This document shows positions 1 through 64,000 of a stretch of DNA of 64,000 bases, piece after piece (positions within the stretch are counted from its first letter, which is position 1; every line of letters starts with the position of its first letter). Below the pieces are notes generated by a model. It saw only the letters and a program-made list of their open reading frames with translations. It was not told where the DNA came from and did not search any database. Position numbers and translations under genes: made by a program. The DNA is from Portulaca oleracea (Eukaryota > Streptophyta > Magnoliopsida > Caryophyllales > Portulacaceae): contig CM055874.1 of NCBI GenBank assembly GCA_029582165.1, forward strand, positions 26,563,883 to 26,627,882, in the 5' to 3' direction.

Positions 1-717
1 TTTTCCAAGATGGAACATTTTATTCCATGCCATACTACTTATGATGCTACTAAGGTTGCAAACATTTATTTTGAGGAAATAGTGAAGCTACATGGAATTC
101 CAAAGACCATGGTGAGTGATCGAGATTCCAAGTTCCTTTGTCATTTTTGGCTTACTTTATGGAAGAAGCTTGGTACAACATTGAGGTTTAGCACCGCATG
201 TCATCCACAAACGGATGGACAAACCGAAGTGACTAATCGAACTTTGGGAGCTCTTCTTCGGATATTGGTTAGTAAAGACAAGAAGGGTTGGGATACTCTT
301 CTATGTCATGCTGAATTTGCCTTCAATCGAAGTCCAAGTAAAGCCACAGGGTTGTCACCTTTTCAAGTTGTTTATGGAAGGAACCCTCTCCAACCTATGG
401 ATCTCACGCCCATCTCTACATCAACAAAGTTTAGTTTTGAAGCTAACAAAAGGGTGGAAGAGATTAAGAAGCTACATGAGGAGGTTCGAGCTAAAATTGA
501 GAAGTATACCTCAAGTGTCTCAAGTAGAGTGAATAAATCAAGAAATAAGGTTGTATTTGAGCCTGGAGATCTTGTTTGGATTCACTTGAAGAAAGAAAGA
601 TTTCCTACTAAGAGGAAAGGTAAGCTTGCACCAAGAGGAGATGGTCCTTATAAAGTTTTGGAGAAGATTGGTTATAACGCTTATAAATTGCAACTTGGAG
701 AAGACTATGAAGGGAGT
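1..717 (+). pseudogene. Integrase core and C-terminal part, family A (interrupted)
   Basis: The frame is open from base 1 (F-S-K at 1-9) to the insertion at 718. It covers the end of the first integrase core strand, then VSDRDSKF with the second catalytic Asp, then the HPQTDGQTEVTN block with the catalytic Glu, then the GDLVW...ERFP...GPYKVL region typical of Ty3/gypsy integrase C-termini. The first catalytic Asp and the HHCC zinc finger lie left of the window. The frame is interrupted only by R1: without R1 and one GGAGT copy it reads straight into 4986. This was probably an intact integrase when R1 landed. Confidence 0.9.
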
Positions 718-1723
718 TGATGTATAATGGGATCAAGGATGATCACATTACACAACAATATAAGGATCTTTAAAAACCAAGATAAGAATCTTGCTTCTCA
801 AAGTTCTTAAGGATCCAAAAATGAATGAAAAAGGATGAAGATAAACGAAAAGATGGTGACATTCGTTTACCAAGATTGAAGATCAATTGAAGTTTTGATG
901 AATGATGGATGAATGACGAATTGAGGGGATGAACGATTGATGAATGATGATGAACGATGACTTCTTGAACACTTGTTGGACGAATATGGAGTGGACGAAT
1001 GGTTCTTGATAGATTGAATGTTGATTGATGCTTGAAAGATTAGTCAAAGATGGATGAATGCTTGAATGAACGAATTGGATGAATGAATGATAGATTTGGC
1101 TCTTGAAGATTCTTGGACGATACAGACACACCACCTTCAAGAATGCTTCAATCTCTTCCTATCACCACTTAGGACGCCACCCTAAGCTAGAAGAAGATGA
1201 TAGAATGGAATCTCCCTCAAGAGAAACGAAATACTAGCGAAAGTTAGAGAGAAAACAACACCTTGTGTTTGTATTTGATTCATTGAATGAATGAGATTAC
1301 AAGAGGCCTAAGGGGGGTATTTATAGTAATCCTAGTCCTCCCTAGACATGTAAAAATCAAGAATTAGGCTCCTTGAGGCTTACATCATGCTACACATTTA
1401 TTACATCATAAAAACTCTAAGATACAACTCTAGAAAGAAAAGACTATAACTCCTTCAATACTTGTCCAAACTTCAAGATTCAAAAACCATTGGAAAGCTG
1501 TTTCAATGCTCTTCAATACGTCTTTGGATGACTTCCTCATTAGCCGCATGTATCTAGAGTTATAGAGTAAATTACCAAACTGCCCTTGTTGAAATCATTC
1601 AAATGAAAGGGATACTTGAGTGAATGATGCTCTTTTCCATATAACCGAGTATTAGGCTCCTATGATGCATATTGGATGTCTTCCTTGATGTCCTTTATGT
1701 ATATAGCCATCAAATATACATCA
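718..1723 (-). repeat. 3' LTR of R1 (1006 bp)
   Basis: It begins TGATGTATAATGGG and ends TACATCA on the plus strand and matches 3973-4980 over its length. The TATA-like sequence is the complement of tatttata near 1318-1325. U5 (left part) is rich in TGAATGAA-type repeats. The terminal hairpin at the U3 end (1695-1723) is partly eroded here, with TTTATGTAT in one arm. Confidence 0.95.
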
Positions 1724-1733
1724 TACTCCCCCG
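1724..1733 (-). other. Polypurine tract of R1
   Basis: On the minus strand this reads CGGGGGAGTA directly before the 3' LTR, the expected site for plus-strand DNA priming. The same tract adjoins the R2 and R3 3' LTRs and the B LTRs. Confidence 0.85.
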
Positions 1734-1786
1734 ATTTAAAAAGTTTGTCCTCAAACTTTGAGCATCAACTCTCTTACTTGCCTTCT

Positions 1787-2392
1787 TCACAAGAAATTAC
1801 AATATTTCTTCTTAAATGTTTTGAAATCATCGTAGACTCCCTTACAAAACTTCCTCAACTTCTTCCAAAATAACCCAATGGCGCTTTTGGACTTTGTTTC
1901 TCGATACTCCACCATGGGTATAGGAATTCCATGTAACTCTAAAATTTCAAAATCCACAATTTGGCCTTCATCATTTAATATGAAGCGATCTACTCTCGAA
2001 TGATCACCCGTGACTATATTCTCTGGTCTTCTTCGAATCCTTGGCACTTCAACCATAAGATTCAAGTGGATATCTCTAGGGTGCACATGATAGATACGTT
2101 CCATTGGAGAATTCAAGATTGGAGGGTTGCTTAATTTGCATTCCTCCAAGTTTGTAAAAATAAGATCCTTATGCTCTTCATATCCATGATATTCCTTCTT
2201 CATGATTGTTACAATGCTACTTTCATCCTCCTTGGGCCGTGGGTTAGAAGATGGTGGTAGAGGTGTCAAAGTGATCTTCTTTTGGTGGAGGGTGAGAGTG
2301 TAAGTGTTGGCCCTCCCATCATGTATGACACTCCTATCGAACAACCATAGCCTTCCCAACAAAATATGACAAGTATCCATAGGCTTAGCCAT
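1787..2392 (-). pseudogene. R1 post-protease segment and degenerate integrase tail
   Basis: A 201-codon frame. It starts with the CHILLGRxWLFDR block that follows the protease in all these families, continues through an EEHKDLIFTNLEE spacer, then runs directly into a segment that aligns with integrase. LNLMVEVPRIRRR corresponds to LDFVVGLPRTQRG, and ELHGIPIPMVEYRETKS to KLHGIPKTMVSDRDSK. Both visible catalytic Asp positions are lost (N and Y). The HHCC finger, RT and RNase H are missing between spacer and tail. The same tail, with the same lost Asp residues, ends R3, so it is a family trait. Function unknown. Confidence 0.8.
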
Positions 2393-3675
2393 TGTATAGT
2401 GTAGGGTGTGGGATGAGGGCTAATCTCCATTTGCAATTTCTCGACCATTGTTGTAGAAGCGGCATTGGTGCAACTTCCTCCATCTATGATCAATGAGCAT
2501 ACTTTTCCTTTGATGGTACAACGAGAGCGAAAGATAGCCTCCCTTTGTACTTGATCATTTGGCACTGGAACTTCATTTAAGGCCCTTCCTACTACAAGTA
2601 ACTCTCCATCATCCGGCTCCTCTACACATTCTTCAACATTTTCTTCCTCATTCACGTCAACTCCCTTTTCCTCTTCACTCTCATTTTCATGACACTCCGG
2701 TTCTACATAGAAAGCACTTTGATATTCCACCAAAGATACTACTCTCTTGTTTAGGCACTCCGAAGCATAATGTCCCAACCCTTGGCATCGAAAACACCTT
2801 CTTGATGCTAGGAATTTGGTTTCTTGGACTTGGGGTTTATGGATGGATGGGGGCTGATTTTGTGGAGTTTTTGTGTTTGGGGGTTTTGTAGGGAATGTGG
2901 AATTTTGTTATGGCGTGTGTGGGAATGTAGGGTGGGATGATTCTTGTGGAGTTTGGTACTTGTTCAAGACTTCTTTTCCCTTATTTCTCCTTTGCCTCTC
3001 AACTTTAAGGGATAAAGAACTCAATTCATCCAAAGTTTTGTATGATTGCAACTCAACAATGTGTCTAATCCAATCATTAAGACCAAAAAGATAACGTACC
3101 AAAGTTTGTGGTTCATTCTCTTTGATATCACAACGCCAAAGAAGATGTTCAAACTCCTTTGTATATTCCTCCACACTTTTGCTCCCTTGAACCAATCGTT
3201 GTAGCTTGTAGTAGTTATCTTGGAGATAACTTGGTTGTAGAAACTTCTCTTGGAGCTTCTTCTTCATCTTATCCCACGTTCTAATCTTGTCCTTGCCCTT
3301 AGCTCGCCTCTTCTTTTGCAAATTGGCCCACCATATGGACGCATGTTTTCGCAATTTAAGAGCCACATACTTCACTTTCTTCTCATCATCAACTTCTTTA
3401 AGATCAAAAATACGTTCATCAGTTTGCATCCAATCTAAGAAGTTTTCAGGAATCTCCACTTTGAAACCAAAATGTTCTTCCCTTCTTTAACGTCTACTAC
3501 TTTAAGCATCCTCCTCATCTTCTTGAGGTTTTCTCACAAAAGAATCATCACGCATCTCTCTATGTTGAAGATGCATGTATCTCTTTAGTTGATTGTTGAG
3601 ATAGGTGATTCTTTTCTCTAATGCTTCAACATCTTCTTGGGGCTCCGTAGGTGTCGAAGTGCTTGAATCTTCCAT
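2266..3675 (-). pseudogene. R1 Gag and protease region (broken)
   Basis: Gag starts at ATG 3675-3673 (MEDSS...), preceded by an in-frame F-K that is probably not translated. It contains the Gag core (NFLDWMQT, KLRKHASIWWANLQKKR, KMKKKLQEKFL, YYKLQRLVQGSKSVEEYTKEFEHLLWRCD) and the end of the zinc knuckle (GHYASEC). The protease motif IIDGGSCTNAAS follows. Damage: the acidic region after codon 40 is lost with a stop near 3502, a short deletion lies near 3459, CAA became TAA at about 2908, and roughly 100 bp are deleted after YTIQWLS near 2390, which shifts the frame. Confidence 0.85.
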
Positions 3676-3956
3676 CTTGAACAATCTTGGTGTAGAAAGA
3701 TTGCACGAACACGGTTTTGGGGTTTTGGGAGGGTAAAGGACGAGAGGGGATTTGTGTTTGGGGCGTATTGTGTTTGGGTTATGGGTTCTTTGTGGAGTTT
3801 ATGGTTCTTTATGAGTTCTTGATGGGTTCTTGTTGAGTTCTTTATGAGTTCTTGGAAGAACTTTGGGTGGCGTGTGATGGTGGGATGTTGGGGACGGATT
3901 TGTGATGGAAAGATGGTAAAAAGATGGAACAAGAACTAAGAGAATCAATCTCCTAA

Positions 3957-3968
3957 GCTCTGATACCA
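3957..3968 (-). other. Primer binding site of R1 (tRNA-iMet type)
   Basis: Minus strand TGGTATCAGAGC, complementary to the 3' end of plant initiator-Met tRNA, lies 4 bases inside the 5' LTR boundary at 3973. The segment 3676-3956 is untranslated leader with repeated GTTCTTGATG/GAGTTCTT motifs and no gene. Confidence 0.92.
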
Positions 3969-3972
3969 ATTT

Positions 3973-4980
3973 TGATGTATAATGGGATCAATGATGATCA
4001 CATTACACAACAATATAAGGATCTTTAAAAACCAAGATAAGAATCTTGCTTCTCAAAGTTCTTAAGGATCCAAAAATGAATGAAAAAGGATGAAGATAAA
4101 CGAAAAGATGGTGAAATTCGTTTACCAAGATTAAAGATCAATTGAAGTTTTGATGAATGATGGATGAATGACGAATTGAGGGGATGAACGATTGATGAAT
4201 GATGATGAACGATGACTTCTTGAACACTTGATGGACGAATATGGAGTGGACGAATGGTTCTTGATAGATTGAATGTTGATTGATGCTTGAAAGATCAATC
4301 AAAGATGGATGAATGCTTGAATGAACGAATTGGATGAATGAATGATAGATTTGGCTCTTGAAGATTCTTGGAGGATACAGACACACCACCTTCAAGAATG
4401 CTTCAATCTCTTCCTATTACCACTTAGGAAGCCACCCTAAGCTAGAAGAAGATGATAGAATTGAATCTCCCTCAAGAGAAACGAAATACTAGCAAAAGCT
4501 CGAGAGAAAACAACACCTTGTGTTTGTATTTGATTTATTGAATGAATGAGATTACAAGAGGCCTAAGGGGGGTATTTATAGTAATCCTAGCCCTCCCTAG
4601 ACGTGTACAAATCAAGAATTAGGCCCCTTGAGGCTTACATCATCCTACACATTTATTACATCATAAAAACTCTAAAATACAACTCTAGAAAGAAAAGTCT
4701 ATAACTCCTTCAATACTTGTCCAAACCTCTAGATTCAAAAACCATTGGAAAGCTCTTTCAATGCTCTTCAATATGTCTTTGGATGACTTCCTCATTAGAC
4801 GCATGTATCTAGAGTTGTAGATTAAATTACCAAACTGCCCTTGTTGAAATCATTCAAACGAAAGGGATACTTGAGTGAATGATGCTCTTTTTCACATATA
4901 ACCGAGTATTAGGCTCCTATGATGCATATTGGATGTCTTCCTTGATGTCCTTGATGTATATGGCCATCAAATATACATCA
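3973..4980 (-). repeat. 5' LTR of R1 (1008 bp)
   Basis: Complete LTR. The U3 end at 4952-4980 forms a hairpin: TGATGTATAT pairs with ATATACATCA around a 9-base loop. A TATA-box complement (tatttata) lies near 4574. Confidence 0.95.
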
Positions 4981-4985
4981 GGAGT

Positions 4986-5225
4986 TGCACTTTTAATGTG
5001 AGTGATCTCAAGCCCTTTTATGGAGATAATGGAGAACTTCCTAGTTTGAGGACAAACTCTTTTCAACTAGGGGGGAATGATGTAGATTTGGTCCCAAACC
5101 TACATCATGGAAGCCAAGTACTTGGTTACTTTCGAAAGGAGCTTGAAACTATCACATGTGGTACACATTCGAATAGTCTTAACTATGGAGGAGTGATGAT
5201 TTGTTCTCTAACTCAAGAACCATGA
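4986..5225 (+). pseudogene. Integrase C-terminus of A1, reading into the 3' LTR
   Basis: Continues the frame left at 717: CTFNVSDLKPFYGDNGELPSL, then LGG over the polypurine tract, then about 50 more codons inside the LTR, ending with CSLTQEP at 5225. The same C-terminus, also extending into the LTR, is seen in A2 (ends at 7794) and A4 (ends at 55116). CRM-type elements are known to have an integrase C-terminus close to or overlapping the 3' LTR. I see no chromodomain. Confidence 0.8.
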
Positions 5226-5899
5226 AGCTACCAAGGAAAGTATCCTAGAGTGAAATGATATACTTTTCAAGAGCTTTCCAATGGTTCAAGAATCTTTAGA
5301 TTTGGATAGGTATAGAGAAAGTTATCATCAAATGTAATCTAGCTTAGTATACTTGTTTCTTTATGATGTCATTCTTGTAATAGATGATGTAAGCTAGTTT
5401 ACTCCTTTTTCTTGAAATGTACACGCCAAGGGGGGGTCCTCTATTAGTATAAGTAGACCCCTTGGGTGCCTTGTAATCCCATTCAATTCAATACAATGAA
5501 ATACAATGTTCAAACAAACACATGTTGTTGTTTTCTCTCGAGCCTTGCTAGATTTCGAACTCTTGAGGGAGTTTCGAGTTTCTCCCCTTCTTCTATCCAA
5601 GGTTGGCATCCTTGGTGGTGAAAGGAAGGAATTGAAGAGTCTTGAAGGTGGTGTGTCTATATCCTCCAACGAGCTTCAATCGCCATTATCATTCGTTTCA
5701 ATTCAAAGCATTCAATCGTCCATTCGTTCATCAATCACATTCATTTGGTAATCATCTTTCATAGTTCTTTCCATCTTTCTCATCCAATTCCATTCCATTT
5801 TTGAATCCTAAGAACTTTGAGAAGGGAGATCTTCATCTTTGCTCTTAAAGATCCTAAACTCTTTTGTGTAATGAGATCTTTTGATCCCATTATACATCA
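5078..5899 (+). repeat. 3' LTR of A1 (822 bp)
   Basis: Begins TGATGTAGATTTGG after the tract CTAGGGGGGAA and ends CCCATTATACATCA. The first 30 bases (5078-5107) are an imperfect hairpin. The promoter box reads TATAAGTA near 5450, where the A4 copy has TATAAATA. Confidence 0.93.
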
Positions 5900-6208
5900 C
5901 AAAATGAACTAAGCTAGATTAAAACAATGATAACTTGCTCGTTTCAAATCCAAATTCCAAGATTCAAAAACCATTGGAAAGTTCTTTGAATAGTCTATCT
6001 TTGATTCTAGGATGACTTTCTCAAAAGCTTTATGGTTCTTGAGATATAGAGCAAATTACCGAGCTGCCCTTGTTGAAGCCATTCGTTTGTGTAAGAGACA
6101 TGAGTGAAAGGTGCTCCTTTTCCATGTAATCAAGTATTTAGCTCCTTTGGTGTGTATTTGATGTCTCCCTTGATGACCTTGATGTATATGGCTATCAAAT
6201 ATACATCA
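5900..6208 (-). repeat. B-family LTR remnant (U3 end)
   Basis: Matches the right third of the LTR at 11739-12728 (from caaaatgaactaagctag to CAAATATACATCA). It is the target into which A1 inserted. The rest of this LTR lies left of A1, outside the window. Confidence 0.85.
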
Positions 6209-7941
6209 ATAATGGGATCACAAGATCTCATTACACAAAAGGGTTTAGGATCTTTAAGAGTGAAGATGAAAATCTCCCTTCTCAAAGTTCTTAGGATTCG
6301 AAAATGGAATGGAAATGGATAGAAAAGATGGAAAGAACTATGAAAGATGATTACCAAACGAATGTAGTTGATGAACGAATGGATGATCGATTTAATGCTT
6401 TTGATTGAATGAACGATAATGACGATTGAAGCTCCTTTGAAGGATAAAGACACACCACCTTCAAGACTCTTCAATTCCTTCCTTTCACCACCAAGGATGC
6501 CAACCTTGGATAGAAGAAGGGGAGAAACTCGAAACTCCCTCAAGAGTTCGAAATCTAGCAAGGCTAGAGAGAAAACAACAACATGTGTTTGTTTGAACAT
6601 TGTATTTCATTGTATTGAATTGAATGGGATTACAAGGCACCCAAGGGGTCTATTGAAAATGGGAAAACTAGCAAGGCTAGAGAGAAAACAACAACATCAA
6701 GTGTTTGTTTGGATTTTGTATATTGATTGAATTGAATTGAATGAGATTACAAGGCACCCAAGGGGTCTATTTATACTAATAGAGGACCCTCTTGGCATGT
6801 ACATTTCAAGAAAAAGGAGTAAACTAGCTTACATCATCTAATACAAGAATGACATCATAAAGAAACAAGTGGACTAAGCTAGATTACATTTGATGATAAC
6901 TCTCTCAATTCTTATCCAAATCTAAAGATTCTTGAACCATTGGAAAGCTCTTGAAAAGTAGATCATTTCACTCTAGGATACTTTCTGATGTATAATGGGA
7001 TCAAGAGATCTCATTACACATAGAAATCAGGATCTATAAAAACCAAGATAAGAATCTTGCTTCTCAAAGTTCTTAAAGATCAACCAAATTGAATGAAATG
7101 ATGTATAATAGGATCAAGGATGATCAAATTATACAAAAGATTAGGATCTTTAAGTGGTTCTTTAAGATTGAATGAATGAATGAATGAATGAATGGATGGA
7201 TAAACGAATGGAATGGACGAAATGGATGAATGAAATGAATGAAATGAGAGTGTAAATGGATAGAATGTAAGTTTCTTGAATGATTGAATGATATTCAAAT
7301 GAATCTTGAATTTGAAACAATGTAGAAACAAAAACAAGATCTAATGAAAACTAGAAAGAAACTCACGATGTGAATGATTAATGATATTGGCTTTGAAGAT
7401 TCTTGGAGGATACAGCCACACCACCTTCAATGCTTCAATCTCTTCCTATCACCACCTAGGACGCCACCCTAAGCTAGAAGAAGAAGATAGGATCGAATCT
7501 CCCTCAAGAGAAACGAAAGACTAGCAAAAGCTAGAGAGAAAACAACACCATGTGTTTGTATTTGATATATGAATGAATGAGATTACAAGAGGCCTAAGGG
7601 CATGTATCTAGAGTTATAGAGTAAATTACCAAACTTCCCTTGTTGAATTCATTCAAACGAGAGGGATACTTGAGTGAATTATGCTCTTTTGCCATATAAT
7701 CGAGTATTAGGCTCTTATGATGTATATTGGATGTCTTCCTTGATGTCCTTGATGTATATGGCCATCAAATATACATCAGTTTCCTTGGTAGCTTCATGGT
7801 TCTTGAGTTAGAGAGCAAATCATCACTCCTCCATGGTTAAGACTTTTCGAATGTGAACCACATGTGATAGTTTCATGCTCCTTTTGAATGTAGCCAAGTA
7901 CTTGGCTTCCATGATGTAGGTTTGGGACCAAATCTACATCA
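6209..7941 (-). repeat. 3' LTR of A2, with D insert and internal duplication
   Basis: Matches A LTRs at 31483-32306 and 5078-5899 (inverted). It is longer because D1 sits at 6986-7778 and because a segment of about 117 bp, from ctagcaaggctagagag to ggcacccaaggggtct, occurs twice (about 6553-6655 and 6670-6771). Confidence 0.88.
6986..7778 (-). mobile_element. D1: solo LTR, mosaic, near-TSD CTTTC/GTTTC
   Basis: TG...CA unit flanked by CTTTC (6981-6985) and GTTTC (7779-7783), an imperfect 5 bp duplication. There is no PBS, polypurine tract or coding sequence. A second LTR-type start (TGATGTATAATAGG) lies 113 bp in, at 7099; the other D copy has the same 113 bp spacing. The right part matches R LTRs. 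A (GAAT)n microsatellite lies at 7170-7193. Confidence 0.82.
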
Positions 7942-9317
7942 TTCCCCCCTAGTTGAAAAGAGTTTGTCCTCAAACTAGGAAGTTCTCCATTATCTCCATA
8001 AAAGGGCTTGAGATCACTCACATTAAAAGTGCAATTCCCTTCATAGTCTTCTCCAAGTTGCAATTTATAAGCGTTATCACCAATCTTCACCGAAACTTTA
8101 TAAGGACCATCTCCTCTTGGTGCAAGCTTACCTTTCCTCTTAGTAGGAAATCTTTCTTTCTTCAAGTGAATCCAAACAAGATCTCCAGGCTCAAATACAA
8201 CGTTCTTCCTTGATTTATTCACTCGACTTGATACACTTTAGGTATACTTCTCAATTTTAGCTCGAACCTCCTCATATAGCTTCTTAATCTCTTCCACCCT
8301 CTTGTTAGCTTCAAAACTAAACTTTGTTGATGTAGAGATGGGCGTGAGATCCATTGGTTGGAGATGGTTCCTTCCCTAAACAACTTGAAAAGGTGACAAC
8401 CCTGTGGCTTTACTTGGACTTCGATTGAAGGCAAATTCAGCATGACATAGAAGAGTATCCCAACCCTTCTTGTCTTTACTTACCAATATCCGAAGTAGAG
8501 CTCCCAAATTTCGATTAGTCACTTCGGTTTGTCCATCCGTTTGTGGATGACATGCGGTGCTAAACTTCAATGTTGTACCAAGCTTCTTCCATAAAGTAAG
8601 CCAAAAATGACTAAGGAACTTGGAATCTCGATCACTCACCATGGTCTTTGGAATGCCATGTAGCTTCACTATTTCCTCAAAATAAAGGTTTGCAACCTTA
8701 GTAGCATCATAAGTAGTATGGCATGGAATAAAATGTGCCATCTTGGAAAATCTATCAACGACCACCATAATAGAATCTTTGCCTCTTTGTGTTCTTGGTA
8801 GACCAACAACGAAGTCTAAACTCACATCTTCCCATGGATGATGTGGAATGGGCAAAGGAGTATACAACCCTTGTGGTAAAGCATGTGCCTTTAAAATATT
8901 GCAAGTATTACACCTCTTTACCATGTGCTCAACATCTTTAATCATGCTTGGCCAGAAATAATGTTCCTTCATCATAAGGTAGGTCTTCTCAATTCCAAAG
9001 TGACCCGCCAATGATCCACCATGGACCTCCATGATTAACAACTCTTGCATGCTACTTTTAGGGATACAAAGTTGATTCCCTTTGAAGAGAAACCCATTTT
9101 CAATGTGAAAAAGTTGATGGGGATGCTTCTTACAAAGCTCATAAACCTCCTTAAAATCCTCATCATTTTCATATAACTCTTTGATATGCTCAAAACCAAG
9201 GACTCTTGAATCTAAAACATGGGTAAGTAAGTACCTTCTTGATAAAGTATCCGCTCCTTTGTTTAGATGACCCGCTTTATGTTTGATCACAAAATGGAAT
9301 GCTTGCATATACTCCAC
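7794..9317 (-). pseudogene. A2 integrase
   Basis: Read from 9317 leftward: the RNase H/IN linker ([21 protein letters not shown]), the HHCC finger (GGSLAGHFGIEKTY...CNTC), SLDFVVGLP with the first catalytic Asp, VSDRDSKF with the second, HPQTDGQTEVTN with the Glu, and the GDLVW...ERFP C-terminal part, extending into the LTR to 7794. The DDE triad is complete. Stops: TAT to TAG near 8378 and TCA to TAA near 8237. Confidence 0.9.
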
Positions 9318-9353
9318 CCATTTGGCGTGCCTTGGGTTTAACTTGTGTTGCCC

Positions 9354-10262
9354 TTAGATGAATTTAAGAGCTTCATGATCACTATGTAAGATGAATTCAC
9401 CACTTAGAAGATAATGCCTCCAATGTTCAAGAGCTCTTATGATGGCATAGAACTCTTTGTCATAGGTGCTATACTTCCTCTTAGCTTCATTCAACTTCTC
9501 ACTAAAGTAAGAAATGGGGCGGCCTTCTTGGGTTAGGACGGCTCCAATTCCTACTCCACTTGCGTCCACTTCAACTTCAAACACTTTATCAAAACATGGT
9601 AAAGCAAGAATAGGTGCATGGCACAATTTCTCCTTAATCACTTCAAACGCTTCATTAGCACCTATAGTCCATGTAAACTCCTTCTCTTTTAACAATTAGG
9701 TCATAGGTGCAAGAATGGAGCTAAAATTCCTTATAAACCTTCTATAGAAAGATGCCCTCTTTTGAAAGAACATATCCAAGGAACACAATCTTGGATGAGA
9801 AGAAATGGCATTTCTCCAAATTTGCGTAGAGCTTCTCCTTCTCCAAGATGTACATGACCAACTCTAGATGCTTTACATGTTCCCTTTCACTTCTACTATA
9901 TACAAGAATATCATCAAAGTAAACCACTACACATTTGCCAATAAGAGGCTTCAATACATGATTCATTAAACGCATAAAAGTAGATGGTGCATTTGTAAGG
10001 CCAAATGGCATCACAAGCCTTTCATATAAGCCCTCCTTGGTCTTTAATGCCGTTTTCCACTCATCTCCTTCATGAATCCTTATTTGATGATATCCACTCC
10101 TCAAATCAACTTTACAGAACAAAACACTTCCATGTAGTTCATCAAGTAGATCCTCAAGGCGTGGGATTGGGAATCTATACTTGATTGTGATTTTGGTTAT
10201 GGCTCGACAATCCATACACATTCTTTGAGACCCATCTTTCTTAGGCACAAGTAAGACCGGAA
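9354..10262 (-). pseudogene. A2 reverse transcriptase and RNase H
   Basis: RT from [16 protein letters not shown] through [13 protein letters not shown] and YFDDILVYS; the three catalytic Asp residues are present. About 105 bp are deleted at about 9750-9760, removing the thumb/connection segment from VLSKEGI to FYRRF, with GCAT microhomology. RNase H follows ([24 protein letters not shown]). CAA to TAA at about 9354 and GAA to TAA near 9698 break the frame. A one-base loss near 10262 shifts RT out of frame with gag-pro. Confidence 0.88.
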
Positions 10263-11738
10263 CAAGAATGGACTCATGCTTTCACGCACCAAGCCTTTGG
10301 ATAGGAGCTCATCTACTTTCCTTTGTACTTCTTGAGCCTCCTTGGATTCATTCGATAGGCCGGTATGTTGGGGAGCATAGATGATAGAACCTGGAACTAG
10401 ATCAATTTTTTGCTCAATTTCCCTTCTTGGAGGTAATCCCTTGGACATCTCTTTTGGGAACAAGTGTTCGAATCGTTCCAAAAGAGGGTGAAGACGTGCA
10501 TGCACAATAGTTGGGGTCGCTTCTTCCTCCTCCAAGTTTGCTAGAATAAGATCTTTATGCTCTTGGAATTCATGATATTCGGCCTTCATGAATGTCACAA
10601 TGTTAGTCTCCTCCTTTTGTTGTTGTTGTTGTTGGGGACGTATGATCGATGATGGTGAGAGAGGAGCCAAAGTGATCTTCTTTTTGTTGAGAATAAACGT
10701 GTATGTGTTCATTCTCCCATCATGCGTGACATGCCTATCAAAAAGCCAAGGTCTCCCAAGCAAAATATGACAAGCATCCATTGGAATTACATCACACCAA
10801 ATAGAATCTTTATAGTTTCTACCAATGGAAAGACTTACAAGTACACGATGAACCACTCGAATTCCCTTCCCATGACTTAGCCATTGAATGGTGTAAGGGG
10901 ATGGGTGTGGACTAACCTCCAATTATAGTTTGTTCACCATGGTTGTAGAAGCGGCATTAGTGCAATTTCCTCCATCAATGATTAGAGAACACACCTTGCC
11001 TTGAATAGTACACCTTGTGTGAAAGATGTTCTCCCTTTGTTCTAGCTCGTTTGGAACACTAGCAACACTTAAGGCCCTTCTTACTACTAGCATTTCTCCT
11101 TCATAGGCCTCCTCTACTTCCTCTTCCGCATTCACGTCATCTTCTTCTTCTTTCTCCTGTTCATTTTCATGATACTCCGGTTCTACATACAAAGCACTTT
11201 GATATTCCACCAAAGATACTACCCTTTTGTTAGGACACTCCGAAGCATAATGTCCTAAGCCTTTACAACGAAAACACCTTCTTGGGGCTAGGGGTTTTGG
11301 TTCTTGGACGTGGGGTTTGGGGATGGATGGGGGTTGATTTTGTGGTGCTCTTGTGTTTGGTTGTTTTGTGGGGAATGTGGATTTTTGTGGTGGAATGTAA
11401 GAACGTGTGTTTTGTGGGGGTTTGTATGTGGTTTGATACTTGGTCACGTTTTCTTTCCCTCTTTCCTTTCTTTGCCTTTCTACTTTTAAGGGCAAAGAAC
11501 TCAATTCGTCAAAAGATTGGTAAGGATGCAATTCAACAATGTTATGAATCCATTCATTTAGACCATATAGAAAACGTACCAAAGTTTGAGGTTCATCCTC
11601 TTGGAGATCACAACGCCAAAGGATATGCTCGAATTCCTTTGTGTACTCCTCAACACTTTTGCTCCCTTGGACCAAACGTTGCAATTTGTAATAGTTATCT
11701 TGGAGATAAATTGGTGGTAGGAACTTTTCTTGCAACTT
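10197..11738 (-). pseudogene. A2 Gag C-terminal part, zinc knuckle, protease and spacer
   Basis: From the LTR insertion at 11738 leftward: EKFLPPIYLQDNYYKLQRLVQGSKSVEEYTKEFEHILWRCD, a Pro/Gln-rich linker, the CCHC knuckle RCFRCKGLGHYASEC, an acidic stretch, the protease motif IIDGG(N)CTNAAS, then the LLGRPWLFDR block and the spacer leading to RT. CAA to TAA at about 10923 splits it after TTMVNKL. The Asn in IIDGGN is Ser in the other copies. Confidence 0.88.
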
Positions 11739-12728
11739 TGATGTATAATGGGATCACAAGATCTCATTACACAAAAGGGTATAGGATCTTTAAGAGCGAA
11801 GATAAAAATCTCCTTTCTCAAAACTCTTAAGAATCGAAAATGGGATGGAAAACGAATGGAAAGATAGAAAGAACTATGAAAGATGATTACCAAATGGGTG
11901 ATTGATGAAGGACGAATGGTAATGAACGATTGGATGAATGATACGAATGTGTAAATGAATGGAATGAATGTAGGAATGAATGGAATGTAAGTTTCTTGAA
12001 TGATATTCAAATGAATCTTGAATTTGAAACAATGTAGAAACAAAAACAAGATCAAAAGAACTAGAAATGAAACTCACGATTGATAAGAATGATAATGGCT
12101 TTGAAGACTCCAATGAGGATATAGGCACACCACCTCAAAGAACTCTCCAATTCTACCTTTCACCACCAAGGGATGCCAACCCAAGGCTAGAAGTAGGGAT
12201 ATTCGAAACTCCCTCAAGAGATTAAAAAACTAGCACAAAAGCTAGAGAGAAAACAACACCATGTGTTTACTTTGTTTTTGATATATGAATGAATGACTTT
12301 ACAAGAGGCCTAAGGGGGTATTTATAGTAATCCCAAGCCCCCTTGGACGTGTACAAATCAAGAATCTAGGCCCCTTGAGGCCTACATCATCCTACACAAG
12401 TATGACATCATAAAGAATCAAAATGAACTAAGCTAGATTAAAACATTGATAACTTGCTCGTTTCAAATCCAAATTCCAAGATTCAAAAACCATTGGAAAG
12501 CTCTTTGAATAGTCTATCTTTGATTCTAGGATGACTTTCTCAAAAGCTTTATGGTTCTTGAGATATAGAGCAAATTACCGAGCTGCCCTTTGTTGAAGCC
12601 GTTCGTTTGTGTAAGAGACATGAGTGAAAGGTGCTCCTTTTCCATGTAATCAAGTATTTAGCTCCTTTGGTGTGTATTTGATGTCTCCCTTGATGACCTT
12701 GATGTATATGGCTATCAAATATACATCA
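11739..12728 (-). repeat. B LTR 1 (990 bp)
   Basis: TGATGTATAATGGGATCACAAG... to ...ATATACATCA, followed by the polypurine tract complement tactcccccgg (12729 on). The TATA complement lies near 12319-12326. The U3-end hairpin is at 12700-12728. Confidence 0.93.
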
Positions 12729-12785
12729 TACTCCCCCGGTTGAAAACGTTTGTCCTCAAACTTAGACAAAACTTCTTCTAAACCG

Positions 12786-15700
12786 TTACATAGAACTTCT
12801 TCTAAGCTCATCCTTCTTCATATAAGAGATCTTTCCAAAAGTATTGTTCACATCAACTTGCTTCTTCCTCTTGCATTCCTTGAAGAGATTACAAACTCTT
12901 TTTTTAAATGCTTTGAAATCATCATAGATCCCTTTGATGAACTTCCACTTTCTTCCATGTTTTCTCATGAATAATCCAATGATATCATGGTGCTTCAAAT
13001 CTCGTTTATTCATGGAGATTGTAGAAATCTCATATAACTTCTCAACTTCAAAGTATAGGTTCACAACCTTGTTACTCATGATGAAGATAATAGTATTATG
13101 GCGTTCCATCTTTGAAGGATGACCTTCAACGATCTTAATATCATCTTGACTTCCTTGAATCAAAGGCACTTCAACCATAAAATTCAAGTTTTCATCTCCA
13201 TATGGTATAGAAGGATTGCAAACGTCACAATATTGCAGCTTATACTCGATATCAACGATCATGCTAGGCCAGAAATAATACTCCTTCATCTTGAAATACG
13301 TATTTAGAAGACCCAAATTATCAAAAGAACTTCCATGTACTTCCATGATCAAGATTTCATGAATTCCACTCCTTGGAATACACACTTGATTCCCTTTGAA
13401 AAGAAATCCATGATCAATATTAAAGGATTGTTGACGATGCTTCTCACATACCTTGTATACTTCTTTAAAATCATCATCATCTTCATACAACTCCTTGGTA
13501 TATTCAAGCCTAAGTACTCTTGAATCAAATATGTATCTTCTTGTTAGAAAACTTCCTTTAGTCAAAGAAATTGCTTCCTCCAAGTGACTTGATTTTGATG
13601 AATGAATCAAGTGCTTCATCTCAAAACATGATGATGGCGTGATCTCCTCTTCATATAAAACATACTCCAATACTTTGTAAGATTCACGAAGCTTAAGCAT
13701 GATTCCTCCAAGATAATAATCTTTTTGCTCAAATACCCTCATGATAGCAACAAGTATGAATGCTAAGCCATAAGCATATAGCTTCTTCTTTTCTCCACTT
13801 AGTATGTCACCAAAATAATCCATGGGACAACTTCCTTGAGATAGGACTTCACCTTTCTCAACTTCATTTATAATGAACAAATATGATGAAAGAATAGGTA
13901 ATAAAAGAATATGATGATCTTTAGCATTCTTTAAGAGACATAGTACCTCAAGTATGGATGTAAGTATGGACCCTTCTTGAATAATTCCTTCTTTCCTTTT
14001 GTCCACTTGAATTACTCCATTTGATGAGGTATGTTGAGATAGCTCATTCTTGGACAAGAGGTAAGGATAATTCTCCAAGTACTTCTCCAATTCTCCATGT
14101 GGCTCCTCATGCTTCGTCAAGACTAACTCCAAAGGATTTACATACTCCATTCTACTTCTACTACATACAAAAATGTTATCAAAGTATACACATACATTCT
14201 CTTTACATTGCAATGGTACATACTCTTTCGAAATATGTTGTATACTATGAGAATCAAAGCCGTTGATGTAGTTATCCAAGAATTGCGCTTGATCCTTTGC
14301 ATAGACCATTCGGTGATGAATCATAGGATTTGGTGGCAGCCTTTGATGCATGATAATACTCATGGAAGGAAAACGTACCCAAAGAGATAAGTGAGAGAGG
14401 TCACTTGTTGATGGTGCTTGTCTTTCATGCAAATATTCACCAATGAGAACAAGTGGTGGCATAGGATCTTGATCCTTTATAGGCTCATGGTTTCCAACCT
14501 CCATTGGTGTAAGAATGAGACTCCTTGGTTCTTCAAATTCATGATACTTATGCTCCATTAGTGTCATAAAAGTACTTTGATCCTCCTTGAGCCGTGAGAC
14601 ACAAGGTGGTAATAAGGACGCCTCTTAAAGCATCATACTTCTATCATACAATTTTGATTCTTCCAACAAAGTATAACTAGAATCCATATAAGTAATATTA
14701 CAATATAATGAACTTTTGCAAATCTTGAAAAAACCAAGACTTACTAAACTTCTTGGATCCATATGGAGACAATTGCCATGGTGTGAATAGTTCTTCATTT
14801 GTAAATCTTCGACATTTGTTGTAGCGAGGCTAATATCTTGGACAAGATCAATGTCAATGTCAATGATGGCACAACTTTTTCCTTCTTGGATTAATGAACA
14901 CATTTCATCACGTAGCTCTTCTCCATTCAATTTTTCTACTTCCTCTACTTCAAGATCCTCCTCTATGTGTACCTCATTTACTTCTTTAGCCATGCTACTA
15001 CATACTTCTTGAACTTGCTCATTTTCAACAAAAACATCACATTCGGCAAATTCAACTTCTTCATTCACGCCTTCCTCCTCATACAATGGGTTGTCATATA
15101 CTTGAAACTCATCATTATTCTCCTCATACAATGGATTGTCATACACTTTAAACTCATCTTTAGGCACGCTACATACTACATTAACTTCCACATTCGTGCC
15201 AAGGTTATCACATACTTCATGAACATCCTCATACACGTCAAATACATCAAATGATTCACTTTCAAATTCTGGTTGCTCATAGGATGACGTTTGACATACA
15301 CTTTCAACATGATCAAAACTTTGGCAAGACAGACTTGTACTTTGGTCAATGATTTCCTCGTCTTGGATAATAGGAATGGGGAGGTTAGGGGCTGTTTTGT
15401 GGAGCTTTGGATAGTAGGTGTGGGGAGGTTTAGGGGTTGTTTTGTGGAGTGATGGGCAATAGGTTGTTGGGGTTGTTTTATAGGCGTTTGGACGAGAGGT
15501 TTGGGACGAGTTTGTGGCTTAGTTTCAAGGTCCTTGGCGTGGAATCGTTGGGATGGTTTGTGAGGTCTTTGTTGTATATGGGTTCTATCCCAAAGTTCTT
15601 TACTCTTTACTTGTATTTCAACATCAAGGGCTAAAGAACTTAACTCCTCCAAGTTTGTGTAAGATTGATATACAACAACACGCCGAATGTAATCATTAAG

Positions 15701-16084
15701 ACCAAGATAGTAACATACAAAAACTCGTTAATCATTCTCCTTAAGAGCATATTTCCATAGTTGCCGCCTGAATTCTGTTGTATATTCAACCACGTCCTTG
15801 CTCCCTTGCTCCATTCTTTCAAGTTTGTTGATGTAGTCTCCGTTGTAATTGAATGGCAAGAACTCTTCTTGAACTTTATTTCCATTCTTCTTGCTGGAAC
15901 GTTTACTCCATTCATAAGGTGCTTCATATTCAACCTCATAAGGGTATATCTCACGTGGATTTGCTCTTCTTGATCCCTTTTGAAGGATCCCAAGTTCTTC
16001 CATTTGTTTGGTGAGATCATCAAGTTGTCGTTTCATTTGTTGCATATCACCTAGTTAATCCAATAGAGAACTCACACACGCCAT
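12786..16084 (-). pseudogene. B1 degenerate Gag-Pro-RT-RNase H-IN polyprotein
   Basis: ATG 16084-16082 (MACVSSLL); the frame runs leftward to 12786, about 1100 codons, shorter than family A. It is colinear with A. Gag: KRQLDDL, LERMEQGSKDVVEYTTEFRRQLWKYA. Knuckle: reduced to SCQSFDHVESVC. Protease: IIDGG became IQEG. RT: YFDD became YFDN (14175-14186). RNase H: only GEKKKLYAYGLAF-like similarity. IN: LDF became LNF and VSDRD became MNKRD. A 593-codon stretch (14567-12786) is still open. Breaks: TAA at codon 10, a one-base deletion near 15378, and a TTTAA change at about 14625. The long open frames suggest it was translated until recently; its role is unknown. Confidence 0.8.
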
Positions 16085-16379
16085 GTAATATCAATCTTTG
16101 ATGAAGAAAGATTTGCAAGACTCTCGGTTTTGGGGTTTGGGGGGGTGAAGGACGAGAGGGTTTGTGTTTATGTGGTTTTTGTGTTTGATTTCGGGTTCTT
16201 TGTGGAGTTTATGGTTCTTTATGAGTTCTTGATGAGTTCTTGTTGAGTTCTTGATGAGTTCTTGGAAGAACTTATGGGTGGCGTGAGAATGGGGGGAAGG
16301 TGGGGGATGAATTTGTGATGGAAAGATGGTGAAAAGATTGTAAAAAGATGGATCAAGAACTAACAGAATCAACTCCTAA

Positions 16380-16391
16380 GCTCTGATACCA
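16380..16391 (-). other. Primer binding site of B1
   Basis: Complement of TGGTATCAGAGC, 4 bases inside LTR 2. Equivalent sites lie at 21043-21054 (B2) and 23483-23494 (B3). The leader 16085-16379 has GAGTTCTTGATG-type repeats and no gene. Confidence 0.92.
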
Positions 16392-16395
16392 ATTT

Positions 16396-17393
16396 TGATG
16401 TATAATGGGATCACAAGATCTCATTACACAAAAGGGTTTAGGATCTTTAAGAGAGAAGATGAAAATCTCCTTTCTCAAAGTTCTTAAGAATCGAAAATGG
16501 GATGGAAAACGAATGGAAAGATAGAAAGAACTATGAAAGATGATTACCAAATGGGTGATTGATGATGGACGAATGGTAATGAACGATTGGATGAAAGAAA
16601 CGAATGTGTAAATGAATGGAATGAATGTAGGAATGAATGGAATGTAAGTTTCTTGAATGATAGAATGATATTCAAATGAATCTTGAATTTGAAACAATGT
16701 AGAAACAAAAACAAGATCAAAAGAACTAGAAATGAAACTCACGATTGATAAGAATGATAATGGCTTTGAAGACTCCAATTAGGATATATGCACACCACCT
16801 CAAAGAACTCTCCAATTCTACCTTTCACCACCAAGGGATGCCAACCCAAGGCTAGAAGTAGGGATATTCGAAACTCCCTCAAGAGATTCAAAAACTAGCA
16901 CAAAAGCTAGAGAGAAAACAACACCATGTGTTTACTTTGTTTTTGATATATGAATGAATGAATTTACAAGAGGCCTAAGGGGGTATTTATAGTAATCCCA
17001 AGCCCCCTTGGACGTGTACAAATCAAGAATCTAGGCCCCTTGAGGCTTACATCATCCTACACAAGTATGACATCATAAAGAATCAAAATGAACTAAGCTA
17101 GATTAAAACATTGATAACTTGCTCGTTTCAAATCCAAATGCCAAGATTCAAAAACCATTGGAAAGCTCTTTGAATAGTCTATCTTTGATTCTTGGATGAC
17201 TTTCTCAAAAGCTTTATGGTTCTTGAGATATAGAGCAAATTACCGAGCTGCCCTTTGTTGAAGCCGTTCGTTTGTGTAAGAGACATGAGTGAAAGGTGCT
17301 CCTTTTCCATGTAATCAAGTATTTAGCTCCTTTGGTGTGTATTTGATGTCTCCCTTGATGACCTTGATGTATATGGCTATCAAATATACATCA
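16396..17393 (-). repeat. B LTR 2 (998 bp), shared by B1 and B2
   Basis: Acts as the 5' LTR of B1 (PBS on its left) and as the 3' LTR of B2 (polypurine tract on its right at 17394). Nearly identical to LTR 1. Confidence 0.93.
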
Positions 17394-17450
17394 TACTCCC
17401 CCGGTTGAAAACGTTTGTCCTCAAACTTAGACAAAACTTCTTCTAAACCG

Positions 17451-20400
17451 TTACATAGCACTTCTTCTAAGCTCATCCTTCTTCTTATAAGAGATCTTTC
17501 CAAAAGTATTGTTCACATCAACTTGCTTCTTCCTCTTGCATTCCTTGAAGAGATTACAAACTCTTTTTTTAAATGCTTTGAAATTATCATAGATCCCTTT
17601 GATGAACTTGCACTTTCTTCCATGTTTTCTCATGAATAATCCAATGATATCATGGTGCTTCAAATCTCGTTTAATCATGGAGATTGTAGAAATCTCATAT
17701 AACTTCTCAACTTCAAAGTATAGATTCACAACCTTGTTACTCATGATGAAGATTATAGTATTATGGCGTTCCATCTTTAAAGGATGACCTTCAACGATCT
17801 TAATATCATCTTGACTTGAATCCATGGCACTTCAACCATAAAATTCAAGTTTTCATCTCTATATGGTATAGAAGGATTGCAAACGTCACAATATTGCAGC
17901 TTATACTCGATATCAACGATCATGCTAGGCCAGAAATAATACTCCTTCATCTTGAAATACGTATTGAGAAGACCCAAATTATCAAAAGAACTTCCATGTA
18001 CTTCCATGATCAAGATTTCATGAATTCCACTCCTTGGAATACACAATTGATTCCCTTTGAAAAGAAATCCATGATCAATATTAAAGGATTGTTGACGATG
18101 CTTCTCACATACCTTGTATACTTCTTTAAAATCATCATCATCTTCATACAACTCCTTGGTATATTCAAGCCTAAGTACTCTTGAATCAAATATGTATCTT
18201 CTTGTTAGAAAACTTCCTTTAGTCAAAGGACTTGCTTCCTCCAAGTGACTTGATTATGATGAATGAATCAAGTACTTCATCTCAAAACATGATGATGGCG
18301 TGATCTTCTCTTCATATAAAACATACTCCAATACTTTGTAAGATTCACGAAGCTTAAGCATGAATCCTCCAAGATAATATTCTTTTTGCTCAAATACCCT
18401 CATGATAGCAACAAGTATGAATGCTAAGCCATAAGCATGTAGCTTCTTCTTTTCTCCACTTAGTATGTCACCAAAATAATTTATGGGACAACTTCCTTGA
18501 GATAGGACTTCACCTTTCTCAACTCCGTTTGTAATGAACAAATATGATGAAAGAATAGGGAATAAAAGAATATGATGATCTTTAGCATTCTTTAAGAGAC
18601 ATAGTACCTCAAGTATGGATGTAAGTATGGACCCTTCTTGAGTAATTCCTTCTTTCCTTTTGTCCACTTGAATTATTCCATTTGATGAGGTATGTTGAGA
18701 TAGCTCATTCTTGGACGAGAGGTATGGACAATTCTCCAAGTACTTCTCCAATTCTCCATGTGGCTCCTCATGCTTCGTCAAGACTAACTCCAAAGGATTT
18801 ACATTCTCCTTTCTACTTCTACTACATACAAAAATGTTATCAAAGTATACACATACATTCTCTTTACATTGCAATGGTACATACTCTTTCGAAATATGTT
18901 GTATACTATGAGAATCAAAGCCGTTGATGTAGTTATCCATGAATTGCGCTTGATCCTTTGCATAGACCATTCGGTGATGAATCATAGGATTTGGTGGCAG
19001 CCTTTGATGCATGATAATACTCATGGAAGGGAAACGTACCCAAAGAGATAAGTGAGAGAGGTCACTTGTTGATGGTGCTTGTCTTTCATCAAAATATTCA
19101 CAAATGAGAACAAGTGGTGGCATAGGATCTTGATCCTTTATTGGCTCACGGTTTCCAACCTCCATTGGTGTAAGAATCAAACTCCTTGGTTCTTCAAATT
19201 CATGATACTTATGCTCCATTAGTGTCATAAAAGTACTTTGATCCTCCTTGAGCCGTGAGACACAAGGTGGTAATAAGGATGCCTCTTGGAGCATCATACT
19301 TCTATCGTACAATTTTGATTCTTCCAACAAAGTATAACTAGAATCCATAGAAGTAATATTACAATATAATGAACTTTTGCAAATCTTGTAAAAACCAAGA
19401 CTTACTAAACTTCTTGGATCCATATGGAGACAATTGCGATGGTGTGAATAGTTCTTCATTTGCAATTCTTCGATATTTGTTGTAGCGAGGCTAATATCTT
19501 GGACAAGATCAATGTCAATGTCAATGATGGCACAACTTTCTCCTTCTTGGATTAATGAACACATTTCATCACGTAGCTCTTCTCCATTCAATTTTTCTAC
19601 TTCCTCTACTTCAAGATCCTCCTCTATGTGTACCTCATTTACTTCTTTAGCCATGCTACTACATACTTCTTGAACTTGCTCATTTTCAACAAAAACATCA
19701 CATTCGGCAAATTCAACTTCTTCATTCACGCCTTCCTCCTCATACAATGGGTTGTCATTTACTTGAAAATCATCATTATTCTCCTCTTACAATGGATTGT
19801 CATACACTTTAAACTCATCTTTAGGCACGCTACATACTACATTAACTTCCACATTCGTGCCAAGGTTATCACATACTTCATGTACATCCTCATACACGTC
19901 AAATACATCAAATGATTCACTTTCAAATTCTGGTTGCTCATAGGATGACGTTTGACATACACTTTCAACATGATCAAAACTTTGGCAAGATAGACTTGTA
20001 CTTTGGTCAATGATTTCCTCGTCTTGTACAATAGGAATGGGGAGGTTTAGGGGTTGTTTTGTGGAGCTTTGGATAGTAGGTGTGGGGAGGTTTAGGGGCT
20101 GTTTTGTGGAGTGATGGGCAATAGGTTGTTGGGGTTGTTTTGTAGGCGTTTGGACGAGAGGTTTGGGACGAGTTTGTGGCTTAGTTTCAAGGTCCTTGGC
20201 GTGGGATTGTTGGGATGGTTTGTGAGGTTTTTGTTGTATATGGGTTCTATCCCAAAGTTCTTTACTCTTTACTTGTATTTCAACATCAAGGGCTAAAGAA
20301 CTTAACTCCTCAAAGTTTGTGTAAGATTGATATACAACAACACGCCGAATGTAATCATTAAGACCAAGAGAGTAACATACAAAAAATCGTTGATCATTCT

Positions 20401-20746
20401 CCTTAAGAGCATATTTCCTTAGTTGCTGTCTGAATTCTATTGTATATTAAACCACGTCCTTGCTCCCTTGCTCCATTCTTTCAAGTTTGTTGATGTAGTC
20501 TCCTTTGTAATTGAATGGCAAGAACTCTTCTTGAAATTTATTTCCATTCTTCTTGCTGGAACGTTTACTCCATTCATAAGGTGCTTTATATTCAACCTCA
20601 TAAGGATGTATCTCACGTGGATTTGCTCTTCTTGATCCCTTTTGAAGGATCCCAAGTTCTTCCATTTGTTTGGTGAGATCATCAAGTTGTCGTTTCATTT
20701 GTTGCGTATCACCTTGTGAATCCAATAGAGAACTCACACACGCCAT
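17451..20746 (-). pseudogene. B2 degenerate polyprotein
   Basis: ATG 20746-20744. The same order and the same lost catalytic residues as B1, including YFDN and LNF. One reading frame runs from 20746 to 17777 with only three stops (near 20447, 19790 and 18251), then a short substitution near 17816 shifts the last 125 codons. Its 497-codon stretch 19747-18254 is uninterrupted. An acidic 15-residue unit (core VYDNPLYEE) is present twice in tandem in this family. Comparing the stops with B1 and B3 shows they are private to each copy, so the common ancestor had a longer open frame. Confidence 0.8.
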
Positions 20747-21058
20747 GTAATATCAATCTTTGATGAAGAAAGATTTGCTAGACTCTCGATTTTGGGGTTT
20801 TGGGGGGGTGAAGGACGAGAGGGTTTATGTTTATGTGGTTTTTGTGTTTGATTTGGGGTTCTTTGTGGAGTTTATGGTTCTTTATGAGTTCTTGATAAGT
20901 TCTTGTTGAGTTCTTGATGAGTTCTTGGAAGAACTTATGGGTGGCGTGAGAATGGAGGGAAGGTGGGGGATAAATTTGTGATGGAAAGATTGTGAAAAGA
21001 TTGTAAAAAGATGGATCAAGAACTAAGAGAATCAACTCTTAAGCTCTGATACCAATTT

Positions 21059-21092
21059 TTATGTATAATGGGATCACAAGATCTCATTACAC
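21059..21092 (-). repeat. B LTR stub (34 bp) and deletion junction
   Basis: After the B2 PBS the LTR starts (TTATGTATAATGG..., first G mutated) and stops after 34 bp. It is joined to B3 internal sequence equivalent to about 18670 in B2. The rest of the LTR and about 1.3 kb of B3 are deleted. Confidence 0.85.
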
Positions 21093-23189
21093 TTGAATTA
21101 TTCCACTTAAATTATTCCATTTGATGAGGTATGTTGAGATCGCTCATTCTTGGATGAGAGGTGAGGACAATTCTCTAAGTACTTCTCGAATTCTCCATGT
21201 GGCTCCTCATGCTTCGTCAAGACTAACTCCAAAGCATTTACATACTCCTTTCTACTTCTACTAAATACAAAAATGTTATCAAAGTATACACATATATTCT
21301 CTTTACATTGCAATGGTATGTACATACTATTTCGAAATATGTTTTATACTATGAGAATCAAAATCGTTGATGTAGTTAACTATGAATTGCGCTTGATCCT
21401 TTGCATAGACCATTCGGTGATGAATCATAGGATTTGGTGGCAGCCTTTGATACATGATAATACTCATTGAAGAGAAACGTACCCAAAGAGATAAGTGAGA
21501 GAGGTCACTTGTTGATGGTGCTTGTCTTTCATCCAAATATTCACAAATGAGAACAAGTGATGGCATAGGATCTTGATCCTTTATAGGCTCACGGTTTCCA
21601 ACCTCCATTGGTGTAAGAATGAGACTCCTTGGTTCTTCAAATTCATGATACTTATGCTCCATTAGTGTCACGAAAGTACTTTGATCCTCCTTGTGCCGTG
21701 AGACACAAGGTGGTAATAAGGACGCCTCTTGGAGCATCATACTTCTATCATACAATTTTGATTCTTCCAACAAAGTATAACTAGAATCCATAGAAGTAAT
21801 ATTACAATATAATGAACTTTTGCAAATCTTGTAAAACCCAAGACTTACTAAACTTCTTGGATCCATATGGAGATCATTCCCATGGTGTGAATAGCTCTTC
21901 ATTTGCAATTCTTGAACATTTGTTGTAGCGAGGCTAATATCTTGGACAAGATCAATGTCAATGTCAATGATGGCACAACTTTCTCCTTCTTGGATTAATG
22001 AACACATTTCATCATGTAGCTCTTCTCCATTAAATTCTTCTACTTCCTCTACTTCAAGATCCTCCTCTATGTGTACCTCTTTTACTTCTTTAGCCATGCT
22101 ACTACATACTTCTTAAACTTGCTCATTTTCAACAAAAACATCACATTCGGCAAATTCAACTTCTTCAGTCACGCCTTCCTCCTCATACAATGGGTTGTCA
22201 TATACTTGAAACTCATCATTATTCTCCTCATACAATGGATTGTCATACACTTTAAACTCATCTTTAGGCACGCTACATACTACATTAACTTCCACATTCG
22301 TGCCAAGGTTATCACATACTTCATGAACATCCTCATACACGTCAAATACATCAAATGATTCACTTTCAAATTCTGGTTGCTCATAGGATGACGTTTGACA
22401 TACACTTTCAACATGATCAAAACTTTGGCAAGATAGACTTGTACTTTGGTCAATGATTTCCTCGTCTTGGACAATTGGAATGGGGAGGTTTAGGGGCTGT
22501 CTTGTGGAGCTTTGGATAGTAGGTGTGGGGAGGTTTAGGGGCTGTTTTGTGGAGTGATGGGCAATAGGTTGTTCGGGTTGTTTTGTAGGCGTTTGGACGA
22601 GAGGTTTGGGACGAGTTTGTGGCTTAGTTTCAAGGTCCTTGGCGTGGGATTGTTGGGATGGTTTGTGAGGTCTTTGTTGTATATGGGTTCTATCCCAAAG
22701 TTCTTTACTCTTTACTTGTATTTCAACATCAAGGGCTAAAGAACTTAACTCCTCCAAGTTTGTGTAAGATTGATATACAACAACACGCCGAATGTAATCA
22801 TTAAGACCAAGAGAGTAACATACAAAAAATCGTTGATCATTCTCCTTAAGAGCATATTTCTATAGTTGCCGCCTGAATTCTATTGTATATTCAACCACGT
22901 CCTTGCTCCCTTGCTCCATTCTTTCAAGTTTGTTGATGTAGTCTCCTTTGTAATTGAATGGCAAGAACTCTTCTTGAACTTTATTTCCATTCTTCTTGCT
23001 GGAACGTTTACTCCATTCATAAGGTGCTTCATATTCAATCTCATAAGGATGTATCTCACGTGGATTTGCTCTTCTTGATCCCTTTTGAAGGATCCCAAGT
23101 TCTTCCATTTGTTTGGTGAGATCATCAAGTTGTCATTTCATTTGTTGCATATCACCTTGTGAATCCAATAGAGAACTCACACACGCCAT
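21093..23189 (-). pseudogene. B3 degenerate polyprotein, 3' part deleted
   Basis: ATG 23189-23187; reads leftward through Gag, degenerate knuckle, degenerate protease and the first RT part, again with YFDN (about 21274-21285). RNase H and IN are deleted at the LTR stub. The stretch 22757-22113 is open; CGA to TGA early in Gag and a TAA near 22113 break it. Because B3 retains the frame that B1 lost at 15378, it supports the reconstruction of one long ancestral frame. Confidence 0.8.
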
Positions 23190-23498
23190 GTAATATCAAT
23201 CTTTGATGAAGAAAGATTTGCAAGACTCTCAGTTTTGGGGTTTGGGGGGGTGAAGGACGAGAGGGTTTGTGTTTATGTGGTTTTTGTGTTTGATTTGGGG
23301 TTCTTTGTGGAGTTTATGGTTCTTTATGAGTTCTTGATGAGTTCTTGTTGAGTCTTGATGAGTTCCTGGAAGAACTTATGGGTAGCGTGAGAATGGGGGG
23401 AAGGTAGGGATGAATTTGTGATGGAAAGATGGTGAAAAGATTGTAAAAAGATGGCTCAAGAACTAAGAGAATCAACTCCTAAGCTCTGATACCAATTT

Positions 23499-24097
23499 TG
23501 ATGTATAATGCGATCACAAGATCTCATTACACAAAAGGGTTTAGGATCTTTAAGAGCGAAGATGAAAATCTCCTTTCTCAAAGTTCTTAAGAATTGAAAA
23601 TGGGATGGAAAACGAATGGAAAGACAGAAAGACCTGTGAAAGATGATTACCAAATGGGTGATTGATGATGGACGAATGGTAATGAACGATTGGATGAATG
23701 AAACGAATATGTAAATGAATGGAATAAATGTAGGAATGAATGGAATGTAAGTTTCTTGAATGATAGAATGATATTCAAATGAATCTTGAATTTGAAACAA
23801 TGTAGAAACAAAAACAAGATCAAAAGAACTAGAAATGAAACTCACGATTGATAAGAATGATAATGGCTTTGAAGACTCCAATGAGGATATAGGCACACCA
23901 CCTCAAAGAACTCTCCAATTTTACCTTTCACTACCAAGGGATGCCAACCCAAGGCTAGAAGTAGGGATATTCGAAACTCCCTCAAGAGATTCAAAAACTA
24001 GCACAAAAGCTAGAGAGAAAACAACACCATGTGTTTACTTTGTATTTGATATATGAATTAATGAATTTACAAGAGGCCTAAGGGGGTATTTATAGTA
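23499..24097 (-). repeat. B LTR, truncated (599 bp)
   Basis: 5' LTR of B3. It stops at tatttatagtaa and switches to the end of a C LTR. The junction shares AGTAA (24094-24098) with both partners. Confidence 0.9.
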
Positions 24098-25140
24098 ACA
24101 AGCTTATATGACTTGAGCATGCTTGAGCAGATTCCCATCAAGAGAGAGAGGAAAGTTGACGTGTGGTTATTGGGAGGGAGAGAGTTTGAGAGGTTGTTGG
24201 AGGAGAGAGAAATTTGTTAGGAGATTGTTATGGAGAGAGAGGGAGTTGGTTAAGCTATTTTGTGAGGAGGGAGGAGGGTGGATTATTGAGGGAATATGGG
24301 AGGTAGAGGGTGACGTTGGAGGGGAGGATGGGTGAGGGTAGATATTATCTTTCTAAGAAATAGAAAGATAACGGGATAGAACTAGATTTCCTACTTGAAT
24401 CCACAAGAAGGACAACCTTGGGTTTCTTGATCTAGACCGCAACCTAAGATCAAGTTCTTCCTAAACCACTTGGTTACCACACCAAGATGCAATAGAAGAG
24501 GGGAGAGGGTTAATCCTAACACTCAAGGGGGTAAGCTTAAAGCTCGATTCATATTTCTCAACTGATTGATTTCTAAAGATTGCAAACTAGGCTATTTATA
24601 CTAGGAGACTCCTAACTCCCCTAGGATTCCTTACTTGGCGTGCAAGCCATACTAATTAGAATAGGATTACTCCTACTTGGCATGCAAGCCAAGAAATCCT
24701 AGTAGTACACGCCTAACTACTCCAACTTCCTCTTGGATTAGGACACCTTATCTAAAGGAGAGTTAGTTACAACAACCTTATCCTAATAGGTTTAGGATTT
24801 CCTAATCCAATATGGATTACTTACAAAATAAGCCAACCTTATCTACGATAACAACCATTTTGGCGCCTATCTTCCTATCACACGCCTATTTTGACTTTCT
24901 AGAACATTCTAGAACAGTTTAGAATGTTCTAGATTTATCTACTCCTAATTAATTAAATTACACCAAAATAATAAAAGCTATAAAAATAAAATACATCCAA
25001 AAAGAGCACAATTGACGAGATTGACCCTCATGGACGTGACTTGGGCCTCTTCTTGGACTTGATTGGCGTGTTGTTGTAGACCCTAGGATGTTTGGACATC
25101 CTCTTGCCATAAGGAGCACACAATATGTATGGGCCTATGG
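24094..25140 (-). repeat. Copied C-LTR/E-LTR junction patch
   Basis: 24094-24140 is the last 47 bp of a C LTR; 24141-25140 is E LTR. The same join, including the C insertion point, recurs at about 41435-42480. Since that join was created by the C insertion at 41481, the patch must be a later copy of that region. The right junction, to R2, shares TGG. No gene is visible; the segment is LTR sequence with a purine-rich stretch (24139-24340). Confidence 0.85.
24897..24934. promoter_or_regulatory. HSE-like array in copied E LTR
   Basis: Eight 3-bp half sites spaced by exactly 2 bp: TTC, GAA, TTC, GAA, GTT, GAA, TTC, GAT. Six match the heat-shock-factor half site (nGAAn or its complement) exactly. 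It is the counterpart of 42238-42275. Confidence 0.6.
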
Positions 25141-25384
25141 ATCTCTTAGTTGAAAAGCCAAGGCTTCGAAGGAACCAAGAAGCTAAAGTCATCAAAGTAG
25201 GTTGTTTCATGCTAAATGATGAAGGTAAAGTTGTGAAGCTTGACTTGGAAATTGAGAAGCTACATGGAATCTCTATGTTCATGATGAAAATTCGAGGATC
25301 CAAGTCTTATAATGCCCATGGATTACTTGGGAGAAAGATGAAGAAGTTTAGAAAAGGGGTATATGATGATTTCAAGGCCATTTA
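25141..25384 (+). pseudogene. R2 left copy: degenerate integrase tail
   Basis: Open 81-codon fragment (LLVEKPRLRRN...KGVYDDFKAI). Nearly identical to the tail at 28176-28428 apart from a few substitutions (for example SMFMMK versus SIFMVK). Followed by the polypurine tract (CGGGGGAGTA) and an LTR. Confidence 0.8.
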
Positions 25385-25458
25385 AGAAGAAAGTAAGAAG
25401 GCAAGTAAGAGAGTTGATGCTCAAAGTTTAAGGACAAAATTTTTCAACCGGGGGAGTA

Positions 25459-26464
25459 TGATGTATATTTGATGACCATATACATCAAGGACATCAAGGA
25501 AGACATCCAATATACATCATAGGAGCCTAATACTCGGTTATATGGCAAAAGAGTATCATTCACTCAAGTATCCCTCTCGATTGAATTATTTCAATAAGGG
25601 CAGTTTGGTAATTTACTCTATAACTCTAGATACATGCGTCTAATGAGGAAGTCATCCAAAGACATATTGAAGAGCATTGAAAGAGCTTTCCAATGGTTTT
25701 TTAATCTTGAAGTTTGGACAAGTATTGAAGGAGTTATAGTCTTTTCTTTCTAGAGTTGTATTTTAGAGTTTTTATGATGTAATAAATGTGTAGGATGATG
25801 TAAGCCTCACGGGGCCTAATTCTTGATTTGTACACGTCTAGGGAGGGCTAGGATTACTATAAATACCCCCCTTAGGCCTCTTGAAATCTCATTCATTCAA
25901 TAAATCAAATACAAACACATGTTGTTGTTTTCTCTCTAGCTTTTGCTAGTTTTTCGTTTCTCTTGAGGGAGATTCGATTCTATCATCTTCTTCTAGCTTA
26001 GGGTGGCGTCCTAAGTGGTGATAGGAAGAGATTGAAGCATTCTTGAAGGTGGTGTGGTTGTATCCTCCAAGAATCTTCAAGAGCCAAATCTATCATTCAT
26101 TCATCCAATTCGTTCATTCAAGCATTCATCCATCTTTGATTGATCTTTCAAGCATCAATCAACATTTAATCTATCAAGAACCATTCGTCCACTCCATATT
26201 CGTCCAACAAATGTTCAAGAAGTCATCGTTCATCATCATTCATTAATCGTTCATTCCCTCAATTCGTCATTCATCCATCATTCATCAAAACTTCAATTGA
26301 TCTTCAATCTTGGTAAACGAATCTCACCATCTTTTCGTTTATCTTCATCCTTTTTCATTCATTTTGGATCCTTCAAGAACTTTGAGAAGCAAGATTCTTA
26401 TCTTGGTTTTTAAAGATCCTTAGCCTTTGTATAATTTGATCATCCTTGGTCTCATTATACATCA
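25459..26464 (+). repeat. R LTR, shared by the two R2 units (1006 bp)
   Basis: TGATGTATATTTGATGACC... to CTCATTATACATCA. TATAAATA at 25858-25865 and an AATAAA poly(A)-type signal at 25899-25904 suggest a short R region and a long U5 of about 540 bp rich in ATTCATCC repeats. Confidence 0.93.
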
Positions 26465-26468
26465 AAAT

Positions 26469-26480
26469 TGGTATCAGAGC
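26469..26480 (+). other. Primer binding site of R2
   Basis: TGGTATCAGAGC, 4 bases after the LTR end. The leader 26481-26731 shows no gene. Confidence 0.93.
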
Positions 26481-26731
26481 TTAGGAGTTGATTCTCTTAG
26501 TTCTTGATCCATCTTTTTACAATCTTTTCACCATTTTTCCATTACAAATTCATTCCTCGCCATCATCCCCATCTCACGTACACCAAGAACCACAAAAAGA
26601 ACCCTATAGCCCCACAAAGAACCCCCAATTCGAACACAAAATCCACCTAAACACAATTCCCTCTCGTCCTTCACCCCCCAAACCCCAAAAACCATGAATC
26701 TTGCAATCTTTTTGCACCAAGATTGTTCAAG

Positions 26732-28007
26732 ATGGAAGATTCAAGCACTCTCACACCTACACCTACGAAGCCCCAAGAAGATGTTGAAGCATTAAAGAAA
26801 AGAATCACCTATCTCAACGATCAACTAAAGAGGCAAGCTAAGGGCAAGGACATGTTTAGAACGTGGGATAAGATGAAGAAGAAGCTCCAAGAGAAGTTTC
26901 TACCACCAAGTTATCTCCAAGATAACTACTACAAGCTACAACGATTGGTTCAAGGAAGCAAAAGTGTGGAGGAGTACACAAAGGAGTTTGAACATCTTCT
27001 TTGGCGTTGTGATATCAAGGAGAATGAACCACAAACTATGGTACGTTATCTTTTTGGTCTTAATGATTGGATTAGACACATTGTTGAATTGCAACCATAC
27101 AAAACCTTGGATGAGTTGAGTTCCTTATCCCTTAAAGTTGAAAGACAAAGGAGAAATAAGGGAAAAGAAGCCTTGAACAAGTACCAAACTCCACAAGAAT
27201 CATCCCACCCTACATTCCCACACACGCCACAACAAAATTCCACATTCTCTACAAAACTCCCAAACACAAAAACTCCAAAAAATCAGCCCCCATCCATCCA
27301 TAAATCCCACGTCCAAGAAACCAAATTCCTAGCATCAAGAAGGTGTTTTCGATGCCAAGGGTTGGGACATTATGCTTCGGAGTGCCCAAACAAGAGAGTA
27401 GTATCTTTGGTAGAATATCAAAGTGCTTTGTATGTAGAACCGAAGTGTCATGAAAATGAGAGTGAAGAGGAAAAGGGGAGTTGACGTGAATGAGGAAGGA
27501 AATGTTGAAGAATGTGTAGAGGAGCCGGATGATGGAGAGTTACTTGTAGTAGGAAGGGCCTTAAATGTAGCTCAAGCGCCAAATGATCAAGTACAAAGGG
27601 AGGCTATCTTTCGCTCTCGTTGTACCATCAAAGGAAAAGTATGCTCATTGATCATAGATGGAGGAAGTTGCACCAATGCCGCTTCTACAACAATGGTCGA
27701 GAAATTGCAAATGGAGATTAGCCCTCATCCCACACCCTACACTATACAATGGCTAAGCCTAGGACAAGGTATTCGTGTGGATCAAAGGGTCTTGGTAAGT
27801 CTTTCAATTGGGAAGAGTTATAAAGATTCATTATGGTGTGATATTATTCCCATGGATACTTGTCATATTTTGTTGGGAAGACCATGGTTGTTCGATAGGA
27901 GTTTCATATATGATGGGAGAGCCAATAATTATACTCTCATTCTCAATCAAAAGAAGATCATTTTGACACCTCTAGCACCATCTTCTTACAAACTTGGAGG
28001 AGAGTAA
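26732..28007 (+). pseudogene. R2 Gag-protease (internal deletion and frameshift)
   Basis: ATG 26732 (MEDSSTLTPTP). About 280 bp of Gag between LNDQLKR and QAKGKD are missing relative to R3; the deletion is flanked by AAGAG copies. The rest of Gag and the CCHC knuckle RCFRCQGLGHYASEC are intact. An extra G at about 27476-27480 shifts the frame after ESEEEKG; the next frame carries the acidic spacer, protease motif IIDGGSCTNAAS and RPWLFDR to a stop at 28007. Confidence 0.88.
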
Positions 28008-28428
28008 TTCGGATCCAAGCCACATTGTGTCGATTATGAAGGAGGAAGATCATGAGCATGAAGAGCATAAGGGTCTTATTCTTACAAACTTGGAGGAGAG
28101 TAATTCGGATCCAAGCCACCACCCAATCTTGAGATTTCCTATGAGGCGAATCTTTCATGTGCACCCTAGAGATACCCGCTTGGATCTCTTAGTTGAAAAG
28201 CCAAGGCTTCGAAGGAACCAAGAAGCTAAAGTCATCAAAGTAGGTTGTTTCATGCTAAATGATGAAGGTAAAGTTGTGAAGCTTGACTTGGAAATTGAGA
28301 AGCTACATGGAATCTCTATTTTCATGGTGAAAATTCGAGGATCCAAGTCTTATAATGCCCAGGGATTACTTGGGAGAAAGATGAAGAAGTTTAGAAAAGG
28401 GGTATATGATGATTTCAAGGCCATTTAA
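27994..28428 (+). pseudogene. R2 spacer and degenerate integrase tail
   Basis: Open 144-codon frame: EEHKGLILTNLEE spacer, then RIFHVHPRDTRLDLLVEKPRL, ending KGVYDDFKAI. The position of the first integrase Asp is D here (LDL) but N in R1/R3 (LNL); the second Asp region (MVKIRGSK) is lost. A 41 bp direct repeat (27983-28023 and 28079-28119, offset 96 bp) overlaps its start and disrupts the join to the protease frame. Confidence 0.78.
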
Positions 28429-28501
28429 GAAGAAAGTAAGAAGGCAAGTAAGAGAGTTGATGCTCAAAGTTTAAGGACAAAATTTTTCAACCGGGGGACT
28501 A

Positions 28502-29508
28502 TGATGTATATTTGATGACTATATACATCAAGGACATCAAGGAAGACATCCAATATACATCATAGGAGCCTAATACTCGGTTATATGGCAAAAGAGCATC
28601 ATTCACTCAAGTATCCCTCTCGATTGAATGATTTCAATAAGGGCAGTTTGGTAATTTACTCTATAACTCTAGACACATGCGTCTAACGAGGAAGTCATCC
28701 AAAGACATATTGAAGACCATAGAAAGAGCTTTCCAATGGTTTTTGAATCTTGAAGTTTGGACAAGTATTGAAGGAGTTATAGTCTTTTCTTTCTAGAGTT
28801 GTATTTTAGAGTTTTTATGATGTAATAAATGTGTAGGATGATGTAAGCCTCAAGGGGCCTAATTCTTGATTTGTACACGTCTAGGGAGGGCTAGGATTAC
28901 TATAAATACCCCTCCTTAGGCCTCTTGTAATCTCATTCATTCAATAAATCAAATACAAACACATGGTGTTGTTTTCTCTCTAGCTTTTGCTAGTTTTTCG
29001 TTTCTCTTGAGGGAGATTCGATTCTATCATCTTGTTCTAGCTTAGGGTGGCGTCCTAAGTGGTGATAGGAAGAGATTGAAGCATTCTTGAAGGTGGTGTG
29101 GCTGTATCCTCCAAGAATCTTCAAGAGCCAAATCTATCATTAATTCATCCAATTCGTTCATTCAAGCATTCATCCATCTTTGATTGATCTTTCAAGCATA
29201 ACTCAACATTCAATCTATCAAGAACCATTCGTCCACTCCATATTCGTCCAACGAACGTTCAAGAAGTCATCGTTCATCATCATTCATCAATCGTTCATCC
29301 CCTCAATTCGTCATTCATCCATCATTCATCAAAACTTCAATTGATCTTCAATCTTGGTAAACGAATCTCACCATCTTTTCATTTATCTTCATCCTTTTTC
29401 ATTCATTTTGGATCCTTTAAGAACTTTGAGAAGCAAGATTCTTATCTTGGTTTTTAAAGATCCTTAGCCTTTATATAATTTGATTATCCTTGGTCTCATT
29501 ATACATCA
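28502..29508 (+). repeat. 3' LTR of R2 (1007 bp)
   Basis: Follows the tract CGGGGGACTA (one change from R1/R3) and ends CATTATACATCA at 29508. Confidence 0.93.
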
Positions 29509-29580
29509 AATCCCGTGGGCATCTCTTTTGGGAACGTTCCAAAAGAGGGGGAAGACGTGCATGCTCAATAGTTGGGGAAT

Positions 29581-31217
29581 TCATGATGTTTCCTCTTCCT
29601 CCAAGTTTGCTAGAATAAGATCTTTATGCTCTTGGAATTCATGATGTTCGTCCTTCATGAACGTCACAATGTTGGTCTCCTCCTTTTGTGGTTGTTGTTG
29701 GGGACGTATGATCGATGATGGTAAGAAAGGAGCCAAAGTGATCTTCTTTTTGTTGACAATTAACGTGTATGTGTTCATTCTCACATCATGTGTGACATGC
29801 CTATCAAAATATGACAAGCATCCATTGGAATTACATCACACCAAATAGAATCTTTATAGTTTCTACCAATGGAAAGACTTACAAGTACGCGATGAACTAC
29901 TCGAATTCCCTTCCCATGACTTAGCCATTGAATGGTGTAAGGGGATGGGTGTGGACTAACCTCCAATTGTAGTTTGTTCACCATGGTTGTAGAAGCGGCA
30001 TTAGTGCAACTTCCTCCATCAATGATTAGAGAACACACCTTGCCTTGAATGGTACATCTTGTGTGAAAGATGTTTTCCCTTTGTTCTAGCTCGTTTGGGA
30101 CACAAGCAACACTTAAGGCCCTTCTTACTACTAGCATTTCTCCTTCATCGGCCTCTTCTACCTCCTCTTCCTCATTCACGTCATCTTCTTCTTCTTTCTC
30201 ATGTTCATTTACATGATACTCCGGTTCTACATACAAAGCACTTTGATATTCCACCAAAGATACTACCCTTTTGTTAGGACACTCCGAAGCATAATGTCCT
30301 AAGCCTTGACAACGAAAACACCTTCTTGGGGCTAAGGGTTTTGGTTCTTGGACGTGGGGTTTGGGGATGGATGGGGGTTGATTTTGTTGTGCTCTTGTGT
30401 TTGGTTGTTTTGTGGGGAATGTGGATTTTTGTGGTGGAATGTAAGAACGTGTGTTTTGTGGGGGTTTGTATGTGGTTTGATACTTGGTCACGTTTTCTTT
30501 CCCTCTTTCCTTTCTTTGCCTTTCTACTTTTAAGGCCAAAGAACTCAATTCGTCCAAAGATTGGTAAGGATGCAATTCAACAATGTTACGAATCCAATCA
30601 TTTAGACCATATAGAAAACGTACCAAAGTTTGAGGTTCATCCTCTTAGAGATCACAACGCCAAAGGATATGTTCGAATTCCTTTGTGTACTCCTCAACAC
30701 TTTTGCTCCCTTGGACCAAACGTTGTAATTTGTAATAGTTATCTTGGAGATAACTTGGTGGTAGGAACTTTTGTTGCAACTTCTTCTTCATTTTGATCCA
30801 TGCTTTGATCTTGTCCTTCCCTTGTATTTGCCTCTTCTTTTGCAAATTGGTCCACCAAATGGACGCATGTTTCCGCAATTTAAGAGCCACATATTTGACC
30901 TTCTTTTCATCTTGGACCTCCTTAAGATCAAAAACACGTTCAACAGTTTGCATCCAATCTAGAAAGTTTTCAGGATCAAGATTACCATCAAATTCTGGAA
31001 TCTCCACTTTGATGTCGAAATGTTCCTCTCTTGGGGGACGTCTTTGTGGCACTTCTTCATCACTTTCATTATCCTCACTATCTCCACGGTTCACCCTATG
31101 TTCTAAATGCATGTATCTCTTAAGCTGATCGTTGAGACAGGTGATTCTTTTCTTCATAGCTTCAACATCTTCTTGGGGTTCCGTAGGTGTAGGTGTCGAA
31201 GTGCTTGAATCTTCCAT
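29581..31217 (-). pseudogene. A3 Gag, protease and spacer
   Basis: ATG 31217-31215 (MEDSSTSTP). N-terminal coiled-coil-like segment, acidic/Arg region, IPEFDGNLDPENFLDW, KLRKHASIWWTNLQKKR, then CAA to TAA at about 30645. It resumes through the intact knuckle RCFRCQGLGHYASEC and protease IIDGGSCTNAAS. About 29 bp (LLGRPWLF) are deleted near 29805. The spacer frame 29817-29581 follows, with a further small rearrangement near 29575. Confidence 0.88.
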
Positions 31218-31482
31218 CTTGAGCAATCTTAGTGTAAAAAGATTGCAAGGATCTCGGTTTTTGGGTTTTGGAGGGGTGAAGGACGAGATGGGTTTGTGTT
31301 TGGGTGGGTTTTGTGTTTGATTTTGGGTTCTTTGTGGAGTTTATGGTTCTTTATGAGTTCTTGGAAGAACTTTGGGTGGCGTGAGAATGGTGGGATGGTG
31401 GGGATGGATTTGTGGTGGAAAGATTGTAAAAAGATGGTGCAAGAACTAAGAGAATCAATCTCCTAAGCTCTGATACCAATTT

Positions 31483-32306
31483 TGATGTATAATGGGATCA
31501 AAAAGATCACATTACACAAAAGAGTTTAGGATCTTTAAGAGCGAAGATGAAAATCTCCCTTCTCAAAGTTCTTAGGATTCGAAAATGGAATGGAGTTGGA
31601 TGAGAAAGATGGAAAGAACTATGAAAGATGATTACCAAATGAATGTGATTGATGAACGAATGAATGAACGATTGAATGCTTGAATTGAAACGAATGATAA
31701 TGGCGATTGAAGCTCCTTGGAGGATATAGACACACCACCTTCAAGACTCTTCAATTCCTTCCTTTCACCACCAAGGATGCCAACCTTGGATAGAAGAAGG
31801 GGAGAACTCGAAACTCCCTCAAGAGATCGAAATCTAGCAAGGCTAGAGAGAAAATAACAACATGTGTTTGTTTGAATTTTGTATTTGATTGTATTGAATT
31901 GAATGGGATTACAAGGCACCCAAGGGGTCTATTTATACTAATAGAGAACCCCCCTTGGCGTGTACATTTCAAGAAAAAGGAGTAAACTAGCTTACATCAT
32001 CTATTACAAGAATGACATCATAAAGAAACAAGTATACTAAGCTAGATTACATTTGATGATAACTTTCTCTATACTTATCCAAATCTAAAGATTCTTGAAC
32101 CATTGGAAAGCTCTTGAAAAGTAGATCATTTCACTCTAGGATGCTTTCCTTGGTAGCTTCATGGTTCTTGAGTTAGAGAACAAATCATCACTCCTCCATA
32201 GTTAAGACAAGTCAAATGTGTACCATATATGATGGTTTCAAGCTCCTTTTGAAAGTAATTAAGTACTTTGCTTCCATGATGTAGGTTTGGGACCAAATCT
32301 ACATCA
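31483..32306 (-). repeat. 5' LTR of A3 (824 bp)
   Basis: TGATGTATAATGGGATCA... to ...CCAAATCTACATCA; PBS on its left at 31467-31478. The leader 31218-31466 has no gene. Confidence 0.93.
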
Positions 32307-32420
32307 ATATGTATGGGCCTATGGGCCTCTATGCTCATGTTTTCCTTCATAGCTTGCCTTGTTTCTTTGAAATTGTTTAGGGCCTCTTGGGATGTATTTA
32401 GCGTGGGCCAAAATACATCA
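32307..32420 (-). repeat. E 3' LTR remnant (114 bp)
   Basis: Ends gcgtgggccaaaatacatca, as does the 5' LTR at 42577. The rest was lost left of A3. Confidence 0.88.
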
Positions 32421-33056
32421 TTCCCCCCTGTTGGGAGAAGTTTGTCCTCAAACTTGGAGGGTCAAGTTCAAGAACTTTAGTGGCCTCAATTTGGAACTTC
32501 ATGTGAATCAGGACCTTCACATGAACCAAGGCTGTTTCATCGCTTGCAATAGCTTCCACGTGAGATGTGATGATGTGGACGTTTTCATCGTTCTCACTCT
32601 TGCTATACATAAAGGTGTCCAAGACACACTTGCGACGCAGACTTGTAACCTGGTTCATAAGTCTCATAATAACTGAAAAGACATAGATTAGATCACAGGG
32701 TGTGACTAACCATACAAGGTGACTTCTTGGGATTTGAGTAGCAGTAATCCCTAACTGAGTCCGAACCAAGTTACTTTTCTTCTTCCTTGTGATTGCTAGG
32801 GCACTTGGATGAACAATTTCTTTCTCAATTATACCCTTGGCGTGACAGACAGTTGAATTTCGAACCTTTGAGCAGCAGGAGGGTTCACGTGATATTCCAC
32901 AGCCTGGACCTCACGTTGACTGGAGTTTGATGTAGTCTTAGCCACTAAGCTCACATGATGGACGGCTAGAGGGAGCTCTTCTACAGTATTTTCGTGACTA
33001 ACTTCTTCAGTAAGGACCTTCTTGTGTTCACTGAACTCAGGGCGTCCAATGACCAT
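32398..33056 (-). pseudogene. E collapsed pol remnant
   Basis: Two short frames (33056-32829 and 32769-32398). The first aligns with the G spacer (RPEFSEHKK). The second begins with an RT-like piece (HLVWLVTPCDL...VIMRLMNQV, compare YEWLVTPCGLTNA...VMRLMNQV in G) and ends with the integrase terminus PPSLRTNFSQQGG at the polypurine tract. All the catalytic RT, RNase H and IN sequence between them is gone. Confidence 0.7.
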
Positions 33057-33080
33057 GAAAGAGATGAGTTTTGGGTCACC

Positions 33081-34652
33081 TTATTTGAGCTTGGATGCTT
33101 TTAGAGGAGCTAAGGTCACCTTCTTGTTATTCACCATAAGCGAATAGGTGTTTGCTATTCCGTTGTGCGTGACGTCCCTGTCAAATAGCCATGGTCTCCC
33201 AAGCAGAATATAACAAGCATCCATAGGTAGTACATCACACCATATTGAATCTTGATAAGACTTTCCAATTGAAAAGCTTACCAAACAGCGCAGATTCACT
33301 TTCAATCCTTTACCCTGGTTGAGCCATTGAACAGTGTTGGGTGAAGGGTGAGGGCTTGTAGGGAGTTGTAGCTTGTTTACCATAGTTGTCGAAACTGCGT
33401 TAGTACAGCTTCCACCATCGACGATCAAAGAACAAACTTTCCCTTGCACCGTATAACGGGAGTGGAAGATAGCTTCCCGTTGCTGCAGATCTTCAGGAAC
33501 TGGAGAGCTATTCAGTACTCTCCTCATAACCAGTATCTCGCCCTGATCTGGTTCTTCCACGACCTCTTCTTCCGATTCGTTGTGAATGGCATGGGGTTCT
33601 TCTTCGACATCCGTTGGTTCAGGTTCAAAGAGAGCATTTTGGAATTCCACAAGAGTGATGGCTCTCTTATTAGGGCACTCAGAAGCAATATGACCGAGCC
33701 CTTGACACCTGAAGCACCGCTTCCTATCCATTAGCGTGACCTGTGGTGGTTTTGTCACAGTTTGGGGCCTAGGGTGAGTCCTTTTTGTAGCGGACGGATG
33801 GGATTGGTTTTGGCTCTTTTGTTGGGTGTATGTTTGAGGCGTGTAGGGAGTTCTTTGGGAACTAGGGTTCCTGTTTGGTGCCTCCTTGCCTCTTCTTTTC
33901 TTTTGTTGTTCCACTTTGTTAGCCAAAGTACTCAATTCATCAAGAGTTTCATAAGGTTGAAGTTCCACCACATACCTTATGTTTTCGTTTAAGCCAGCAA
34001 GATACCTCACAAGGGTTTGAGGTTCATCTTCCTTCAAGTTACACCTCCAGAGTAGGTGTTCGAATTCTTTGGTAAACTCTTCAAAAGACTTAGATCCTTG
34101 GGCCAGTTGCTGCAAACGAAGATAGTTGTCTTTGAAGTAGCTTGCAGGAAGAAACTTTGAGTTAAGTTTCTTTTTCATCTTTTCCCAAGAGCGGATGTTT
34201 TCTTTCCCAGCATGCTGTCGCTTTTTCTGTAGGTTAGTCCACCAAATACTAGCATGCTTCCGCAGTTTAAGAGCAATATATTTGACTTTCTTATCATCAG
34301 AAATATCTTTCAAGTCAAATACTCGTTCGACAGTTTGAATCCAGTCAAGGAAGATTTCAGGATCAAGATTACTGTCGAATTCAGGAATGTCGACCTTGAA
34401 GTCGAGCCTTTCTTCTGTTGGTGCACGCCTAGACTGACGTGACCTCCGAGTTGAGCTAGCAGAGTGCTCAGTTTCACTAGGACTGCTGGGAATGACTTCT
34501 TCTTCTTCTTCCCGTGGTGTCCTAAATTGCAGATTCATGTATCGCTTCAACTGATCAGAAAGATAAGCGATTCTTCCTTCCAATTCTACTTTCTCTTGCT
34601 TCCACTACTCAGTAGGATCTTTATTTTCAGAACTGTTGCTTCCGGTTGCCAT
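33081..34652 (-). pseudogene. E Gag-protease, long open frame
   Basis: ATG 34652-34650 (MATGSNSSE); TAG at codon 16 (34607-34605), then open for 500 codons to 33081. Contents: DQLKRYMNLQ, an acidic then Ser/Arg segment, IPEFDSNLDPEIFLDW, KLRKHASIWWTNLQKKR, FEEFTKEFEHLLWRCN, a Gln/Pro linker, CCHC knuckle RCFRCQGLGHIASEC, an acidic run, protease IVDGGSCTNAVS, RPWLFDR, and an end shortly after ITLAPLK-type residues. Apart from the TAG this Gag and protease look intact; with an internal start they could still be made. Ending right after the protease is unusual for the group. Confidence 0.85.
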
Positions 34653-34783
34653 GGTAAGGGTTTTGAAACGTCCAGAGTGACGTTGGGTAAGAAGGGGTAA
34701 TGTGTTTTTGGGCTGTTTGTGGAGTTTAGGATTGCAGGTTGGCACTGAAGGTTTGAAGGTTATGTGTTTGGATTGCAGGTAAG

Positions 34784-34888
34784 GCTTGTGGAATAGCAGG
34801 TTAAGCTATTGGAACAGCAGGTTAAGCTATATGAATAGCAGGTTAAGCTATTGGAATAGCAGGTTTAACTATTGGAATAGCAGGTTTG
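34784..34888 (-). repeat. E leader minisatellite, five 21 bp units
   Basis: Units at 34784, 34805, 34826, 34847 and 34868, each with the core ctattggaatagcagg. CTATT and AATAG are complementary, so each unit can form a small hairpin. It lies between PBS and gag. Confidence 0.88.
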
Positions 34889-35222
34889 GGGATTGGGTTG
34901 GAAAAGGTCATGTGTTTGGTTTGCACTGAAAACAACCTAGAGCTCTGATACCAAAATTATGATGTATAATGGGATCAAGAGTGTGGTTGATCAATTACAC
35001 ATCATAGGGGAGACGTGCAAACGATCTAAGAGTGGGGTATCACACGTGAATTTGAGTCTAAGGAGGGGGTGGTTCAAGTGAGATGTGGGAGAATAGGAAA
35101 GTGATTTTGCCGAGAGGGCTTTTGTGGTTTCAAGATTCCAGAAGGGTTGAATCTTGAATGGGAAAAGGGTGTTGATTCTTGGATGATGAGAAGAGAGGGA
35201 TTGGCGTGAAGGAGGGGAGAGA

Positions 35223-36007
35223 TGATGTATCCTAGCCAAAACAAATGGATTCTCTAAACAACTAGGAACATCAATGTGGTTTAGCGTCCCAATTTCAGCA
35301 CAACAACACCCAAATGGATCGACCAACAACAATGCACATAGAAAACGACCAAAACAGAGGATAGAACAAGTGAAAATCAATCAATACAGAATCACCATGA
35401 TCGATTATCACAAGGGCTCCTTAATCTCCTTCTTAGTTACAGATTCACCTTCTAAGAATTCGATTAAGCTCTACCAATCACCTACTTGATTAGCCATCAA
35501 GTTATAGTAGTAGAAATGAGAGTTGAGGGAAACTCACAACCTTGAGAACAAGAAGCTTCTCGAATTTTAGGGTAATATTCAGATTGATTGTCCAAAACCG
35601 ATTACAAGGGGGTTTATATATACCCAACAGAATATTGTAACTAATCCAGCTAATTAGGGGTTTCTTGAGAAAAAAGAAAACCTCCTAGTCTGGCTTAAAG
35701 AAGCTAATAACGTTTTATTATATTAGCCAATATATTTCAGACATAAGCAGCTCCAGATAAACGTCCTTTACCCGCATACAGAACGTGGTGTGTGAACGTC
35801 CTTCAGTCTGAGCAAATGACATGATAAGTGAATGTTCTTCATTCTGAGCAAATTGGCTGCTATGTCTGGAAAATTGAAGTAAACACTGGTGAGGCTTCAC
35901 GAGGTTAAGGACATTGGCCTGCCAAACGATCAACTCCCTTCTTGGTTTCACTCACAACCAAGTAACAAGCTTGTATGACTTGAGCATGCTTGAGCAGATT
36001 CCCATCA
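35223..36007 (-). repeat. 3' LTR of C (785 bp)
   Basis: TGATGTATCCTAGCC... to ...GATTCCCATCA. TATA-like complement (tttatatata) near 35611. A GAAgcTTCtcGAA triplet at 35552-35564 lies downstream of it. Confidence 0.93.
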
Positions 36008-36751
36008 TCCCCCCCAAGTTGAGAAAAGTTTGTCCTCAAACTTGGAAGACCTTCATCCTTAGCATAATAAGGCCTCAAGTCAGACACGTTGAATGTGGCA
36101 GTTCCTCCATAATCATCCGAAAGTTCAAGCTTGTAGGCATTGTCTCCAACTTTTTCCAGCACTTCAAATGGTCCATCAGCCCTTGGAACCAATTTACCTT
36201 TCCTCTTAGATGGAAAACGATCCTTCCTTAGGTGAATCCAAACAAGATCCCCAGGTTGGAAAACCATCTTTCTTCGGTTCTTGGTGGCTGAATTGGAAAC
36301 CTTCTCATTGAAATTGGCTATCTTCTCTCGGACTTGCTGATGTAGCGCTTGAATCTCCTTGGCTCTCACACTAGCGTCATGGCTCAACCTGGTTGAGGTA
36401 ATAATAGGGGCCAAATCCATAGGGGTGATTGGATTTTTCCCATATACTACTTGAAATGAAGACAAACCAATAGCCTTGCTAGGAGCTCTATTAAATGCAA
36501 ACTTAGCATGAGGTAGCAAAGTGATCCATCCCCGCTTATTTTTGTTCACCAAGGACCTTAGCAGTGTACCAAGTGTCCTGTTGGTAACCTCCGTTTGACC
36601 GTCTGTTTGGGGGTGACATGCAGTGCTGAATTTCAGTTGGGTACCAAGCTTCTTCCATAAAGTTACCCAAAAATGGCTCAAGAACTTGGCATCCCTATCC
36701 GAGACCATAGATTTAGGGATTCCATGCAACTTAACCTCCTCTTGGAAGTAC

Positions 36752-38112
36752 TGATGTATCCCAGCCAGAGGACCTCTGCTCAGCAGGCTGAGAAACATCA
36801 AGTAGAATAGAGGACACGCATTTGAACCAGAACAGCGGGGTAAATGGGGTTCAAGCAGCAGCAAATAGATGAATCCCAACTAGAATCGAATGAATTTCGA
36901 TTTAGCTAGAACATCAAGGAGGTTTATCTGCTCGAATCCAGCAACAACACAACCCAAAATGCTCAATTGAAACTAAGGAACAAAAATAAAGGAAAAATGA
37001 AGGATAGAAACAAGTGATTACCGATCACTACAGACACACCATGACCGATTCTCACAAGGGAAACCTTAATCCAATCCTTAGTTACAGACACACCTTCTAA
37101 GGATCAAATCAAGTCCTACCTATTCACCACTTGATTGCCAAATCAAGATACTGAGGTAGAATTTGAGAGTTGTTAGATACTCACAAACAAAGCAAGCTCA
37201 AGGCTCTACTATTTCATCAATTCACCGTTTTCCGAAAGACATTACAGAGGGGTATTTAAAACCCAGCTGAACTCTAGTTAAGAGTTTCTTGAGCAAAAAG
37301 AAAACGTCCTAATTATGCTTAATTAAACTAATTACATCAGAATAAGATAATATGTAACTAACTTATGAAGCTTCTAAACAATAATCATGAGAACCAATAA
37401 AAGCGTCACACATGGCATCTTCATGAAGCTTCTAGAAGAATTGGAAGGCTCTAGAAACATCACACATGGCGCTTTCTTATTGTAGCATCATTCCTCACGT
37501 GGGCAAGGCTAGATATTCTCCTGACAAGTTGTAAGGACCTCAATAGCTCGAAAGTGACGTCTTCATAAAGGACCTCAATGACAAACACCTCACTGAATTG
37601 GAAAGACCTCAACAACTCAGGAAGTGAAGTAAAAAATGTGCAAATAGTCTTCCTCCAGTAGGGAACGTCCTTGGACGTCCAAATTCTCAGCAGACTCAAG
37701 ATGGAGGTCCTCATGCGTATATTCTGATTGCATAGAAGGCTAATGACCTCCAACAGGATCAACCATTGGCATTTAGGAAAGCTCAATAATAAACGTCCTT
37801 GACATCCAAAGAGAAGAGAATCATAAACCATGTTGAAAAGAACAACCAGCTCCAGATAAAGGTCCTCAATGCATGTCCATATTGAAATAGCTCTATGGAA
37901 CCTAAATGACCTTCGGACCATGTAAGTTTGGACATTATGAACGACTCTTGGACAATCATAGAAGGCACAATGAAAAGTGAGGTATTGAGACAGTAAAGAT
38001 GGCCTCGCATAAGGTGAATGGCCTTTAGTATCATCAAGGTCCAATCTGGGATTCACGAATGACCTCTAAGCATGCTGGCACGAAATGAGGTTGCGAGGGT
38101 TGATTTCCATCA
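36752..38112 (-). mobile_element. C-related solo LTR (1361 bp), TSD AGTAC
   Basis: TGATGTATCCCAGCC... to ...TTTCCATCA; AGTAC at 36747-36751 and 38113-38117. No PBS, polypurine tract or coding region. Related to C LTRs at the start (TGATGTATCC, cagcaacaacacaaccc) but clearly another subfamily. TATA-like complement (tatttaaaa) near 37252-37260. Confidence 0.9.
37420..37442. promoter_or_regulatory. HSE-like tetramer in solo LTR
   Basis: TTC-at-GAA-gc-TTC-ta-GAA: four perfect half sites at 5 bp spacing (37420-37437), then ATT. A further GAAgcTTC lies at 37367-37374. Both are upstream of the TATA-like box on the minus strand (about 165 and 105 bp). Confidence 0.55.
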
Positions 38113-38808
38113 AGTACAATTCAGCAACTTTCATAGCATCATAGGTAGTGTGACAAGGAATAAAATGGGCCATCTTAGAAAAACGATCAACAACTACCAT
38201 AACAGAGTCTTTACCTCTGGGCGTTCTAGGCAACCCAATAATGAAGTTTAGGCTGATATCTTCCCAAGGACCTTCAGGAATGGGCAGTGGTGTGTAAAGT
38301 CCTTGAGGAAGACTGTGACTCTTCGAAAGCTGGCAGATTGAACACCTCCTGATCAGATGCTGAACGTCTTTCTTCATTTTAGGCCAATAATAATGTTCCT
38401 TCATCATCAAGGTAGTCTTCTCAATCCCAAAATGTCCTGCCAAGCTACCTCCATGAACCTCCAAGATGAGAAGTTCACGTAAGCTGCTCTTTGGAATGCA
38501 CAATTTATCTCCCTTAAAGAGAAACCCATGCTCAAGGTGGAATAAACCTTGGGGTCGCTGCTGACATGCTTCATAAACCTCCTTGAAATCTTCATCTTCC
38601 AGATACAAAGCCTTGATTTGATCAAAGCCAAGTACTCTAGAATCCAGAACATGTAACAGAAGGAACTTCCTTGACAGTGCATCAACTCCTTTGTTCATTT
38701 GACCGGTCTTGTGATGGATCATGAAATGATATGCAAGGTCATCTACCTGCCTTTGGATCTCTCGGGTATCATTGGGGGTCATGCGGTAAGCTGGTTTATT
38801 AGGGAGTA

Positions 38809-39048
38809 TTAACCCACGCATGAGGTCAATCTTGTGTAGGATATCTCTCTTGGAGGCAAACCAGAGGGCATCTCTTCTGGAAACACAAAGGAATAGTGTT
38901 CCAAAAGAGGGGTAAGAAGGGGGTGGCTATTTGTGGAGCTTAGGCTTGTGTTATGGTTCAGGAGAATAAGGTCCTTATGTTCATGAAACTCATGGTGTTC
39001 AGCAACCAAGAGTATGATCAAATTGGGTTCAGCAACCACATTCTCCAT
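38809..39048 (-). pseudogene. C spacer between protease and RT
   Basis: AEHHEFHEHKDLILLN, LLTPLLEHYSFVFPEEMPSGLPP: the acidic spacer and the FPEEMP block that precedes RT in family A. It is out of frame with gag-pro on one side and integrase on the other, so the copy carries two frameshifts here. Confidence 0.8.
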
Positions 39049-40616
39049 GCAAGTTGGGTAGGTTTGAGGGGTACAAGGGTAATCTTCTTGTGATCAGACA
39101 CAAGGGTATATGTGTTGGCTCTTCCATCACGATGCACATCTCTATCAAACAACCAAGGTCTACCAAGCAAAACATGACAAGCATCCATAGGTAATATGTC
39201 ACACCAAAGTGAATCTTGAAAGGATTTACCTATAGATAAATTCACCAAACATCTCTGATTCACGTGAATGCCCTTGCCTTGATTAAGCCACTGGATAGTA
39301 TAAGGAGCCAGATGAGGGTTGGTTTGCAACCTCAGTTTGTTCACCATGGACTGTGAGGCAGCATTGGTGCAACTTCCTCCATCAATAATCAACGAACACA
39401 CCTTCCTGTTGATAGTACATCGTGAATGAAAGATGTTCTCCCTTTGCTCATGTCCCTCTTGCGTAGAAGAGCTACTAAGAACTCTCCTCACCACCAACAT
39501 TTCCCTTTCATCTGGTTCTTCAATCACCTCATCATAAACTGGTTCACCCAATAATTCCTTCTCATACTCCTCTTCCAAATCTGGTTCAGGTGCAACGAAC
39601 AAGGCAGTTTGGTATTCCATAAGTGACACCACTCGTTTATTAGGACATTCAGATGCAATGTGTCTTAATCCTTGGCACCTAAAACACCTTCGGGGACTGT
39701 AGGTTTTGGGTTCAGTAGGGGTAGGCTTTTGTGGGGTATACGGTTGTGTATTTTGTGGGGGTTTAGGGGTTGGAAATTTGGACAGGTAAGGCTGTTTTTG
39801 TGAAGGGTGGTTTGGGTTCTGAAATGGATATGAACGTGTTTGAGGTTGGGGTTTATGGGTTACTTCCTTCCCTTTGTTTCTCTTTTGCAACTCAACCTTG
39901 TGTGCCAATGAACTCAACTCATCAATGGTAGAATAAGGATGCAATTCCACAACATTTTTAATCCTTTCATCCAAACCAGAGAGATACCTCATAAGGGTTT
40001 GAGGTTCATCTTCCTTGAGGTCACATCTCAAAAGCAAATGCTCAAATTCTTTAGTGTATTCTTCAACTGACTTGTTACCTTGAATCAAGTGTTGGAGCTT
40101 CACGTAATTGTCCTTGAGGTAACTAGCCGGAAGGAACTTTGCTTGAAGCTTCTTCTTCATTTTCTCCCATGAACGCACCTTCTCCTTTCCCATAGAAACC
40201 CTCTTCTTCTGCAAATTAGTCCACCAAATAGAGGCATGTTTTCTCAATTTCAAGGCAATGAGTTTTACCTTATTATCGTTTGGAATGTCCTTGAGATCAA
40301 AGAACCTCTCCACTGTTTGTAGCCAATCTAAGAAAACCTCGGGGTCAAGGTCTCCTTCAAACTCAGGAATGTCAACCTTGAAATCAAGCCTTTCTTCCTG
40401 TGGTGCTCGTCTTCTGTGATGGTTTCGTACCCTAATGTCCTCATCCCCAAATGGATTTCCCGAATCAGAATCAACCTCCTCTAAATCCTGGAGCTCTTCT
40501 CGGCGTAGATACATATAATGTTTCAATTGATCAGAAAGGAACTTCACTCGCTGCTCTAATTCCTCCTTCTCTTTCATAAGTTGCTCTTGATTTTGGGAAA
40601 GTTGACCAAATGACAT
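39018..40616 (-). CDS. C Gag-protease, intact 532-codon frame
   Basis: ATG 40616-40614 (MSFGQLSQNQ). Heptad-like N-terminal helix (QLMKEKEELEQRVKFLSDQL), acidic segment, Arg/His patch, IPEFEGDLDPEVFLDWLQT, KLRKHASIWWTNLQKKR, KKKLQAKFLPASYLKDNY, a Pro/Gln/Thr linker, CCHC knuckle RCFRCQGLRHIASEC, an acidic stretch, protease IIDGGSCTNAAS, CHVLLGRPWLFDR. The last residues (AWRMWLLNPI) follow a frameshift, so the end is not the original. Gag would assemble the particle and the protease would mature it. This is the best-preserved Gag in the window. Confidence 0.88.
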   Translation of the reverse strand: MSFGQLSQNQEQLMKEKEELEQRVKFLSDQLKHYMYLRREELQDLEEVDSDSGNPFGDEDIRVRNHHRRRAPQEERLDFKVDIPEFEGDLDPEVFLDWLQTVERFFDLKDIPNDNKVKLIALKLRKHASIWWTNLQKKRVSMGKEKVRSWEKMKKKLQAKFLPASYLKDNYVKLQHLIQGNKSVEEYTKEFEHLLLRCDLKEDEPQTLMRYLSGLDERIKNVVELHPYSTIDELSSLAHKVELQKRNKGKEVTHKPQPQTRSYPFQNPNHPSQKQPYLSKFPTPKPPQNTQPYTPQKPTPTEPKTYSPRRCFRCQGLRHIASECPNKRVVSLMEYQTALFVAPEPDLEEEYEKELLGEPVYDEVIEEPDEREMLVVRRVLSSSSTQEGHEQRENIFHSRCTINRKVCSLIIDGGSCTNAASQSMVNKLRLQTNPHLAPYTIQWLNQGKGIHVNQRCLVNLSIGKSFQDSLWCDILPMDACHVLLGRPWLFDRDVHRDGRANTYTLVSDHKKITLVPLKPTQLAWRMWLLNPI

Positions 40617-40691
40617 TGCTAATAACGGAGTATAAAATGAAATCGAGCAATACCTCCACCAAGACAGAAATCTAGCTCTGATACCAAATTA

Positions 40692-41481
40692 TGATGTATC
40701 CTAGCCAAAACAAATGGATTCTCTAAACAACTAGGAACATCAATGTGGTTTAGCGTCCCAATTTCAGCACAACAACACCCAAAAATGGATCGACCAACAA
40801 CAATGCACATAGAAAACGACCAAAATAGAGAATAGAACAAGTGAAAATCAATCAATACAAACTCACCATGATCGATTATCACAAGGGCTCCTTAATCTCC
40901 TTCTTAGTTATAGATTCACCTTCTAAGAATTCGATTAAGCTCTACCAATCACCTACTTGATTAGCCAAATCAAGTTACAGTAGTAGAAATGAGAGTTGAG
41001 GGAAACTCACAACCTTGAGAGCAAGAAGCTTCTCGAATTTTAGGGTAATATTCAGATTGATTGTCCAAAACCGATTACAAAGGGGGTTTATATATACCCA
41101 ACAGAATATTGTAACTAATCCAGCTAATTAGGGGTTTCTTGAGCAAAAAGAAAACCTCCTAATCTGACTTAAAGAAGCTAATAACGTTTTATTATATTAG
41201 CCAATATATTTCAAACATAAGCAGCTCCGGATAAACGTCCTTTACCCGCATACAGAACGTGGTGTGTGAACGTCCTTCAGTCTGAGCAAATGACATGATA
41301 AGTGAATGTTCTTCATTCTGAGCAAATTGGCTGCTATGTCTGGAAGATTGAAGTAAACACTGGTGAGGCTTCACGAGGTGAAGGACATTAGCCTACCAAA
41401 CGATCAACTCCCTTCCTGGTTTCACTCACAACCAAGTAACAAGCTTGTATGACTTGAGCATGCTTGAGCAGATTCCCATCA
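40692..41481 (-). repeat. 5' LTR of C (790 bp)
   Basis: Near-identical to 35223-36007. PBS 40675-40686 on its left; leader 40617-40674 is short. Contains GAAgcTTCtcGAA at 41025-41037. Confidence 0.93.
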
Positions 41482-42237
41482 AGAGAGAGAGGAAAGTTGA
41501 CGTGTGGTTGTTGGGAGGGAGAGAGTTTGAGAGGTTGTTGGAGGAGAGAGAAAGTTGTTAGGAGTTTGTTATGGATAGAGAGGGAGTTGGTTGAGCTATT
41601 TTTTGAGGAGGGAGGAGGGTGGATGATTGAGGGAATATGGGAGGTAGAGGGTGACGTTGGAGGGGAGGATGGGTGAGGGTAGATATTATCTGTCTAAGAA
41701 ATAGAAAGATAATGGGATAGAACTAGATTTCCTACTTGAATCCACAAGAAGGACAACCTAGGGTTTCTTGATCTAGACCGCAACCTAGGATCAAGTTCTT
41801 CCTAAACCACTTGGTTACCACACCAAGATACAATAGAAGAGGGGAGAGGGTTAATCCTAACACTCAAGGGGGTAAGCTTAAAGCTTGATTCATATTTCTC
41901 AACTGATTGATTTCTAAAGATTGCAAACTAGGTTATTTATACTAGGAGAGTCCTAACTCCCCTAGGATTCCTTACTTGGCGTGCAAGCCATAGTAATTAG
42001 ACTAAGATTACTACTACTTGGCGTGCAAGCCAAGAAATCCTAGTAGTACATGCCTAACTACTCTAACTTCCTCTTGGATTAGGACACCTTATCCAAAAGG
42101 GAGTTGGTTACAACAACCTTATCCTAATAGGTTTAGGTTTTCCTAATCCAATATGGATTAGTTACAAAATAAGCTAACCTTATCTAGGATAACAACCAAT
42201 TTGGCGCCTATCTTCCTATCACACGCATATTTTGACT

Positions 42238-42275
42238 TTCTAGAACATTCTAGAACATTTTAGAATGTTCTAGAT
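42238..42275. promoter_or_regulatory. HSE-like array in E LTR U3
   Basis: Half sites at strict 5 bp period: TTC ta GAA ca TTC ta GAA ca TTT ta GAA tg TTC ta GAT. Six of eight are exact heat-shock-element half sites. About 300 bp upstream of the TATA complement at 41933-41941, in U3. Confidence 0.62.
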
Positions 42276-42577
42276 TTATCTACTCCTAATTAATTAAATT
42301 ACACCAAAATAATAAAAGCTATAAAAATAAAATACATCCAAAAAGAGCACAATTGACGAGATTGACCCTCATGGACGTGACTTGGGCCTCTTCTTGGACT
42401 TGATTGGCGTGTTGTTGTAGACCCTAGGATGTTTGGACATCCTCTTGCCATAAGGAGCACACAATATGTATGGGCCTATGGGCCTCTATGCTCATGTTTT
42501 CCTTCATAGCTTGCCTTGTTTCTTTGAAATTGTTTTGGGCCTCTTGGGATGTATTTAGCGTGGGCCAAAATACATCA

Positions 42578-43947
42578 AGGATGTTTGAGAGAGTAAGAAT
42601 GAGGGAGAGATTAGGGTTTGAGAGAGAAATTGGAGGAGACGTTTTGAGAGATGGAAAGAGAGGATGAATGCATGAGAGAGATTTTGAGAGAGAGTGGCGT
42701 GAGATTGAGAGAAAGAGAGAACTAAGATATTTTGGGTTTTTATGAAAAGAAAAGACAAGTTTTTAGATTTAGATTTAATCAAACTAGAAAGAAAGAAAAT
42801 GAAGAGAAAGATTTATCTTAACTATATTGATAGAAAGATAAAAGAAGTAATTATCTTAACTATATTGACAGAAAGATAAGAACGGATAGTTCTAGGTTTC
42901 TAACTTGAATCCACAAGAAAGACAACCTAGGGCTAACTTGATCTAGACCGCAACCTAGGATCAAGCTCTTCCTAACCACTTGGGTGCCATGCCAAGATAC
43001 AATAGAAGAAAGGGATGAGAGTTTATCCAAACACTCGAGAGAAAGCTAAAAGCTTAACTATTTTCATAATTCAAAGTTGGTTGCCTTTGAGAGGCTACAA
43101 GCCTAGCTATTTATACTACTAAAGTCCTAAACCTCCTAGGACTCTCAAGATTGGCGTGCAAGCCATCTTCTCCTACTAGGACTCTATTACTTGGCATGCA
43201 AGCCAAGGACTCCTAATACTAGACGCCATCTACTCCATCTCCTCCTTGGATTAGGACTCCTTATCCTAAGGGGAGTTGGTTACAAGAGATAATAATCCTT
43301 TTAGGACTTGGCTTTCCTAATCCAAGATGGATTAGTTACAAAATAATCCAACCTTATCTAGGACTACATAGCTTGGTGCCTAGTCTAGCACACCACAGGC
43401 CTATCACACACACACACACATTTCTAGATCATTCTAGAACATTCTACACTATTCTATATTAATCTAGACTCCTACGACTTGGTGTCCAAGTTTATATATA
43501 TTACTTGGCACCTCACACAACTGGAAATGTAAATAAAACCCTAGAAATGTAAAGAAATACATCAAAAGGCCAAAACTGTGAACTTCTTCTTGAAATGGTC
43601 AGAAATGTGATGTTCATCTCAAAATGATCAGAAATGTGAACTTCATCTTGAAATGGTCAGAAATGTGAAATTCATCTCAAAATGATTAGAAATGTGAACT
43701 TCATCTTGAAATGGTCCAAACTGTGAAATTCAACTTGAGCTTTGTACTTGGGCCTTTAGTTGTGGACTTGGAGGACATGGGATTCCCATCATCTTCTATG
43801 TATCTTGGGTCTCCGAAGTTGATCCCAAGGCTATGTGAGCCTCCATTTCCTTCCATGAACCTATGGTCCCTAAAGGTGAGACCTAGGTTAAGTAGTTCTC
43901 CTTCATGGGCTTCTTCTGTTGTTTTTGGCGTGGGCCAAAATACATCA
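42578..43947 (-). repeat. G 3' LTR, partial (1370 bp)
   Basis: Aligns with 46287-47661. Contains a tandem gtgaacttcatcttgaaatggtc-type repeat of about 30 bp (about 43574-43735), a CA microsatellite near 43407-43420, and a TATA complement at 43108-43115. Confidence 0.9.
43422..43469. promoter_or_regulatory. Decayed HSE-like array in G LTR
   Basis: TTC ta GAT ca TTC ta GAA ca TTC ta CAC ta TTC ta TAT ta ATC ta GAC: the 5 bp period is kept but several GAA sites are altered. The 5' LTR counterpart is 47136-47183. It lies about 300 bp upstream of the TATA complement, as in E. Confidence 0.45.
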
Positions 43948-43982
43948 TTCCCCCCTTGTTGGAAAAAGTTTGTCCTCAAACT

Positions 43983-45608
43983 TTATGGGAGGAATGAGAC
44001 CTCTTTGTTGGTTGAGCCGGGCTGCCCTCCATTATCTTCCATGAATCTAGGATCACGAAACTTCTTCATGTAATGAATTTTGGGGCGACCCTCTTGTGAT
44101 AGAACAAGTTGAACTGCTCCAACATCAACTCCAGAAGCATCACACTCAACCTCAAACTTCTTATCAAAGCTTGGTAGGACTAGGACGGGTGCGGTGCAGA
44201 GTTTACTGTTGATGAATTCGAGTGCTTGCTGGGTAGCTTGAGTCCATGAGAACTCCTTGGATTTCCATAGCTCGGTCATAGGAGATAAAATAGTATTGAA
44301 ATTCTTCACAGATCTCATATACAGAGAGGCCAAGCCGGGGAAGCTTCGATCATCATGAGTTCTAGTCGGGGTAGACCACTCCTTGATAGCTTTGACTCTT
44401 TCTTCATCAACCTTGAGCACTTCAGGCGAAAGAGCATAGCCAAGAGAGACTATGTTGTTGATGAAGACACCATACTTGGGTGGATTATGATGTAGATTCA
44501 TGTGAGCAAAGGTTCCCAAAACAGATTGGAGGTGAAAGATGTGACCTTTCTCACTCTTGCTAGTCACAAGTATATCATCAAAGTAGATAACAATACACTT
44601 GCTAATAATAAGGGGCTTCAAAACCTGATTCATTAGTCTCATAACAGTAATGAGAGCATTAGTTAGACCACAAGGTGTGACTAACCATTCATAGAGACCT
44701 CCTTTGGTTTTGACAGCAGTGTCCCCTTCTTGAATTTGAGCCTGGCAGGACCCACTTCTTGGATTGACCTTTGGGATGTCGTGGATGCCAAGTAGCTCAC
44801 CTACTAGATCTTCACTTCTAGGAAACCTGTACTTGGTAGTAACCTTGTTGGTGCACAGACTTTGGCTTCCTTCCTTTGGGACCATAAGGGTAGGGATGGC
44901 GCATGGACTGAGACTTTCCCTAATCATACCCCTTGCTTGAAGATCTTCATCTTGCCCTTGAACCTCTTGAGTGTCACTAGGGTTCACGTGAGTTGTTGGT
45001 TCATGATGCACAACTGATCTAGGAATGGGATCAGTTTGGACTTCACGTTGGGGTAGTCTCTCGTCTAGGAACACATGAGGGTGTTGTTCTCTAAGGGGGG
45101 TGACGAGAGGAGGGTTGTCGTGACTAGGTTGTTCATCATTGGTTGGCTCTTTGTGGCTAGGGTTTGTGTTTGGGTCTAAGGGAGTGATCTCCTTATGCTC
45201 ACTAAACTTAGGGCGTTCAGTGGTCATAGAAGTGATGGGATTTTGATCACTCTCTTTGCGTGGGGACGGATTGGCTATTTTTAGTGGAGCTAGGGTGATT
45301 TTTTTGTGGTTGAACCTGAATGTGTAGGTGTTGGCTCTTCCATTATGTATCACGCTCCTGTCAAATAACCATGGTCTTCCCAGCAGAATATGACAGGCAT
45401 CCATAGGCAAAACGTCACACCATAAAGATTCTTGAAAAGATTTGCCAATGGAAAAGTTTACCAAACATCGTTGAGTAACTCGTAATCCTTCACCCTGATT
45501 GAGCGACTTGATGGTGTAGGGATTTGGATGGGGACTCGTTTCCAGCTGAAGTTTGTCCACCGTAGTAGTTGACGCCATATTTGTGATGCTTCCACCATCA
45601 ATCATCAA
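43983..45608 (-). pseudogene. G protease-RT-RNase H, one open frame, RT inactive
   Basis: 541 codons without a stop from MMIDGGS (45608) to 43983. Protease DGGSITNMAS; LLGRPWLFDR; long Pro/His/Asp spacer; RT with MVPKEGSQSLC, then KVNPRSG where active relatives have KVDLRSG (first catalytic Asp to Asn, plus shortening around it), WLVTPCGLTNA, and an intact YFDD; then GYALSPEVLKVD, SFPGLASLY, RNase H start FEVECDASG. It ends with a short novel tail near the LTR. Many small in-frame losses against family A, yet the frame stays open. Confidence 0.83.
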
Positions 45609-45728
45609 AGAGCAGACCTTTCCCTTGATTGTGCAACGAGACTGAAAGATAGCTTCTCATTGTTGCTGATCTTCTGGAACAATCAAACTGTTGAGGATCC
45701 TCCTCATAAAGTGTAATTCGTGTGCCAT
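45609..45728 (-). pseudogene. G remnant of gag
   Basis: ATG 45728-45726 gives MAHELHF, joined straight to RRILNSLIVPEDQQQ, which in E lies just before the protease; then TGA (45659-45657) where relatives have an Arg codon, then EAIFQSRCTIKGKVCS into the next frame section. So all of Gag except a few residues is deleted and a CGA-to-TGA stop follows. Confidence 0.75.
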
Positions 45729-45855
45729 GGATGAGTTTGGAACGTCCAGTTGACATTAGGTAAGGAAGGGGTAATGTGTTTAGGCTGTTTGTGGAGTTTA
45801 GGATTGAAGGTTGGTACTGAAGGTTTGAAGGTTATGTGTTTGGATTGCAGGTCAG

Positions 45856-45939
45856 GCCATTGGCATAGCAGGTTAAGCTATTGGAATAGCAGGTTAAGCT
45901 ATTGGAATAGCAGGTTAAACTATTGGAATAGCAGGTTTG
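45856..45939 (-). repeat. G leader minisatellite, four 21 bp units
   Basis: Units at 45856, 45877, 45898 and 45919, the same core as in E (34784-34888), between PBS and the gag start. Confidence 0.88.
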
Positions 45940-46010
45940 GGGATTGGGTTGGAAAAGGTCATGTGTTTGGTTTGCATTGAAAACAACCTAGAGCTCTGAT
46001 ACCAAAATTA

Positions 46011-47661
46011 TGATGTATAATGGGATCAAAGATTGTATCTTGATCAATTACACATCAAGGGAGACGTGCAACCAATCTAAACATGGGACGCTTCAAGTGA
46101 ATTAGGTTAAAAGGTAGGGTGCTTCATGAGGGAAAGATGGAGTCCTGGAGAAAATTGAGATGGAGAAAGATGAGATCTTTGTGGAGTTTGAGAGAGGAGA
46201 GACGGACGGAAAATAGGGGAGGACTTTGGGATTGACGTGAGGTCTTTTGTGAGGGAGGAGAGAGTATGGATGAGAGATTTGAGAGAAGGATGTTTGAGAG
46301 AGTAAAAGTGAGGGAGAGATTAGGGTTTGAGAGAGAAATTGGAGGAGACGTTTTGAGAGATGGAAAGAGAGGATGAATGCATGAGAGAGATTTTGAGAGA
46401 GAGTGGCGTGAGATTGAGAGAAAGAGAGAAAGATATTTTGAGTTTTTTGGTTTTTATGAAAAGAAAAGACATGTTTTTGGATTTTGATTTAATCAAACTA
46501 GAAAGAAAGAAAATGAAGAGAAAGATTTATCTTAACTATATTGATAGAAAGATAAAAGAAGTAATTATCTTAACTGTATTGACAGAAATATAAGAACGGA
46601 TAGTTCTAGGTTTCTAACTTGAATCCACAAGAAAGACAACCTAGGGCTAACTTGATCTAGACTGCAACCTAGGATCAAGCTCTTCCTAACCACTTGGGTG
46701 CCATGCTAAGATACAATAGAAGAAAGGGGTGAGAGTTTATCCAAACACTCGAGAGAAAGCTAAAAGCTTAACTATTTTCATAATTCAAAGTTGGTTGCCT
46801 TTGAGAGGCTACAAACCTAGCTATTTATACTACTAAAGTCCTAAACCTCCTAGGACTCTCAAGATTGGCGTGCAAGCCATCTTCTCCTACTAGGACTCTA
46901 TTACTTGGCATGCAAGCCAAGGACTCCTAATACTAGACGCCATCTACTCCATCTCCTCCTTGGATTAGGACTCCTTATCCTAAGGGGAGTTGGTTACAAG
47001 AGATAATAATCCTTTTAGGACTTGGCTTTCCTAATCCAAGATGGATTAGTTACAAAATAAGCTAACCTTATCTAGGACTACATAGCTTGGTGCCTAGTCT
47101 AGCACACCACACGCCTATCACACACACACACACATTTCTAGATCATTCTAGAACATTCTACACTATTCTAGATTAATCTAGACTCCTACGACTTAGTGTC
47201 CAAGTTTATATATATTACTTGGCACCTCACACAACTGGAAATGTAAATAAAACCCTAGAAATGTAAAGAAATACATCAAAAGGCCAAAACTGTGAACTTC
47301 TTCTTGAAATGGTCAGAAATGTGAAGTTCATCTCAAAATGATCAGAAATGTGAACTTCATCTTGAAATGGTTAGAAATGTGAAATTCATCTCAAAATGAT
47401 CAGAAATGTGAACTTCATCTTGAAATGGTCCAAACTTTGAAGTTCAACTTGGGCTTTGTACTTGAGCCTTTAGTGGTAGACTTTGAGGACATGGGATTCC
47501 CATCATCCTCTATGAATCTTGGGTCTCCGAAGGTGATCCCAAGGCTATGTGAGCCTCCATTTCCTTCCATGAACCTATGGTCCCCAAAGGTGAGACCTAG
47601 GTTAAGAAGTTCTCCTTCATTGGCTTCTTCTGATGTTTTTGGCGTGGGCCAAAATACATCA
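46011..47661 (-). repeat. G 5' LTR (1651 bp)
   Basis: TGATGTATAATGGGATCAAAG... to ggcgtgggccaaaatacatca. Purine-rich GAGAGAGA segment 46190-46430, CA microsatellite near 47120-47134, HSE-like array 47136-47183. Confidence 0.92.
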
Positions 47662-49382
47662 TTTCCATTGGTAAAAACTACAAAGATTCTATTTGGTGTG
47701 ATGTAATTCCAATGGATGCTTGTCATATTTTGCTTGGGAGACCTTGGCTTTTTGATAGGCATGTCACGCATGATGGGAGAATGAACACCTACACGTTTAT
47801 TCTCAACAAAAAGAAGATCACTTTGGCTCCTCTCTCACCATCATCGATCATACGTCCCCAACAACAACCACAAAAGGAGGAGACTAACATTGTAACGTTC
47901 ATGAAGGCCGAATATCATGAATTCCAAGAGCATAAAGATCTTATTCTAGCAAACTTGGAGGAAGAGGAAACATCCCCAACTATTAAGCATGCACGTCTTC
48001 CTCCTCTTTTGGAACGTTTCAAACACTTGTTCCCAAAAGAGATGCCCACAGGATTACCTCCAAGAAGAGAAATTGAGAACAAAATTGATCTAGTTCCGGG
48101 CTCTATGCTCCCCAACAAACCGGCCTATCGAATGAATCCAAAGGAAGCTCAAGAAGTACAAAGGCAAGTAGATGAGCTCTTATCCAAAGGTTTGGTGCGT
48201 GAAAGCATGAGTCCATGTGCTGTCCCGGTCCTACTTGTGCCTACGAAACATGGGTCTCAAAGAATGTGTATGGATTGTTGAACCATAAACAAGATCACAA
48301 TCAAGTATAGATTCCCAATCCCACGCCTTGAGGATCTACTTGAAGAGCTAAATGGAAGTGTTGTGTTCTCTAAAGTTGATTTGAGGAGTGGATATCATCA
48401 AATAAGGATTCATGAAGGAGATGAGTGGAAAACGGAATTCAAGACCAAGGAGGGCTTATATGAATGGCTTGTGATGCCATTTGGCCTTACAAATGCACCA
48501 TCTACTTTGATGCGTTTAATGAATCATGTATTGAAGCCTCTTATTGGCAAATGTGTAGTAGTTTATTTTGATGATATTCTTGTATATAGTAGAAGTGAAA
48601 GAGAACATCTAAAGCATCTAGAGTTGGTCTTGTACATCTTGGAGAAGGAGAAACTCTACGCCAATTTGGAGAAATGCCATTTCTTCTCGTCCGAGATTGT
48701 GTTCCTCGGATATGTTCTTTCACAAAAGGGCATACAAGTCGACAAGGAGAAGGTGAAAGCTATTCAAGAGTGGCCTACACCAAAGTTCATTCATGAGGTA
48801 CGAAGCTTTCATGGTTTAGCATCTTTCTATAGAAGGTTTATAAGGAATTTTAGCTCCATTCTTGCACCTATGACCGAATTGTTGAAAGAGAAGGAGTTTT
48901 CATGGACTAGAGGTGTTAATGAAGCGTTTGAAGTGATTAAAGAAAAATTATGTCATGCACCTATTCTTGCTTTACCATGTTTTGATAAAGTGTTTGAAGT
49001 TGAAGTGGATGCAACTGGAGTAGGAATTGGAGCCGTCCTAACCCAAGAAGGCCGCCCCATTTCTTACTTTAGCGAGAAGTTGAATGAAGCTAAGAGGAAG
49101 TATAGCACCTATGACAAAGAGTTCTATGCCATCATAAGAGCTCTTGAGCATTGGAGGCATTATCTTCTAAGTGGTGAATTCATCTTACATAGTGATCATG
49201 AGGCTCTTAAATTCATCCAAGGGCAACACAAGTTAAATCCAAGGCACGCCAAATGGGTGGAGTATATGCAAGCATTCCATTTTGTGATCAAACATAAAGC
49301 GGGTCATCTTAACAAAGGAGTGGATGCTTTGTCAAGAAGGTACTTACTTACCCATTTTAGATTCAAGAGTCCTTGGGTTTGA
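47662..49382 (+). pseudogene. A4 protease end, reverse transcriptase and RNase H
   Basis: One frame from 47664 with a single TGA at 48279-48281 (Arg codon CGA in A5). Order: [117 protein letters not shown], RNase [32 protein letters not shown]. All visible catalytic Asp/Glu residues of RT and RNase H are present. A small deletion near 49353 shifts the frame before integrase. Confidence 0.92.
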
Positions 49383-50359
49383 GCATATTAAAGAATTGTA
49401 TGCAAGTGATGAGGATTTCAAGGAGGTTTATGAGCTTTGTAAGAAGCACCCCCATCAACTTTTTCACATTGAAAATGGGTTTCTCTTCAAAGGGAATCAA
49501 CTTTGTATCCCTAAAAGTAGCATTCGAGAGTTATTAATCATGGAGGTCCATGGAGGATCTTTGGCGGGTCACTTTTGGATTGAAAAGACCTACCTTATGA
49601 TGAAGGAACATTATTTTTGGCCAAGCATGATTAAAGATGTTGAGCACATGGTGAAGAGGTGTAATACTTGCAATATTTCCAAGGCACGCGCTTTACCACA
49701 AGGGTTTTATACTCCTTTGCCCATTCCACATCATCCATGGGAAGATGTGAGTTTAGACTTCGTTGTTGGTCTACCAAGAACACAAAGAGGCAAGGATTCT
49801 ATTATGGTGGTCGTTGATAGATTTTCAAAGATGGCTCATTTTATTCCATGCCATACTACTTCTGATGCTACTAAGGTTGCAAACCTATATTTTGAAGAAA
49901 TAGTGAAGCTACATGGTATTCCAAAGACCATGGTGAGTGATCGAGATTCCAAGTTCCTTGGTCATTTTTGGCTTACTTTATGGAAGAAGCTTGGTACAAC
50001 ATTGAAGTTTAGCACCGCATGTCATCCACAAACGGATGGACAAACCGAAGTAACCAATCGCACTTTGGGAGCTCTTCTTCGGATATTGGTGAGTAAACAC
50101 AAGAAGGGTTGGGATACTCTTCTATGTCATGCCTTCAATCGAAGTCCAAGTAAAGCCACAGGGTTGTCACCTTTTCAAGTTGTTTATGGAAGGAACCCTC
50201 TCCAACCTATGGATCTCACGCCCATCTCTATCAACAAAGCTTAGTTTTGAAGCTAACAAAAGGGTGGAAGAGATTAAGAAGCTACATGAGGAGGTTCGTG
50301 CCAAAATTGAGAAGTATACCTCAAGTGTATCTAGTAGAGTGAATAAATCAAGGAAGAAG
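49324..50359 (+). pseudogene. A4 integrase (first part)
   Basis: HHCC finger (GGSLAGHF...CNTC), SLDFVVGLP, VSDRDSKF, QTDGQTEVTN: finger and DDE triad complete. In the finger a Gly is Trp (HFWIEK). Nine bases are missing near 50131, and a 2-base loss near 50232 shifts the frame before R3. Confidence 0.9.
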
Positions 50360-51364
50360 TGATGTATATTTGATGGCCATATACATCAAGGACATCAAGG
50401 AAGACATCCAATATGCATCATAGGAGCCTAATACTCGGTTATATGGCAAAAGAGCATCATTCACTCAAGTATCCCTTTCGTTTGAATGATTTCAACAAGG
50501 GCAGTTTGGTAATTTACTCTATAACTCTAGATACATGCGTCTAATGAGGAAGTCATCCAAAGACATATTGAAGAGCATTGAAAGAGCTTTCCAATGGTTT
50601 TTGAATCTTGAAGTTTGGACAAGTATTGAAGGAGTTATAGTCTTTTCTTTCTAGAGTTGTATTTTAGAGTTTTTATGATGTAATAAATGTGTAGGATGAT
50701 GTAAGCCTCAAGGGGCTAATTCTTGATTTGTACACGTCTAGGGAGGGCTAGGATTACTATAAAACCCCCCCCCCCCCCTTAGGCCTCTTGTAATCTCATT
50801 CATTCAATCAATCAAATACAAACACAAGGTGTTGTTTTCTCTCTAGCTTTTGCTAGTATTTCGTTTCTCTTGAGGGATCTATCATCTTCTTCTAGCTTAG
50901 GGTGGCGTCCTAAGTGGTGATAGGAAGAGATTGAATCATTCTTGAAGGTGGTGTGTCTGTATCCTCCAAGAATCTTCAAGAGCCAAATCTATCATTCATT
51001 CATCCAATTCGTTCATTCGAGCATTCATCCATCTTTGATTGATCTTTCAAGCATCAATCAACATTCAATCTATCAAGAACCACTCGTCCACTCCATATTT
51101 GTCCAATAAACGTTCAAGAAGTCATCGTTCATCATCATTCATCAATCGTTCATCCCCTCAATTCGTCATTCATCCATCATTCATCAAAACTTCAATTGAT
51201 CTTCAATCTTGGTAAACGAATTTCACCATCTTTTCGTTTATCTTCATTCTTTTTCATTCATTTTTGGATCCTTAAGAACTTTGAGAAGCAAGATTCTTAT
51301 CTTGGTTCTTAAAGATCCTTATATTGTTGTGTAATGTGATCATCCTTGATCCTATTATACATCA
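50360..51364 (+). repeat. 5' LTR of R3
   Basis: Contains a 14-base C run at 50765-50778 just after the TATA region (other copies have 6-7). PBS follows at 51369-51380. The leader 51381-51638 has a second C run of 13 (51574-51586) and no gene. Confidence 0.93.
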
Positions 51365-51638
51365 AAATTGGTATCAGAGCTTAGGAGTTGATTCTCTTAG
51401 TTCTTGATCCATCTTTTTACAATCTTTTCACCATCTTTTCCATCACAAATTCATCCCCCACCTTCCCCCCATCTCAGGTCTACCAAGAACCACAAAAAGA
51501 ACCCCATAGCCCCACAAAGAACCCCCAATTCGAACACAAAATCCACCAAAACACAATCCCCTCTCGTCCTTCACCCCCCCCCCCCCAAACCCCAAAAATC
51601 GTGAATCTTGCAATCTTTTTGCACCAAGATTGATCAAG

Positions 51639-53077
51639 ATGGAAGATTCAAGCACTCTCACACCCACACCTACGGAGCCCCAAGAAGATGTTGAAGCATT
51701 AAAGAAAAGAATCACCTATCTCAACGATCAACTAAAGAGATACATGCATCTACAACATAGGGTGAACCGTGGAGATAGTGAGACTAATGAAAGTGATGAA
51801 GAGTTGCCACAAAGACGTTCCCCAAAGGAGGAACGATTCGACTTCAAAGTTGAGATTCCGGAGTTTAATGGTAATCTTGATCCCGAGAACTTCTTAGATT
51901 GGATGCAAACTATTGAATGTGTTTTTGATCTTAAAGAAGTCCTTGATGGGAAGAAAGTGGAGTATGTGGCTCTTAAGTTGCGAAAACATGCGTCCATATG
52001 GTGGGCCAATTTGCAAAAGAAGAGGCAAGCAAAGGGCAAGGACAAGATTAGAACATGGGATAAAATGAAGAAGAAGCTCCAAGAGAAGTTTCTACCACTA
52101 AGTTATCTCCAAGATAACTACTACAAGTTACAACGATTGGTTCAAGGGAGCAAAAGTGTGGAGGAATATACAAAGGAGTTTGAACATCTTCTTTGGCGTT
52201 GTGATATCAAAGAGAATGAACAACAAACTTTCGTACGTTATCTTTTTGGTCTTAATGATTGGATTAGACACATTGTTGAATTGCAACCATACAAAACCTT
52301 GGATGAGTTGAGTTCCTTATCCCTTAAAGTTGAAAGGCAAAGGAGGAATAAGGGAAAAGAAGCCTTGAACAAGTACCAAACTCCACAAGAATCATCCCAC
52401 CCTACATTCCCACACACGCCACATCAAAATTCCACATTCCCTACAAAACCCCCAAACACAAAAACTCCACAAAATCAGCCGCCATCCATCCATAAACCCC
52501 ATGTCCAAGAAACCAAATTCCTAGCATCAAGAAGGTGTTTTCGATGCCAAGGGTTGGGACATTATGCTTCGGAGTGCCCAAACAAGAGAGTAGTATCTTT
52601 GGTGGAATATCAAAGTGCTTTGTATGTAGAACCGGAGTGTCATAAAAATGAGAGTGAAGAGGAAAAGGGAGTTGACGTGAATGAGGAAGAAAATGTTGAA
52701 GAATGTGTAGAGGAGCCGGATGATGGAGAGTTACTTGTGGTAGGAAGGGCCTTAAATGAAGTTCAAGTGCCAAGTGATAAAGTACAAAGGGAGGCTATCT
52801 TTCGCTCTCGTTGTACCATCAAAGGAAAAGTATGCTCATTGATCATAGTGGAGGAAGTTGCACCAATGCCGCTTCTACAACAATGGTCGAGAAATTGCAA
52901 ATGGAGATTAACCCTCATCCCACACCCTACACTATACAATGGCTAAGCCTAGGACAAGGCATTCGTGTGGATCAAAGGGTCTTGGTAAGTCTTTCAATTG
53001 GGAAGAATTATAAAGATTCATTATGGTGTGATATTATTCCTATGGATACTTGTCACATTTTGTTGGGAACACCATGA
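51639..53077 (+). pseudogene. R3 Gag-protease
   Basis: ATG 51639 (MEDSSTLTP). The most complete Gag of family R: LNDQLKRYMHLQHRVNRGD, IPEFNGNLDPENFLDWMQT, KLRKHASIWWANLQKKR, KMKKKLQEKF, EFEHLLWRCD, CCHC RCFRCQGLGHYASEC, acidic spacer. A one-base loss at about 52847 inside the protease motif (LII-DGGS) shifts the frame; the protease continues in the frame ending at 53077, where TGG became TGA in the RPWLFDR block. Confidence 0.9.
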
Positions 53078-53635
53078 TTGTTCGATACGAGTGCCATATA
53101 TGATGGGAGAGCTAACACTAACACTCTCACCCTCCATCAAAAGAAGATCACTTTGACACCTCTACCACCATCTTCTAACCCACGGCCCAAGGAGGATGAA
53201 AGTAGCATTGTAACAATCATGAAGAAGGAATATCATGGATATGAAGAGCATAAGGATCTTGTTTTTGCAAACTTAGAGGAAAGTAAAACAAGCAACCATC
53301 CAATCTTGAATTCTCCAATGGAACGTATCTATCATGTGCACCCTAAAGATATCCACTTGAATCTTATGGTTGAAGTGCCAAGGATTCGAAGAAGACAAGA
53401 GAATATTGTCACGGTCGATCATTCGAGAATAGGTCGCTTCATATTAAATGATGAAGGCCAAATTGTGGATTTTGAAATTTTGGAGATACATGGAATTCCT
53501 ATACCCATGGTGGAGTATCAAGAAACAAAGTCCAAAAGCGCCATTGGGTTATTTTGGAAGAAGTTGAGGAAGTTTTGTAAGGGAGTCTATGATGACTTCA
53601 AAGCATTTAAGAAGAAAGATTGTAAATTCTTGTGA
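53078..53635 (+). pseudogene. R3 spacer and degenerate integrase tail
   Basis: Open 185-codon frame, colinear with 2392-1787 in R1: TLHQKKITLTPLPPSS, EEHKDLVFANLEE, RIYHVHPKDIHLNLMVEVPRIRRR, GRFILNDEGQIVDFEI, HGIPIPMVEYQETKS, FWKKLRKFCKGVYDDFK. The lost Asp residues are the same as in R1. Since R1 and R3 have different target duplications, the family moved after this state arose. Confidence 0.85.
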
Positions 53636-53698
53636 AAAAGGCGAGTAAGAGAGTTGATGCTCAAAGTTTGAGGACAAACTTTTTCAACCGGGGGAGTA

Positions 53699-54703
53699 TG
53701 ATGTATATTTGATGGCCATATACATCAAGGACATCAAGGAAGACATCCAATATGCATCATAGGAGCCTAATACTCGGTTATATGGCAAAAGAGCATCATT
53801 CACTCAAGTATCCTTTTCGTTTGAATGATTTCAACAAGGGCAGCTTGGTAATTTACTCTATAACTCTAGATACATGCGTCTAATGAGGAAGTCATCTAAA
53901 GACATATTGAAGAGCATTGAAAGAACATTCCAATGGTTTTTGAATCTTGAAGTTTCGACAAGTATTGAAGGAGTTATAGTCTTTTCTTTCTAGAGTTGTA
54001 TTTTAGAGTTTTTATGATGTAATAAATGTGTAGGATGATGTAAGCCTCAAGGGGCCTAATTCTTGATTTGTACACGTCTAGGGAGGGCTAGGATTACTAT
54101 AAATACCCCCCAGGCCTCTTGTAATCTCATTCATTCAATAAATCAAATACAAACACAAGGTGTTGTTTTCTCTCTAGCTTTTGCTAGTATTTCGTTTCTG
54201 TTGAGGGAGATTCGATTATATCATCTTCTTCTAGCTTAGGGTGGCGTCCTAAGTGGTGATAGGAAGAGATTGAAGCATTCTTGAAGGTGGTGTGTCTGTA
54301 TCCTCCAAGAATCTTCAAGAGCCAAATCTATCATTCAATCATCCAATTCGTTCATTCGAGCATTCATCCATCTTTGATTGATCTTTCAAGCATCAATCAA
54401 CATTCAATCTATCAAGAACCATTCGTCCACTCCGTATTTGTCCCACAAACGTTCAAGAAGTCATCGTTCATCATCATTCATCAATCGTTCATCCCCTCAA
54501 TTCGTCATTCATCCATCATTCATCAAAACTTCAATTGATCTTCACTCTTGGTAAACGAATTTCACCATCTTTTCGTTTATCTTCATTCTTTTTCATTCAT
54601 TTTTGGATCCTTAAGAACTTTGAGAAGCAAGATTCTTATCTTGGTTTTTAAAGATCCTTATATTATTGTGTAATGTGATCATCCTTGATCCCATTATACA
54701 TCA
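53699..54703 (+). repeat. 3' LTR of R3
   Basis: Follows CGGGGGAGTA. Ends CCCATTATACATCA at 54703. The U3 hairpin lies at 53699-53727. Confidence 0.95.
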
Positions 54704-54708
54704 AGAAG

Positions 54709-55116
54709 GTTGTATTTGAGCCTGGAGATCTTGTTTGGATTCACTTGAAGAAGGAAAGATTCCCTACCAAAAGGGAAGGTAAGCTTGCACCTAGGGGAGA
54801 TGGTCCTTATAAAGTTTTGGAGAAGATTGTTGACAATGCTTATAAGTTACAACTTGGAGAAGACTATGAAGGGAGTTGTACTTTCAATGTTAGTGATCTC
54901 AAGCCTTTCTATGGAGATAATGAAGAACTTCCTAGTTTGAGGACAAACTCTTTTCAACTAGGGGGGAATGATGTAGATTTGGTCCCAAACCTACATTATG
55001 GGAGCCAAATACTTAACTACATTCAAAAGGAGCTTGAAACTCTCACACTTGGTTCACATTCGAATAGTTTCAACCATGGAGGATTGATGATTTGCTCATT
55101 AACTCAAGAACCATAA
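54709..55116 (+). pseudogene. A4 integrase C-terminus, reading into LTR
   Basis: VVFEPGDLVWIHLKKERFPTKR, GPYKVLEKI, CTFNVSDLKPFYGDN, LRTNSFQLGGND, then LTR-encoded residues to LTQEP at 55116. Matches 4986-5225 of A1. Confidence 0.88.
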
Positions 55117-55793
55117 AGCTACCATGGAAGGTGTCCTAGAGTGAATTAATCTACATTCAAAGTGCTTTCCAATGGTTTAAGAATCTTGAGATTTGGATAA
55201 AGATCGAAGGAGTTATCATCAAATGTAATCTAGCTTAGTTCATTTGTTTCTTTATGATGTCATACTTGTATTAGATGATGTAAGTTAGTTACACCCATTT
55301 TTCTTGATTTGTACACGCCAAGGGGGTCCTCAATCTCATTTAGTATAAATAGACCCCTTGGGTGTCTTGTATAACCATTCAATCAATATACAAAATTCAA
55401 TCAAACACTTGATGTTGTTGTGTTCTCTCTAGCCTTGCTAGTTTTCGAACTCTTGAGGGAGTTTCGAGTATCATCCCCTTCTTCTATCCAAGGGTGACAT
55501 CCTTGGTGGTGAAAGGAAGGAATTGAAGAGTCTTGAAGGTGGTGTGTCTCTATCCTCCAAGAAGCTTCAAACGCCATTATCATTTCGTTCCATTCAAACA
55601 TTTGTTTCTCCATTCTTTCGTCCATCATTCTATACATTTGGTAATCATCTTTCATAGTTTTTTCAATCTTTCCCATTCGTTTTCCATCCCATTTTTTATT
55701 CTTAAGAACTTTGAGAAGCAAGATTCTTATCTTGGTTTTTAAAGATCCTTCTTTCTTGTATAATGTGATCTTCCCTTGATCCATTATACATCA
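54969..55793 (+). repeat. A LTR (825 bp) shared by A4 and A5
   Basis: Polypurine tract on its left (CTAGGGGGGAA), PBS on its right (55798-55809). TATAAATA at 55344-55351. Hairpins at both ends: 54969-54998, and near 55758-55792 with arms TGTATAATG and CATTATACA. Confidence 0.93.
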
Positions 55794-56014
55794 AAATTGG
55801 TATCAGAGCTTAGGAGTTGATTCTCTTAGTTCTTGAACCATCTTTTTGCAAATCTTTCCATCACAAATCCATCCCCTCCCATTCCCTATCTCGCATCTAC
55901 CATAGCTCCACAAAAAGAACCCCATAGCCCCACAAAGAACCCCTCTCGTCCTTCACCCTCCCCAAACCCCAAAACCGTGAATCTTGCAATCTTTTTTCAC
56001 CAAGATTGTTCAAG

Positions 56015-56902
56015 ATGGAAGATTCGAGCACTCTCACACCTATACCTACGGAGCCCCAAGAAGATGTTGAAGCATTGAAGAAAAGAATCACCTATCTCAA
56101 CGATCAACTTAAGAGATACATGCATCTACAATATAGGGTGAACCGTGGAGATAGTGAGGATAATGAAAGTGATGAAGAAGTTCCACAAAGACGTCCCCCA
56201 AGGGAGGAGCGTTTTGACTTCAAAGTGGAGATCCCCGAATTTGACGGTAATCTTGATCCTGAAAACTTTCTAGATTGGATGCAAACTGTTGAACGTGTCT
56301 TTGATCTTAAGGAGGTCCAAGACAAAATGAAGGTGAAATATGTGGCCCTTAAGTTGCGAAAACATGCGTCCATTTGGTGGACTAACTTGCAAAAGAAGAG
56401 GCAAATACAAGGGAAGGACAAGATCAAAGCGTGGATCAAAATGAAGAAAAAGTTGCAAGAAAAGTTCCTACTACCAAGTTATCTCCAAGATAACTATTAT
56501 AAATTGCAACGTTTGGTCCAAGGGAGCAAAAGTTTTGAGGAGTACACAAAGGAATTCGAGCATATCCTTTGGCGTTGTGATCTCCAAGAGGATGAACCTC
56601 AAACTTTGGTACGTTTTCTATATTGTCTAAATGATTGGATTCGCAATATTGTTGAATTACATCCTTACCAATCTTTGGATGAGTTGAGTTCTTTGGCCTT
56701 GAAAGTAGAAAGGCAAAGAAAAGAAAGAGGAAAAGAAAACGTGACCAAGTACCAAACCACATACAAACCCCCACAAAACACACACGTTCTTACATTCCAC
56801 AACAAAAATCCACATTCACCAAAAAACAACCAAACACAAGAGCACCACAAAATCAACCCCCATCCATCCCCAAACCCCACGTCCAAGAACCAAAACCCCT
56901 AG
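56015..56902 (+). pseudogene. A5 Gag
   Basis: ATG 56015 (MEDSSTLTP). Intact through IPEFDGNLDPENFLDWMQT, KLRKHASIWWTNLQKKR, KMKKKLQEKFL, EFEHILWRCD and the start of the Pro/Gln linker; a two-base gain near 56780 shifts the frame, and the knuckle RCFRCQGLGHYASEC lies in another frame at about 56910-56955. Confidence 0.9.
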
Positions 56903-58802
56903 CCCCAAGAAGGTGTTTTCGTTGTCAAGGCTTAGGACATTATGCTTCGGAGTGTCCTAACAAAAGGGTAGTATCTTATTTGGAATATCAACGTGCTTTG
57001 TATGTAGAACCGGAGTATCATGAAAATGAACATGAAGAAGAAGGAGTTGACGTGAATGAGGAAGAGGAAGAAGAGGAGGCCGATGAAGTTGAAATGCTAG
57101 TATTAAGAAGGGCCTTAAGTGTTGCTTGTGTCCCAAATGAGCTAGAACAAAGGGAGAACATCTTTCATACAAGGTGTACCATTCAAGGCAAGGTGTGTTC
57201 TCTAATCATTGATGGAGGAAGTTGCACTAATGCCGCTTCTACAACCATGGTGAATAAGCTACAATTGGAGGTTAGTCCACACCCATCCCCTTACACAATT
57301 CAATGGCTAAGTCATGGGAAGGGAATTCGTGTGGTTCACCGTGTACGTGTAAGTCTTTCCATTGGTAAAAACTACAAAGATTCTATTTGGTGTGATGTAA
57401 TTCTAATGGATGCTTGTCATATTTTGCATGGGAGACCTTGACTTTTTGATAGGCATGTCATGCATGATGGGAGAATGAACACCTACACGTTTATTCTCAA
57501 CAAAAAGAAGATCACTTTGGCTCCTCTCTCACCATCATCGATCATACGTCCCCAACAACAACCACAAAAGGAGGAGACTAACATTGTGACGTTCATGAAG
57601 GCCGAATATCATGAATTCCAAGAGCATAAAGATCTTATTCTAGCGAACTTGGAGGAAGAGGAAACATCCCCAACTATTGAGCATGCACGTCTTCCCCCTC
57701 TTTTGGAACGTTTCAAACACTTGTTCCTAAAAGAAATGCCCACGGTGTTACCTCCAAGAAGAGAAATTGAGCATAAAATTGATCTAGTTCCGGGCTCTAT
57801 GCTCCCCAACAAATTGGCCTATCGAATGAATCCAAAGGAAGCTCAAGAAGTACAAAGGCAAGTAGATGAGCTCTTATCCAAAGGTTTGGTGCGTGAAAGC
57901 ATGAGTCCATGTGCTGTCCCGGTCCTACTTGTGCCTAAGAAAGATGGGTCTCAAAGAATGTGTATGGATTGTCGAGCCATAAACAAGATCACAATCAAGT
58001 ATAGATTCCCAATCCCACGCCTTGAGGATCTACTTGATGAGGTACATGGAAGTGTTGTGTTCTCTAAAGTTGATTTGAGGAGTGGATATCATCAAACAAG
58101 GATTCATGAAGGAGATGAGTGGAAAACGGCATTCAAGACCAAGGAGGGCTTATATGAATGGCCTGTGATGCCATTTGGCCTTACAAATGCACCATCTACT
58201 TTTATGCGTTTAATGAATCATGTATTGAAGCCTCTTATTGGAAAATGTGTAGTAGTTTATTTTGATTATATTCTTGTATATACTAGAAGTGAAAGAGAAC
58301 ATGTAAAGCATCTAAAGTTGGTCATGTACATCTTGGAGAAGGAGAAACTCTACGCCAATTCGGAGAAATGCAATTTCTTCTCGTCCAAGATTGTGTTCCT
58401 CGGAAATGTTCTTTCACAAGAGGGCATACAAGTCGACAAGGAGAAGGTGAAAGCTATTCAAGAGTGGCCTACACCAAAGTCCATTCATGAGGTACGAAGC
58501 TTTCATGGTTTAGCATCTTTCTATAGAAGGTTTATAAGGAATTTTAGCTCCATTCTTGCACCTATGACCGAATTGTTGAAAGAGAAGGAGTTTTCATGGA
58601 CTAGAGGTGCTAATGAAGCGTTTGAAGTGATTAAAGAAAAATTATGTCATGCACCTATTCTTGCTTTACCATGCTTTGATAAAGTGTTTGAAGTTGAAGT
58701 GGATGCAAGTGGAATAGGAATTGGAGCCGTCCTAACCCAAGAGGGCCGTCCCATTTCTTACTTTAGTGAGAAGTTGAACGAAGCTAAGAGGAAGTATAGC
58801 AC
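56903..58802 (+). pseudogene. A5 knuckle, protease, reverse transcriptase, partial RNase H
   Basis: The frame 56980-57441 has an acidic run, IIDGGSCTNAAS and a TGG-to-TGA stop before LFDR. Frame 57460-58802: [46 protein letters not shown], then YFDYILVYT where active copies have YFDDILVYS (second Asp of the YxDD pair lost), [11 protein letters not shown], RNase [10 protein letters not shown]. It ends at KRKYST on the B LTR. Confidence 0.9.
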
Positions 58803-60490
58803 TGATGTATAATGGGATCACAAGATCTCATTATACAAAAGGGTTTAGGATCTTTAAGAGCGCAGATGAAAATCTCCTTTGTCAAAGTTCTTAAGAATCG
58901 AAAATGGAATGGAAAACGAATGGAAAGATAGAAAGAACTATGAAGATGATTACCAAATGGGTGATTGATGATGGACGAATGGTAATGAACGATTAGATGA
59001 ATGAAACGAATGTGAAAATGAATGGAATGAATGTAGGAATGAATGGAATGTAAGTTTCTTGAATGATAGAATGATATTCAAATGAATCTTGAATTTGAAA
59101 CAATGTAGAAACAAAAACAAGATCAAAAGAACTAGAAATGAAACTCACGATTGATATGAATGATAATGGCTTTGAAGACTCCTATGAGGATATAGGAACA
59201 CCTGATGTATAATGGGATCAAGAGATCTCATTACACATAGAAATCAGGATATTTAAAAACTAAGATAAGAATCTTGCTTCTCAAAGTTCTTAAAGATCAA
59301 CCAAATTCAATGAAATGATGTATAATAGGATCAAGGATGATCAAATTATACAAAAGATTAGGATCTTTAAGTGTTTCTTTAAGATTGAATGAATGAATCA
59401 AAGAATGGATGGATAAACCAATGGAATGGTCGAAATGGATGAATGAAATGAATGTAGGAATGGATGGAATGTAAGTTTCTTGAATGATTGAATGATATTC
59501 AAATGAATCTGGAATTTGAAACAATGTAGAAACAAAAACAAGATCAAAAGAACTAGAAAGAAACTCACGATTTGAATGATGAATGATAATGGCTTTGAAG
59601 ACTCTTGGAGGATACAGCCACACCACCTTCAAGAATGCTTCAATCTCTTCCTATCACCATGTGTTTACTTTGTATTTGATATATTGAATGAATTGATTAC
59701 AAGGGCCTCCCAAGGGGTCTATTTATAGTAGAAGAGGACCCCCCTAGGCGTGCCTAACATCAAGAAACAAAGGATTTCTAGCTTACATCATCTATTACAA
59801 GTATGACATCATAAAGAATCAAAATGAACAAAGCTAGATTAAAACTTGAATAACTTGCTCGTTTCTTCTCCAAATTCCAAGATTCAAAAACCATTGGAAA
59901 GCTTTTTGAATGGTCTATCTTTGATTCTAGGATGACTTTCTCAAAAGCTTTATGGTTCTTGAGATATGGAGCAAATGACCGAGTTGCCCTTGTTGAAGCC
60001 ATTCGTTTGTGTAAGAGACATGAGTGAATGGGGCTCCTTTTCGATGTAAACAAGTATTTAGCTCCTTTGGTGTGTATTTAATGTCTCCCTTGATGACCTT
60101 AATGTATATGGCTATCAAATATACATCAACACCACCTCAAAGAACTCTCCAATTCTACCTTTCACCACCAAAGGATGCGAACCCAAGGCTGGAAGTAGGG
60201 ATATTCGAAACTCCCGCAAGAGATTCAAAAACTAGCACAAAAGCTAGAGAGAAAATAACACCATGTGTTTACTTTATATTTGATATATGAATGAATGAAT
60301 TTACAAGAGGCCTAAAGGGGTATTTATAGTAATCCCAAGCCCCCTTGGACGTGTACAAATCAAGAATCTAGGCTCCTTGAGGCTTACATCATCCTACACA
60401 AGTATGACATCATAAAGAATCAAAATGAACTAAGCTAGATTAAAACAATGATAACTTGCTCGTTTCAAATCCAAATTCCAAGATTCAAAA
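58803..60490 (-). repeat. B LTR, interrupted by D2 and by another B LTR
   Basis: 58803-59202 and 60134-60490 (60129-60133 is the duplicated target) match LTR 11739-12728. D2 sits between them. At 60490 (agattcaaaa) a B LTR in the opposite direction starts, so the rest is beyond the window. Confidence 0.88.
59203..60128 (-). mobile_element. D2: solo LTR, mosaic, TSD ACACC
   Basis: TG...CA unit with ACACC at 59198-59202 and 60129-60133. Second LTR-type start at 59316, 113 bp in, as in D1. Unlike D1, its right part matches B LTRs (gccattcgtttgtgtaagagac), and its middle has a deletion near 59659. Confidence 0.88.
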
Positions 60491-61046
60491 TGATGTATAT
60501 TTGATAGCGATATACATCAAGGTCATCAAGGGAGACATCAAAGACACACCAAAGGAGCCAAATACTTGATTACATGGAAAGGAGCACCTTTCACTCATGT
60601 CTCTTATACAAACGAATGGCTTCAACAAGGGCAGCTCGGTAATTTGCTCTATATCTCAAGAACCATAAAGCTTTTGAGAAAGTCATCCTAGAATCAAAGA
60701 TAGACTATTCAAAGAGCTTTCCAATGGTTTTTGAATCTTAGAATTTGGATTTGAAACGAGCAAGTTATCATTGTTTTAATCTAGCTTAGTTCATTTTGAT
60801 TCTTTATGATGTCATACTTGTGTAGGATGATGTAAGCCTCAAGGGGCCTAGATTCATGATTTGTACACGTCCAAGGGGGCTTGGAATTACTATAAATACC
60901 CCCTTAGGCCTCTTGTAAATTCATTCATTCATATATCAAATACAAAGTAAACACATGGTGTTGTTTTCTCTCTAGCTTTTGTGCTAGTTTTTGAATCTCT
61001 TGACGGAGTTTCGAATATCCCTACTTCTAGCCTTGGATTGGCATTC
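60491..61046 (+). repeat. B LTR, plus strand, partial (556 bp)
   Basis: TGATGTATATTTGATAGCG... matching the reverse complement of B LTRs, with TATAAATACCCC near 60893. It stops at ggcattc where the Athila-like LTR starts; CATTC (61042-61046) is the likely target. Confidence 0.88.
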
Positions 61047-62486
61047 TGATAAGTACTTCTTGTATATATGAGAACTTGGTTGTTTTCATGAGAATTTGGG
61101 GAATATTTGATTTGATTATGTTATTTTATACCCGAATTTCCTATATTACACTTGGTTTGGAGTTTGGTGAGTTTCGTAGGGAATTTGTGAAGAATCGATG
61201 TAAACCGAGCCCAAAAAGCAAGTGTAGATCCAAGTTATGAGCTTAAAGGACCAAGAAGTGAGGTGTTGGATCGTCCAAGGCCCAAACAATGGCCCAAAGT
61301 ACTCCTAGGCTCGAAAAAACCAGTGACACGGGTGCCCCAGGAAGAGCACGGGTCGTGTCTATGGCTAGAGAGTGACAAAATTCAAGAAGAAAGCTAACAC
61401 GGTCCATGTCACAGGGAGCACGGTCCGTGTCACATGGGGCACGGTCCGTGCCTACCCTGGCACGGTCCGTGTCTCTCCTGTCTTTTCATTTTCGGTAGTT
61501 TTGAAGTGATGTTTTCCTATATTATGCGGATTTCTGGCCGAGTAGAGGGAGATCATCATCCACCATCATCCATTTCATGCCCTAATCATATCATTCATCA
61601 TCCATATTCCATTCCAACATTGAAGATTGAGAGAAGATTGAAGATTGAAGCGCAACTCGAACATACTTTGAAGTGGAGGAGCAAAAGTCCTCCATTGTTG
61701 ATTCCTAGCAAGTTTGTTCTTCACTTGGGTTTATTTTCTCATTCTCTCATAGATTTTCATATGCTTTCTAGAATAGATTTCAATTGCCTTGTAGTTTCAA
61801 ACATAAATAGTGACTAGTTCTTTTTAGTTTAGGGGATGAACCTTTGAAGTTGCTTGATGAATTGACTTTGCTGGATTGAATTATCATGAATTTAGTTTGT
61901 TTCAATCTATTTGGTCTTTGAATTGAATTGTTATTGCTTTTGCTTGATCACCAATTGCAAGTTAATAGGTTGTTGAATGAAGTACCGAAAGGAGAAGTTT
62001 GATTACCCGAAAACCTAGATTAAACTAGTTAAAATTATCTAGACAAAGAAGTTTTAACTAGGGTTCTTGAGATAATTTAATCTTTAACCTTGACTAAATC
62101 GAAATAACCACGAAATTAGGTGCTTGGATAGTCTTGGCTATTCGCTCTAGTGACAAAATCTCATTCCGAATTTTTCTATGCGATTATCGAACCTTGATTG
62201 TGCAAATTAATGAAATGAAAGTTCAATCCACATCGTTGATTCGTTATTTGACTTAGGTTTCATCCCCTGAACGCCTTTTTCCCTTGATTAAATTAGAAAA
62301 GTTTGTTTGAATATTTGTTTGTTTAGTTCTTGATTGTGATTAGATTTAGAATTAGTTACTTCAAACAAAAACCGGATCGACTTAGCAATCAACTAGGAGG
62401 CTAGTTCAGTGCGTTGAAAGGAAAAGTCCCTGTGGGAACGACCTTGATTTATGCTACAATTTCACCCGTGCACTTGCGGCCTATCA
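61047..62486 (+). repeat. Athila-like 5' LTR (1440 bp)
   Basis: TGATAAGTACTTC... to GCGGCCTATCA. Contains four copies of CACGGTCCGTGTC or a one-base variant at 61398, 61419, 61440 and 61461, with weaker copies at 61328 and 61347. No gene seen. Confidence 0.8.
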
Positions 62487-62492
62487 AGTTTT

Positions 62493-62510
62493 TGGCGCCG
62501 TTGCCAGGGA
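62493..62510 (+). other. Primer binding site, tRNA-Asp type
   Basis: TGGCGCCGTTGCCAGGGA, 6 bases after the LTR. Complementary to the 3' end of plant tRNA-Asp(GUC) with one change (A for G near the end). Confidence 0.85.
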
Positions 62511-62625
62511 CTTTGTCCCTAGCCAGCCACTGAACGAATACCCTAAGGTTGCCTAAGTCATTTATTTTCTGTTTTGATTTTCCCTGGTGTTTTGATTTTT
62601 GTCTTGCCAGGTTTACTTTACGTGC

Positions 62626-64000
62626 ATGCAAAAGGCTCCACTATTTGAGCTTGATCCTAAAATCGAAAGAACCTTTCGCTCCCGGCGAAAGAAGCAAAAG
62701 TTAGAGCACGCCCGGAGAAGACAAGAAGAGAACTCCAAGCGAAAGAACACCATGTCCGGTGGAGGCGGCGGTGGAGAGCCTAGAATCACGCTTGGCTCCT
62801 ATGTGATGCCGAATGTCACAAATCAACCCTCCGCCATTAATCCTCCAAGAGTGGCCTCTGACGATTTCGAGCTGAGGAGTTCACTCATCAATTTTGTGAA
62901 GGCCAACCCTTTCCATGGCCTCCCCAATGAAGATCCCAACCGGCACCTTCGTCTATTCAACCAAGCATGTGAAACCTTTAAGGCAAATGGTGCGACGCCC
63001 GATGCAATCAAGCTGTGATTGTTTCCCTTCTCACTTGAAGGGAAGGCTTGGGAGTGGTTGGATGCTCTTCCATCAAGCTCTGCCATCACCACTTTTGACC
63101 AACTTGCTAGCCTATTCTTGGCGAAGTACTTTCCTCCTAGCAAGTTGACGAGCCTCCGGAATCAAATCTCAACATTTGTCCAAGAGCCGGATGAGTCCCT
63201 CTATGAAGCGTGGGAGAGGTTCAAGGACCTCTTACGTCAATGCCCCCACCATGGTTTAGAACCATGGGTCCCGATACAAGCCTTCTACAATGGGGTGGAT
63301 GACAACTTGAGGGCCAACATCTTGGCGGAGGCGGAGGCAACATCATGTCCAAGACAGTGGCGGAACTCCAAACTTTGATTGAGGAGATGGCGATCAATAG
63401 CTACCAGTGGTCAAAGCCCCGTTCCAAGAGGACGGGAGGTAAGTATGAAATTGATGCTATTTCTATGTTGAATGCTAAGTTGGATTCCATGACTAAGAAG
63501 ATGGATTTGTTGAATGTGAATGCTCCCCCTCCCCAACCATGTGCGTCGTGTCAATCATATGAGTATGAGACCTTGAATTGTCCTAGTGGGTTAGTTAGCA
63601 ATGAATCGACCGAAGTGGTTAACTATGTTGGTAATCCTTCTCATAGGCAGAACTTTGACCCTTTTTCCAATACTTACAATCCCGGTTTTAGGTTCCACCC
63701 GAACTTTTCTTACCGGAATAATAACCAAACGGGTCAACCCCAAGGACAAAGACAACCCCAACCACCTCCACCACAAGCTCCCCAAAAGCCTAACCTAGAG
63801 TCCATGATACAAGCTTTGATGTTGTCTCAACAACAACACCAACAACGACAACTTGAGCATCAACAAAGACAAGATGAGGTGATTAAGGCTTTAGCTACTA
63901 AAGTTGACCTTATGTGCACCCACACTCAAATGCTTGAGAATCAAATTGCCACTCAAGCTAGTACCTCCACTACCCCTCCGGGAATGCTTCCTGGAAAGCC
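62626..64000 (+). pseudogene. Athila-like Gag (stop and frameshift), runs off window
   Basis: ATG 62626 (MQKAPLFELDP); an upstream start at 62599 is possible. Basic region (RSRRKKQK), Gly run, conserved core ANPFHGLPNEDPNRHLRLF; TGA at 63016-63018 where relatives have Arg before LFPFSL; the core continues FPPSKLTSLRNQIS, FVQEPDESLYEAWERFKDLLRQCPHH. A one-base frame change near 63330-63340 moves to the frame MSKTVAELQTLIEEM (63345), which stays open to 64000. Knuckle CASCQSYEYETLNC has Tyr in place of His. A Gln-rich and coiled-coil segment follows. Confidence 0.85.

What the first reader, a model, noticed from the sequence alone, without database searches (positions are those of the whole stretch)
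12786..23189. Family B: a frame-preserved polyprotein with every visible catalytic motif destroyed
Three internal copies align end to end with Gag-Pro-RT-RNase H-IN of family A. Changes shared by the copies that retain each region: protease IIDGG to I(Q)EG, RT YFDD to YFDN in all three, IN LDF to LNF and VSDRD to (M/I)KRD in B1 and B2, knuckle first Cys lost. Yet frames of 593, 497 and 256 codons remain open, and the stops that exist are private to each copy. So the ancestor had a frame of about 1100 codons that was already inactive, and dispersed B LTRs (5900, 58803, 60491) show the family moved. A neutral relic should lose its frame as fast as its motifs. A structural or interfering polyprotein would explain this.
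Basis: partly seen in the sequence, partly recalled or inferred. Interest (0 to 1): 0.8.

Follow-up and report, generated by a model that had tools for sequence, protein, structure and literature searches.

The report
Dead retrotransposon polyprotein kept open
In a plant genome, a family of jumping elements has lost its recognisable enzymes, yet the copies that gave rise to others seem to have kept one reading frame of about 1,100 codons open, which suggests that making the protein, or at least translating the RNA, still matters to a parasite that depends on others to move.

Summary
The sequence facts are right with corrections. B1-B3 are degenerate relatives of a CRM-like Ty3/gypsy Gag-Pol: protease, knuckle, RT, RNase H and integrase motifs are lost, yet pieces of 593, 497 and 256 codons are open. 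They do not align end to end with family A: half of capsid, most of RT and the integrase C-terminus are missing. B1 and B2 share an LTR and are mutual nearest relatives. Genome-wide, 84 B matches lie on 26 contigs; 0 of the 50 copies read keep YFDD. Single copies decay neutrally, so youth explains frame length within a copy. It does not explain the family: stops are 37 of 860 single-copy variants but 2 of 292 variants carried by three or more copies; frame-changing indels are 39 of 51 private but 0 of 6 shared internal events (1 of 7 with a looser copy filter). Amino-acid constraint in B is significant only in the integrase-derived C-terminus; the Pro-RT-RH relic changes neutrally but stays open. 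A second non-autonomous family (Gag-Pro plus a dead integrase tail) shares that tail and the cis signals. Best reading: a trans-mobilised non-autonomous element whose translated frame is selected. New variant of a known kind.

The parts
11738..12728 (-). 3' LTR of B1 (starts TGATGTATATTTGAT, ends CATTATACATCA); abuts a family A gag, probably the insertion site
12729..16395 (-). B1 internal region; open pieces 12786-14624, 14625-15518, 15176-15727, 15728-16054
12786..13592 (-). B1 integrase-derived C-terminal part: degenerate HHCC domain plus catalytically dead core tail
16396..17393 (-). LTR shared by B1 (as 5' LTR) and B2 (as 3' LTR)
17394..21058 (-). B2 internal region; open pieces 17451-17831, 17777-18253, 18254-19786, 19787-20446, 20447-20752
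18254..19786 (-). B2 spacer-protease-RT-RNase H relic (510 codons), the piece used for the genome searches
21059..21101 (-). stub of B2's 5' LTR and junction to truncated B3
21102..23498 (-). B3 internal region, truncated in RT
23499..24098 (-). 5' LTR of B3, truncated
5900..6208 (-). dispersed B LTR fragment
   Evidence: 98.7% to 12419-12728
58803..60490 (-). dispersed B LTR interrupted by a related LTR at 59203-60128 flanked by ACACC on both sides
60490..61044 (+). dispersed B LTR fragment in opposite orientation
51510..53635 (+). family D copy: Gag-Pro and dead integrase-core tail (53078-53635), shares tail and cis signals with B
1787..3486 (-). second family D copy

Best explanation
B is a non-autonomous LTR retrotransposon derived from a CRM-like Ty3/gypsy element and moved in trans by elements of the type of family A. 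Shown: dead catalytic motifs in every copy read, dispersal on 26 contigs, cis signals shared with A (LTR ends, primer site) and D (also the polypurine tract), neutral decay of single copies, and depletion of stops and frameshifts among variants carried by several copies. Inferred: B RNA is translated into a polyprotein of about 1,100 residues whose ends, a capsid C-terminal part and an integrase-derived tail, help the RNA that encodes them (a cis effect, for example joining the particle or integration complex that A supplies), while the protease-RT-RNase H relic survives as a spacer that must only stay in frame.
For: 84 scored B matches of 15,742 first-look candidates; 61 of the 84 have no stop in the matched stretch (up to 510 codons) and open frames reach 1,156 codons. 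No YFDD and no protease Asp-Gly-Gly in 50 of 50 copies. Stops: 37 of 860 single-copy variants, 2 of 292 in variants of three or more copies (Fisher p 0.002), 0 of 175 in six or more (p 0.0014); expected from codon composition 10-17 of 292. Frame-changing indels: 39 of 51 private, 0 of 7 listings (6 events) shared internal (p 0.0002); with copies of 180 or more aligned codons 50 of 64 against 1 of 8 listings (p 0.0005); with the C-terminal end included 4 of 13 shared (p 0.003). Integrase-derived end: shared N/S 1.71 against 4.31 in single-copy variants (p 0.0026), codon-model omega 0.69, 2dlnL 10.6 (omega 1 fitted on a coarse kappa grid). B and D tails, both dead, differ at pS 0.69 and pN 0.40 (p 0.006). 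LTR end plus primer site: 6 exact and 2 one-mismatch occurrences in the window, beside A, B and D internals.
Against: Gag constraint is not significant (p 0.15; omega 0.85, 2dlnL 2.5). D tail within D: shared against single-copy p 0.35, omega 0.90 not different from 1. The middle is neutral (omega 0.89, 2dlnL 2.9). Five stops occur in more than one copy; in variants carried by exactly two copies stops are 3 of 183. With the looser filter one frame-changing deletion is shared by two copies. The last dozen codons vary freely, with shared frame-changing indels. In one 34-codon gag block B and D differ by dS 0.40 and dN 0.30, little constraint. The predicted structure of the C-terminal part is unreliable (mean pLDDT 40). 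No transcript or peptide evidence was available. The main sample was ranked by protein score. That A elements are active is not shown: the A copies in the window are broken.
Confidence: 0.55

Rival explanations
1. Selection keeps the frame for the RNA, not the protein: an early stop would leave a very long 3' untranslated part and expose the RNA to nonsense-mediated decay or poor packaging, so only copies with an open frame are copied, whatever they encode.
For: The 510-codon middle has 1 stop in 130 variants of three or more copies (11 of 426 single-copy) with neutral amino-acid change (shared N/S 3.61, single-copy 3.07). The extreme C-terminus tolerates stops and frameshifts, as expected if only early stops matter.
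Against: The integrase-derived end is constrained at amino-acid level (p 0.0026, omega 0.69), as is the B-D tail comparison. In wheat, non-autonomous Angela elements with heavily frameshifted coding regions still proliferated (passages of PMC9744471).
Confidence: 0.25
2. Neutral youth: the source element died shortly before the burst, and all frames are open only because too little time has passed.
For: Copies are close (median pairwise difference 4.1%) and private changes are neutral, with about the stop number expected. One gag block is only moderately diverged from A (dS 0.76-0.80).
Against: Shared variants, which predate the tips, lack stops and frameshifts. B is far from A: dS saturated or near saturation in two of three blocks compared, gag dN 0.43-0.49, RT relic 25-43% identical, which neutral drift could not give without dozens of stops (stop fraction 4.6% of random changes). 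Six shared internal indels in frame.
Confidence: 0.12
3. Interfering polyprotein: B makes a capsid/integrase-like protein that poisons A particles and is kept as copy-number control, as for the Gag-derived restriction factor of yeast Ty1.
For: Truncated capsid plus dead integrase domain is the kind of product that could poison an assembly; Ty1 copy-number control by a gag-derived factor is known (start of abstract in a search listing, PMC7055915).
Against: No test here; an interfering protein acts in trans on all elements and would not by itself favour the copy that encodes it, whereas the data point to selection among copies.
Confidence: 0.05
4. B multiplied by LTR recombination and local duplication only.
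For: The window array with a shared LTR and sister copies B1/B2.
Against: 84 matches lie on 26 contigs.
Confidence: 0.03

Closest known systems
RLG_Quinta with RLG_Cereba (einkorn wheat centromeres; PMC11302176, abstract, passages and section 6 read)
   Same: Non-autonomous CRM-type family with an ORF without RT/integrase, sharing LTR ends and primer site with an autonomous partner that is proposed to move it
   Different: Quinta keeps Gag plus a domain of unknown function; B has half a capsid, no intact knuckle and a long dead Pro-RT-RH-IN relic in frame
noaCRM of hop (PMC12371157, passages read)
   Same: Lacks RT, RNase H and integrase, shares primer sites with autonomous CRM; family D here looks alike
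   Different: The passages seen describe no dead integrase tail and no test of frame selection; B is further decayed but frame-kept
Sabrina_SA / WHAM with Wilma, and non-autonomous Angela (wheat; PMC9744471, passages read)
   Same: Sabrina_SA keeps an intact Gag-Pro frame without RT/integrase, like D
   Different: Non-autonomous Angela proliferated with many stops and frameshifts, the opposite of B
Ty1 copy-number control by a Gag fragment (PMC7055915, search listing only)
   Same: A truncated element protein that affects its own family
   Different: Not tested here; B is a separate mobile family, not an internal product

Membership tests
CRM clade of Ty3/gypsy chromoviruses (families A, B and D) | LTRs beginning TGATG and ending T/CATCA in most members (PMC3059260 passages) | tested here: met
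   TGATGTA ... ACATCA in A, B and D
CRM clade of Ty3/gypsy chromoviruses (families A, B and D) | Placement in an RT phylogeny with named CRM elements | not tested
   no named reference set was aligned; the CRM label rests on LTR ends and on recalled Gag/protease motifs
CRM clade of Ty3/gypsy chromoviruses (families A, B and D) | CR motif or type II chromodomain at the integrase C-terminus (groups A and C) | not tested
   the A integrase reads past GPY into a further tail, not compared with a reference
Non-autonomous CRM (noaCRM / Quinta type), applied to B | No functional RT, RNase H, integrase | tested here: met
   0 of 50 copies with YFDD; integrase LNF in B1 and B2
Non-autonomous CRM (noaCRM / Quinta type), applied to B | Primer site and LTR termini shared with an autonomous partner | tested here: met
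   shared with A-type elements; two of the wheat authors' five pairing criteria, the others not tested
Non-autonomous CRM (noaCRM / Quinta type), applied to B | Intact Gag (capsid and CCHC knuckle) in the ORF | tested here: not met
   partial Retrotrans_gag below Pfam's cut-off (21.0 and 18.9 bits against 24.1); knuckle Cys lost
Non-autonomous CRM (noaCRM / Quinta type), applied to D | Gag in the ORF, no RT | tested here: met
   Retrotrans_gag 6e-16, zf-CCHC 4e-5; tail follows protease directly
Centromere-enriched element | Location in CENH3 chromatin | not testable with these tools
   B copies cluster (nearest other B median 0.26 Mb for the 77 of 83 with one on the contig; nearest B to 63 of 64 D 1.1 Mb; to 63 of 74 RVT_1 hits 7.2 Mb), but there are no CENH3 data

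The most novel reading that the evidence does not exclude
B and D descend from one catalytically dead integrase lineage and conserve its tail as a non-catalytic module, for example as extra subunits of A's integration complex or as a targeting or particle-entry tag, so that a whole group of non-autonomous elements is kept alive by a dead integrase fragment acting on the RNA that encodes it.
Probability: 0.18. Interest if true: 0.75.

Novelty: new variant of a known kind. Interest (0 to 1): 0.5.

Why it matters
Non-autonomous elements are usually seen as either empty or Gag donors. A family that lost its enzymes but whose spreading copies kept a whole frame points to selection for translation without catalysis, and splits a polyprotein into constrained and free-running parts. 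Because wheat Angela elements spread with broken frames (PMC9744471, passages), the contrast makes it testable when a trans-mobilised element needs its own protein or only a translated RNA.

Tried and rejected
Rejected: multiplication by LTR recombination only (dispersal); neutral youth as the whole answer. Led nowhere: homologues of the B middle piece among 5.8 billion proteins, none at E 0.001 of 5,819 candidates, although the database holds plant relatives of D Gag-Pro (213 hits, 120 listed); solved structures for the C-terminal part, none; AlphaFold2 of that part with 14 sequences, mean pLDDT 40, so no fold search was made. PADLOC, PHROGs, NCBIfam, RNA-family, tRNA and viral-contig tools were not used.

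Dropped or weak: one search read minus-strand loci in the wrong orientation and is discarded (repeated). In one search several pieces were read in a wrong frame (gagC_spacer B1-B2 and B1-B3, spacer_pro B2-B3, pol3), so its totals are not used, only the stops seen in the in-frame pieces. One search stopped with an error. In one search several copies with unrelated flanks gave spurious indels; one search drops copies with under 200 aligned codons (15 of 50 for gag, many of them carriers of the 261-bp deletion; 5 of 50 for the C-terminal part). On checking I repeated the indel count with the same position cut for both classes and with a looser filter: the looser filter adds one shared frame-changing deletion, now reported. 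One 12-base event is listed at two places and counted once as an event. In the D alignment one copy is present twice (window and locus), so 34 rows are 33 copies. Falling dN/dS with dS in the pairwise bins is partly an artefact of binning on dS and is not used as evidence. The distance comparison uses 83 of the 84 B matches, the first 74 of 150 RVT_1 hits (other lineages) and 64 of 150 D hits thinned by hand, so it is only indicative.
Full report
What the window is. The window lies at C7:26563883-26627882 of an unnamed 1.13-Gb assembly in 63 contigs (that it is a plant is inferred from the CRM-like elements and from the plant names among relatives of D Gag-Pro).

Anatomy of B. On the minus strand the order from low coordinates is LTR (11738-12728), B1, a shared LTR (16396-17393), B2, an LTR stub, truncated B3, truncated LTR (to 24098). 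B1-B2, B1-B3 and B2-B3 differ at 2.6, 3.3 and 3.3% of sites. A single shared LTR between two internals is the product expected of unequal LTR recombination, and B1 and B2 are mutual nearest relatives among 50 copies. Along the frame: capsid C-terminal part (Retrotrans_gag E 4e-4, 21.0 bits, below Pfam's cut-off of 24.1), spacer with a broken knuckle, protease relic, RT relic around YFDN, RNase H relic, integrase zinc-binding domain that still passes Pfam's cut-off (26.6-28.8 bits against 25.5) although one of its histidines is gone, and a tail from the integrase core with LNF for LDF.

B is not a recent break of A. In an ungapped 66-codon integrase block B differs from A by dS 1.9-3.2 and dN about 0.19, while two A copies differ by dS 0.27 and dN 0.03. 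In a 39-codon gag block B-A dN is 0.44-0.49 and dS is saturated. A third block, 34 codons of gag, is less extreme: B-A dS 0.76-0.80 and dN 0.43-0.45, B-D dS 0.40-0.41 and dN 0.30-0.32 (all). The RT/RNase H relic is 25-43% identical to A at protein level. About 4.6% of random substitutions in these frames create a stop (3.7-5.4% for transition weights 4 to 1).

Within copies decay is neutral. Of 2,392 three-way columns, B1, B2 and B3 carry 33, 33 and 46 private changes, and three, three and four stops plus one frame-changing indel each. That is near what neutrality predicts after insertion (roughly two stops each by the fraction above), so frame length in a single copy is explained by youth.

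Across copies the frame is kept. A protein search with a 510-codon B2 piece scored 84 matches (of 15,742 first-look candidates) at 86-100% identity on 26 contigs; 61 of 84 have no stop in the matched stretch and open frames reach 1,156 codons. I read 50 of the 84: no copy has YFDD (46 of 50 read YFDN, one YSDN, two YFDS, one YFDI) and none has the protease Asp-Gly-Gly. In the middle piece variants in three or more copies are 101 N, 28 S, 1 stop; single-copy variants are 313 N, 102 S, 11 stops. In the flanks, which did not influence ranking, gag (47 of 50 copies) gives 161 N, 55 S, 18 stops single against 56 N, 29 S, 0 stops shared, and the C-terminal part (45 of 50) 155 N, 36 S, 8 stops single against 48 N, 28 S, 1 stop shared. 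Pooled: stops 37 of 860 against 2 of 292 (p 0.002) and 0 of 175 in six or more copies (p 0.0014). Variants in exactly two copies lie between (3 stops of 183). Indels in gag (35 of 50 copies) and C-terminal part (45 of 50): private 39 frame-changing and 12 in frame; shared internal events of 261, 117, 45, 12, 51 and 9 bases, all in frame (p 0.0002 on 7 listings). With copies of 180 or more aligned codons (47 and 46 of 50) one 1-base deletion is shared by two copies: 1 of 8 listings against 50 of 64 private (p 0.0005). Beyond reference position 770 of 807 in the C-terminal piece, 4 of 6 shared listings change the frame; with these included the contrast is 4 of 13 against 39 of 51 (p 0.003). The last dozen codons are free.

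Ranking bias. A DNA search, blind to frame, finally gave 40 best matches of 2,375 candidates. Net length difference was 0 in 33, -15 in one and frame-changing in six; four of the six were read and each had its own single internal indel at a different place, no stop, and the dead RT motif. Frameshifted copies thus exist and are a minority in the frame-blind list too; compensating indels would not show in net length.

Which parts are constrained. N/S of shared variants relative to single-copy variants is 0.40 in the integrase-derived end (p 0.0026), 0.66 in gag (p 0.15), 1.18 in the middle (p 0.56); both ends pooled p 0.002. Codon models over all branches, neutral tips included: omega 0.69 (2dlnL 10.6) for the C-terminal part, 0.85 (2.5) gag, 0.89 (2.9) middle (omega 1 fitted on a coarse kappa grid). 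The middle therefore behaves like a spacer: free in sequence, not free in frame. No same-genome control family was run through the shared-variant test.

A second family shares the tail. Family D encodes Gag, knuckle and protease followed directly by the post-protease linker and an integrase-core remnant. The 185-codon piece gave 150 scored matches of 17,810 candidates, 66-99% identical, most without a stop. In 33 copies read (34 rows, one twice) the first catalytic Asp is Asn in all and the second Asp region has no Asp. B and D share LN-MVEVP and GLF..K...KF.KG.YDDFKAFKK, absent from A. Between B and D the tail differs at pS 0.69, pN 0.40 (p 0.006; with the other D type 0.57 and 0.32, p 0.017) and between two D types at pS 0.57, pN 0.29 (p 0.008). 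Against this, within D the tail gives p 0.35 and omega 0.90, while its protease-linker part is constrained (p 0.009; omega 0.71, 2dlnL 5.6). Asp to Asn alone is not diagnostic: a C copy in the window has it too (38066-38926).

Mechanism. LTR ends and primer site are the same in A, B and D; the polypurine tract and LTR start of B are matched exactly at two of four D sites, with one or two mismatches at the others, and with six at the A-type sites. This meets two of the five criteria that wheat authors use for autonomous/non-autonomous pairs (PMC9744471, passages; also PMC11302176). That A moves B, that B is translated and what its ends do are inferences. Selection among copies needs an effect on the RNA that encodes the protein, either a cis-acting protein or translation itself; I favour the former because of the constrained end.

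Literature. Abstract, passages and section 6 of PMC11302176, passages of PMC9744471, PMC3059260, PMC12371157 and PMC4079200 were seen; the rest only as listings. In those searches I saw no report of a non-autonomous plant element with a selected frame over dead Pro-RT-RH-IN; the library holds open-licence papers only.

Verdict.

Noticed in passing
51510-53635 (+), 1787-3486 (-), 25137-28422 (+): Family D: Gag-Pro with a catalytically dead integrase-core tail in place of RT-RNase H-integrase, very diverse genome-wide (66-99% identity in 150 scored matches).
   Followed up: partly
L111 (C5:30478400-30483000): A D-type tail listed within an open frame of 1,244 codons, far longer than other D frames (next 748); may be a fusion or another type.
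   Followed up: no
59203-60128: A related LTR nested in a B LTR with ACACC on both sides, a 5-bp target-site duplication.
   Followed up: partly
24094-24400 and 41435-41741: 96.7% identical stretch next to the truncated B3 LTR and far away in the window, of unknown nature.
   Followed up: no
38066-38926 (-): Family C integrase also reads LNF for LDF, so this change arises independently, perhaps by deamination.
   Followed up: no
B copies genome-wide, gag piece positions 512 and 528 of the reference: Two large in-frame deletions (261 and 117 bases; 16 and 5 of 47 copies) mark B subfamilies, a spacer that shrinks in frame.
   Followed up: partly
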